From a virus: a stretch of 32,863 nucleotides of DNA. Where the stretch lies: IMG/VR virus record IMGVR_UViG_3300042879_001881, positions 1-32,863 of that record; one strand, 5' to 3'. The notes under the pieces were generated by a model, which was not told the origin of the DNA, did not search any database, and saw nothing but the letters and a program-made list of their open reading frames with translations. Position 1 is the stretch's first letter. The number at the start of each line of letters is the position of its first letter. This document shows, in pieces, positions 1-32,863 of the stretch. A program made the position numbers and the translations under genes.

Positions 1-49
1 ACCTTAACATATAGCTTACCATTGTTTGCGTGAGCGTACTCAACATATC
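1..49. repeat. 49-bp terminal direct repeat (circular closure)
   Basis: Bases 1-49 are identical to bases 32815-32863. The minus-strand tail-fibre frame is open on both sides and stays in phase when the ends are joined, so the repeat marks a closed circle with 32,814 unique bases. The repeat may be an assembly overlap and not a physical terminal repeat; the sequence alone cannot distinguish them. Confidence 0.95.
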
Positions 50-1007
50 CAATAATAATGATATGGTTTGGGGCAACTGGCTTGACGTTAGTCAAAGCAC
101 CTGCCGTAGTAGGACTAAGATAAATCACATCACCATCCACCCAAGTTTCGCCTTGTAAAGAGCCTGTTGTGTTGATGCCTTCAAGTTGACCAACGGTCAT
201 TATAAATCCCTCTTGGTTAGTAGGGATTGTTTCTATTACAAGACCAATTGTATCGGCACTATTGTTATCGTTATTTGCTTGAGCAAGTGCCACCGCCAAC
301 CGCTGACCTTGCGCACCGCTAACCCTTACCGCTTGATAGGCTGCCTTAGTTAGTGTTGTGTTTGGTGACACCTTATTGACCACCCTTACAACTAAATCAA
401 CGCCATTCTTCAGAATAACACTACCGCCCTTTAAAGTGGTTTCGCTGCTTCCAATAGTGTCGTTCCATCGCGTAGTTCCTACGGTTGCCGTTCCCGTAGG
501 TGATGTGTCTAAGTCAATTTGCCCGGCTTTGATGGCATATTCGCCGAGGTTCACATCTCCTGAAGCCCCGGAATAAGGCACTTTGTTTGCGCTCAGAAAA
601 TCAAGTGCGTTCTGAATGGGTGATGTAACGCCGTTCAAGTACTGAAACTCTGTATTCGAAACAGACCCATCCGCAATCTTCGCCGCGTCAATTCCAGAGG
701 GCAAGTCACCCGCCGCGATGGTGAGTGTTCCAAATTCCAGCCCGTCAGCCGTGGATTTTACTTTAACGTATTTCCCGCCCTGCCCCGTGTAGCTTGCAGG
801 AACATCGCCCAAATCAGTAAAATCAGCAGCCCCGCCACCGCTACCGCCCCAGTATTGGAGTGAGTTCCACGCCGTTACACCGTTGCCAATCTTGAACTTT
901 CGTGTATCGGTTTCCGCGCCGAATTCGCCCTCTGCAAGTACAGGGTTTGTTGCTGTCCATTGCGCTTGTGTGCCGCGCCTTAGTTTTATCGTTATGTAAT
1001 TGCTCAT
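1..1007 (-). CDS. Tail fibre / receptor-binding protein, N-terminal part (gene crosses the circle join)
   Basis: Starting at the ATG at 1005-1007, the minus-strand frame is open to base 1 and continues in phase at 32814 down to the TGA at 31650; the whole gene codes for about 723 residues. The first ~45 residues (RRGTQAQW, LAEGEFGAETDT, KIGNG) resemble the N-terminal domain of phage major tropism determinants and many fibre proteins. A glycine-rich hinge (GGSGGG) and a long beta-rich region follow. The start overlaps the TGA of the previous gene (ATGA) and, unlike most genes here, has a strong Shine-Dalgarno-like GGAGGT just upstream. Likely role: host recognition at the tail tip. The family assignment is from motif similarity only; no enzymatic domain was seen. 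Confidence 0.8.
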   Translation of the reverse strand, partial: MSNYITIKLRRGTQAQWTATNPVLAEGEFGAETDTRKFKIGNGVTAWNSLQYWGGSGGGAADFTDLGDVPASYTGQGGKYVKVKSTADGLEFGTLTIAAGDLPSGIDAAKIADGSVSNTEFQYLNGVTSPIQNALDFLSANKVPYSGASGDVNLGEYAIKAGQIDLDTSPTGTATVGTTRWNDTIGSSETTLKGGSVILKNGVDLVVRVVNKVSPNTTLTKAAYQAVRVSGAQGQRLAVALAQANNDNNSADTIGLVIETIPTNQEGFIMTVGQLEGINTTGSLQGETWVDGDVIYLSPTTAGALTNVKPVAPNHIIIIGYVEYAHANNGKLYVK

Positions 1008-1555
1008 GAAACACCTCCGTCAATAGTTAGCGAGTATGTGGAGTTGTAGTACCCGCCGTCAATAATCAAAATGTCCTGGTCTATGTTCGGGAAAGCATAG
1101 TTGTTGCTTGGTACGCTGCAAAAGTCCCTGTTCGCAGGTACGCCGACTTCCATCCTAATTGTGTACCCTGCCACCACATCTCCATGCGCATCGTAAAACG
1201 GCAGCGCATCGTCATTCACGCCAAAGTTTACACGGCTATCGCGGTAAATGTACTGAAGCGAACTGATAATATCCTCAAGGATTTGCAGCGTATCGGACAA
1301 TACCTCCATTTGGTTCGTGCTGTCTTCAAATTGCCTGTCCATTACAGACATGACAAAGGAGTAGGTTTTCTCTTTGTCAGCCGTGGACATATCAAACAAC
1401 ATCGTGGTGGTATCCGGAATGACAAACAGCAGCGGATAGTTGTCTTTACCGCCGTCCGCCACAAGGTCATACTCCGGGCCGAACGCCACGGAGCGAATCA
1501 TTTTGTGGTTTTCACCTGCCCGCCTGATTGCTGCTATTATCTGGTTTAGAGTCAT
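1004..1555 (-). CDS. Probable tail terminator / head-tail joining protein
   Basis: The product is 183 residues and begins MTLNQIIAAIRRAG. I do not recognise a named family from motifs. Its position after the portal and a connector-like gene and before the fibre, its size, and its 'FVIPDTTTM...' beta-rich make-up fit a tail-completion or terminator protein. It follows the upstream gene by 44 bases holding an A-rich leader (AAGGAAATTTTTAG). Its stop overlaps the fibre start. The virion role is an inference from context. Confidence 0.55.
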   Translation of the reverse strand: MTLNQIIAAIRRAGENHKMIRSVAFGPEYDLVADGGKDNYPLLFVIPDTTTMLFDMSTADKEKTYSFVMSVMDRQFEDSTNQMEVLSDTLQILEDIISSLQYIYRDSRVNFGVNDDALPFYDAHGDVVAGYTIRMEVGVPANRDFCSVPSNNYAFPNIDQDILIIDGGYYNSTYSLTIDGGVS

Positions 1556-1599
1556 CTAAAAATTTCCTTAACTTTTCTTCGTTCTTTTTGCGCCAGGCT

Positions 1600-2106
1600 T
1601 TACTTTTCAAAATAGAAGCCGAGGTTTTGACCGAATTTATTGGGTTTGTCGATTGCATCGGGATCAGGGTTTTGCCACTTGGGGTACTTTTCCGGGTAAG
1701 TACAAAGATATTTGTTCATCCGCTCGATGAAGTGGTCACGCTTTTGCGCGTATCGCTGCTCAATTTTCACCATTTCTTCCATGGAAATCGAAGTCATGTT
1801 TTCGCCGTCACGCTTCATGATGGATTTATTCATGAACTTGTAGGTCAGCGGCAGGACAGCTTCGTAAAGCACAGAATACTTCAAAACAGGTTTAATGTAG
1901 TCGTTTAGAAGCGTGGTATTATCCGCGCTGAGGCTGCTTGGAAATTGGCTGTAAATCTCGTTATACAGATCGCTGCCAATGGTGTCGCGTAACGTCACCT
2001 CCTGCGCTTCCTGAAGGCTCATCTGAATGAGTTTCGGGTCTAAATTGTCCTGTATCGGTGTGTTTTCCTTGATGTACACCGTGTCTATAAAGTACTTGAA
2101 ACTCAT
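1600..2106 (-). CDS. Head-tail connector-like protein (DUF6712 type)
   Basis: The product has 168 residues and is mostly helical. 'LDPKLIQMSLQEAQEVTLRDTIGSDLY' near the N-terminus followed by a long helical middle is the pattern I associate with Bacteroidota phage proteins annotated as DUF6712, thought to be gp6-like connectors. The ATG overlaps the last codons of the portal gene, so the two are probably translationally coupled. Function as an adaptor ring below the portal is inferred from family and position. Confidence 0.6.
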   Translation of the reverse strand: MSFKYFIDTVYIKENTPIQDNLDPKLIQMSLQEAQEVTLRDTIGSDLYNEIYSQFPSSLSADNTTLLNDYIKPVLKYSVLYEAVLPLTYKFMNKSIMKRDGENMTSISMEEMVKIEQRYAQKRDHFIERMNKYLCTYPEKYPKWQNPDPDAIDKPNKFGQNLGFYFEK

Positions 2107-3863
2107 CGAATTGTCCTCCTGTAAAGTTTACTTTCCCAAATGTGCCTGCATTGCGGTACGTGGGTATTAGTGCCTGCAATCGTGCGCCAGCCTCCGCGCC
2201 GCTGCCATACGTTGTAGCCTAATTCCCTGCTCATTGCGTCTATTTCTTCGCGGCTGTATAGTTTGTTTTCCTCTACAAGGAACTTGCAAAAGTCCCGTGA
2301 GGTATCGAGTAGCAACGGCCCGCCCACATCTGGGTTTTTCCCGTACTTGTACAGAACGAAAATTTCCGTGTCAAGGCCGCCGCTGTCTGAAATAGAACGC
2401 GCACCGCTGTCGGTGATTTTGATTTCGTTTGTAGTCCACTCAATAAGCCTGTTTGCCTGCATCACTTTCAGGATATTTGCCGCTTCCGTTGTGGTCAGCC
2501 GTGCGCCCTTTGCAAGTTCTTCAAGAGTTGCCTTAGGGTTATCGCGAATCACCGCCACAAGCCTCAACTCGGGGTTAGTGAGTTCGGCGAAGGTTTCCGG
2601 CAGTTCTTCAAAGTCCGCCGCGCTGCGCCCGTACTTGCGAAAAACCGCCTTATCCGCTTCGTCGTTCCAGCCGAAAGGGTTCTGTGCAGACATGGCCACG
2701 GGCTGTTCTACCTTTAGGCCCAAACTTTCGCGTACTTCGTCACGGGTCATAATGCCAGCGGTAAACAACTGAACCGCATCCTCTCCCGCAGGTTCTGCGG
2801 CAATGGTGTACAATTCGCCTTCTTGCCCGGTTGCGTTGAACATGGTGGTAAGAACCTTGTCCATCTGCGTCCGTTTCGGCGCAACGTAGGCCCGGTCAAA
2901 AACCTCATAAGCCTGTTTGAGTTCATTCCGTCCCCCGAGTTCACCAGCCACACGAACACCGAACAACATTGGTGAAGTTACCCGGTGGGCATAGAATATG
3001 TTGTCCCGGACGGTTTCAGAAAGTTGAAGATACTGCTTATCGAAATCGCCGGGCATCAAGTCAACCACCTGAAGCGGGTCTTCGCCCTTCTCCATCCAGC
3101 TAATAAGAACGCCGTTTGCGTTTTCTGTTCCAGTGGTGTTGGCTTTGAACTTGCGGTCAAATTCAGCCTTTATGTCTTCGGTCGGTTCTCCTTTGAATAT
3201 CTGAATGATTTTACCAAGGGAAAAGCCGTTGGAAATGTTGTTGTAATGGAAATCAGAAATCTTCGTGTCAATTTCGATGTATGTTCTGGCAGGATACCAA
3301 TCAGGCAGCGGGTAAACGCCTTCGCCCGCCCTGTATTGTTTGAACCACAACACCTGCGTACCTCCGGGCTTTTCTAAATCGAACGCGGGAAATTCCAAAC
3401 GCTCTTCGCGCTTGTCGTTCCAATCGTCGGAATACCACACCTTCGATGCGTCCTTATTCACGCGACATTTGTCAAACGGCAGATGATACCAGTATAGAAC
3501 ACGTGTTCCCGGTGCGTTCCAGATTGCCTGAAAAGCAAAGCCGCCGAAGTTCTCTAAATCCATCGCAGCTTTATACTTAATGTCCTGCCACGATTCGTAA
3601 GGGTTCGCGTAATCAAGGGCTTTCTGTGCGCCTACCTTTTCGCCTACCGTACCTTCAACACGAACAGCCGTTTCCTTGCCCGCGATAAAGTGCGCCTTTT
3701 GGGTTACTATCGCATTGTGCAGGGAACTGCTGTTGTATAGGTCAAGAATAACTGCTGGGAAGTTGTTCTTTTGGCCGTATTCGTACCACTCCTGCCCGCG
3801 TGCCTCTTTGAATTTAGGCGGTGGCTGAACGGCAAAGTTTATGCGCTGAAATTCTACTTTCAT
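2103..3863 (-). CDS. Portal protein with C-terminal winged-helix-like and Cys/Trp extension
   Basis: The product has 586 residues. Residues ~1-400 look like a Bacteroidota phage portal (NNFPAVILDLYNSS, SNGFSLGKIIQI, then a helical HRVTSPMLFGV region). Portals form the dodecameric DNA gate of the capsid and dock the terminase. Residues ~425-495 (PKATLEELAKGARLTTTEA, VMQANRLIEWTTN) resemble a winged helix. The last ~85 residues (RDFCKFL, YSREEIDAMSRELGYNVWQRRGGW, ending P-CRHIW) resemble the C-terminal tail seen on head-morphogenesis proteins. The start overlaps the stop of the 104-residue gene upstream. The portal call is strong; the extension's role is unknown. Confidence 0.85.
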   Translation of the reverse strand: MKVEFQRINFAVQPPPKFKEARGQEWYEYGQKNNFPAVILDLYNSSSLHNAIVTQKAHFIAGKETAVRVEGTVGEKVGAQKALDYANPYESWQDIKYKAAMDLENFGGFAFQAIWNAPGTRVLYWYHLPFDKCRVNKDASKVWYSDDWNDKREERLEFPAFDLEKPGGTQVLWFKQYRAGEGVYPLPDWYPARTYIEIDTKISDFHYNNISNGFSLGKIIQIFKGEPTEDIKAEFDRKFKANTTGTENANGVLISWMEKGEDPLQVVDLMPGDFDKQYLQLSETVRDNIFYAHRVTSPMLFGVRVAGELGGRNELKQAYEVFDRAYVAPKRTQMDKVLTTMFNATGQEGELYTIAAEPAGEDAVQLFTAGIMTRDEVRESLGLKVEQPVAMSAQNPFGWNDEADKAVFRKYGRSAADFEELPETFAELTNPELRLVAVIRDNPKATLEELAKGARLTTTEAANILKVMQANRLIEWTTNEIKITDSGARSISDSGGLDTEIFVLYKYGKNPDVGGPLLLDTSRDFCKFLVEENKLYSREEIDAMSRELGYNVWQRRGGWRTIAGTNTHVPQCRHIWESKLYRRTIR

Positions 3864-4174
3864 TTTATTTTCAATACGCCGCTCTCAACGGCTTGGTTTG
3901 CTAAAGTTGGATCTGTGTTACTGCTGCTTGACTGGGCGTAAATCGTGTATTCGTATTCGCCCTTTTCCCATGCCGAACTTTGCGCCGTGGTTATGTTGAA
4001 TTGGTTATAGCGCGTGGGAAAGCTACTCAAATCCGTCACTATTAAATTGTAAGTGATGTCGCGTTCTTCACGGTTGTTCAACGACAGCAGGAAGTAATAC
4101 GGAGGGTTTAGCGTTACCTTTTCGGTTGCCGTAACGTATAGGGTACTCAGTTGCGTGGTGTCAATGATGAGCAT
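3860..4174 (-). CDS. Small conserved phage protein before the portal
   Basis: This 104-residue, beta-rich protein is of a type that often precedes Bacteroidota phage portals (motifs NPPYYFLLSLNN and GEYEYTIYAQSSSSNTDP). Ig-like or decoration folding is possible, but the function is unknown. Its start codon lies directly behind a copy of the putative late promoter block (4175-4204), making it the first gene of the portal-to-fibre unit. It is divergent from the plus-strand terminase cassette. Confidence 0.65.
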   Translation of the reverse strand: MLIIDTTQLSTLYVTATEKVTLNPPYYFLLSLNNREERDITYNLIVTDLSSFPTRYNQFNITTAQSSAWEKGEYEYTIYAQSSSSNTDPTLANQAVESGVLKIK

Positions 4175-4204
4175 TTCCTATAATGGGGAAACTTGCTTTT
4201 TGTC
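4175..4204 (-). promoter_or_regulatory. Putative phage late promoter block, copy 1
   Basis: On the minus strand the block reads GACAA, 13 bases, then CCATTATAGGAA, and the next base begins the ATG at 4174. It shares most positions with the block at 16198-16227, including TTTCCCCATTATAGGAA. The block sits in the 42-base divergent gap between the portal unit and the terminase cassette. Confidence 0.6.
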
Positions 4205-4205
4205 G

Positions 4206-4213
4206 TAACTTTG
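4206..4213 (+). promoter_or_regulatory. Possible -7 element of a plus-strand promoter
   Basis: TAACTTTG fits the Bacteroidota -7 element TAnnTTTG and lies only 3 bases before the chosen ATG at 4217. No good -33 TTTG is found 19-21 bases upstream, so this is weak. It is the only candidate I see for the inverted cassette. Confidence 0.25.
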
Positions 4214-4216
4214 AAT

Positions 4217-4819
4217 ATGCGTTACCCGAAAAGTTGGAATGAAGTAAATTTAGCGCAACTGCATGAACTTGACCTGCTCCGGCAGCGTACTGACCTGGAT
4301 GCTGAAGAAATCATGAATCAAATTCTTTCGGTATTGAGCAATGAACATATCGAAAAAATTGAGGAGTTGCCGCACAACGAGCGCATCGCTGCCTATCGTA
4401 AGCTGACCTTCCTCAACGAGTACCCATCCAAAAAGCCAAAGCGCAGGCGGTTCAAATTGGGTGGCAAGTGGTATCGAATCGTCACGAACCCTGCTGAAGT
4501 GAGTGCAGGAGAATACGCAACCTTGCAGGTAGTGGCAGCCGATGGCAAGTTCATACAGAATATGCCGCAGGTGATCGCCTGTTTGATGATTGAACAAAAG
4601 CGCAAGTGGTTTCGCTGGAAGGATATTCGGTATGATAAATCACGCAGTGCGCAGGAATTTCAACGTAAAGCAGCATTAGTCAGTCAGAAAATGCCCGTGG
4701 GGCAGGCGTACCCCTACGCGCTTTTTTTTTCGAATCTCTTACCCGAATTATTGAAAGCTTCCCTCACCTTTTTCCAACGACAGGAGAAGAAGCTGAGGAA
4801 GCAGGCAACGACTGGTTAG
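4217..4819 (+). CDS. Tail assembly chaperone (gpG-like)
   Basis: The product has 200 residues from the ATG at 4217 (MRYPKSWNEV); the TTG at 4193 would extend it, but the ATG is preferred. The layout (short N-terminal helix region, GGKWYRIVTNPAEVSAGEYATLQ core, helical end) matches gpG-type tail assembly chaperones of Bacteroidota phages, which coat the tape measure during tail building. Its 3' end contains a run of nine T (4722-4730). A -1 slip there bypasses the TAG at 4817 and joins the following 62-residue frame, as in the classic gpG-gpGT arrangement. It is far from the tape measure gene and on the opposite strand, which is unusual. Confidence 0.65.
   Translation: MRYPKSWNEVNLAQLHELDLLRQRTDLDAEEIMNQILSVLSNEHIEKIEELPHNERIAAYRKLTFLNEYPSKKPKRRRFKLGGKWYRIVTNPAEVSAGEYATLQVVAADGKFIQNMPQVIACLMIEQKRKWFRWKDIRYDKSRSAQEFQRKAALVSQKMPVGQAYPYALFFSNLLPELLKASLTFFQRQEKKLRKQATTG
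4722..4730 (+). promoter_or_regulatory. Slippery T9 tract, probable -1 programmed frameshift site
   Basis: In frame 0 the tract reads CTT TTT TTT TCG, an ideal T TTT TTT slippery heptamer. After a -1 shift the frame is open through FESLTRIIESF and EEAEEAGNDWLG and runs into the 62-residue frame ending at 5010. This gives a fusion of about 264 residues. The open, acidic, helix-forming stretch in the -1 frame between 4732 and 4821 supports real coding. Confidence 0.65.
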
Positions 4820-4821
4820 GA

Positions 4822-5010
4822 ATGTTTTACAGGATGGCAGGAAAAGACCTCACGAAAATGGATGCTGTTATGGCAATGCCGCTGATGGAGTTCTTCAATT
4901 ATGCCGCCATGCTGAAGACGATAGACAAAGAACGGGCCGACAGGCTGAACAAGGCGAGCAAGTTGAGTTATGAGGCGTACATGAGCGCATTAATGGGTGA
5001 ATTGATATGA
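4822..5010 (+). CDS. Tail assembly chaperone, frameshifted T part (gpGT-like)
   Basis: From its own ATG at 4822 this would be a 62-residue helical protein (MFYRMAGKDLTKMDAVMAMP, MEFFNYAAMLKTIDKERADR). The frame is open leftwards to the T9 tract of the preceding gene in the -1 phase, so it is best read as the C-terminal extension made by frameshifting. Its end overlaps the terminase start by 4 bases. The C-terminal helix with 'EFFNYAAMLKT' fits chaperone extensions that contact tail tube protein. Confidence 0.6.
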   Translation: MFYRMAGKDLTKMDAVMAMPLMEFFNYAAMLKTIDKERADRLNKASKLSYEAYMSALMGELI

Positions 5011-6191
5011 AGATAAAGTACCAACGCCCGCCCCTTGCACCGTATCAAATCGCTATCCTTGACAGCACGGCCCGCTACACCGTAACCGCTGCCAGCACGA
5101 AGGCAGGGAAAACCGCTTCACACATTGTGTGGCTTTTTGAAAAGGCGTTGCAAGGCAAAAAGGGGCAGTCATTCTGGTGGGTTGCGCCTGTATATGGACA
5201 GGCAGAAATCGCGTTCAGGCGTTTCAAGCAACAATGTTCTGAGCGGCTGTTTGATGCCAACGAAAGTAAATTACGATTGACCTTGCCAACGGGAGCAATG
5301 ATTGAATTTAAGTCAGCAGAAAAGCCCGACAATCTTTACGGCGATGATGTCTATGCGGCCGTGTTCGATGAGTTCACCCGCGCCCGTGAGGAAGCATGGT
5401 TTGCGCTTCGTTCCACGCTGACAAAAACACGAGGGCAATGCAAGCTGATTGGCAACGTGAAAGGCAAAAAGAACTGGGGCTACCGATTGGCAGAACGGGC
5501 AAGGCAGGGCGAAGATGGGTATGAGTTCCATAAAATCACGGCTTGGGACGCGGTAAACGCTGGCATATTGGAAAAAGAAGAAGTAGAACAGGCAGAACGT
5601 GACCTTCCCGCGCACGTCTTTAAGGAGTTGTACCTCGCAGAACCAGCAGATGATGATAGCAACCCTTTCGGATTAGACCACATTCGGTCATGTATCGAAC
5701 CGTTAGCAGCCGGCCCGGTTGAATGGTATGGCATTGACCTTGCAAAAAGCCGAGATTGGACGGTAATAATTGGACTAAATTCGTCCAAAAAGGTAGCCTT
5801 CTTCGAGCGTTTCCGGCTGGATTGGAAAGCAACCCGCGACACCGTGCAGCGGATTGTCGGCAGAACGCCTGCGGTCATTGACTCCACGGGAGTAGGCGAC
5901 CCGATTGTAGAAGATTTGCAGCGCGTTTGCCCACGGATTCAGGGCTTCAAATACACCTCAATTTCTAAACAACAAATCATGGAAGATTTAGCAGGCGCAA
6001 TCCACGGGCGTGAGGTTGTGTTTCCTGACGGCCCGATAGTAGATGAATTAATGAACTTTGAATGGACACACACAAGGACAGGCATAAGTTACAATGCGCC
6101 TGAAGGGCTGCACGATGACTGCGTGAACGCGCTTGCGCTTGCCCTGCATTGCAGCCGCGTAAACAAAAAGGGGCTATTTCTACTGACATGA
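5007..6191 (+). CDS. terL: Terminase large subunit (packaging ATPase-nuclease)
   Basis: The product is 394 residues and cuts and translocates DNA into the prohead through the portal. Walker A is at residues 30-36 (STKAGKT) and Walker B at 115-122 (VYAAVFDE). A coupling-type motif GNVKGKK is near 149-155. RNase H-like nuclease acidic residues are at D244 (YGIDLAKSRD), D292 (VIDSTG) and D370/D371 (LHDDCVNALA). The length is usual to slightly short for the family. The start overlaps the chaperone frame, and the TGA overlaps the ATG of the next gene. It is on the plus strand, unlike the portal and capsid genes. Confidence 0.92.
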   Translation: MKIKYQRPPLAPYQIAILDSTARYTVTAASTKAGKTASHIVWLFEKALQGKKGQSFWWVAPVYGQAEIAFRRFKQQCSERLFDANESKLRLTLPTGAMIEFKSAEKPDNLYGDDVYAAVFDEFTRAREEAWFALRSTLTKTRGQCKLIGNVKGKKNWGYRLAERARQGEDGYEFHKITAWDAVNAGILEKEEVEQAERDLPAHVFKELYLAEPADDDSNPFGLDHIRSCIEPLAAGPVEWYGIDLAKSRDWTVIIGLNSSKKVAFFERFRLDWKATRDTVQRIVGRTPAVIDSTGVGDPIVEDLQRVCPRIQGFKYTSISKQQIMEDLAGAIHGREVVFPDGPIVDELMNFEWTHTRTGISYNAPEGLHDDCVNALALALHCSRVNKKGLFLLT

Positions 6192-6679
6192 AAACACCTA
6201 TTGAAATCCTCGCCTCCGAAACATGGCCCGCGATGGTCTGCAAGAAATACAGCCCCGCACATTGGAAGGACTTGCAGCAGGAATTGTTTCTACTCATTGC
6301 CACGGAGTTGAGCGAAAAGGCAGCACGGGCACAGGAGGCAGGGTATTTTGAGTTCTTCTACATCCGATGCGCTGCGAACCTTTGCAAGCCGAACGGAACT
6401 TTAGGCAGCTTGAACATTGGCACGGATTCGCTTGAGGGCTGGGATGTTGCCGAAGAACACGACGAATGGCGGGAACGGAAGGAAGCGGATGTTCAGGAGA
6501 AATTAGACGCGATAGAAACGGTGCAAAGCCGTGAACCGTGGTACGAATCGAAGATGATGGAGTTGTATTTATCGGGAATGAGCATGAGAAAGATCCACCG
6601 CCTGACGGGTATTGCGCTGAACGAGGTGAGCAGGGTGATTAATGACTTCCGGGCAAAGTGCCGCGAGGAATACCTATAA
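6188..6679 (+). CDS. Sigma-70-like / helix-turn-helix protein
   Basis: The product has 163 residues from the ATG at 6188, which overlaps the terminase TGA (ATGA). The N-terminal half is helical (HWKDLQQELFLLIATE, then FFYIRCAANLC). The C-terminal half has WYESKMMELYLSGMSMRKIHRLTGIALNEVSRVIND, which resembles sigma region 4 helix-turn-helix. Similar proteins in flavobacterial phages are often annotated as sigma-70 family. Two roles are plausible: a late-gene sigma-like factor or a DNA-binding small terminase subunit. The unusual late promoter block elsewhere in this genome makes the first attractive but does not prove it. Confidence 0.55.
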   Translation: MKTPIEILASETWPAMVCKKYSPAHWKDLQQELFLLIATELSEKAARAQEAGYFEFFYIRCAANLCKPNGTLGSLNIGTDSLEGWDVAEEHDEWRERKEADVQEKLDAIETVQSREPWYESKMMELYLSGMSMRKIHRLTGIALNEVSRVINDFRAKCREEYL

Positions 6680-6683
6680 AGCA

Positions 6684-6711
6684 AAAAGGCCACCCCGAAG
6701 GGCAGCCTTTT
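6684..6711. terminator. Bidirectional terminator between convergent genes
   Basis: The hairpin is AAAAGGC-CA-CCC-CGAA-GGG-CA-GCCTTTT, with A and T tracts on its two sides, so it can act on both strands. It separates the plus-strand terminase cassette from the minus-strand tail tube gene. Confidence 0.8.
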
Positions 6712-6738
6712 CACACCATAACACAAAACGATTCAAAG

Positions 6739-7254
6739 TTACGATATTCCGAGCGAAGTCAATACACCGCTCAGAACAATTTGCGGGGGTTCTTTTTCCG
6801 CGTGCGTGAAGGTCAAGTCATAACCAGTCATGTCCCCGAGGGCAACACCAGTCATGAACGAGCCTGCGGTCATGTCCATGCCACGCGCAAGACCCATCGC
6901 CCAGTACTGGTCAGCATTGGTTTTTACGATAGCCACAAGACGGGCAACGCTCAACAGCTTTACTTCATTACGCTTAGCGGTGGACAGCTTGCGCAGTTTG
7001 ATGTTAAGTTCCGCAGAGTTGAACACCGTGCCATTCTCCACGCTTGGAGTGATGGTGTTTGTGAAACTTGCGGTGTCTTTAGGCAGTTCGTACTTGAAGA
7101 ACGCCTTGCCGCCATTAAGGGTCAGTGCGGACACTTCGCCTGAAGCTGAAGTGTAGGAGGATACAGCTTCGTATTCAACGAGCCATATTTTATCAACGCC
7201 CCCGACGCTGTCTTTGCAGTCGTGGGAAAATCCGGTGGTGAGAATGCAACTCAT
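6739..7254 (-). CDS. Probable major tail tube protein
   Basis: The product has 171 residues. The opening MSCILTTGFSHDCKDSVGG-DKIWLVEYEAV is the form I associate with Bacteroidota siphophage major tail proteins. The rest is beta-rich with a central LNIKLRKLSTAKRNEVKLL helix, as in tail tube folds. It follows the capsid gene but is separated from it by a strong terminator (7280-7306), so it is transcribed by read-through or from an unrecognised start. A neck or head protein is the alternative. Confidence 0.6.
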   Translation of the reverse strand: MSCILTTGFSHDCKDSVGGVDKIWLVEYEAVSSYTSASGEVSALTLNGGKAFFKYELPKDTASFTNTITPSVENGTVFNSAELNIKLRKLSTAKRNEVKLLSVARLVAIVKTNADQYWAMGLARGMDMTAGSFMTGVALGDMTGYDLTFTHAEKEPPQIVLSGVLTSLGIS

Positions 7255-7279
7255 ATCTTTTTTGTAGGGGTTAAAAAGA

Positions 7280-7306
7280 AAGGGCGGGCAATTTTACCCG
7301 CCCCTT
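7280..7306 (-). terminator. Rho-independent terminator after the capsid gene
   Basis: On the minus strand a 7-bp GC stem (GGGCGGG / CCCGCCC, loop TAAAATTG) is followed by TTTCTTTTT. It sits 22 bases past the capsid stop and 26 before the next gene, so it probably reduces tail gene expression relative to capsid. Confidence 0.85.
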
Positions 7307-7327
7307 CGGTTAATAATTCCTGTCTAA

Positions 7328-8293
7328 TTACAGGGTGAAGTACACGATTTGAGTTGGGAAAGCAACCTGAACACCGTATTTGAACTCGGCATTGAAGATT
7401 ACGTTTTTCTTAACCGGGTCAGAGATGAACTCAAAGTTCTCTTCTTCGCCTACAAGGTCAGTACCGATGAAGTAGTTAGACCAGTAGCTAAAGTGGATTT
7501 TGTTTGAACCATTCAAGCCTGGCAGACCATACACCTTTGTACCTGTGATAGGCTCAATAACCATGAACTGCTCACCTGTTTCAGGATTGTAGTGGTAGTT
7601 ATTAGCCGCAATCAGGTGTTGCTTGTACAGCAGGAAGGTGTCTACGCCCATAGCGAAGAAGCGATCTTCTTTGGCAAGGATAGCTTTACCATCGGTAGAA
7701 GCCTGAGCCTGGTTCACCATCTTTAAAATTGCGTCGTCAATATTCGCAACGGTCAAAGAGGTAAGCTGAGTCCATCCGCCACCTGTTGCGGGGTTGCCTT
7801 CGATAGGATCGCCTGCACCACCGAATCCGAGAGCGGTCAAGATGGTATTGAAGCCGTCGAACTGGTTTGCAGCGATAGTTCCCTGCCAGATGTCTTCTTC
7901 CAGAGCATCAGCAATTTTGCCGATTTTCTCGTTTCCGATTTGGTCAGCGAAAGGCAGCTCATTATCGCCACCTGAACCAGCAGCCATTTGCGTTTGCATC
8001 CACTTGGTCTTCAGTGTCTTAGGACACAATGTTTCGTAGACTTGAATATCGCCTACGGTCAAAGTGCGCTTGCTGAATGTGGTGCTTCCGCTGGTGGTTG
8101 GTTCGCAACCGTTAGCCTGGAAGAAAACGGTGGAATCTAGGATGTTCAGGTTGTCGGTGGTTTTGATACCGGGGATAACCTGGCCAGCTGCCTGGAGCAT
8201 GCTGGCGGTCTTGCCTCCGAAGAGGGCTTTGTACAGCAGGGGAAGGCGGTCTTCCTTGCCGTAGTTGTCGAGGTCAGTTACTACGAATGCCAT
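7328..8293 (-). CDS. Major capsid protein (HK97-fold type)
   Basis: The product has 321 residues. It lies just after the protease-scaffold gene (2 bases between the stop and this start) and has typical capsid features: conserved opening (VVTDLDNYGKEDRLPLLYKALF), a long mixed alpha/beta core with DALEEDIWQGTI spine-like helix, PETGEQFMVIEPITGTKVYGLPGL P-domain-like strand, and a beta-rich C-terminus. The leader is A-rich (CCCAAAAATAAAA before ATG), the usual form for highly expressed Bacteroidota genes. A strong terminator follows. The assignment rests on order, length and composition; the fold was not computed. Confidence 0.8.
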   Translation of the reverse strand: MAFVVTDLDNYGKEDRLPLLYKALFGGKTASMLQAAGQVIPGIKTTDNLNILDSTVFFQANGCEPTTSGSTTFSKRTLTVGDIQVYETLCPKTLKTKWMQTQMAAGSGGDNELPFADQIGNEKIGKIADALEEDIWQGTIAANQFDGFNTILTALGFGGAGDPIEGNPATGGGWTQLTSLTVANIDDAILKMVNQAQASTDGKAILAKEDRFFAMGVDTFLLYKQHLIAANNYHYNPETGEQFMVIEPITGTKVYGLPGLNGSNKIHFSYWSNYFIGTDLVGEEENFEFISDPVKKNVIFNAEFKYGVQVAFPTQIVYFTL

Positions 8294-8295
8294 TT

Positions 8296-8865
8296 TTATT
8301 TTTGGGTTTTAATTTTTCGGATTGCTTCTGCAAACTTTTCGATACGCTCCTCACGGCGTGCAGCTTCGCCCTTGAGGCCATTTACTTTCTTAACAGGTTC
8401 AGCAGCGGGAATCGCGCTGAATTGCTCAATTACTTCCAGGGTCTTTGCCTGTGCGTTGGTCAGGTTTTCTACCAGTCCGGTCAGCTTCTGAATGATGGCT
8501 GCCTGTTCGTTGAACTTAGCCTCAAACTCAGCTTTTACGCTGGCCATCTCTGTGCTGCTTTCAACTTCTACCACTTCCTCAACTTCAGCCTTTTCAACGA
8601 TTTGCGTCACCACGCCGCCTTCGGTTGTTACCAAGTAGCCTTCAGCGGTTTCATGTGTTCCATCGGGTGCGGGAACAAACTCGCCGTCCGGGGTTTGCAC
8701 TTCAAGAACTGAACCTACGCCAAGCATAGCGATTTCTTCGCCCGGGAAACGGATAACCGTCCCGTCTACAAGAGTGCTTTCGGCGAACTTCACGGCAGGG
8801 GTTTCTTCCTCCACCGAAAAGCCGAGCAGCTTCTTGATTTCGTTAATTTTATTAATTGCGCTCAT
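8296..8865 (-). CDS. Capsid scaffold from an internal in-frame start
   Basis: An in-frame ATG at 8865 (MSAINKINEIKKLLGF) inside the protease gene would give a 189-residue scaffold alone. Directly before it stands a copy of the 30-base block that precedes three other structural genes, with the same spacing to ATG. The scaffold is acidic and ends in a basic helix (EERIEKFAEAIRKIK), typical of capsid-binding tails. Independent scaffold from the 3' part of a protease gene is known for lambda C/Nu3; here it is inferred from the signal and domain border. Confidence 0.6.
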   Translation of the reverse strand: MSAINKINEIKKLLGFSVEEETPAVKFAESTLVDGTVIRFPGEEIAMLGVGSVLEVQTPDGEFVPAPDGTHETAEGYLVTTEGGVVTQIVEKAEVEEVVEVESSTEMASVKAEFEAKFNEQAAIIQKLTGLVENLTNAQAKTLEVIEQFSAIPAAEPVKKVNGLKGEAARREERIEKFAEAIRKIKTQK

Positions 8866-9894
8866 TTCATATAATGGATTAATTTCGGAATTGTCGTACT
8901 TTGTAAGGATTGCCTCGATAGCAGCCATTGTCTGTTCTTCGCTGCTTGCGGGTTTGTCCGTGAAATAACCCTCAATGGAAAACCCTTTGAACTTGCCTTC
9001 CTTGATGTTCTGCCATACAGCGTCGTCTTCCACGTAATAGGAAAGAAACCAACTGCCCTCCGGTGCGTCTGCCCACATCTGCGGAGGATTTATTCCGCGT
9101 TCCTTGTCCACTATGAACGACTCCAGCAGGTGCATCCCGCCCACGGGGTTTGCGTGTTCAGCGTTCACCGCGTTATACTTGTTTTGGAGTGCCCACAGCT
9201 TTACCGCCTTTTGGATTGTTGCCGCGCTGAACTTGACGTAATAGGTTGTGCCGTCTTCAGCCCTGCGCAGGATGGGTTTTTCTGCAATCATGGCCGGGCC
9301 TGTGATGATGCGCCGTTCTTCGGATTGAATAGCGAAGGAAAGTTTCTCCCGCTCTATCGTGTTGATTTTCGCCTCTGCCCAACGTAGCATTTCTTCACCG
9401 CCCCATAGGAGGTATGAAATAGTGCCGCACGCCTCAGGGTCGTCTGGGTTGTAGTATTCAGCCGCCCTGGAAAGATAGGAGTAGGTGCGCCGGATAGTTT
9501 GTTCTGACAGCGGTTCTCCGGATGCAATCTGCTGCGCCCTGACCTTGCCCACCTGTGTCGCACACTTGTTGTTCAGTTCTTCGTTAAGACGGATGCCGCG
9601 TTCTGCGTTTGCCTTCGCTGCCTCGGGGTAGTCGCTGAAGCTGGCCATCTGCGTTTTGTCTTCCCAATAGCTGTAACATATTGCAACCGCCTGTTCCTGG
9701 TCTTTGCCTTCGCCGATCAGGATGGGAACGCACCGCCCGATAAAGTCTTCTTCGGTTTCGTTAGCGGTCGGGGTCACGAATTTATCCGCGCTGAAGAAAT
9801 GGAAATCCTCTTCAATGGCGGGTGACTGCACAAGGCTGACCTGCGTCAGTCCATCGCCGTCTTCAATTTCTAAGTAGTAAATCGGGTCGTTCAT
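8296..9894 (-). CDS. Prohead protease (XkdF-like) fused to N-terminal domain and C-terminal scaffold
   Basis: The product has 532 residues in three parts. Residues ~45-175 carry a module also seen in other phage structural polyproteins (FIGRCVPILIGEGKDQEQAVAICYSYWED, then ACGTISYLLWGGEEMLRWAE). Residues ~190-340 resemble the XkdF protease (ITGPAMIAEKPILR, NAEHANPVGGMHLLESFIVD, GSWFLSYYVEDDAVW, GKFKGFSIEGYF). From M344 on, the protein is scaffold-like with an acidic stretch and a coiled coil (MASVKAEFEAKFNEQAAIIQKL). The protease matures the prohead by cutting scaffold. A late promoter block lies directly before this start, and another before M344. Confidence 0.75.
   Translation of the reverse strand: MNDPIYYLEIEDGDGLTQVSLVQSPAIEEDFHFFSADKFVTPTANETEEDFIGRCVPILIGEGKDQEQAVAICYSYWEDKTQMASFSDYPEAAKANAERGIRLNEELNNKCATQVGKVRAQQIASGEPLSEQTIRRTYSYLSRAAEYYNPDDPEACGTISYLLWGGEEMLRWAEAKINTIEREKLSFAIQSEERRIITGPAMIAEKPILRRAEDGTTYYVKFSAATIQKAVKLWALQNKYNAVNAEHANPVGGMHLLESFIVDKERGINPPQMWADAPEGSWFLSYYVEDDAVWQNIKEGKFKGFSIEGYFTDKPASSEEQTMAAIEAILTKYDNSEINPLYEMSAINKINEIKKLLGFSVEEETPAVKFAESTLVDGTVIRFPGEEIAMLGVGSVLEVQTPDGEFVPAPDGTHETAEGYLVTTEGGVVTQIVEKAEVEEVVEVESSTEMASVKAEFEAKFNEQAAIIQKLTGLVENLTNAQAKTLEVIEQFSAIPAAEPVKKVNGLKGEAARREERIEKFAEAIRKIKTQK
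8866..8895 (-). promoter_or_regulatory. Putative late promoter block, copy 3 (internal to protease gene)
   Basis: On the minus strand it reads GACAA, 13 bases, CCATTATATGAA, then the in-frame internal ATG. Spacing is identical to the other copies. Its place inside coding sequence, exactly at the domain border, argues for function. Confidence 0.6.
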
Positions 9895-9924
9895 TTTATC
9901 TAATGGTTAAAAATGTCATTTGTC
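9895..9924 (-). promoter_or_regulatory. Putative late promoter block, copy 4
   Basis: On the minus strand it reads GACAA, 13 bases, CCATTAGATAAA, then the ATG of the protease-scaffold gene. It overlaps the last codons of the neck protein gene. The second half is less conserved than in the other copies. Confidence 0.5.
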
Positions 9925-10506
9925 TTGCTTTGCCATAACGGAAATGGAAAGGGCTATCTTCTGCCCCATCGCCCGTCCGAGGTATTCCGCGAACTCGTCA
10001 AAGGTGGCGTCGTTAATGATTTTGCTGAAGAACTTGTTGCCCTTGTAGCCTTTTGCGTGGATTTTGCGCGCAATCGCTTTGGCCAGGTTCATGTTCTTTT
10101 CTGCGCGTGTGTCGCCTGGCATATTGCTTACGTCTATGCCCTTTGCGCTGATCCACCCGGTAGGCCCAGACAATGCCTTTACAAGTTGGCCGTCACCGCT
10201 GTTCCGTGTGCGTCGCCTGCCACCGTCCACGTATTCGTAATAATCATTAGCGTTAATTGCGCCGATTACATCCTTCCCCCGTGTGCGTGTCTTCGCTGCG
10301 TCGAGTGATTGAAACAAACTCATGCTTGCACGTCCTGAAGGGTTCTGGGAATTTTTAAGGCTCGTTTTCAAACGCTCCGTGGTGTAGTTAGTCCACCCCT
10401 GTACCAAGTCAGAAAGCAAATCACCTGTGAGGGTTGGCTGTTCTACCTCCGCTTTGCCGAGCCGTGAAAGGTACTGCCGCTGAAGTGCTGTGAGTTTGCC
10501 GTTCAT
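9916..10506 (-). CDS. Neck / tail completion protein (HK97 gp10-like)
   Basis: The product has 196 residues. The central NANDYYEYVDGGRRRTRNSG followed by a WISAKGIDV segment and a helical IARKIHAKGYKGNKFFSKII end is the typical order of gp10-like neck proteins in Bacteroidota phages. An N-terminal helical part (LLSDLVQGWTNYTTERLK) precedes SGRASMSLFQSL. The start overlaps the tape measure stop (ATGA). It would join head and tail. The call is based on motif order and location. Confidence 0.6.
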   Translation of the reverse strand: MNGKLTALQRQYLSRLGKAEVEQPTLTGDLLSDLVQGWTNYTTERLKTSLKNSQNPSGRASMSLFQSLDAAKTRTRGKDVIGAINANDYYEYVDGGRRRTRNSGDGQLVKALSGPTGWISAKGIDVSNMPGDTRAEKNMNLAKAIARKIHAKGYKGNKFFSKIINDATFDEFAEYLGRAMGQKIALSISVMAKQDK

Positions 10507-12620
10507 AACACGCTCGTTTTGCGAAGGTTGCGCGTGCGCCGCTGCGTTGCGCTGATATCCCCTTCAGTTACATAGACTTTGTTACTCCATTGCCCGGCCT
10601 GCTGCGTTCCACCTCCCAAGCTGCTGCTGTTCATGGAAGGCATTGGAACATTAACACGGCCACCGCCTAACCCTGGAGAACCGCCGCCGCCTTGCTGAAC
10701 ATTGCCGCTTTTCACAATCTTAATAGCCCGCGCTGAACCAGAAAGGATAGCCGCCGAAAGTGCCGCGTATTTTGCAAGGCCAGCCAAACCGCCAGAGGCT
10801 ACGTTGTCGGGGCTTGGTGATTGGCTCACATTCAACGCTTTTGCAATAGCCATACCCGTATCCGCTGCAATTTGAGCAAGGGCAATCGCTTTTCCTGCAA
10901 CCGTTTCCTGCCCTATGATGTCTATTGCCGCGCTGCTCGCCGTCATTAGGTCGGCATAGATTTTTTCTTTAACGCTTTTCTTCGCCTCTTCAACCGTCTT
11001 TTCTTTTTCAGCCGCATCTTTCAGGTTAGCAAGGCGAATCGCCTCCAGTTCCTTTTCCTGTTCCACGGTTGCCAGCCCTGCATCTTTACGCGCTTGAATT
11101 TCGTTTTGCAGTTCGCGCTTTCGGATTTCCGTTTGCGCCTTCTGCAAATCTTCTTGCGTTTTGGCCGCCTTCATCGCGGCAAGTTCTTCCTCATCGTACT
11201 TTTTTTGAATGAACGCCAACTCATCGTTTGCCGCCTTTTCGTTTTCCTGTTTGCGCTTCTCTTCAGCTGCCTTGCGGATTGTTTCCTGTTGCTTGTAGTA
11301 TTCTTGATCAATCTTCAGCAGTTCATCTGCTAACATCTTCGCCATAAGGGCTTCGTCATAGCCCTTTTGCTCAAGGTCTTTTTTGCGCAACTCAAATTCC
11401 TTTTCAGCAATGGCCCGACGGTTGGCTAAACTATCCTCTTCGGTTTTGAGCCTATCTATATCGCGCTGTATCGCGTCCTGTGCTGCTTGTTCTTCCTTCG
11501 CTTTTTCTTCATCGCGCTTTTTTTGTTTATCCTCCGCCGCTTGTTTCCCGATTTCTTTAACTGCTAATTGATGCCCTGCAAGCGTGTTTTCCATTTGCCG
11601 CTGAGCTGCCTCCATTTCTTTAATTTCTGCGTCCGCTTTTTTCTTTGTTTCGACGGGGTCAAATGCCATTGACACAACCTCTTTCTTCATTTTGGCAAAC
11701 TCAGCAACAAGCCCAGTTTCATAACCTAATGCGCCCGCTATCTTATCTACAATTTTCAAGATAAGATTCATCGGAGAACTGATGAAATCCAAAATACCTG
11801 AAAGGATATTCCTATTGCGTTCAGCCGCTGCTATTTGTGCCGTGGCCTGCGCCTTACTCGTTTCGATGACCGCCTTCTGATTGTCGATGGCAACCTTCAA
11901 AGCGGCAATCTTCATCTTCAAGATGTCCTTTTCAGATTTGCCCTGTGCCTTCAGAATGTTGTCGGATTCATCCAACGCCTTAACTTGATTTTCCGAAGCC
12001 TTCAGCCTGTCCTGTTGTGACTTGAGTAGTTTTTTATCCGTCTTTGAAACGCCGCTTAACCCGAAGTCCAAATCCTTAACCAAGGAAACAAGCATTGTAA
12101 TGCCGCCAATCAGCACACCAATACCCAACGCAGCCATGAAAGCCTTTGCCGCACCTGCAAGAGTAGTGAACGCAGGCACAACCTTGCTCATAATGTCCCC
12201 GCCCAGCCCTGCAAAGGTTTTGCCCATGTCTTTCATGTCGGCAATGCCCTGCGAAAGGGCCATCGCGCCTTGAATGCGCACAAGGGATTTTTGCAGGTCT
12301 TCAGATTCTCCACCGAGCAAAGCTGCCGCGCCCTGTGCCGCTGCGAAGCCTGATGCAAGTTTAGAAGTGATATTTGCTATTCTCTGAAAGCGGTCAGGAT
12401 GCAGTCCCGCGATGGTGGCGTTCAAATCCTCCATCTGGTCGCGAAGCTGTGCCACCTTCTTTGCAGCCGCCAATGTGCGCTCGTCCGTTTCGCCGAACGC
12501 AGCCGCCAGCCTTAACGCCTCCTGTTGCGCTTCGCGAATCTGCGCCTTAAAGGATTTTACGGACTGATCCCCGCTCACGGTGGCCTGCACTTCAACTGGT
12601 TGTACTATCTTTTTTGCCAT
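10503..12620 (-). CDS. Tail tape measure protein
   Basis: The product has 705 residues. Long coiled-coil segments dominate (two helical repeats rich in K/E/A/Q, about 20-80 and 330-560), with a hydrophobic membrane-like segment near 165-185 (ALGIGVLIGGITMLVSLV) and a second hydrophobic, Ala-rich stretch near 565-640. The end is Gly- and Ser-rich. This is the classic tape measure make-up: it sets tail length and helps DNA entry. By the usual ~1.5 angstrom per residue rule, the tail would be about 100 nm. The start overlaps the preceding stop (TAATG). It has no peptidoglycan hydrolase domain that I can see. Confidence 0.85.
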   Translation of the reverse strand: MAKKIVQPVEVQATVSGDQSVKSFKAQIREAQQEALRLAAAFGETDERTLAAAKKVAQLRDQMEDLNATIAGLHPDRFQRIANITSKLASGFAAAQGAAALLGGESEDLQKSLVRIQGAMALSQGIADMKDMGKTFAGLGGDIMSKVVPAFTTLAGAAKAFMAALGIGVLIGGITMLVSLVKDLDFGLSGVSKTDKKLLKSQQDRLKASENQVKALDESDNILKAQGKSEKDILKMKIAALKVAIDNQKAVIETSKAQATAQIAAAERNRNILSGILDFISSPMNLILKIVDKIAGALGYETGLVAEFAKMKKEVVSMAFDPVETKKKADAEIKEMEAAQRQMENTLAGHQLAVKEIGKQAAEDKQKKRDEEKAKEEQAAQDAIQRDIDRLKTEEDSLANRRAIAEKEFELRKKDLEQKGYDEALMAKMLADELLKIDQEYYKQQETIRKAAEEKRKQENEKAANDELAFIQKKYDEEELAAMKAAKTQEDLQKAQTEIRKRELQNEIQARKDAGLATVEQEKELEAIRLANLKDAAEKEKTVEEAKKSVKEKIYADLMTASSAAIDIIGQETVAGKAIALAQIAADTGMAIAKALNVSQSPSPDNVASGGLAGLAKYAALSAAILSGSARAIKIVKSGNVQQGGGGSPGLGGGRVNVPMPSMNSSSLGGGTQQAGQWSNKVYVTEGDISATQRRTRNLRKTSVL

Positions 12621-15010
12621 TATACTTCTTTAATCAATACCACGTTCCAATCCGCTCCTGTCCATTCAATAGCAGGGCGGTAAACATCGCCTGTGGTGGG
12701 TGCGCCGATGTCCTTGTAAGTTAAATTCACTACGCCTTGTGTCCAGTCTACTATCGGCCCTTTGCCGCCTTCGTTGCTGCCTCCGAGCGTTGACCATGCA
12801 AATCGTTTCTTCTTCCCGATGGGCCGCGTCCTGATGTTTGGGAAAGCATCGTTATTCGTGTCCTTAATGTCGTACCCTCCCCCGGCTGCCCCGGTCTGCG
12901 GGGTGAACACGTTTGCTGTTTTGATTTTCAAGAACTCGCACTCGATTAACTCGCTTTCGCCTACTTGGTAATCTTGGATTTTGTTCAGTCTGAAATATTG
13001 GCCCTGAAAGAAATACAAATCCCGGAATGACCATTTCAGCCAGTCAGCCGGAGTGATGTAAACCCGCGCCGTAACGATGCGACTATTTCGGTCGGTGATT
13101 TCCGTCAGGTACTTTCTCCAGTAAACGTTAAACAGGTTGTTGTTGGTGTATGTTACGCCAGCCGGAAGGTTTACATATGCAGGCATTCCAAAGGACAGGT
13201 CAATAGTCGGTGTGAAAGGGTCATCCAAATGCCCTGCGTGGGGATAGCCTTCGATGGTATCAGCACCGGACGGCCCGGTAAAGAACTTGAACGAGTCGCA
13301 CAATAACCATTCTTCAGTACCTATTTTTCCGCTCCAGTACAGGATACGCAGCGTTCCAGCCTTTTCTTCAGCCGTTTCCATGCTTGCAATGCGGAAGTTA
13401 TTGCTGCTTTCCGTGCTGTATGGCGTGGATGCGAAGATGGTTTCTGTTTTGCGCTCGTCTTTTATCAGGTCGTTGTCTATTATTATCCGCGCTTCTCCGT
13501 ACACCGTGCCAATGGCGTCCACATATTCTTTGCTGTCATCATCATCCCCTTTCGCGTATGTGAAGACGTAAGGGTTGCCTTCCAATTCGCCCATTGGGGT
13601 TATCGTCATGGGCTGCGAATAATCAATCTTCGCGGTCAGGTCGTGAATGACCGTATCGCGATAGAAGGTGTCACGCGGTGCAATGTATAGTTCATTAGTG
13701 CGCCCGGTCGGTTCGATGTACAGGTTGAACATCTTCACCAGGCTGTTTAAGAACTCGTCCTGCTTCCACTTGCCCCCGGTGAAAATGCCATTCATGTCCA
13801 CGGTTGAATCCAGCCCATAGGAAGTCTGAATCGGGTCAATCCTTACCCAGCTGTTTGCCTTAATTGTTATGATTCCCCCGGTAATTACCTCACCCATCCG
13901 GGCATCAGAATAATCCAGCACATCAATAATGCGTAGGTCTATCTTTTCGTTTTTGTCAGCATAGACGTCATTAATGGTGAAGGTGAATGTTTTTGTTGCG
14001 CCCGTTACTGCCACGTTCACGATCCGCAAAGGGTTGTGCAGTTCAGCCAGCTTCCCATCCACATAAACGCCGACCGTCATTGTGATGTAAGGATAGGTTA
14101 CGTTTGAAAGGCCTGTGATATTCACGGTGATACTACCCGATACGCTGAACCTCCCGCCGCCCGTGGGGCTGTTATACTTGCCCGTTGCCGTATCGAAGTT
14201 CCCGCCGTTGTCGTAATAACCGCCGCTGCTGTCGTCGTTAAAAACAATCGTGCTGCCTTCCGCGTAAACCGCATCCGCGTTGCGCCTTGCCCGTGCCTTG
14301 CGCGATGTTACAACAGCCTCGTTTATCTGTGGAACGCCCGGCGATGGGATGACAAGTTTTTTGAACAGGTCTGTATTGAAGAATGAATCTGAAGAATACG
14401 CGAACCCCGCGCTGGTGAAAATCTTATCAACTAATGTTTTTGCAAACACAGCCGGGTAAAAGTCCTGAACGCGCCACACCATTGCAAACGGTACGTCCGT
14501 CCTATTTCGGTCAATCATTGGATAAACGTAACCGCTTGCAGGTGTAAAATTCCAACTTGCCTGAATGTTGGTACGGTTTAGGGTGTGGTTAAATTCGGAT
14601 AGGTCAATATCCGAAAGCTGAAGGTTGCGAATCTTCGCGAACAGGTCAGCCGCTAAGCCGTGAACGCTCACTTCGTATTCTATTTGTCCTTTGCGCGTGA
14701 CGTTTATGTTGAGCAACCGGACATATCCGCGCACCTGTTCCACCTCATCCACCGTCACAAGGGCCGCCGCTTTCTTGTTCGGGTTAAAGTCAGGCGCGAA
14801 TTGTGTGCCGTTGTTGAGCTGCTCCTGGTTCACATCGAAGATGTGGCCGAAAAGCTTATTATTGGCTGATGTGCCGGGGATGCGAAAGGTCCTGGACCAA
14901 TCAGAGGACCGCTGCGCAGGCTCGCGGATGTCCGCTATCTCCCGGGTAACTTGCAGAACTTCGTTTTCCGACAGATCCACCTGCCTGCCTTCAATAAACA
15001 ACCGCATCAT
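12620..15010 (-). CDS. Large tail / baseplate protein
   Basis: The product has 796 residues. The opening MRLFIEGRQVDLSENEVLQVTREIADIREPAQRSSDWSRTF is typical of Bacteroidota siphophage tail proteins placed after the tape measure-type genes and thought to form the tail tip (distal tail/hub region). Most of it is beta-rich; residues near 285-320 are Gly/Ser/Thr-rich with SGSITVNITGLSN, which could be a carbohydrate-binding insertion. No enzyme motif was seen. The start (ATGATG at 15010) overlaps the preceding gene. The role is inferred from order and size. Confidence 0.65.
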   Translation of the reverse strand: MMRLFIEGRQVDLSENEVLQVTREIADIREPAQRSSDWSRTFRIPGTSANNKLFGHIFDVNQEQLNNGTQFAPDFNPNKKAAALVTVDEVEQVRGYVRLLNINVTRKGQIEYEVSVHGLAADLFAKIRNLQLSDIDLSEFNHTLNRTNIQASWNFTPASGYVYPMIDRNRTDVPFAMVWRVQDFYPAVFAKTLVDKIFTSAGFAYSSDSFFNTDLFKKLVIPSPGVPQINEAVVTSRKARARRNADAVYAEGSTIVFNDDSSGGYYDNGGNFDTATGKYNSPTGGGRFSVSGSITVNITGLSNVTYPYITMTVGVYVDGKLAELHNPLRIVNVAVTGATKTFTFTINDVYADKNEKIDLRIIDVLDYSDARMGEVITGGIITIKANSWVRIDPIQTSYGLDSTVDMNGIFTGGKWKQDEFLNSLVKMFNLYIEPTGRTNELYIAPRDTFYRDTVIHDLTAKIDYSQPMTITPMGELEGNPYVFTYAKGDDDDSKEYVDAIGTVYGEARIIIDNDLIKDERKTETIFASTPYSTESSNNFRIASMETAEEKAGTLRILYWSGKIGTEEWLLCDSFKFFTGPSGADTIEGYPHAGHLDDPFTPTIDLSFGMPAYVNLPAGVTYTNNNLFNVYWRKYLTEITDRNSRIVTARVYITPADWLKWSFRDLYFFQGQYFRLNKIQDYQVGESELIECEFLKIKTANVFTPQTGAAGGGYDIKDTNNDAFPNIRTRPIGKKKRFAWSTLGGSNEGGKGPIVDWTQGVVNLTYKDIGAPTTGDVYRPAIEWTGADWNVVLIKEV

Positions 15011-16197
15011 AGCCGCTGCCTCCTGTTTGTCAGGGCGCGTTGAATGGTGACGGAATATTGCACCAGCCCATCCCGGTTGTACTTGCGCTCAAACTCCGTG
15101 GAGTTTACAGTAACCTTTTCCATTGCACTAAACGCGCCCATGTAAACCACAGGACTGAATAGCAACTGCTCGATAAATTCCGCTTCGGTATCCGTGAGGA
15201 AGTCCGTGTTGAGCGTCCATTGCTCCGTCACCATTGTATTGTAATTGGTGACACCGCCCCGAGCGTTTGAGTAGTTGTATGCGCCTGTGGTATAACGGAA
15301 CGAATCCTGCTCAAAGGTCTTTTTCTCCCCGGTCAGGTTGCGCACCGTACGTTTGCGGAAGGTATAGGAATCGAACCCTCCCAAGGTGTTGAGGAAGTGA
15401 AGCGTTACCGGGTCGTACTTGCTGCACTCCGTCCACAGGTCGAAGCGCATTGTTTCCGATGCCTTGCCTGAGTAACCGGAAGGGTACGCCTGCACCGTGT
15501 AATAAGCCTCGTTTCCAGACGTAAAGCCTATGCCGTTGAAGGTGCAATCAGCCGCAAGCAGCCGCGATTTGTAGTCAACATAGGTGAAGGTTTTCTGCAC
15601 CGTCTGAAGCAGCGAACCTGCCGCGTTGTAACTCTTAAACTCAAACACCTTATTTACCGTGTCCGTACCAAACAGCGCATGAATCGTGTGCGCCTCATCT
15701 GCCTGCACTTTGCGAGGGCGAACCGTGGTAAGAAATTGCGCCCCGGCTGTTCCACCGGATGCGGTTAGGTAGTCTGCTTGGGCATAACCGAGGAAGTCCT
15801 GCACAGGCAGGCAGGCATCCCATGAAAACTTGTTCCCCGTGTTCACTACGCCCGTGGCTTCCGTCACAACCCCGCTGCCGTATTCATAACCAAACTTTGC
15901 CCGATAGGTAACGATGCGAGGCTGCCCGACAACCGCCGCCGCTGATGGTGGTTCAAAGTCGTTGCCGACGTATGACGCGATGATTTCTGTAATGTCGAAC
16001 ACCGCTTCGTTTTGGCTGCTGCCATATCTGATGGGTGCTTTGAGTTTCGCCTGAATCGTGCCATCAATCTCCACCTCGCACAGGTAGCGGAAATTGCTTG
16101 CGCCCGTTATTGCCGTGTCCGTTTCGCGAACTACGAAGGTCAGCGGGTTAAAGGCAGGTGAGTAGTCTTGCGGCTGCTGCTGAATTGAGTAGGCCAT
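15007..16197 (-). CDS. Tail protein (distal tail-like)
   Basis: The product has 396 residues and is beta-rich throughout (MAYSIQQQPQDYSPAFNPLTFVVRE, VCEVEIDGTIQAKLKAPI-like strands), ending RRQRL. It is the first gene of the tail unit: its ATG follows directly the putative late promoter block at 16198-16227. The gene encodes no recognisable enzyme. The neighbour downstream is the large tail protein, with a 4-base overlap. A minor tail or distal tail role fits context; the exact family is not recognised. Confidence 0.6.
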   Translation of the reverse strand: MAYSIQQQPQDYSPAFNPLTFVVRETDTAITGASNFRYLCEVEIDGTIQAKLKAPIRYGSSQNEAVFDITEIIASYVGNDFEPPSAAAVVGQPRIVTYRAKFGYEYGSGVVTEATGVVNTGNKFSWDACLPVQDFLGYAQADYLTASGGTAGAQFLTTVRPRKVQADEAHTIHALFGTDTVNKVFEFKSYNAAGSLLQTVQKTFTYVDYKSRLLAADCTFNGIGFTSGNEAYYTVQAYPSGYSGKASETMRFDLWTECSKYDPVTLHFLNTLGGFDSYTFRKRTVRNLTGEKKTFEQDSFRYTTGAYNYSNARGGVTNYNTMVTEQWTLNTDFLTDTEAEFIEQLLFSPVVYMGAFSAMEKVTVNSTEFERKYNRDGLVQYSVTIQRALTNRRQRL

Positions 16198-16227
16198 TTC
16201 CTATAATGGGGAAAGTGGCATTTTGTC
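16198..16227 (-). promoter_or_regulatory. Putative late promoter block, copy 2
   Basis: On the minus strand it reads GACAA, 13 bases, CCATTATAGGAA, then the ATG of the first tail gene. It is nearly the same as copy 1 although that one lies 12 kb away. No TAnnTTTG element is present, so it is not the ordinary host promoter form. Confidence 0.65.
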
Positions 16228-16234
16228 TTATCAG

Positions 16235-16252
16235 TTTCCTGACGTTAGGAAA
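16235..16252. repeat. Short inverted repeat upstream of the tail unit
   Basis: TTTCCT and AGGAAA are separated by six bases (GACGTT). It lies between a terminator and the late promoter block, so it may be an operator or a small RNA hairpin. No function can be assigned. Confidence 0.4.
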
Positions 16253-16257
16253 GTGAA

Positions 16258-16284
16258 AAGGGGCAGCCACCACAGCTACCCCTT
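16258..16284 (-). terminator. Terminator before the tail unit
   Basis: On the minus strand AAGGGG-t-AGC pairs with GCT-g-CCCCTT around a short loop and is followed by TTTCACTTT. It would separate leftward transcripts of the early region and tRNA-like element from the tail unit. Confidence 0.6.
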
Positions 16285-16368
16285 CCCGCGAAACCCGCCG
16301 CCATTCTTTGTTACCGTGACGGCTCGGCTGCTCGGTTACGTTTTGGTTAAACGCCAGTCGAACATTTG
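16285..16368. other. Non-coding stretch with no recognised feature
   Basis: This is the part of the 325-base gene-free spacer (16198-16522) between the terminator and the tRNA-like element. I find no supported reading frame, promoter or stable hairpin. It would be the 3' flank of the tRNA-like element on the minus strand. Confidence 0.4.
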
Positions 16369-16487
16369 TGACCGGGGATGGATTCAAACCATCAACCCAT
16401 TCAACCCGCTTGGCTCTCTTTCGGTCGGTGCTTGCAAGCCACCTCGCGAAGCGTAGTTAATGCTCTTGTCAGTTGAGCTACCCGGTC
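16369..16487 (-). tRNA. tRNA-like element with a 50-base anticodon loop (degenerate or intron-bearing)
   Basis: On the minus strand a 7-bp acceptor stem (GACCGGG / CCCGGTC) with discriminator A, a D stem (GCTC / GAGC), and a T arm (GATGG, loop TTTGAAT, CCATC) are all present in tRNA order. The anticodon stem can be drawn as TTAAC / GTTGA, but its loop is 50 bases instead of 7 and contains a further hairpin (GGTG...CACC around GCTTGCAAGC). The D loop lacks the GG pair and the T loop has T instead of C56, so the usual G19-C56 contact is missing. No anticodon can be read. It may be a decayed tRNA, one with a ~43-base insert, or a tRNA mimic. Confidence 0.45.
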
Positions 16488-16522
16488 ATGTTTGCCGCCA
16501 TGTCCCTGACGGCTGGGTATTT

Positions 16523-16726
16523 TCAATCTTCTTCTATCAACTCCGGGCCATCCTCCATCCCATCGCGATGAATGAGTTTTAGTTCCCTTGGCTCGTAGCA
16601 CATCTGCCCGTTGCCTACCCAAACCCATACGCGGTTTTGCAGGTCGTTAATTTTGGCAACGCGCCCCTGTATGCCGAAGGTGTCCTCTACAAGGTCAGCT
16701 TCTTTGAAATAGCGTGAGTTGTTCAT
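16523..16726 (-). CDS. Small hypothetical protein
   Basis: The product has 67 residues: MNNSRYFKEADLVEDTFGIQ, then GRVAKINDLQNRVWVWVGNGQ and an acidic end. The middle looks like a small beta-barrel (KOW/SH3-like) fold, but no family is recognised. Its start overlaps the preceding gene by 4 bases. It is the last early-region gene before the tRNA-like spacer. Confidence 0.6.
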   Translation of the reverse strand: MNNSRYFKEADLVEDTFGIQGRVAKINDLQNRVWVWVGNGQMCYEPRELKLIHRDGMEDGPELIEED

Positions 16727-17166
16727 AGCCCTTTCAATGCAATTATATCCGCGCCCGGGGTGTAGGTAGCACCCTCTAAAAGTTCCCCGTCTTCGCTGAC
16801 CATAGCCGCGCCAAACTTCTGCGCCTGCGCTGCCGCCTTCGCCCGTTCCTCAATGGCTGATAAGGTTGCCTTTGCTTCATTCCAAGCCTGCACACCTTTG
16901 AAATCCCAACGGCCCGCGCCGGATTTCTTTTCGATTGTTGCTCCAAAATAGCTGAATGTTTTTTCGTGCCATTGGCCTGACTGTTCAATCGCGTAAGGTT
17001 TCACCTCGTCTTTGAGGCTGTCAAGCATTTTGCCAATGCGGTTCAGGGTGATGTAGGTTGCCAGCGCGTCAATGCTTCCTTCGCGCCATGCGTTGCCCAG
17101 TTCTTCAAGCCGCTCCATAACGGGCAGGCCGTGGGCAAAGTGTTCAAGTTGTTCTGTGTTATTCAT
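16723..17166 (-). CDS. Hypothetical helical protein
   Basis: The product has 147 residues, mostly helical. It has an N-terminal part with LEELGNAWREGSIDALATYI, a central SYFGATIEKKSGAGRWDFKG, and a helical Ala/Glu-rich stretch (AKATLSAIEERAKAAAQAQKF). I know similar uncharacterised proteins from Bacteroidota phages but no function. It starts just after a terminator, with TATATTTG (17174-17181) 7 bases before its ATG. Confidence 0.65.
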   Translation of the reverse strand: MNNTEQLEHFAHGLPVMERLEELGNAWREGSIDALATYITLNRIGKMLDSLKDEVKPYAIEQSGQWHEKTFSYFGATIEKKSGAGRWDFKGVQAWNEAKATLSAIEERAKAAAQAQKFGAAMVSEDGELLEGATYTPGADIIALKGL

Positions 17167-17173
17167 GGTGTTG

Positions 17174-17181
17174 CAAATATA
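17174..17181 (-). promoter_or_regulatory. Possible -7 element before the 147-residue gene
   Basis: TATATTTG on the minus strand fits TAnnTTTG and lies 7 bases from the ATG, which would give a leaderless or nearly leaderless mRNA. No -33 element is seen at the proper distance, so it is weak. It does directly follow a terminator, where a new promoter is expected. Confidence 0.35.
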
Positions 17182-17183
17182 GT

Positions 17184-17206
17184 AAAAAGCAGGGGCCGAA
17201 GCCCCC
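17184..17206 (-). terminator. Rho-independent terminator with UUCG loop
   Basis: On the minus strand GGGGC-TTCG-GCCCC is followed by TGCTTTTT. It ends the short unit started by the promoter at 17521-17551. Confidence 0.85.
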
Positions 17207-17218
17207 GCCGTTTGTTGA

Positions 17219-17500
17219 TCATGCGAAAATTCTAAAAATGTTTTTTATGTCTTTACCTTCATTAATTCTACGAAGCCACATTTTAAAACTGTACTCTACT
17301 AAAGTTACGTTGTGGTGAGTTGTAGAAACTTGCTTTTCTAAACCTGACTTTGGAATCCAAACGGTGATCCCACGTTCGTTTTTTACCTGAATAGCCTTTT
17401 CAGTTGCTTTTACAATTGTCACAAAATGCAAAAAAGATGAATTGATATTCTGCATTAATGTGATCTCGTTACCTACTGCAAATTCGTTTGTGTGTGTCAT
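17219..17500 (-). CDS. Small hypothetical protein under a DnaA-box promoter
   Basis: The product has 93 residues from the ATG at 17500 (MTHTNEFAVGNEITLMQ). An upstream in-frame ATG at 17554 is rejected because it lies upstream of the promoter's -33 element. The protein has a small beta-rich part (FLHFVTIVKATEKAIQVKNE, ITVWIPKSGL) followed by a basic helical end. No family was recognised. It forms a one-gene unit with its own promoter and a strong terminator. Its leader and first residues resemble those of the gene at 28068-28415. Confidence 0.65.
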   Translation of the reverse strand: MTHTNEFAVGNEITLMQNINSSFLHFVTIVKATEKAIQVKNERGITVWIPKSGLEKQVSTTHHNVTLVEYSFKMWLRRINEGKDIKNIFRIFA

Positions 17501-17520
17501 TGTTTCGTTGTTTGGTGATA

Positions 17521-17551
17521 CAAAGATACAACCGTTTTCCACACTTGCAAG
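17521..17551 (-). promoter_or_regulatory. Bacteroidota-type promoter A
   Basis: On the minus strand CTTG-N19-TATCTTTG matches the Bacteroidota -33/-7 form. The -7 element lies 20 bases from the ATG at 17500. It is closely similar to the promoter at 28436-28466. Confidence 0.8.
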
Positions 17552-17563
17552 CATTTAACCACA
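17535..17563 (+). promoter_or_regulatory. Pair of DnaA-box-like sites at promoter A
   Basis: TTTTCCACA (17535-17543) fits the DnaA box TTWTNCACA fully. TTAACCACA (17555-17563) has one mismatch. The sites are 20 bp apart, i.e. about two helical turns, one between the -33 and -7 elements and one upstream of the -33. Confidence 0.65.
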
Positions 17564-17573
17564 AAAAAGTAAA

Positions 17574-18599
17574 TTATTTTTTCACAAGTACTTCAGTCAG
17601 CACCGCAATCCGGTCCAGGTTCACCTTGTGAAGGTCGCCCTGTTTCTCCAAATACGCCGCGTTTGGCCTGCCGTCTAACTTGCCTTCATACGCCTCATAC
17701 AACCGCGCCTTCCATTCCTTAACGCCCGATGCCGTGTAAACGCCGTGGGAAGGATGGTCATGGTATGGCCCAAAGTCTGAAGCAATAACGGGCAGCGAAT
17801 AGCTGCCAGCCTCTTTTACTTTCAAATCGGACTTGCACAGGTTGAACTGCGAACCAACCAGGGGGGCAAGCACCACATCCAGCCTGGAAAGGTAAATGCC
17901 GTACTGCGAAGGATGAACCCCGGGGCGAAGTTTCAGCCAGTCAGGATGCCCCACCGGGGCAACATCGTTGCCTACCGCCTGCCATTCCGGGTCTTTTTCA
18001 TCATAGCCGCAGATGTTGTACTCGCTGCCTGTTTCCTCGCAAAACTCCCGGACCGCTTGTGAAATTGTGAACAGGTCGTACCGATGCGACCTACTGCCAA
18101 CAAAGCCCACGCGGAATTTATCGCCTGGTTGCTTTTCCTGATTCCATTGCAGTTCAGTAAGGTTCAGCGCGTTGGGTATCGTGTAAACGTTGCGATTCAC
18201 ATTGTAAACCTTCTCCCGCAAACGGTCGTTTTCGCATATAACCGCGTCCGCGTGGTACAAAGCAGCCTGCACCTTTGCCGATAGCCCCCTGCGTATCCAT
18301 TCATCAACGGCAGGGTTGTATCGGTTCAACATCCAGTAATCGTCTATATCAACTATAAAGGGGATGCCCCGGGTATTTAGGATGGAAATTATTTGCTCCT
18401 GCGGTTCTGCCAGCGTTCCATTCCAGATAACAAGGTCATACTTATCTAAGTCGGGTAAAGGGCGGTATGCGCCGTTCTCATCCCGTGGTGTCCAAATATC
18501 AATTTGTGCAAAGCCGCGAATCTGCAAGTCGTGCAGGGGTGCGTATAAGCGGTGGTAAGAAATACCGCTCATGCCGTTTAGTATGCCTAAGATGTTCAT
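17574..18599 (-). CDS. Glycosyltransferase, GT4-like (GT-B fold)
   Basis: The product has 341 residues from the ATG at 18599, which overlaps the stop of the DUF3310 gene (ATGA). An N-terminal Rossmann-type half (ILGILNGMSGISYHRLYAPL, VIWNGTL) is followed by DIDDYWML and DAVICENDRLRE, then a donor-binding half (RVGFVGSRSHRYDLF, VVLAPLVGSQFNLCKSDLKVKEAGSYSLPVIASDFGP). K-E in SDLKVKEA is the GT4-type EX7E region analogue. The acceptor could be phage DNA, virion protein or host surface; the sequence does not show which. Expression is with the modification genes upstream. Confidence 0.75.
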   Translation of the reverse strand: MNILGILNGMSGISYHRLYAPLHDLQIRGFAQIDIWTPRDENGAYRPLPDLDKYDLVIWNGTLAEPQEQIISILNTRGIPFIVDIDDYWMLNRYNPAVDEWIRRGLSAKVQAALYHADAVICENDRLREKVYNVNRNVYTIPNALNLTELQWNQEKQPGDKFRVGFVGSRSHRYDLFTISQAVREFCEETGSEYNICGYDEKDPEWQAVGNDVAPVGHPDWLKLRPGVHPSQYGIYLSRLDVVLAPLVGSQFNLCKSDLKVKEAGSYSLPVIASDFGPYHDHPSHGVYTASGVKEWKARLYEAYEGKLDGRPNAAYLEKQGDLHKVNLDRIAVLTEVLVKK

Positions 18600-18799
18600 T
18601 TCTGTGCTTCGATTAACCACGCCAAATAGACCTGCGCCTTTCTCAAATCTTCCGCGCCGCCCTTGCGCTCATGTCGCCAAAGGTACTTCATCACGTTACC
18701 TTTCAGGTAGCCGCGATATGCACCCGGAGTCATACTTGCCCGGATTGCGTCAATACATTCTATCTCGCCCTTGTAATGCTCGGGATCGTGTGCGCTCAT
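18596..18799 (-). CDS. DUF3310 protein
   Basis: The product has 67 residues with the DUF3310 pattern: PEHYKGEIECIDAI, then GYLKGNVMKYLWRHERKGGAEDLRKAQVYLAWLIE. DUF3310 proteins are common small phage proteins; the T7 relative is linked to nucleotide kinase activity. The gene is overlapped at both ends (4 bases) by its neighbours, so it is part of one operon. Confidence 0.8.
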   Translation of the reverse strand: MSAHDPEHYKGEIECIDAIRASMTPGAYRGYLKGNVMKYLWRHERKGGAEDLRKAQVYLAWLIEAQK

Positions 18800-19152
18800 G
18801 GCTGCGTGGGGTTAAGGTTCATCGTTACCGTTACTTCGCCCTGGATGTCCATGTCTACCGATTCTTTAGGCTTGCCGTACACACGGGAGAGGAGCGTTTC
18901 AATAGAGTAAAGGCTGCCCTTTTCAATACTGCGTTTTATTGCCGCCGCGATTGTCTTTTCCAATACCGTAGCCGTTGGGTTTTCAAATGCCTCCTTTAGT
19001 TCCTCTATGGTCATGGCCATCATGACTTGAATGCAGTCGTTTATTTCCGATAGCTTGTATCCTTGCTCGCGCAGGGTGGAAACGTATTTTCGGGGGCGTC
19101 CGTTGGGGTTTCCCGATTGCCCTGGTTTGAATGGTTTGAGATTTTCATTCAT
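18796..19152 (-). CDS. DUF5681-type protein, possible small terminase subunit
   Basis: The product has 118 residues. The N-terminal FKPGQSGNPNGRPRKYVSTL is the DUF5681 signature. A helical middle (LSEINDCIQVMMAMTIEELKEAFENP) and LLSRVYGKPKESVD follow. Proteins of this form often sit next to ParB-like and terminase genes and may bind DNA as small terminase. Here it is next to ParB/TAGT but more than 12 kb from the large terminase. Either role, packaging or regulation, is inference. Confidence 0.65.
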   Translation of the reverse strand: MNENLKPFKPGQSGNPNGRPRKYVSTLREQGYKLSEINDCIQVMMAMTIEELKEAFENPTATVLEKTIAAAIKRSIEKGSLYSIETLLSRVYGKPKESVDMDIQGEVTVTMNLNPTQP

Positions 19153-20008
19153 TGTTTTGCCTCTGTTTTTTATCTTCTGACAATATCACCGGAACGGCAT
19201 TTTTCCAGCTTACACGGTGATGAATTCGCCTGTGTTTTTCTCCCATCATTGACACTTTTACAAACGATGGACAATACATAACGCTGTAAAAAGTTTTGAC
19301 GTATGTTCCACCTTCTAAATAGGCCTCGGTCATTCCACCTTTAGTTGCCTGTGTTTGTTTTTGAATTATGGCCACCTGTGGTATTGTAAAAAATAGTTTA
19401 CCCCGATGCCCGAGGGTAAGATATGTATTCACGTCCTCGTTTAATCTGCTGATAAATTGAAAAGGTCTATCGGTGCTGCAAATAAAAGTATTCATCGCTT
19501 TACGTTTTGGCTTTACGTGCTGGGCAAATGTTCCAGATGCACCTCCGATGAAATCCCCATTTTGAGCCATTGCCACAGATTGCGCTTGCGTAGTTTCTAA
19601 ATAATCGATAAGTAAATCAAAAGTTCTATCTATTGAAAGTATATGCGATTCTGCAAAACCTGCTTCATCGTTGTATTTGTAAACAAAATCCGTGTAATCG
19701 TCATCGAGCGCGATGAAGAATTTGCAGCCTTGTTCTTTGGCAAGGTCAAAGATTGCGTTTCTTACGTGTGTAGTTGTGCGGCGATTGTCAAAGTTATCCC
19801 CCTCATCGGTCATATCCGCGTATGCTTTTTTGTTGAACTGCAAAACCTTATCGCCATACTTTGCGCGGTAATCTTCTGCCGTATCGTCTTCGTCATCAAT
19901 TACGATGAAATAACGACCGCTATACCCTGCCCGCTCAAGCGATTTGATTGTGTGTATTTTATCGGGCCTCCCGTGGCTTAGTATAAATGCCGCGAAATCA
20001 TTCCTCAT
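19145..20008 (-). CDS. TET-associated glycosyltransferase (TAGT) family
   Basis: The product has 287 residues and matches closely the TAGT family of phage GT-A glycosyltransferases: SHGRPDK (11-17), YFIVIDDEDDTAEDY (33-47), the metal-binding FFIALDDDYTDF (97-108), MAQNGDFIGGASG, DRPFQFISRLNEDVNTY, and a C-terminal MMGEKHRRIHHRVSW. The family was proposed to add sugars to oxidised or hydroxymethylated bases in phage DNA. No TET/JBP oxygenase or hydroxymethylase is present in this genome, so the acceptor is open. It overlaps the ParB-like gene and the DUF5681 gene. Confidence 0.85.
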   Translation of the reverse strand: MRNDFAAFILSHGRPDKIHTIKSLERAGYSGRYFIVIDDEDDTAEDYRAKYGDKVLQFNKKAYADMTDEGDNFDNRRTTTHVRNAIFDLAKEQGCKFFIALDDDYTDFVYKYNDEAGFAESHILSIDRTFDLLIDYLETTQAQSVAMAQNGDFIGGASGTFAQHVKPKRKAMNTFICSTDRPFQFISRLNEDVNTYLTLGHRGKLFFTIPQVAIIQKQTQATKGGMTEAYLEGGTYVKTFYSVMYCPSFVKVSMMGEKHRRIHHRVSWKNAVPVILSEDKKQRQNNE

Positions 20009-20711
20009 GGTCTTCCGTGTATAGTTTTGTCAGCTTCTCCGAAAGCACAACAAAGCCCTGCTCAATAGCCTTGCCAAAGTCAATAATTACAAGTGCCGAT
20101 TGCTCCATTAGTTCCTGAACTTCTTCCGATTCGTGGCAGTAAAATTCAGCGATATTCTCGAAATTGAAAACTACATGGCGATAACTTGCCAATGTCAAAA
20201 AATACTTTATTTCATCAGGGGCGTTGCTTTTATTTATGGCCTCCTGCAATTCCTTTGCCTTGCTTACGTCAATAAGTTCTGAAATATCAGGCTTATCGCG
20301 TTTTGGTTCATAAACTGGCGATTCGATTTTGCTTGTATATTTTTCCTCTTGCGTAAGGTCTGGCAAATCCAATCCCCACGCCTCCAGCTTCTCCGCGTCC
20401 CATTGGTTCGCCAGCATATCCCAGTCCCATTCGCCTCCGCTCACGTTGTCCTTAATGACAAACTCTGCCTGCTTATCTTCGGGCCAGTCCACAACCTCAA
20501 CAGGTACTTCTTTCCATCCTGCCGCCTGCATGGCCTTGAATCGCATATTGCCGCCTAATATCACCATGTCTGTATTGCAGACAATAGGGCGGATTGTGGC
20601 CATTTCCGGAAACTCCTTCAGCGATTCAACCAACTTCGCGAACTTATCGTCCTTGATTATTCGCGGGTTCGCTGGGTTTAACTTAACGTCCTTTGTTTTG
20701 TAGAGCTTCAT
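19998..20711 (-). CDS. ParB-like nuclease-domain protein
   Basis: The product has 237 residues. The N-terminal ParB/sulfiredoxin domain is clear: LNPANPRIIKDDKF, LKEFPEMATIRPIV, then the signature ILGGNMRFKAMQAAGWKEVPVEVVD (GGNMR at 53-57), and EFVIKDNVSGGEWDWDMLANQWD. The C-terminal ~110 residues are acidic and helical and of unknown role. Such ParB-like proteins commonly travel with TAGT glycosyltransferases and methylases in phages, and there is no ParA, so plasmid segregation is unlikely. It overlaps the HNH gene and the TAGT gene. Confidence 0.85.
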   Translation of the reverse strand: MKLYKTKDVKLNPANPRIIKDDKFAKLVESLKEFPEMATIRPIVCNTDMVILGGNMRFKAMQAAGWKEVPVEVVDWPEDKQAEFVIKDNVSGGEWDWDMLANQWDAEKLEAWGLDLPDLTQEEKYTSKIESPVYEPKRDKPDISELIDVSKAKELQEAINKSNAPDEIKYFLTLASYRHVVFNFENIAEFYCHESEEVQELMEQSALVIIDFGKAIEQGFVVLSEKLTKLYTEDHEE

Positions 20712-20946
20712 TTACTATTTTTCTAAGATACTCTTTCGGCAATCCCGTGCCAAAGTCAGCTTCATGATGGCAAGTTCGACACAGGGCGATAAGGTTTTCT
20801 GGATTGTCCCGTAGTTTGCTCCCGCCCATCCCCCGAGCCTGTATGTGGTGGATATCGACCGCCGGGGCCGCGCAGACTTCGCAGGGGATGAAATCGTTTT
20901 GTGTAAGGTTGCGTGCTTCAAGGTAAATGCGCTTGTACGGTTTCAC
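20683..20946 (-). CDS. HNH endonuclease
   Basis: The product has 87 residues from a GTG at 20946 that overlaps the preceding TGA (GTGA). It has a zinc-type CEVC, then DIHHIQARGMGGSKLRDNPENLIALCRTCHHEAD, the complete HNH motif with paired CxxC/CxxH. It is the free-standing small type. It lies next to ParB/TAGT and not the terminase; roles in homing, DNA repair or modification-linked cleavage are all possible. Confidence 0.85.
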   Translation of the reverse strand: MKPYKRIYLEARNLTQNDFIPCEVCAAPAVDIHHIQARGMGGSKLRDNPENLIALCRTCHHEADFGTGLPKEYLRKIVNEALQNKGR

Positions 20947-21593
20947 TTAACAAGGTATTGAGCCGCCCACCTGTGCTGCCCGTTATCGGTTGCCTCGGCA
21001 ATCATTTCTATCTTCGCGTCAATAACCTTTGCCGCAACCGCGATGGTGTCCTTTAGCCCCTGGATTGTGGGCATAAAGTAGTTTGTTTCATCCCCATCAT
21101 GCGTGGCAGGATTAAAGCGCACGTTGTTCCCCATCGCGCCTGCCTGATTAATAGCTGATTCAATACACATGATGCCGCCCGGAGCGGTTAGCCATAATGC
21201 GTTAAGGATGCCCTGCACAGGGTTGTAAAGATGGTAAACAACCCCATAGAACAGCACCACATCTGAAGGCAGGGCCGTGTATGGTTTGTTAAAGTCAATG
21301 TTATGCCCGGCGAAGTACTTAAACTTGAAGGTTTGCGCGATATGCTCAGCCGTTTCCCGCTTGTTGTAGTCGAGGGCAATCACACTCTTTGCGCCGTTCT
21401 TCTTCGCTCGTGCGCTCCAATAGCCGTCAAAGGTTCCAATGTCCACTACGGTTTTACCTTTCACGTCCGGGAATAGATAGCGCTCGCCTGTTGCCGTGTC
21501 GTAATCGTGAACCCCTGCGGTCTTCGTGCCGTCAGGAAGTTGTATGGTATGCCACCATGTCAGGTGCGAAGGGTCGAATGTGTATTTACTCAT
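20943..21593 (-). CDS. SAM-dependent methyltransferase, CmoB/DUF1698-like
   Basis: The product has 216 residues from the ATG at 21593, which overlaps the preceding stop (ATGA); a longer start at 21641 is not needed. SAM-binding motif I is TVVDIGTFDGYWSARAKKNGA; the acidic end of strand 2 is VIALDYNK; DVVLFYGVVYHLYNPVQG resembles motif IV and the CmoB-type YHLRxP. CmoB relatives modify tRNA wobble uridine, but small phage members may methylate sugars or other small substrates. It lies between two sugar-modification genes, so a sugar methyltransferase is reasonable. Confidence 0.7.
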   Translation of the reverse strand: MSKYTFDPSHLTWWHTIQLPDGTKTAGVHDYDTATGERYLFPDVKGKTVVDIGTFDGYWSARAKKNGAKSVIALDYNKRETAEHIAQTFKFKYFAGHNIDFNKPYTALPSDVVLFYGVVYHLYNPVQGILNALWLTAPGGIMCIESAINQAGAMGNNVRFNPATHDGDETNYFMPTIQGLKDTIAVAAKVIDAKIEMIAEATDNGQHRWAAQYLVK

Positions 21594-22375
21594 GAGGGAT
21601 TTATTACAATGGGTATTTCCTGTTTTTGTTCCATGCGGCATAAGCGTTCAACGTGCCACTTCATGTTTTCGTTGTTATAAACCACGCCCCAGTTTTCCCC
21701 TGTGCTTACCACATTCGGGCAGTAGGGCGAAAGTTCCAACACTCGGGGCAGGTCGAATATCTCCGCAACCGCGAAAGGGCTGCTTTGGTTTCCAAAGTGC
21801 ATTACACCCTTTGCCATCAGGTGCGCCATGTGCAGGAAGTTTTCCGTTTTCAGGTAATGCGCCTTCGGGCAGAATTTTGCGAACTTTTCAAACTCCTCCT
21901 GCACCCCGATAAAAAACACATCATACGGCTGCTCCTGAAGCATCGCCCACTTGGCATCCCCTCCCGCTGCGTTGTTCCTGTATCGTTCCGAAAGGTTCAC
22001 GGTGATGTAGGTATCGTTCTGCCTATTGATGCGGAAGGCAGGCCCGGGCAATAACTCAGGGTAAACCGAAAGAATCCAACGCCTGATGTCATAAGCAGAA
22101 AGGTTAATTCGCTGCTCCCGGAATAGGTCCAGGTTGTAATCCACCGCTTCGCCGTGCCACAATTCGCACTTGATCCCGCAATACTCCACCAAAGGGCGCA
22201 ACATATTGCACATATTTTCGTTTAGCATCACACCCCCTCCAGGATGGGTCAGCCCGGCCGCGTATTGTGCAGGGCGGTCAGGGTTCAGGTAAAGAGTGCC
22301 GCCGCCGTTTGCCCGGATGGTTGGCAGCATATAAATCACATCTCCTGCGTTGCCGCTGTGTAGGTATGTTTTCAT
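21590..22375 (-). CDS. Glycosyltransferase-like protein (GT9-like)
   Basis: The product has 261 residues. Opening HSGNAGDVIYMLPTIRANGGG resembles the heptosyltransferase-type GT-B N-terminus. The C-terminal half has YDVFFIGVQEEFEKFA, MAHLMAKGVMHFGNQSSPFAVAEIFDLPRVLE, a donor-site arrangement seen in GT9 relatives. I infer a sugar transferase or a sugar-binding relative. It overlaps both neighbours by 3-4 bases. Confidence 0.6.
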   Translation of the reverse strand: MKTYLHSGNAGDVIYMLPTIRANGGGTLYLNPDRPAQYAAGLTHPGGGVMLNENMCNMLRPLVEYCGIKCELWHGEAVDYNLDLFREQRINLSAYDIRRWILSVYPELLPGPAFRINRQNDTYITVNLSERYRNNAAGGDAKWAMLQEQPYDVFFIGVQEEFEKFAKFCPKAHYLKTENFLHMAHLMAKGVMHFGNQSSPFAVAEIFDLPRVLELSPYCPNVVSTGENWGVVYNNENMKWHVERLCRMEQKQEIPIVINPS

Positions 22376-22575
22376 GCGTTGTACAAGTTTTCAAGTTGCC
22401 TCATTGCTTCTATCTTACACGATGGGCAGTTGTTCAGCGTGCGCCCCAACAGAACGTAAGCCAGCTTTTCAATAACCGCCGTTTCTGCCCCGTCAAATGT
22501 CCACACAAGGTTTCGCTTGTATGCGTTCCACTTTGGAACGAGTTGTGCAAATTGCGCCTTTTGTTCCGTGTTCAT
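22372..22575 (-). CDS. Small protein with CPSCK motif
   Basis: The product has 67 residues. A helical N-terminus (TEQKAQFAQLVPKWNAY) is followed by LNNCPSCKIEAMRQLENLY, where the CPxC pair could bind metal or be redox-active. It is coupled by 4-base overlaps to both neighbours. No family is recognised; the CPSC-near-C-terminus layout is known from small phage proteins of unknown function. Confidence 0.6.
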   Translation of the reverse strand: MNTEQKAQFAQLVPKWNAYKRNLVWTFDGAETAVIEKLAYVLLGRTLNNCPSCKIEAMRQLENLYNA

Positions 22576-22805
22576 ACGATAAAGTGCGGTGGCTCGTTTC
22601 TGTGCCGGGTTTCGGCTCTGAACTGCGCGATGGCTTCCAAGTAATTAGGGGAAAAGTTTTGAAAGTAGTCGCCGCCCATCGTCCAATGGATGTCAAACGG
22701 GGTGCGTTGTTCCGTCCTGTGGTATCGGGCAATGGTGATGCCGTCCCGGATGTTTTCGCCCCAAAAGGCACACAGGCTGTTTTCCGGTACTTCGTGTCGG
22801 TACAT
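22572..22805 (-). CDS. Small hypothetical protein
   Basis: The product has 77 residues with many aromatic residues and histidines (MYRHEVPENSLCAFWGENI, TPFDIHWTMGGDYFQNFSPNYL). No family is recognised. Overlaps with both neighbours show it belongs to the operon. Confidence 0.55.
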   Translation of the reverse strand: MYRHEVPENSLCAFWGENIRDGITIARYHRTEQRTPFDIHWTMGGDYFQNFSPNYLEAIAQFRAETRHRNEPPHFIV

Positions 22806-23038
22806 CAGTACAGAACTTTATGAATGAGTTGAGCGAATATCGGAGCAAGGCCAGCATACACCGGATTCCCGCCCATCAGCGCAATCGTAATGAGTGCAAT
22901 CCAAAACGACAGGCAAACCGGGCAGCGGAATACCTTGTACCCACTGAACGGGCCGAGGTTGTCAATTTGATTGTTCAGGCCAAAAGGCACAGATGCGCCA
23001 GCGATGGATAGCAGGGCTAAAAATATCTCAGGTGTCAT
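22805..23038 (-). CDS. Small membrane protein (DUF1360-like)
   Basis: The product has 77 residues with two hydrophobic segments (IFLALLSIAGASVPFGL near the N-terminus and LSFWIALITIALMGG near 44-58). The CPVCLSFWIAL motif resembles small DUF1360-type membrane proteins with a conserved Cys pair. Location in the inner membrane is inferred. Function is unknown; it lies between the methyltransferase and small genes, by overlaps on both sides. Confidence 0.6.
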   Translation of the reverse strand: MTPEIFLALLSIAGASVPFGLNNQIDNLGPFSGYKVFRCPVCLSFWIALITIALMGGNPVYAGLAPIFAQLIHKVLY

Positions 23039-23228
23039 AGGTTTGTCGGTAATATTCAGCCGCTATTTTCTTCGCACTCGCAGCGGTGATGCCTACTTGT
23101 TCCAATGCAGCGGCGAAGGTTGCGCGTATCAATAACCCCTCCTGTTTTACCGCTTCGCGATAGTCAGCCGTGGACAGCTTTCCCGCCTTCGCGATGTGCT
23201 GTTCTATGAGCCATTTAACCGGGGTCAT
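23028..23228 (-). CDS. Small helical hypothetical protein
   Basis: The product has 66 residues from the ATG at 23228 (MTPVKWLIEQHIAKAG), which overlaps the stop of the DNA methyltransferase frame (ATGA). It is helical and basic at the end (GITAASAKKIAAEYYRQTY); a three-helix DNA-binding fold is possible. No family was recognised. Confidence 0.6.
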   Translation of the reverse strand: MTPVKWLIEQHIAKAGKLSTADYREAVKQEGLLIRATFAAALEQVGITAASAKKIAAEYYRQTYDT

Positions 23229-24223
23229 GCGTTGCAAAGATAATCAATTTCTTCAATCGCTTTGAAAATATGAAACACCACTTGCGGCACTACGGCGTTT
23301 CCGTAGGCTTTAATCGATTCGTTTCGCCACTTAGGAAAGGTAATTCCGTCCAGTTCACAGGGAAGCCCATCATCTCCGCCACAAATCGGGGATTGAGTTG
23401 GGAATTTTTCCCAGCATTCGGGTTTTCCAAAAGTATGCGTTTTACTATTGAATCGTTTCTGTCTATCTGAGATGGAGGCAGGCTTGCATTTTTCATGTCG
23501 TTTACCGTCGGTGTCGGCAGTAAGCCCATGTTCACCGCCCGCGCCAATGTCACCGAGTGCATCGAACCTTCCTTCACTTGCGTACTTTTCATGTTCGCTG
23601 TTGCGCCTGTGCTGTCCATTGCTGTCGGTGTCGGCAGCAAGCCCAAACTCGCCTTCCCGCTCAACATATTCGCCGTTCCGTCCGAGCGAAGTTGTCCTTT
23701 CCAATCGCCCGCTATCGGTGTCGGTAGCAATTCGCCTTCCAACAAACCAAACCCTATCCCTTCCGTGCGGGGCATTGACCGCCGCCGCAGGTATAACCAC
23801 GGCCTGGACTTCGTAACCCGCAGATTCCAGGTCAGAATGCACTTCGTCGAATACCATTCCCCCGTTCCAATTAGTGAGGCCAAGAACATTTTCCCCCACG
23901 ACGTACTTTGGGGCAATCTCGCGTATTGCTCGTAGCATCTCTGGCCACAGGTGGCGTTCATCTTCTTTGCCGAGCCGCTTTCCGGCTGCTGAGTAAGGTT
24001 GGCATGGTTAAGGGAAGCCACCTGAAACAATGTCAATTGTTCCGCGGTGGCTTCCAAAATCTGTTTTTGTGATGTCATTGTATGTAATTGCGTTAGGCCA
24101 ATAATGATGTAAAACTTTTTGTCCGAAGGGATTCCATTCGCAATGGAAGACGTTTTCCCAGCCCATCCATTCTGCTGCAAGATCAAAGCCTCCGATACCG
24201 GAAAATAAACTGCCGTGCCTCAT
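23225..24223 (-). pseudogene. DNA cytosine-5 methyltransferase interrupted by in-frame TAA in motif IV
   Basis: Both parts are in one frame, 331 sense codons in all. The first (24011-24223) has motif I FSGIGGFDLAAEWMG and ends SGGFP. Then TAA at 24008-24010. The rest has PCQPYSAAGKR (motif IV with the catalytic Cys), ENV (VI, in VVGENVLG), HGRDRVWFVG (VIII) and YGNAVVPQV (X). Compared with the usual GGFPCQPYS, six bases holding the stop are inserted between FP and PC. The first ATG after the stop (23938) is beyond the catalytic Cys, so two separate peptides would not be active. Readthrough, sequencing error or recent inactivation are the options. The start overlaps the DnaB stop. Confidence 0.8.
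23290..24078 (-). CDS. Overlapping frame inside the methyltransferase: LLPTPT-repeat protein
   Basis: In another frame of the same strand, an open frame of 262 residues runs from the ATG at 24078 (MTSQKQILEATAEQLTLFQ), uninterrupted by the TAA that breaks the methyltransferase frame. It contains ESGSAKKMNATCGQRCYE, GEWYSTKCILTWNLRVTKS, three LLPTPx repeats (ELLPTPIAGDW, LLPTPTAMD, LLPTPTVND) and LNPRFVAEMMGFPVNWTELPF. From memory, free-standing proteins of just this make-up are widely annotated in phages. It is either dual coding or a conserved shadow of methyltransferase genes. Function is unknown. Confidence 0.4.
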   Translation of the reverse strand: MTSQKQILEATAEQLTLFQVASLNHANLTQQPESGSAKKMNATCGQRCYEQYARLPQSTSWGKMFLASLIGTGEWYSTKCILTWNLRVTKSRPWLYLRRRSMPRTEGIGFGLLEGELLPTPIAGDWKGQLRSDGTANMLSGKASLGLLPTPTAMDSTGATANMKSTQVKEGSMHSVTLARAVNMGLLPTPTVNDMKNASLPPSQIDRNDSIVKRILLENPNAGKNSQLNPRFVAEMMGFPVNWTELPFLSGETNRLKPTETP

Positions 24224-25485
24224 AACAAATAATGCGAATAACTACTCTCAAACCTGCATGGAATTATTCCCGTCCTCCCGTTTCGGTTCTTGCTGATAAT
24301 CGTTTCAGCGTCCTCCACAACAGGCTTTTCGGTTTCGTAATACATCGGTCGGAAAGGAAACACCACAACATCAGCATCCTGTTCTATGGCCCCGGATTCG
24401 CGAAGGTCAGCAAGTCCTGGCCGCTTATCGCCCCGCTGCTCGCTTTGCCTGTTCAACTGCGAAATGGCAATTACGGTCATATTCGATTCACCCGCTATAA
24501 GTTTGCATTGTCGGGAAATGTAGGCCACCTGCTGCTCTCGGATTTTCTTTGGGTCGGTAGGATTGATAAGTCCGAGGTAATCAATAATTGCTAATGTTAT
24601 CCCGTGCCGAGCCTTCATCATCTTCAGCTTTGAGCGGATTTGGTCAATCGTCTGACTCCTGCTGTCGTCTATCCAAATGCTCATCCGGGCAATGTTCTGA
24701 AGCCGGGCCATGTTTTCTATTTGCTCGTCCGTTACATTCGCCGTCCTGATCCATTCGCTGTTTACTCCATACTCCGAACTTAAGACCCTGTCCACAAGGC
24801 CCTCCTTCGTCATTTCTAAACTGAAGAAAGCAACCTTGCCACCTGCCCGGAGTGCATGCGCGATGCTTATCGAAGTTGCCCAGGATGTTTTACCCATGCC
24901 CGGCCTGCCTGCCACAACCCAAAACTCCCCCGGCACAAATCCACCCGTGAAGCGGTCAAGCATTTCCCATCCTGAAGGCACTCCGAGAGTGCGAATCCCA
25001 TCGCGTTTTCGCTGCGCTATATCGTTTACCCTGTCCGCTGCCACCTTCGCAATGTGAACGCCGTCCGTCTTTTCGATGATGGCGAGTTCATCCAGCCGCT
25101 GCTGTGCGTTGCTGATGATGGCGAAAGGGTCTGTGTTCTTGTCAGCAGTCTGGTGCTGCATTTCGTTCGCTAAAACGGTCAGTTGCCGAGTTAGATAAAA
25201 CTGGTGCAGGATTTTGATTTTGAAATTTAGGTTTGCATCGCCGATGTATCGCTCCGAAATAGCCGCCGCCGTCTGAACAGGAAAGCCCATCTTCTTCAGC
25301 CGCATGGAAACGGTCACAAGGTCAATCGGTTCGCCTTTATCGAATAGGCTTTTTACCGTCTGAAAGGCTGCCTTCGTTTCAGGTGTCGTGAAAAAATGCT
25401 CGTTGCATTCGTTTATGTGCATTTGAGCTTGGTAGCTGTTGATGAACATGGCAAGTACGTCCTGTTCGAGTTCTGTGTCTTTCAT
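24220..25485 (-). CDS. dnaB: Replicative DNA helicase, DnaB family
   Basis: The product has 421 residues. The N-terminal domain is residues 1-100, a linker follows, and the RecA-like core begins near 165 with LGVPSGWEMLDRFTGGF. Walker A GRPGMGKT is at 193-200, FFSLEM at 220-225, Walker B LAIIDYLGL at 298-306, AISQLNR near 335, and the arginine-finger region (SKNRNGRTG) near the end. Length is slightly below the 450-470 of host DnaB. It unwinds the phage replication fork. No primase is encoded, so host DnaG is presumably used. It overlaps the DUF1376-type gene upstream, its likely loader or partner. Confidence 0.93.
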   Translation of the reverse strand: MKDTELEQDVLAMFINSYQAQMHINECNEHFFTTPETKAAFQTVKSLFDKGEPIDLVTVSMRLKKMGFPVQTAAAISERYIGDANLNFKIKILHQFYLTRQLTVLANEMQHQTADKNTDPFAIISNAQQRLDELAIIEKTDGVHIAKVAADRVNDIAQRKRDGIRTLGVPSGWEMLDRFTGGFVPGEFWVVAGRPGMGKTSWATSISIAHALRAGGKVAFFSLEMTKEGLVDRVLSSEYGVNSEWIRTANVTDEQIENMARLQNIARMSIWIDDSRSQTIDQIRSKLKMMKARHGITLAIIDYLGLINPTDPKKIREQQVAYISRQCKLIAGESNMTVIAISQLNRQSEQRGDKRPGLADLRESGAIEQDADVVVFPFRPMYYETEKPVVEDAETIISKNRNGRTGIIPCRFESSYSHYLL

Positions 25486-26078
25486 GGTGTTAGTGTTTGG
25501 TAATTAGCTTGCGAAGATTGTTTTTTATTTTCAGGTTTAAACCACGTGCTGTTCATTTTTGATTTCCAGTTTTGAACTTGAGTATTGTTTTTGTCCTTCC
25601 ATGCGTTTTCATGGTAATAGTAAAACGCTCGTTCTGCTGATTCTTGTGTGTAGCCCCTAAGTTTGAAATAGGCGATGACTTCTTCTAATGTTGGTGGAAC
25701 AAATTGTTTTCCCCCTGCACCCCCTTTCTTTTTAGTTCTATTTACATTTTCATTTTCATTTTCCATATGTTCAACATATGTTTTAGATATGTCTTTCTTC
25801 TTTCGATTGTTACGCCTACTCTCAGAATAAGCCTTCCTTCTTTCGATTTCAAAACGTAAACGAGAATTAAAATAAGTTCCGGATTCGCTTTTTTCAAATT
25901 TGTTCCAAATGTCTTCATCGCGTGTTCCGCATATGAATAACATATCTTTTTCGGATAGTTCACCTTTCTGATGTTGAAGGCAAAGCAGACGCATATACGC
26001 GCCCACCTGCTCGTTTGTCATGGTCATTGTTCCGCTCAGGAAATCAGATGTGTAGAATAGTATTGCTGGATCTTTCAT
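25482..26078 (-). CDS. DUF1376-like replication protein
   Basis: The product has 198 residues from the ATG at 26078 (MKDPAILFYTSDFLSGTMTM). The first ~90 residues match the DUF1376-type winged domain (NEQVGAYMRLLCLQHQKGEL, FICGTRDEDIWNKFEK). A basic, low-complexity linker (RRNNRKKKDISK) leads to a C-terminal helical part (PTLEEVIAYFKLRGYTQESAERAFYYYH, then AWKDKNNTQVQNWKSKM) seen in replisome organisers. It probably marks the origin or brings DnaB. The coding is A/T-richer than neighbours, which hints at separate origin. Confidence 0.75.
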   Translation of the reverse strand: MKDPAILFYTSDFLSGTMTMTNEQVGAYMRLLCLQHQKGELSEKDMLFICGTRDEDIWNKFEKSESGTYFNSRLRFEIERRKAYSESRRNNRKKKDISKTYVEHMENENENVNRTKKKGGAGGKQFVPPTLEEVIAYFKLRGYTQESAERAFYYYHENAWKDKNNTQVQNWKSKMNSTWFKPENKKQSSQANYQTLTP

Positions 26079-26178
26079 AAAAGCAAAACGCCCCCCTGTT
26101 TCCCAGTGTGACACCGCCCCCAGAATAAAAGGGCGCACTGGTACTCCAAGGGAGCGTCTGTTTAATTTCGTTTTTCAT
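26044..26178 (-). CDS. Possible 44-residue leader peptide of the replication operon
   Basis: A small frame starts at the ATG at 26178 (MKNEIKQTLPWSTSAP), in the otherwise empty 5' leader, and ends 35 bases inside the DUF1376-like gene. It is the only sizeable frame between promoter C and that gene. It is weakly supported: no family and a basic leader only. It may couple translation of the next gene. Confidence 0.3.
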   Translation of the reverse strand: MKNEIKQTLPWSTSAPFYSGGGVTLGNRGAFCFYERSSNTILHI

Positions 26179-26227
26179 ATTCTGTTCATTAGGGCTGGGT
26201 GTCAATCAGCGTTTCCTAACTTGGTTT

Positions 26228-26258
26228 CAAATATAGTTCAAAGAAATCCGTAATGCAA
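26228..26258 (-). promoter_or_regulatory. Bacteroidota-type promoter C
   Basis: On the minus strand TTG-N20-TATATTTG fits the Bacteroidota form. It overlaps the end of the DnaA-like gene and lies ~150 bases before the DUF1376-like start, so it would drive the replication genes leftwards. It has no DnaA-box-like sites. Confidence 0.6.
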
Positions 26259-26642
26259 GTTTTTTTCACGCCCGAAGAACTCATCGCCCTGGTGAATGCG
26301 ACCTTCAAGCACTTTCTCGATTTCTTCAATCTTGCGCCTGATTGCCTTGTCCACCTTCATCCAGTCGCAGATGGACTGATACCCGTGTATTGCGGTTGAA
26401 TGGTCGCGCCCTCCTGCGTATTGTGACATCTGCTTCCAGGTGACATCGGTTGTGGTCTTGACGAAGTACCAGAAGTAGAATCGCGCCATTTTCCACGGGG
26501 CGTTCCTGCGCTTTGTGTTGATCGCATCGTCAGGAACATTGCAAGTTCTTGCTACCACTTCCCAGATGCAGTCCATTTGCGTATCGTAATAACGGCGAAG
26601 GGCTGCATTAAAGTCGTTCTTAGGCAATGGGTAAGGCCTCAT
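26238..26642 (-). CDS. DnaA domain IV-like DNA-binding protein
   Basis: The product has 134 residues from the ATG at 26642, which overlaps the preceding TGA (ATGA). Near residues 77-91 GGRDHSTAIHGYQSI is the DnaA domain IV signature (host DnaA: GGRDHSTV-HA), preceded by helices in which RNAPWKMARFYFWYFVKTTTDVTWKQMSQYA mirrors the domain IV R-P-R-x2A-MYL-R-x4S--IG order. There is no AAA+ ATPase domain, so it can bind DnaA boxes but not form the initiator filament. Candidates for its targets are the box pairs at 17535-17563 and 28450-28478. It could be an origin protein, a repressor or an antagonist of host DnaA. Confidence 0.8.
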   Translation of the reverse strand: MRPYPLPKNDFNAALRRYYDTQMDCIWEVVARTCNVPDDAINTKRRNAPWKMARFYFWYFVKTTTDVTWKQMSQYAGGRDHSTAIHGYQSICDWMKVDKAIRRKIEEIEKVLEGRIHQGDEFFGREKNLHYGFL

Positions 26643-26746
26643 TTCCTGAACCACCCCCTGATGGTGTCAATAATTGACAGGGCAGCGGCGAAGAGGGCGA
26701 TGTACGCAACGTATCTCACCAGTTCTTCAATCGGCATTTCACTCAT
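26639..26746 (-). CDS. 35-residue membrane peptide
   Basis: The product begins MSEMPIEELVRYVAYIALFA and ends with GWFRK: an acidic N-terminus, one hydrophobic segment and a basic end, i.e. a single-pass inner-membrane peptide. Its ATG overlaps the ERF stop (ATGA) and its TGA overlaps the ATG of the DnaA-like gene in the same way, so the gap is filled exactly. This double coupling supports a real gene despite its size. Function is unknown. Confidence 0.65.
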   Translation of the reverse strand: MSEMPIEELVRYVAYIALFAAALSIIDTIRGWFRK

Positions 26747-27417
26747 TCCGTGCCTCCCTTCGGGTCAAGGCCGCCCTTCGCAATCATCAACAGAGCCGTT
26801 TTCATAGTTGCGTTGATTTTGTACGTCTGCTCCAGCCTGGCAATAGCGGTGTTGTAACCTTCTTCAAGTTTGCCTTTCACCCATGCGCATGCATCGAGAT
26901 AAGCCTTGTCCGTCTTATTCAGCCACGGTTTGTCATTGGTTTGCGATGTTGTACGCTGTGGTGTTGATATTGCGCTTGAATGAACCGCGTCAGCGTCGTC
27001 AATATCGCCGGTGGGAACAAGGAAGGTATAGAGCAAGGCATATTTAAGCGCGTAGGTAGTTGCCTTGCCTGCGCTTTTATCCTGCGAATCCTGCCCGTGT
27101 CCGTATCCTTCGATTTCTAAACTTTCACCGCTGCTGTGAATGATTCGGTATTTTGTTTTTACCTCGGTAAGGATGGATTGTTTCGTTTTCGCCTGACCGT
27201 TGTAAACTTCTTCCCAGCGTTCAATCTGCATTTTCGGTTCGATAGAAATGGGAACGATGATCAGTTCGTTTTCAATCATGGCCGTGCGAATTGCAACCTT
27301 TACATCTTTGTCCTCGACACCTTTGTAAGCATTAACGCCCGTGCCGACTACCTTGTTTTTTTCTACGCTCTGTACCGCCTTCATGACGTTGAGCATTGCC
27401 TGTGTTATGTGTTTCAT
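26743..27417 (-). CDS. ERF-family single-strand annealing protein
   Basis: The product has 224 residues from the ATG at 27417, two bases after the preceding stop; the earlier in-frame ATG at 27447 lies inside that gene and is not preferred. Residues ~10-140 fit ERF: AVQSVEKNKVVGTGVNAYKGVEDKDVKVAIRTAM, KYRIIHSSGESLEIEGYGHGQDSQDKSAGKATTYALKYALLYTFLVPTGDIDDADA. ERF proteins anneal complementary strands for phage recombination. The C-terminal ~70 residues (KTDKAYLDACAWVKGKLEEGYN) may bind SSB or DNA. No dedicated exonuclease or SSB was seen nearby. Confidence 0.85.
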   Translation of the reverse strand: MKHITQAMLNVMKAVQSVEKNKVVGTGVNAYKGVEDKDVKVAIRTAMIENELIIVPISIEPKMQIERWEEVYNGQAKTKQSILTEVKTKYRIIHSSGESLEIEGYGHGQDSQDKSAGKATTYALKYALLYTFLVPTGDIDDADAVHSSAISTPQRTTSQTNDKPWLNKTDKAYLDACAWVKGKLEEGYNTAIARLEQTYKINATMKTALLMIAKGGLDPKGGTE

Positions 27418-27419
27418 GG

Positions 27420-27605
27420 TTATTTGATTAAGTTTTGTTTTGTCCATCCTGGGAAGCCTTCAAGGTGATATTCCCAGCATTTTGATTGATAATTCCAGCG
27501 GGAAGCTGCCACGGTTGCCCGGATTCGCGATTCGCGGAAGGTGATGATGTCGCCTACGTTGTGGCGCAGTTGCCGTTTGCGGCAAAGTGTGTGGAGTAGG
27601 TTCAT
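27420..27605 (-). CDS. Small basic hypothetical protein
   Basis: The product has 61 residues with VGDIITFRESRIRATVAA and WEYHLEGFPGWTKQNLI. The pattern suggests a small beta-barrel that may bind nucleic acid. No family was recognised. It overlaps the preceding gene (ATGA) and sits 2 bases ahead of ERF. Confidence 0.55.
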   Translation of the reverse strand: MNLLHTLCRKRQLRHNVGDIITFRESRIRATVAASRWNYQSKCWEYHLEGFPGWTKQNLIK

Positions 27606-27895
27606 TTCTCCCCGCCCTCCTGCGCTTGAATGATTGCTTCATACTCGCTGCGAAGATTATGGTGCGCTTCTTCAAAAGCAGCCGCAAATTCAGCGGGTGT
27701 GCATGGTTCGGCAAATTGTACATCAGATTCGCTGACATGGTTAGCAATTATGCCATTGCGAACATAAAGCCCCGTAAGGTGTCCGTACTTGTTGCGACCT
27801 GTGCAGCAGATGTATCTGCCGTCATGCTTGCCGAAATACGGCACTTGAATCTCTTTAAAGGCCTCGACCTTGGTTGAAATTTTGATAGTGTTCAT
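27602..27895 (-). CDS. Hypothetical protein
   Basis: The product has 97 residues: a beta-rich first half (VPYFGKHDGRYICCTGRNK with adjacent Cys pair) and a helical acidic second half (AEFAAAFEEAHHNLRSEYEAIIQAQ). No family was recognised. It is within the early operon. Confidence 0.55.
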   Translation of the reverse strand: MNTIKISTKVEAFKEIQVPYFGKHDGRYICCTGRNKYGHLTGLYVRNGIIANHVSESDVQFAEPCTPAEFAAAFEEAHHNLRSEYEAIIQAQEGGEK

Positions 27896-27900
27896 GTGTG

Positions 27901-28056
27901 TTATGAATTAGGTGTGTTAATTGTTACTCGTGTCCTATCGGCAATCCTCTGCCGCTCCTGTGCGCTCATCACGGGCTTATCGCCGTACTGCGCCAGCTTT
28001 TCCGCGCATTTCTTACGCTCTGCGCGGATGTGCTGAATCCATTGGTTGTAGTTCAT
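27901..28056 (-). CDS. Small basic hypothetical protein
   Basis: The product has 51 residues from the ATG at 28056 (MNYNQWIQHIRAERKKCAEK). It is helical and basic. An upstream ATG at 28086 overlaps the previous gene and is less likely. No family was recognised. Confidence 0.5.
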   Translation of the reverse strand: MNYNQWIQHIRAERKKCAEKLAQYGDKPVMSAQERQRIADRTRVTINTPNS

Positions 28057-28067
28057 GGTTTTGTGTG

Positions 28068-28415
28068 TTAATTTAATGCAATCCAAGCAGCTAATTTAGT
28101 TTTCAATTCTGCGTAGTGTGCAGCGGTAAAAACATCAGCTTCAAACATATCGTAATAGTTTTTGTAAACAGCTTCTTCATCGCTGTAAAACTTGTCGCAA
28201 ACATCAATAGCTTGAGAATGGTCACTAACACGAATTTCAAAATAACGTCCATCTTTATCGCCAGTTATGTAAGCACTATTTGTAGTGCGAGCAAGTTTTA
28301 CTTCAACATCAAAACCAGCTTTTTGCAATGTCTTTACAATAGCATTTTTTGCAAACGTCGGGCGGTAGTTGCTTACCTTGATAAATTTGCTGCTGCCAAG
28401 TGTTGTCTGTGTCAT
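28068..28415 (-). CDS. First gene of the early operon, hypothetical
   Basis: The product has 115 residues from the ATG at 28415 (MTQTTLGSSKFIKVSNYRP). The in-frame ATG at 28469 is rejected because it lies upstream of the -33 element of promoter B. The body (AKNAIVKTLQKAGFDVEVKL, SAYITGDKDGRYFEIRVSDHSQ) looks like a small alpha/beta domain. No family was recognised. It shares its promoter and leader with the gene at 17219-17500, and both begin MT-x-T. Confidence 0.65.
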   Translation of the reverse strand: MTQTTLGSSKFIKVSNYRPTFAKNAIVKTLQKAGFDVEVKLARTTNSAYITGDKDGRYFEIRVSDHSQAIDVCDKFYSDEEAVYKNYYDMFEADVFTAAHYAELKTKLAAWIALN

Positions 28416-28435
28416 GTCTGTGCTAATTGGTAATA

Positions 28436-28466
28436 CAAATATACTACCGATTTCCACAACTGCAAA
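28436..28466 (-). promoter_or_regulatory. Bacteroidota-type promoter B
   Basis: On the minus strand TTTG-N19-TATATTTG is a consensus match. The -7 element lies 20 bases before the ATG at 28415, as in promoter A. It drives the early operon leftwards. Confidence 0.85.
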
Positions 28467-28478
28467 CACCTATCCACA
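28450..28478 (+). promoter_or_regulatory. Pair of DnaA-box-like sites at promoter B
   Basis: ATTTCCACA (28450-28458) and CTATCCACA (28470-28478) each differ from TTWTNCACA at the first base only. Spacing (20 bp) and position relative to -33/-7 are the same as in promoter A. Confidence 0.65.
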
Positions 28479-28504
28479 ATTTAAGTGAATTATTTTTGTT
28501 GCTT

Positions 28505-28531
28505 AACGCTAACTAATTGATAATCAGCGTT
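28505..28531. repeat. Inverted repeat between lysis and early units
   Basis: AACGCT and AGCGTT enclose 15 bases in which TAATTGATAAT-like partial symmetry continues. There is no T-tract on the minus strand, so it is a poor terminator for the spanin gene; an operator upstream of promoter B is as likely. Confidence 0.45.
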
Positions 28532-28548
28532 TTACGGATGAAAAAAAT

Positions 28549-28986
28549 TTACAAAGGCACGCGATTGCGCAGCCAAAATCCGAACACGAAGCCGCCAAAC
28601 AGCAGCCACCACAGCCAACGGGGTATATATCGCTCCCGTTTCACGGCGTTCACCACTTGCCGAACGTACCTAATGACCGTGTCCTTGCACTCGCCCTGCA
28701 CGAACAGACGCTCCCCGGGCAGGCGCACAATCTTCACCCTTACCCGGTCCTGTTCGATTGTTACCGTGTCATGCAGCCGCAGCGAATCCCATCGCAGCAG
28801 GGTATCGGTAATGACCCGCTCAATTCGTATCGAATCCCACACTTCTACCGTATCAGTAAGAATCCCGCACTTGTAAAGCACCCTTGCGCATCGCTTCGGT
28901 GTGTAGCAGGAAGCAAGCAGCAGGGCAATCATGGCCAGCCCTGCATAGGCGATGTGTGCGCCGCAGCCTTTATTCTTCATCGTCAT
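28549..28986 (-). CDS. Probable unimolecular spanin (lipoprotein with C-terminal membrane anchor)
   Basis: The product has 145 residues (or 143 from the second ATG at 28980). A hydrophobic signal (AYAGLAMIALLLASC) has a lipobox with Cys27, the periplasmic part is ~90 residues and beta-prone (TDTVEVWDSIRIERVIT, VRVKIVRLPGERLFVQGEC), and a C-terminal segment near 122-139 (IPRWLWWLLFGGFVFGFW) is a transmembrane helix followed by basic residues. An outer-membrane lipid anchor plus inner-membrane helix in one chain is the u-spanin layout (T1 gp11), which fuses the two membranes at lysis. It stands after holin and endolysin, as expected. Confidence 0.75.
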   Translation of the reverse strand: MTMKNKGCGAHIAYAGLAMIALLLASCYTPKRCARVLYKCGILTDTVEVWDSIRIERVITDTLLRWDSLRLHDTVTIEQDRVRVKIVRLPGERLFVQGECKDTVIRYVRQVVNAVKRERYIPRWLWWLLFGGFVFGFWLRNRVPL

Positions 28987-29197
28987 CTATTGTTGTAAAT
29001 ACATCGCCCCTGAATTCTTCCAGCAGCGTTTCCATCGCATTGAGCAGGCTATCGGAATGAAACCCCACCGCTACCGCCTGAGCAAAGAATGCCCGCACCA
29101 CTTCATCAGCGAAGGCAGGGGCCTTGATTACCGCGCTCGCACCGTGCCCGCCGTGGTTAATGGTAACGATTGCGCCGAGGTCAGAAAATGCGTCCAT
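28970..29197 (-). CDS. Small acidic hypothetical protein
   Basis: The product has 75 residues from the ATG at 29197 (MDAFSDLGAIVTINHGGHGA); a TTG three bases earlier is less likely. It is helical with an acidic tail (TTIDDDEE). It overlaps the metallophosphoesterase end by 17 bases and the spanin start by 17. Perhaps a lysis accessory; no family was recognised. Confidence 0.5.
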   Translation of the reverse strand: MDAFSDLGAIVTINHGGHGASAVIKAPAFADEVVRAFFAQAVAVGFHSDSLLNAMETLLEEFRGDVFTTIDDDEE

Positions 29198-30194
29198 CAA
29201 TTATCTCTTTATTTTCAACTTGGAAAGTTCCATCGCTTTCTACCGTGACATAAGCAAACCCGTGCTTCCATTTGGTATAAGCAAAGGGCCGATATTCAGG
29301 GGTTAATGAGCAAAGGCAACCTGTTGACCACACCCCGACCTTGTTCCCGTTCAAATCGCCCTCGCTATGGTGTGAGGATTGGTGGTAATGACCTACTAAG
29401 GTGTTAGCCTTGGCCTTCAGGAAATAGCCCCGGGCAGGGTTCACAGGAGAAAATACGCTTTCGCCCATCTCATGGCCGTGCAGAATGTTCAGTTTGCCAG
29501 CTTTTATGATTTCCCGGTTCACACGCTCAATGCCCAGCCGCTCAAATTGCAGCAGGCTTTCAAATTCCAGGGCTTTAAGGTTACCAAATTGCGGAGCGTT
29601 CTTCAGAATGTAGTGGCGCATCCGCTCTTCGTGATTGCCCAACTTGTAAATGATACGTGCCTGTGGAAACGCCTTTCGCAGCAGTTCAAGAAACTCAATA
29701 CCCATCGCAATTTCATCCGTGATCGTAGGGCGGTCTTGTTCTTTCATGAAGCGGCTGATGTCATAGCAATCCAAGATGTCACCATTCAGCAACACCACGT
29801 CAGGCTGCCTGGATTCGCCGTACTCTATGGCAGCGGTCAGGCTTGGCAAGTCATGAAATGGCAGGTGAATGTCTGACAATACCAGGATTGCGCAATCGGT
29901 CAGAACGATAGGTTGCGCCTTGCTTTCCTGGAAGGCTCGCAACTTTGCAAGACCTTCAGCGATGGTGGATTTGTATTGTTTTATGGTCATTGCAGTATAT
30001 TTTGGAATCTGCCGGCCCCGCGAACCTGTTATGTATCTGATGAAGTCACGCCCGATTTCTATGCTCGCAAACTCCCGGGGGTAATTACAATGTAACCACC
30101 TTCCCGCCGTGCGCTTTGGCAATGCTTCAATTTCTGCCCGGTGCTGATTGTAAATATCAATCCTTCGCCGTGCGTGTGCCTGGTGTTGGTTCAT
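29181..30194 (-). CDS. Calcineurin-like metallophosphoesterase
   Basis: The product has 337 residues. All motifs are present: SDIH (107-110), NGDILD (137-142), GNHEE (186-190), LHGHE and VGHYHQSS. These bind two metals and cut phosphomono- or diesters. An N-terminal ~95 residue extension (YNQHRAEIEAL, TIKQYKSTIAEGLAKLRAF) is basic and helical and may bind DNA or be a helix-turn-helix-type part, as in the small Bacteroidota phage class. It lies between endolysin and spanin genes, but the role in lysis is not shown; nucleotide or sugar-phosphate metabolism is possible. Confidence 0.85.
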   Translation of the reverse strand: MNQHQAHARRRIDIYNQHRAEIEALPKRTAGRWLHCNYPREFASIEIGRDFIRYITGSRGRQIPKYTAMTIKQYKSTIAEGLAKLRAFQESKAQPIVLTDCAILVLSDIHLPFHDLPSLTAAIEYGESRQPDVVLLNGDILDCYDISRFMKEQDRPTITDEIAMGIEFLELLRKAFPQARIIYKLGNHEERMRHYILKNAPQFGNLKALEFESLLQFERLGIERVNREIIKAGKLNILHGHEMGESVFSPVNPARGYFLKAKANTLVGHYHQSSHHSEGDLNGNKVGVWSTGCLCSLTPEYRPFAYTKWKHGFAYVTVESDGTFQVENKEIIDGRIF

Positions 30195-30235
30195 GGGTAA
30201 ATTTGCCGATTATAAATAAATCTGGTCAATATTTG

Positions 30236-30676
30236 TTACAAATCAGGGTATTGCTTGCCCGTTGCGAGCAGTTGCGCCGTTGTTTTTCCGAAGGTTTTTT
30301 CCAGATGCGGAGGGTCAATAAATTTTTCCCACCTGTAACCGCTTTTCCAGCCGTAACTTTCGAAGATGGATATGACTGCAAGCCAGTTTTTGTCCACCGT
30401 CCAACTCACTTTCCCGTTTACAATCAGGACAAAATCAATCGCTAAGCCGTAATTGTGGTAACTATGGCCACCGCGTTTGTAAGTTTTAATTGACCCCGGC
30501 TTTGTGCGTCCTTCTGCGTAAATTGCGTCCTGTTCCGCCTTCGTGCGTAGGGTATGGGTGAATCTACACACGACGCCCGCAGGCATAGCAGCGCAGATGT
30601 CAGCATAGATTTTCGTTGCTTCTTCGCGCAGGGCCGGGTGAAGTAGTTTGATTCGGTCGAGTGTTATTTTGTCCAT
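30236..30676 (-). CDS. Endolysin, peptidase M15 family
   Basis: The product has 146 residues. It carries the M15 zinc motif SYHNYGLAID with His74 and Asp81, and the third ligand His124 in DPPHLE. The opening HPALREEATKIYADICA and THTLRTKAEQDAIYAEGRT are typical of L-alanyl-D-glutamate-type endolysins. It cleaves peptide cross-bridges in peptidoglycan. There is no signal peptide, so it needs the adjacent holin. The 87-base gap before it (30677-30763) has no convincing gene. Confidence 0.88.
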   Translation of the reverse strand: MDKITLDRIKLLHPALREEATKIYADICAAMPAGVVCRFTHTLRTKAEQDAIYAEGRTKPGSIKTYKRGGHSYHNYGLAIDFVLIVNGKVSWTVDKNWLAVISIFESYGWKSGYRWEKFIDPPHLEKTFGKTTAQLLATGKQYPDL

Positions 30677-30763
30677 CGCTTGATAAGTTCCATGAATTTG
30701 CGGTTATTCTTTATCATCATCAGCCGCAACCGATGAGACCGCTGCCTGCCCCGTTTATGCGTT

Positions 30764-31240
30764 TTATTCCTTCGGTGGCTGCTCATCTTCCACAAATGTA
30801 CGAATAAGTTTCTGAAGCGTGTTAAATATACGTTTCCGAGCCGCTGCAAGAACCGCGCTAACTGCGTCGAACTCTTCTTTATATTCCCTCGTGTATGCAT
30901 TGTGCGCATTGCTTATCGCGCTGTACCCCTCCGCAATTAACAGGATAGTCAGGTAGCCATTAACCAGGGCCGATGCGTCGCGGTCAATACTCAATAACAC
31001 GATAAAACAAATAATCGCGGGAATGAGCGATGCGAATTTTTCGGTTAAACCGTTCTTCAGCACCCGGCTTTTTATCTTGCTCGGATCAATCCGAAGCCAC
31101 ATGATGACCGCCGTCAGAATGTCCAGGAACATGACAGCCGCCAAACCATAAACCAGCTTCAGTTCAATCCCCGCCGCCGTGAGGTACACCGCTATCGGAG
31201 GCAGGGCCACATAAGCCAGCACTTTTGTTTCGTTCGTCAT
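30764..31240 (-). CDS. Holin (phage holin 4 / toxin-secretion type)
   Basis: The product has 158 residues with hydrophobic segments near 7-24, 29-49, 70-86 and 91-105, a charged loop (RIDPSKIKSRVLKNGLTEK), LLIAEGYSAISNAHNAYTREY, and a long soluble C-terminus. This is the layout of PF05105-type holins, which open the inner membrane for the endolysin. It is directly upstream of the endolysin. Its start overlaps the stop of the gene at 31237 (ATGA). Confidence 0.8.
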   Translation of the reverse strand: MTNETKVLAYVALPPIAVYLTAAGIELKLVYGLAAVMFLDILTAVIMWLRIDPSKIKSRVLKNGLTEKFASLIPAIICFIVLLSIDRDASALVNGYLTILLIAEGYSAISNAHNAYTREYKEEFDAVSAVLAAARKRIFNTLQKLIRTFVEDEQPPKE

Positions 31241-31653
31241 CCTTGCAGCACCTCCATTGCTTCCTTAACTGCGTCGTAATACGTGACAGGCGGCTGACCC
31301 CAGTCACAGCGAGGGGAATTGTCAACGGCATACGCGCCCAACACCTGCTGAAGATAGGTTTCCAATGCGTTTATTTTCGCGCTGGTTTTGCCCGCTGCCT
31401 GAAGTTTCATTTTTAAATAAATCAAGGTCGGCTGCTGGCTGCTTCCGATTCCCACTATGTCCAGCCATTCTCCCGCCGTGTATAATGGCTTAGGTTGCTG
31501 CTTGTACAACTGCACCCAATGAGTTTCAGCCCATTGCAGGCGGTCTTCCACCACTACGCAGCACGGGTCTGCTTCGGGTTTGAGTTCATGGACGGGGAAA
31601 TATCCATCTTTCGGTTCAGGGCTTATTGCGCCCGTTATGTCACGATAAATCAT
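31237..31653 (-). CDS. Fibre-associated hypothetical protein
   Basis: The product has 138 residues from the ATG at 31653 (MIYRDITGAISPEPKDGYFP), which overlaps the fibre stop (ATGA); the ATG at 31689 is inside the fibre gene. It has adjacent cysteines (DPCCVVVEDRLQW) and a C-terminal helical part. A fibre assembly chaperone or small tip protein fits its position. Family not recognised. Confidence 0.55.
   Translation of the reverse strand: MIYRDITGAISPEPKDGYFPVHELKPEADPCCVVVEDRLQWAETHWVQLYKQQPKPLYTAGEWLDIVGIGSSQQPTLIYLKMKLQAAGKTSAKINALETYLQQVLGAYAVDNSPRCDWGQPPVTYYDAVKEAMEVLQG
31481..31506 (-). promoter_or_regulatory. Putative late promoter block, copy 5 (inside the fibre-associated gene)
   Basis: On the minus strand TACAA, exactly 13 bases, then CCATTATA. 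It is not followed by a start codon but would drive holin, endolysin and spanin genes. The first base of GACAA differs, so it could be chance. Confidence 0.4.
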
Positions 31654-32863
31654 GCTGCTGCTATTTTTACTATTTTTACGGCCTGACAATACAAAAACAA
31701 ATCTGCTGAAGCTGTTGCGAATGCTACTGCAACCTGATACGTTTTTGCGCTGGTAATAGTTTCGGCAGCCGTGCCATATCCTGTACCGTTCATTGGAATT
31801 GAAGCTGTGCTGGCCGTGGCCATTGTTCCAACTGCGCCGATTGAACCCAATCCAAAATACCCGTATCGCTGCGAAGTCGTACTTACGATGTAAAGACGGG
31901 CCAAGCCGTTCCAGGTTCTTTCATCAGCGTTTACCACAAGGGAAACACCTTGTGTCAGCATTGTGGTTGCGCCTAATTCGTGCGTAATGTTGAAGTTTCG
32001 CGATGCACCGGAGTTGTTTTTGTACGTTCCGCTCATGTGTATTTCAATCATGTCGCCCGCTACCAAGTCAGTCGGCAAAGTATAGCTGACAATCGCTGTC
32101 TTTGTTGTGCTGTTCGCTACCCCGACTTGAGTAAAGTTTTCGTAAAGGGTTGTAGCGTCACCCGCTCCACCTCCTGCCGGGGCCGCCCACGTTCCATCTG
32201 CCCGAAGGAAGTTAGTCGTTCCTCCACCTGAAGCAGGCGCAAGGCCTTTTAGCGTGCTTGTAAAGTTGTTCAGCAGGGCGGTTGCCTGTGTAGCTGTGAG
32301 GTCTTCGACGTTGCCTGTTCCCGCCGTCGTGCGCCCTTTGAATGTTGCCGTGGCAACCTGTGCCAGCTTCGCGTTCGTTACCGCGTTGTTTGCAATGGTG
32401 GCAGCGAAACTTCCCGTACCGCTGCCTGTTACATCTCCGGTTAAGGTGATGGTCTGGTCGCCCGTGTTTGTGCCTGAAGTGTTGCCGATAACGGTCAGTT
32501 GTGCGTCTGTTACATATCGCTTATTGGTGCTGTCTGCGATGTCCGCTGTTGTGGCATCTGCTCCGGCTGTTACAAGGCCTTTAGCGTCATAGGTGATTTT
32601 AGTTTTTGTCGCCCCGGTTATGGCGGCATTCTTCGCTACGTATTCGCCATTTAAATAGGTGAGTAGTGTTGCCTTCAGGTTCGCCCAAGTTAGCTTTTTC
32701 CAGATTGAACTATCCGCGCTGTCCTGCAATAGTACCGCGTCCGCATCTACCGGAGTGGATTTGCTTTCGGTGGTGTCCACATCGTGCAGCTCACCTAACT
32801 CCCATCCGTTCATCACCTTAACATATAGCTTACCATTGTTTGCGTGAGCGTACTCAACATATC
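31650..32863 (-). CDS. Tail fibre / receptor-binding protein, C-terminal part
   Basis: This is the C-terminal portion of the fibre gene that begins at 1007; it appears cut only because the circle was opened here. It is low in complexity and rich in Thr, Ala and Gly (for example ITLTGDVTGSGTGSF and TTNFLRADGTWAAP, typical of phage fibre shafts). A beta-rich head region follows, ending in KIVKIAAA. An ATG at 32816 exists, but the frame continues upstream, so that is not the true start. The TGA overlaps the ATG of the next gene. There is no reverse transcriptase or template repeat to suggest a diversity-generating system. Confidence 0.8.
   Translation of the reverse strand, partial: YVEYAHANNGKLYVKVMNGWELGELHDVDTTESKSTPVDADAVLLQDSADSSIWKKLTWANLKATLLTYLNGEYVAKNAAITGATKTKITYDAKGLVTAGADATTADIADSTNKRYVTDAQLTVIGNTSGTNTGDQTITLTGDVTGSGTGSFAATIANNAVTNAKLAQVATATFKGRTTAGTGNVEDLTATQATALLNNFTSTLKGLAPASGGGTTNFLRADGTWAAPAGGGAGDATTLYENFTQVGVANSTTKTAIVSYTLPTDLVAGDMIEIHMSGTYKNNSGASRNFNITHELGATTMLTQGVSLVVNADERTWNGLARLYIVSTTSQRYGYFGLGSIGAVGTMATASTASIPMNGTGYGTAAETITSAKTYQVAVAFATASADLFLYCQAVKIVKIAAA
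32815..32863. repeat. 49-bp terminal direct repeat, second copy
   Basis: This is an exact copy of bases 1-49. It lies inside the tail-fibre gene, so it is not an intergenic packaging end. Confidence 0.95.

Follow-up and report, generated by a model that had tools for sequence, protein, structure and literature searches.

Candidate late promoters abutting start codons, and a terminase-adjacent sigma-like protein as their probable reader, in a phage with a likely Bacteroidota host

The window, that is, the whole stretch of 32,863 nt that was analysed, carries a 49-bp terminal repeat at its ends and is thus a complete circular genome. Relatives of its large terminase (TerL) were found in genomes of Fibrisoma and Mucilaginibacter and in one Flammeovirgaceae bin, and they support a Bacteroidota host. 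No capsid relatives were found in the bacterial genomes searched, and neither the capsid nor the sigma-like protein described below had a match in the phage collection.

On the plus strand, a small terminase-like gene (4217-4819, named from its position) heads an operon which continues with terL (5007-6191) and with a gene overlapping the end of terL (6188-6679), the latter encoding a divergent ECF-type sigma-like protein of 163 aa. On the minus strand, the small conserved gene 3860-4174 precedes the portal gene and opens the portal-fibre-lysis transcription unit. On the same strand lie the candidate gene of the major capsid protein (7328-8293, assigned by position and conservation), a prohead protease (Peptidase_S78_2) fused to a scaffold (8296-9894), the scaffold alone (189 aa) from an internal ATG (8296-8865), and gene 15007-16197, which leads the upstream late/tail cluster.

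An exact-match search for GACAA-N13-CCATTA gave exactly four copies in the window, all on the minus strand (4181-4204, 8872-8895, 9901-9924, and 16204-16227). After every copy there are six bases and then an ATG (at 4174, 8865, 9894, and 16197, respectively), which places GACAA at -30 to -26 and CCATTA at -12 to -7 relative to the start codon. In detail, block P-4174 (4175-4204) stands before gene 3860-4174, with TAGGAA between CCATTA and the ATG. P-8865 (8866-8895) is located within the protease-scaffold coding sequence, ahead of the internal scaffold ATG, and P-9894 (9895-9924) is ahead of the protease-scaffold gene itself, its GACAA overlapping the final codons of the gene upstream. P-16197 (16198-16227) precedes gene 15007-16197. 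In the preliminary description each block was said to precede a structural gene or the internal scaffold start. This is broadly right: the ATG at 4174 belongs to a small gene before the portal, that at 9894 to the protease-scaffold gene, that at 8865 is the internal scaffold start, and that at 16197 opens a gene of the late/tail cluster. The block is absent before the capsid, the portal, and other operon-internal genes, which have other leaders; the capsid candidate, for instance, has an A-rich start region. A scan with the sigma-70 consensus gave no match near the blocks.

Under a first-order Markov model, 0.015 copies of the pattern are expected, falling to 0.000 when the ATG is required. 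ORFs of at least 60 aa contain 202 minus-strand ATG codons, and among these the dyad at -30 is the most repeated 5+6 dyad of fixed offset (four copies), the runner-up having two copies when shifted versions of the block dyad are set aside; gapped dyads with four copies do turn up in shuffles when the ATG anchor is dropped. The pattern was picked post hoc, after inspection; independent support is given by its conservation in other phages and by a position weight matrix (PWM) trained without the window. This PWM, from other phages only, scored the four sites at 47.5, 41.0, 40.1, and 40.1 bits and the next site at 1.6. The exact search and the external PWM thus confirm the four-copy block as originally proposed, with its N13 spacing and its six bases to the ATG.

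A fifth near-copy (31481-31506) had been placed before the lysis genes. It scores -3.8 bits, lies within a coding sequence, and is not conserved, with CCATTA changed to CCACTA or CCGCTA or lost in relatives; because of this, it was rejected as a chance match and does not belong to the signal. The lysis genes are found downstream of the 4175-4204 block on the circular genome.

For the comparison, approximately 90 related contigs were used. The motif search in relatives, set beforehand as a refuting test, did not refute the proposal: it found the block or a lineage version of it at the same genes. Close relatives keep the block itself, and distant relatives carry lineage-specific versions there. 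Overall, nine phage lineages bear the signal at equivalent genes, each having a -10-like element of its own shortly ahead of the start codons of these genes. Change within a lineage is concerted: in leave-one-gene-out tests, the motif of the own lineage was the best at 19 of the 25 sites (mean 2.9 and maximum 8 in 100 permutations). The -35 half alone reached 9 of 25, against a null maximum of 10, and this half was not detected in the lineages that have the other gene order.

Synonymous sites are under constraint in the block within the protease-scaffold gene. Among 34 distinct coding sequences, the codons AAG, GAC, AAT, TTA, and GAA are invariant where the amino acid is kept, and the internal block holds the sole all-TTA column out of 25 Leu columns, TTA making up 11% of Leu codons. 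In lineages D, F, G, and H the scaffold is a separate ORF, and the lineage element before it is clearest in D and F. In lineage C, no internal scaffold block is visible. Acting as a nested promoter, the internal block of the window (8866-8895) would yield additional scaffold unaccompanied by protease.

Intrinsic terminators often end 35-43 nt ahead of the start codons of block genes, and terminator-like hairpins, for the most part 37-41 nt from the ATG, precede 14 of the 41 distinct g3860 sites and 6 of the 18 g15007 sites; none were found before the portal, the protease, g1600, or g12620. In the window, a minus-strand terminator hairpin followed by TTTTC (16258-16284; RNA fold -18.2 kcal/mol, z -3.4) lies 30 nt upstream of the P-16197 GACAA and is predicted to separate the late cluster from upstream transcription. 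The divergent genes 3860-4174 (-) and 4217-4819 (+) have start codons separated by just 42 bp. Here a host-type -7 element, TAACTTTG (4206-4213, plus strand), adjoins P-4174 in divergent orientation, 3 nt ahead of the ATG at 4217, and heads the terS-terL-sigma operon. A host-type -7 element precedes this operon in most clade A and in all clade B relatives listed, and elements related to TAACTTTG are present in L033 and L110.

Every lineage whose contigs cover the terL-adjacent region has the sigma-like protein. All top PDB matches of its AF2 model are ECF sigmas (best Foldseek E 0.03); the structure alignments of region 4 and region 2 are good, and the N-terminal part matches ECF sigma region 2. 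Matches of the window protein to Pfam r2/r4 and PHROG are below significance, and a PDB sequence search with the family profile gave no useful match. Between relatives, the protein shows 34-63% identity versus 78-92% for TerL, and so diverges faster. This, together with the concerted change of the sites, suggests that sigma and promoters diversify together between related phages. Recognition helices of the form NEVxRV pair with GACA-type upstream elements and those of the form DKE(I/V)RRV with TTCCGCA-type ones, a correlation that may rest on a single evolutionary change. The protein beside terL had been put forward as a candidate reader; its occurrence in all covered lineages and its predicted ECF-type fold strengthen this proposal, and the 6188-6679 protein is probably the reader of the late promoters.

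We therefore regard it as quite likely that the blocks are phage-specific late promoters whose mRNAs have no leader or almost none, the probable reader being the ECF-type sigma-like protein of 6188-6679. At the sequence level, the arguments are position, conservation, concerted change, synonymous constraint, neighboring terminators, and the predicted sigma fold, from which we infer the start sites, the leaderless translation, and the identity of the reader. The block would consist of a -35-like GACAA and a -10-like CCATTA. Host RNA polymerase would first make the sigma-like protein from the host-type TAACTTTG operon promoter and would then be redirected by it to the late promoters. Transcription would start at the A of the ATG, or at most about two bases from it, so that with a -10 element at -12 to -7 the four late mRNAs would have practically no leader. 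Their starting points would be the first gene of the 15007-16197 cluster, the protease-scaffold gene, the scaffold by itself, and the gene opening the portal-fibre-lysis unit. A point against this reading is that GTG is the start codon of some block genes, and a GTG start is tolerated by leaderless translation in only some bacteria. According to PMC8948821, transcription by the phage-encoded sigmas of phiEco32 and 7-11 begins 6-9 bp away from the element, and the -7 element of F. johnsoniae lies at -12 to -5 (PMC6847099); both spacings, when applied to the blocks, put the start at the ATG.

Alternatively, reading of these promoters could fall to a sigma of the host, either the primary one or another, possibly helped by a phage activator, while the terL-linked protein acts elsewhere. 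In lineages D, F, and G the late element does resemble the host -7 box TAHHTTTG (TACATTTG, TACATTTA, and TACTTTTA) at equal distance to the ATG, and on this ground a host promoter may be the ancestor of the late element. Against this, TAHHTTTG was found in none of the four blocks, in line with the preliminary description, which gave the host form as TAnnTTTG; of the six near-invariant positions in the host box, the window element shares no more than two. Furthermore, several lineages keep TAHHTTTG before the terS-terL-sigma operon as their late sites diverge in concert, and the sigma-like protein travels with the phages. A host reader seems unlikely.

We consider it very improbable that the block acts within the mRNA as a signal for translation initiation, that is, as a Bacteroidota counterpart of the Shine-Dalgarno or a Kozak-like element. 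Its end at a fixed distance from the ATG would suit such a role, and an A near -3 fits the Kozak-like preference of F. johnsoniae (PMC6847099). However, operon-internal genes, including capsid and portal, do without it, and it stands at the heads of clusters, behind terminators or divergent genes; its half-site 26-30 nt upstream at fixed spacing is promoter-like, and it changes in concert per lineage. The upstream terminators or divergent gene, the restriction to cluster heads, and the spacing all favor a promoter over the translation signal, which had been named as the alternative from the start. Hardly credible is a late activator or repressor site, or a DNA packaging or replication signal, in place of a promoter core: the bipartite form, fixed spacing, and few copies per genome would agree with it, but orientation and distance to start codons are fixed in every lineage, and little room is left for another promoter between the terminator or divergent gene and the ATG.

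If the blocks are late promoters of a phage sigma, a wider picture can be drawn, to which we would give about an even chance. Across a large group of Bacteroidota phages, most of them uncultured, late morphogenesis genes would be expressed as leaderless mRNAs through a fast-evolving, terminase-adjacent sigma; sigma-promoter pairs would re-specialise in each lineage, and a promoter nested in the protease gene would set how much scaffold is made relative to protease. Such a phage may in addition shift host translation in favor of leaderless mRNAs, a suggestion made for phiYS40. Abundant virion proteins would then be made from leaderless messages in a phylum whose mRNAs are mostly leadered (PMC6847099). 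Little work exists on how Bacteroidota phages control transcription; the late genes of this group would become recognisable by sequence alone, and the pairing over about ten lineages could serve as a natural specificity set when orthogonal expression tools are built.

The literature searched contained no description of promoters of this kind in Bacteroidota phages. The system is known in kind from the sigmas of phiEco32 and 7-11 and the leaderless mRNAs of phiYS40; the combination and its co-diversification look new. Nested genes of the lambda C/Nu3 type encode protease and scaffold in a single frame, the scaffold having an internal start; unlike these, the internal start of the window has a promoter-like block and not only an internal ribosome start. 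PMC8948821 describes for phiEco32 (phi32_gp36) and Salmonella phage 7-11 (SaPh711_gp47) a phage sigma-like protein, the use of host core polymerase at a few middle/late promoters upstream of late genes (as proposed for the window), and promoters that diverge together with the sigma between related phages. These phages differ in being enterobacterial and in their elements (bipartite GTAAtg-16-aCTA or single tAATGTAtA); no fixed abutment to the ATG is reported for them in the text consulted, whereas the GACAA-13-CCATTA of the window ends at the ATG, with one copy within a coding sequence. For Thermus phage phiYS40, middle and late transcripts are reported as leaderless in PMC3594737, similarly to the proposal made here; it belongs to a different phylum, and in the window a phage sigma is proposed. 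The -7 box TAHHTTTG of the Bacteroidota primary sigma (PMC6847099) has the same position relative to the predicted start as the window block, and the late elements of distant lineages look like derivatives of it, whereas in the window block T-12, A-11, T-6, and G-5 are missing from most copies and a GACAA half-site is present.

The cultured Nonlabens (Persicivirga) phages P12024S and P12024L (NC_018271 and NC_018272) are similar in layout to the window phage, with a portal relative, a Sigma70_r2 protein near terL, and late genes preceded by a repeated bipartite element, in which CGTTAA ends 5-6 nt before the ATG. P12024S has six AAACAAA...CGTTAA-N5/6-ATG sites (expectation 0.0), and its gp33, near terL, matches Sigma70_r2 with an E of 1.4e-5, above the cutoff. 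The element and sigma sequences are unrelated to those of the window at the level tested, with no homology of gp33 to the sigma-like family detectable by hhalign, and PMC4615864, a paper related to P12024S/L, mentions no promoter. With the same layout in a cultured phage, the late-promoter reading becomes directly testable in P12024S.

The four blocks of GACAA-N13-CCATTA reported in the preliminary description (4175-4204, 8866-8895, 9895-9924 and 16198-16227) were confirmed by direct sequence match. Each lies on the minus strand and has GACAA at positions -30 to -26 and CCATTA at -12 to -7 relative to the ATG (+1). A Markov model predicted 0.015 occurrences, and none with the ATG condition. 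With a PWM trained exclusively on other phages, the blocks scored 47.5, 41.0, 40.1 and 40.1 bits, and the next-best site on either strand 1.6 bits. The 49-bp direct terminal repeat (1-49 and 32815-32863) shows that the genome is complete and either circular or circularly permuted, so these four blocks are the full set of copies.

A near-copy at 31481-31506, previously considered a fifth block upstream of the lysis genes, was rejected, as it is coding sequence and its CCATTA half is not conserved among relatives. In relatives, the gene order on one strand is the 3860-4174 gene, portal, 1600, 1004, fibre, the 31237 gene, holin and endolysin. On the circular map of the window, the lysis genes thus lie downstream of the 4175-4204 block, beyond the point where the two ends join. 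The right-end fibre and lysis genes continue on from the left-end late genes.

Searching with the capsid protein and with alignments of capsid and sigma sequences provided 134 loci (L005-L138), or 96 sequences after removal of contained ones, window included. Close relatives carry GACAA-N13-CCATTA at the same genes. Distant relatives show a different element before the ATG of the same genes, at a nearly unchanged distance, i.e., ATACATTATAGG in lineage B, GTACATTATAG in E, TTCCGCA...GCCATTGTAAG in C, CTCCATT in locus L104, TACTTTTATAG in D, GTACATTT in F, GGTACATTTA in G and GTACTATT in H. The version of each lineage is common to its different genes. In a leave-one-gene-out test, for which some site sets were transcribed by hand, the own-lineage motif was best in 19/25 cases (lineage labels shuffled within genes: mean 2.9, maximum 8). 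The -10 part alone gave 16/25 in the permutation run and the -35 part 9/25 (null maximum 10 for each).

The 8866-8895 block sits within the protease-scaffold reading frame. Among 34 distinct CDS from five lineages, the surrounding AAG, GAC, AAT, TTA and GAA codons are invariant wherever the amino acid is conserved, and the only one of 25 Leu columns that is always TTA falls in the block. The block ranks at the top for codon constancy among 343 scored columns; as the sequences are related, this ranking should not be read as a probability. The scaffold has its own ORF in lineages D, F, G and H. Before its start, the lineage's element is clear in D and F, and G and H carry an AT-rich variant there. 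No internal block was visible in the fused gene of lineage C. Protease and scaffold form a single ORF in one phage group and two in the other (window 8296-9894; loci L050, L110, L114 and L123); in the two-ORF group the terminase-sigma block also differs in position and strand.

A translation signal, the alternative in the preliminary description, is less favoured than a promoter because of upstream terminators, a divergent start codon 42 bp from the start of window gene 4174, and the absence of the block before internal operon genes, capsid included. In 14/41 distinct cases a terminator-like hairpin ends upstream of the 3860-type gene, at a distance of 26-43 nt (mostly 37-41), and in 6/18 one ends 35-69 nt upstream of the 15007-type gene, head of the late/tail cluster; none was found upstream of the protease, portal, 1600 and 12620 genes in the same scan. 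In the window, a hairpin followed by TTTTC is located at 16258-16284 (-18.2 kcal/mol). Close by, at 16368-16487 (minus strand), there is a tRNA-like fold with an insert (acceptor GACCGGG/CCCGGTC, T-loop TTTGAATC), called tRNA-Pro(cgg) by ARAGORN only with introns allowed; blastn against the fetched relatives gave no match except the adjoining terminator stretch.

If the block is a promoter of ordinary spacing, RNA would start at the ATG, since transcription starts 6-9 bp from the elements in phages 7-11 and phiEco32 (PMC8948821) and the -7 box of F. johnsoniae is at -12 to -5 (PMC6847099). The block genes, presumably late, would then have leaderless mRNAs, unusual for the phylum, as in F. johnsoniae the leader exceeds 10 nt for 87% of the transcripts to which a probable promoter was assigned (PMC6847099). 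A strong terminator (7278-7307, minus strand) separates the capsid gene from gene 6739-7254, with terminator-like hairpins at this position in 41/53 distinct relatives. No block lies between the two genes, so gene 6739-7254 probably relies on read-through.

The candidate reader of the blocks is the 6188-6679 protein, which is found adjoining or near terL in all lineages whose relevant region is covered; three partial records (G006, G008 and G010) gave no match. Among lineages A, B, C and E, its identity is 34-63% and that of TerL 78-92%. Sequence profiles are only suggestive of a sigma factor. The AlphaFold model (pLDDT 75) contains two helical domains with a disordered linker, and each of its ten top PDB matches is an ECF sigma factor or a complex of one (E >=0.026, probability 0.90-0.98). 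Region 4 of the model aligns at Z about 9 across 57-74 residues. The N-terminal domain alone (pLDDT 88) matches ECF region 2 across 66-67/80 residues at Z 5-6, which for helical bundles is under the safe level when taken alone. The putative recognition helix NEVxRV accompanies a GACA-like upstream element and DKE(I/V)RRV the TTCCGCA element (L027 and lineage C), pairings that may reflect one evolutionary change. Only some relatives (L006/L065, L043, L036, L072, L062, L056 and L071) have insertions of ~600 nt, perhaps mobile genes, separating either terL from the sigma-like gene or small gene 4822 from terL.

In clade A, the sigma operon has a host-type TAACTTTG 3 nt before its ATG, and related elements are present in others, an arrangement consistent with initial production of the sigma by the host polymerase. 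Two similar host-type promoters are present in the non-structural region at 28443 and 17528, minus strand (TTTGCA or TTGCAA, about 19 nt, TATATTTG or TATCTTTG).

Similar arrangements are found elsewhere. The Mucilaginibacter pedocola genome has related terL and sigma-like genes with another version of the element, ATACTTA close upstream of the ATG at three starts, two of them with CAACAGCGC further upstream. P12024S, a cultured Bacteroidota phage of Nonlabens with a portal 24% identical to that of the window, provides an independent case: it encodes gp33 (Pfam Sigma70_r2, above cutoff) shortly before terL and carries six AAACAAA...CGTTAA-N5/6-ATG sites before late-region genes (shuffle expectation 0.0).

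What the first reader, a model, noticed from the sequence alone, without database searches (positions are those of the whole stretch)
16369..16487. tRNA-like element with a 50-base anticodon loop
Acceptor, D and T arms are in correct order and paired, but the anticodon loop is about 43 bases too long and has its own hairpin, and both partners of the G19-C56 contact are missing. No known intron type is this small in bacteria. It could be a tRNA mimic, a processing signal between early and tail transcripts, or a decayed tRNA.
Basis: seen in the sequence. Interest (0 to 1): 0.6.

Follow-up and report, generated by a model that had tools for sequence, protein, structure and literature searches.

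The report
Phage tRNA look-alike without an anticodon
A small virus of bacteria carries an RNA shaped like the upper half of a transfer RNA but with no way to read codons, and many other uncultured viruses carry similar RNAs with endlessly different middles, which suggests an undescribed class of viral RNA that borrows the cell's tRNA machinery for something other than decoding.

Summary
The element is real. It lies on the minus strand (G1 at 16487, C72 at 16370, A73 at 16369), in a 32.9-kb IMG/VR phage record. Acceptor, D and T arms pair. A 50-nt loop closed by a weak 5-bp stem stands where the anticodon loop should be. None of 150 shuffled windows gave such an element. The G19-C56 elbow contact is not lost: it is replaced by A19-U56. 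In sister elements of related phages it becomes C19-G56, and two of only four substitutions between 60-nt sisters are that swap. So the tRNA elbow is selected while the anticodon arm is not.

The same spot in related phages holds 0 to 3 different tRNA-like elements, several with the anticodon arm shrunk or deleted. IMG/VR holds over a hundred more with acceptor AGTCAGG, mostly a tRNA-Leu-like D arm, and hypervariable middles: 147 non-canonical elements in 116 sequence clusters. An intron is not supported, because shuffled cores give as many intron calls. Decay is unlikely.

Best reading: a non-decoding tRNA mimic, cut out of phage transcripts by the tRNA end-processing enzymes (like mammalian mascRNA) and possibly leucylated. 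Processing and charging are inferred, not shown. I found no description in the library searched.

The parts
16481..16487 (-). acceptor stem, 5' strand GACCGGG (G1-G7)
   Evidence: pairs 7 of 7 with 16370-16376
16462..16478 (-). D arm GCTC-AACTGACAA-GAGC (A14, A15, G18, A19)
   Evidence: 4-bp stem; A19 (16469) faces U56, A15 (16473) faces U48
16394..16461 (-). variable core in place of anticodon arm and variable loop, 68 nt; 5-bp stem 16456-16460 with 16401-16405 around a 50-nt loop with its own hairpin
   Evidence: five changes from the copy in L005, two of which fall in the 5-bp stem and keep it paired
16377..16393 (-). T arm GATGG-TTTGAAT-CCATC (U56 at 16386)
   Evidence: 5-bp stem, T-loop consensus except C56 to U
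16370..16376 (-). acceptor stem, 3' strand CCCGGTC (C72 at 16370)
16368..16369 (-). A73 and C74 (no encoded CCA)
   Evidence: R73-C74 in 138 of 147 non-canonical elements
16494..16513 (-). leader hairpin GCCGTCAGGGACATGGCGGC ending 6 nt before G1
   Evidence: near-identical or pairing-equivalent hairpins sit 4-6 nt before elements in L005, L009, L010, L013, L022, L032
16260..16283 (-). G+C-rich hairpin followed by TTTT, terminator-like by eye, between the element and the next gene
   Evidence: read; relatives have the hairpin followed by TTTTCTTTT; the tool's simple terminator scan does not call it
16523..16726 (-). 67-aa gene of unknown function just upstream of the element, same strand
   Evidence: phrog_9469 weak match
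15007..16197 (-). 396-aa gene of unknown function downstream, same strand, whose relatives located the homologous sites

Best explanation
The element is a non-decoding tRNA mimic kept by selection. SHOWN: the upper half of a tRNA (acceptor, T arm, D arm, elbow contacts 15-48, 18-55, 19-56, 54-58, then R73-C74) is kept by compensatory change, while the anticodon arm is replaced by a core that differs from phage to phage or is deleted. INFERRED: it is transcribed as part of a phage mRNA. RNase P, which reads the elbow and acceptor/T stack, cuts before G1. RNase Z cuts after A73, and CCA is added. This separates the flanking transcripts, with the upstream piece ending in the leader hairpin, and releases a stable small RNA that cannot enter decoding. 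This is how mammalian mascRNA/menRNA are made. Because the elbow is all these enzymes need, the core is free to vary. Whether the released RNA has a further job (for example as a leucine acceptor) is open.
For: Elbow covariation. Across 122 cluster-level cases, 107 have a Watson-Crick 19-56 pair; 0 of 20,000 permutations reach that. Of 13 cases with position 56 other than C, 8 are Watson-Crick, 4 are G-U and 1 does not pair. L059 against L063: 4 differences in 60 nt, of which G19 to C and C56 to G are two. Same core on two acceptors: L030 (GACCGGG) against L182 (AGTCAGG), 87 of 91 interior bases identical. Ends intact where the anticodon arm is not: AGTCAGG elements have a canonical anticodon arm in 16 of 137, against 184 of 210 for other acceptors in the loci scanned. 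Transcript position: the next same-strand ATG ORF starts 10-29 nt after 32 of 116 elements, against 4 of 116 on the antisense side. Related phages have elements at the same spot in 9 of 22 loci with sequence there, and none in 13. mascRNA precedent: RNase P and RNase Z read the elbow (PMC11693755, passages read).
Against: No transcript, end mapping or enzyme assay was available. Canonical phage tRNAs in the same loci show a similar downstream spacing (28 of 170 within 10-29 nt) and similar leader-hairpin stability, so position does not set these elements apart. RNase P contacts the G19-C56 stack; how well A19-U56 is read is unknown. The window copy is not scored by the tRNA model. Only three copies of this exact element are known: window, L005, and L052, which is cut by its contig end. 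A19-U56 also occurs in 5 of 201 canonical tRNAs of the same loci.
Confidence: 0.45

Rival explanations
1. Leucine-accepting decoy. The element is matured and charged by host LeuRS, which needs the elbow and A73 but not the anticodon arm, and acts as a non-decoding substrate that ties up LeuRS or soaks up host defence enzymes that act on tRNA acceptor ends.
For: E. coli leucine identity is A73, A15-U48, G18G19, A20a and the tertiary pairs; the anticodon arm is dispensable for charging (PMC9976931, passages read). A73 + A15-U48: 72 of 104 N-G-T-Y-A-G-G element clusters, 32 of 147 canonical non-Leu tRNAs, 20 of 20 canonical tRNA-Leu; with G19-C56 and A20a as well: 49 of 104, 8 of 147, 19 of 20. 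The window copy has A73, A15-U48 and A20a.
Against: GACCGGG clusters, the window's own acceptor class, show A73 + A15-U48 in only 3 of 12. The window copy has A19-U56, not G19-C56. The shortest elements (L008, L059, L063) have G15-C48 and not A-U. Descent from tRNA-Leu would leave the same letters without charging.
Confidence: 0.2
2. Natural tRNA scaffold: the tRNA half protects and processes a variable small RNA (the core), which has its own target.
For: Cores are very diverse (147 elements, 116 clusters) and slightly more stable than shuffled cores (mean z -0.56). Some core families recur in different phages with a paired helix that changes on both strands (CATACAA/TTGTATG against CATATAA/TTATATG in L172 and L139, read).
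Against: Most cores do not recur. Several elements have almost no core (L059 and L008, 58-60 nt). No target was identified.
Confidence: 0.15
3. Decayed or recombination-made tRNA without function.
For: Some cores contain pieces that look like a second T arm (L107, L214, L115, L092), as if tRNAs had recombined. The core's anticodon stem is only weakly more frequent than chance (27 of 116 against 17.1, sd 3.9).
Against: Compensatory 19-56 changes. Acceptor swapped as a whole with the core kept. The same D-to-T architecture in many unrelated contigs, several per contig. D-arm-anchored sites with acceptor N-GTCAGG keep the 3' half in 84 of 85, though most of those loci were fetched by a pattern that includes it.
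Confidence: 0.14
4. A real tRNA with a very small intron that is spliced out.
For: ARAGORN with introns allowed reads tRNA-Pro(CGG) with a 46-nt intron in the window.
Against: The same call is made for 64 of 300 copies with shuffled cores, and over all clusters for 83 of 116 real against 792 of 1160 shuffled. Related elements have 4-6 nt loops or no anticodon arm at all, which no intron explains. No Rfam intron match.
Confidence: 0.03

Closest known systems
mascRNA / menRNA (tRNA-like 3' ends of MALAT1 and NEAT1)
   Same: acceptor, T arm and elbow kept, D arm present, no working anticodon; cut by RNase P and RNase Z
   Different: mammalian, two fixed RNAs; here a phage-borne class with a hypervariable core, and processing not shown
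canonical phage tRNA genes (RF00005), tRNA-Leu in particular
   Same: acceptor, D and T arms; many elements of the wider class carry leucine identity letters; many score above the tRNA model cut-off
   Different: no 7-nt anticodon loop with U33; window copy not scored
tRNA-Undet genes of Tenacibaculum phage pT24
   Same: phage of Bacteroidota, tRNA-like with long anticodon arm
   Different: other acceptor sequence; only annotated as undetermined tRNA
tmRNA
   Same: tRNA-like domain without anticodon
   Different: no tag frame, no long insert, no RF00023 match in the window
plant-virus 3' tRNA-like structures and bacterial YrlA RNAs (recalled)
   Same: viral or non-coding tRNA mimics
   Different: those sit at RNA genome ends or carry a Ro-binding stem (recalled); the window element is inside a DNA phage genome, and no Ro-binding stem was looked for

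Membership tests
tRNA (decoding) | 5-bp anticodon stem with 7-nt loop and U33 | tested here: not met
   50-nt loop
tRNA (decoding) | score in the tRNA covariance model | tested here: not met
   no RF00005 match in the window at E <= 10; sister elements do match
tRNA (decoding) | acceptor, T arm, D arm and elbow contacts | tested here: met
   present with A19-U56 and A15-U48
intron-containing tRNA | a removable insert that restores an anticodon arm better than chance | tested here: not met
   shuffled cores give the call as often overall
mascRNA-like processed tRNA mimic | elbow and acceptor/T stack kept, anticodon region not a decoding arm | tested here: met
mascRNA-like processed tRNA mimic | cleavage by RNase P and RNase Z, CCA addition | not testable with these tools
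   needs RNA end mapping or enzyme assays
leucine-accepting RNA | A73, A15-U48, G18G19, A20a, G19-C56 | tested here: inconclusive
   window has A73, A15-U48, A20a but A19-U56; 49 of 104 NGTYAGG clusters have all four scored features
tmRNA | mRNA-like tag domain, RF00023 | tested here: not met
   no match in the window
group I intron or any Rfam family | match at gathering score | tested here: not met
   0 matches in the window
YrlA RNA | Ro-binding stem and nearby Rsr gene | not tested
   only the Rfam gathering scan was run

The most novel reading that the evidence does not exclude
An undescribed, widespread class of phage RNA, mainly in phages of Bacteroidota: tRNA-Leu-derived, non-decoding RNAs with a near-fixed acceptor (AGTCAGG, GACCGGG and kin), selected elbow and hypervariable cargo in place of the anticodon arm. 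They pass through tRNA maturation, may be leucylated, and serve the phage as processed tRNA mimics rather than as tRNAs.
Probability: 0.4. Interest if true: 0.9.

Novelty: new variant of a known kind. Interest (0 to 1): 0.72.

Why it matters
Phage tRNA genes are usually explained by codon supply or by replacing cleaved host tRNAs (recalled). RNAs that keep the tRNA elbow but cannot decode fit neither, so they would show that phages also use tRNA maturation for something else. They also give a natural mutational series for the 19-56 elbow pair, which is nearly invariant in canonical tRNAs (195 of 201 G-C in the same loci), and a set of natural leucine-type RNAs without anticodon arms. Annotation tools that rely on an anticodon miss most of them (117 of 157 AGTCAGG elements get no ARAGORN call).

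Tried and rejected
Intron reading: rejected by the shuffled-core control. Rfam: no match for the window element at gathering or E <= 10. DUF3800 link: the known candidate RNA DUF3800-VIII (RF03075) lies about 5 nt after elements in L002, L007 and L008, but a DUF3800 gene was found in 0 of 25 records searched; the describing paper is not held. Named relatives of the phage: no DNA or 396-aa protein match in the GenBank phage collection; helicase and terminase matches are distant. Host: 1 of 299 genomes of the family of the Flavobacteriaceae contig has a weak homologue of the 396-aa protein; 0 of 395 genomes of that phylum contain the AGTCAGG pattern. Orientation of flanking genes: no clear difference from canonical tRNAs. 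Simple promoter and terminator scan of the region: nothing called. Conserved anticodon stem in the class: only weakly above chance. Acceptor as the sole marker: weakened by the last scan. GGTCAGG/CCTGACC elements are mixed: 19 canonical and 21 non-canonical among 40 with a parsable D arm; 15 more had no parsable D arm and were non-canonical by default. Papers: ten searches gave listings only, except PMC11693755, PMC9976931 and PMC6409571, of which I read matching passages; none described this class.

Rows dropped and biases: three loci (L001, L230, L231) were left out; elements without a parsable D arm are absent, which excludes some elements of the window's own group (L030 at 8707, L022) and the L209 family. 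L005, L044 and L046 are one contig. The non-C56 set was scanned separately and completely, so only the distribution of base 19 given base 56 is meaningful. At least one nested match is counted twice in the 157.

Full report
THE OBSERVATION. The element lies on the minus strand. Numbered as a tRNA, G1 is 16487, C72 is 16370 and A73 is 16369. It has acceptor GACCGGG/CCCGGTC, D arm GCTC-AACTGACAA-GAGC, T arm GATGG-TTTGAAT-CCATC and A73-C74, without an encoded CCA. Between D and T arms are 68 nt, where a canonical class I tRNA has about 23 (recalled). They include a 5-bp stem (TTAAC/GTTGA) around a 50-nt loop with an internal hairpin. A search that asks only for a 7-bp acceptor, a 5-bp T arm with a T-like loop and a D arm finds it once in the window and never in 150 dinucleotide shuffles. 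ARAGORN without introns, and Rfam at gathering or E <= 10, do not call it.

ONE CORRECTION MATTERS. Aligned to tRNA numbering the bases are A19 and U56, with A15-U48, G18-U55 and U54-A58 also present. The contact is therefore kept in another Watson-Crick form.

THE SAME SITE IN RELATIVES. The 396-aa gene downstream has 23 relatives in IMG/VR. Of the 22 loci with sequence upstream of it, 9 carry tRNA-like elements at the same place, and 13 do not. L005 has three in a row, one being 113 of 118 identical to the window's. L002 has a 5-nt anticodon loop, L007 a 4-6 nt loop. L008 has no anticodon arm at all, followed by a minihelix with only acceptor and T arm. L010 has a 133-nt version on acceptor AGTCAGG. 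L013 and L014 have a short one with an ordinary 7-nt loop. L022 holds a minihelix where L006 and L024 have none, between otherwise similar flanks. In several loci a leader hairpin ends 4-6 nt before G1.

THE ELBOW IS SELECTED. In the anticodon-less 58-60 nt sisters, L059 has G19-C56, while L063 and L008 have C19-G56. L059 and L063 differ at four bases of 60, two of them this swap. I then scanned IMG/VR for AGTCAGG elements whose position 56 is not C. Adding the GACCGGG set and counting clusters, 13 cases have 56 other than C: 8 pair in Watson-Crick fashion, 4 as G-U and 1 not at all. Over all 122 cases 107 are Watson-Crick, and no permutation of 20,000 reached that. Seven A-C and three U-C mismatches remain; some may be mis-parsed D loops. 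In canonical tRNAs of the same loci 5 of 201 have A19-U56, so the substitution is not unique to the class.

A WIDER CLASS. The GACCGGG pattern found 20 contig stretches in IMG/VR. Of 23 distinct viral elements under the relaxed pattern about 19 are non-canonical by inspection. The same pattern in the collection of 84,980 cellular genomes gave 21 loci; 19 distinct elements of these print separately and 17 get an ordinary ARAGORN call. An acceptor-independent scan of the loci held at that point gave 396 elements, against 2 in one block shuffle. A canonical anticodon arm is present in 184 of 210 with other acceptors, 16 of 137 with AGTCAGG, 2 of 12 with GGTCAGG or AGTTAGG, 3 of 19 viral GACCGGG and 14 of 18 cellular GACCGGG. 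The two acceptor groups are linked: L030 on GACCGGG and L182 on AGTCAGG share 87 of 91 interior bases, and L032 and L095 share 58 of 66. The 147 non-canonical elements fall in 116 clusters, so the cores are hypervariable. A last prospective scan with GGTCAGG/CCTGACC gave a mixed set: ordinary tRNAs (Cys, Ser, Leu, Phe and others) and, by inspection, non-canonical elements that carry the GGCGGAAT(T)GGTAGACGC-type D arm. The acceptor alone is therefore not diagnostic.

LEUCINE SIGNATURE. Many AGTCAGG-type elements have a tRNA-Leu-like D arm (the likeness is recalled). A73 with A15-U48 occurs in 72 of 104 clusters, against 32 of 147 canonical non-Leu tRNAs and 20 of 20 canonical tRNA-Leu; with G19-C56 and A20a the numbers are 49 of 104, 8 of 147 and 19 of 20. 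A review states that these are leucine identity elements in E. coli and that the anticodon arm is dispensable for charging (PMC9976931, passages). The window's GACCGGG group is less clear (3 of 12).

SETTING. Elements lie in transcript-like positions: the next same-strand ATG ORF begins 10-29 nt downstream of 32 of 116 elements, against 4 of 116 on the other strand. Canonical tRNAs of the same phages behave similarly (28 of 170). One AGTCAGG element follows a phage tmRNA (L208). Host evidence points to Bacteroidota but is indirect. An 8-kb stretch around the L034 element is identical to part of a 201-kb Flavobacteriaceae contig. Tenacibaculum phage pT24 has tRNA-Undet genes of similar make, and crAssphage cr4_1 an unannotated element with a 9-nt loop. 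One of 299 genomes of the family of that contig has a weak homologue of the 396-aa protein.

HOW IT MOST LIKELY WORKS. What is kept is what RNase P, RNase Z and CCA addition read; what is lost is what decoding needs. A published structure study of mascRNA says that both nucleases recognise the elbow and that mascRNA is matured by RNase P, RNase Z and CCA addition without a conserved anticodon loop (PMC11693755, passages). I therefore favour a processed tRNA mimic that cuts phage transcripts and leaves a stable non-decoding RNA. Cutting, maturation and any charging are inferred. The main rivals are a leucine-accepting decoy and a scaffold for the variable core. Decay and intron are disfavoured.

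NOVELTY. tRNA mimics without anticodons are known (mascRNA; tmRNA, plant-virus structures and YrlA from recall). A hypervariable phage-borne class with a selected elbow was not found in the ten library searches made. That library holds only open-licence PMC papers.

Noticed in passing
L208:253-353 and 357-711 (minus strand): A phage-encoded tmRNA (RF00023, 91 bits) lies a few bases upstream of an AGTCAGG tRNA-like element with U19-A56.
   Followed up: no
L002:4506-4571, L007:4827-4892, L008:4856-4921: The candidate RNA DUF3800-VIII (RF03075) starts about 5 nt after a tRNA-like element in three relatives; no DUF3800 gene in the 25 records searched.
   Followed up: partly
L025:9070-9137 and five more contigs (L026, L028, L037, L041, L043): A 68-nt tRNA-like gene with an apparent 8-nt anticodon loop; ARAGORN reads a 4-base anticodon CTCT, as in frameshift suppressors. 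Not in the phage group of the window.
   Followed up: no
L064:5079 and 5393 (+), contig of 372,793 bases: Two tRNA-like genes with other acceptors share a similar insert beginning ATGGCTTCTG in the anticodon region, which could be a small recurring insert.
   Followed up: no
L107:3721, L214:12173, L115:7002, L092:360: Cores that contain a second T-arm-like hairpin (GGTTCGAxxCC), as if two tRNA genes had recombined.
   Followed up: no
crAssphage cr4_1 NC_055893.1, about 67840-67920 (L233): Unannotated tRNA-like element with a 9-nt anticodon loop, read by eye.
   Followed up: no
upstream of L002, L004, L007, L008 elements: A roughly 100-nt conserved structured stretch (GCCGCTGACGGGCGG...TTCAGCGGATTAAAGGC) precedes the element; in L004 it stands without a tRNA-like element after it. 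No Rfam match to it in L002, L007, L008.
   Followed up: no
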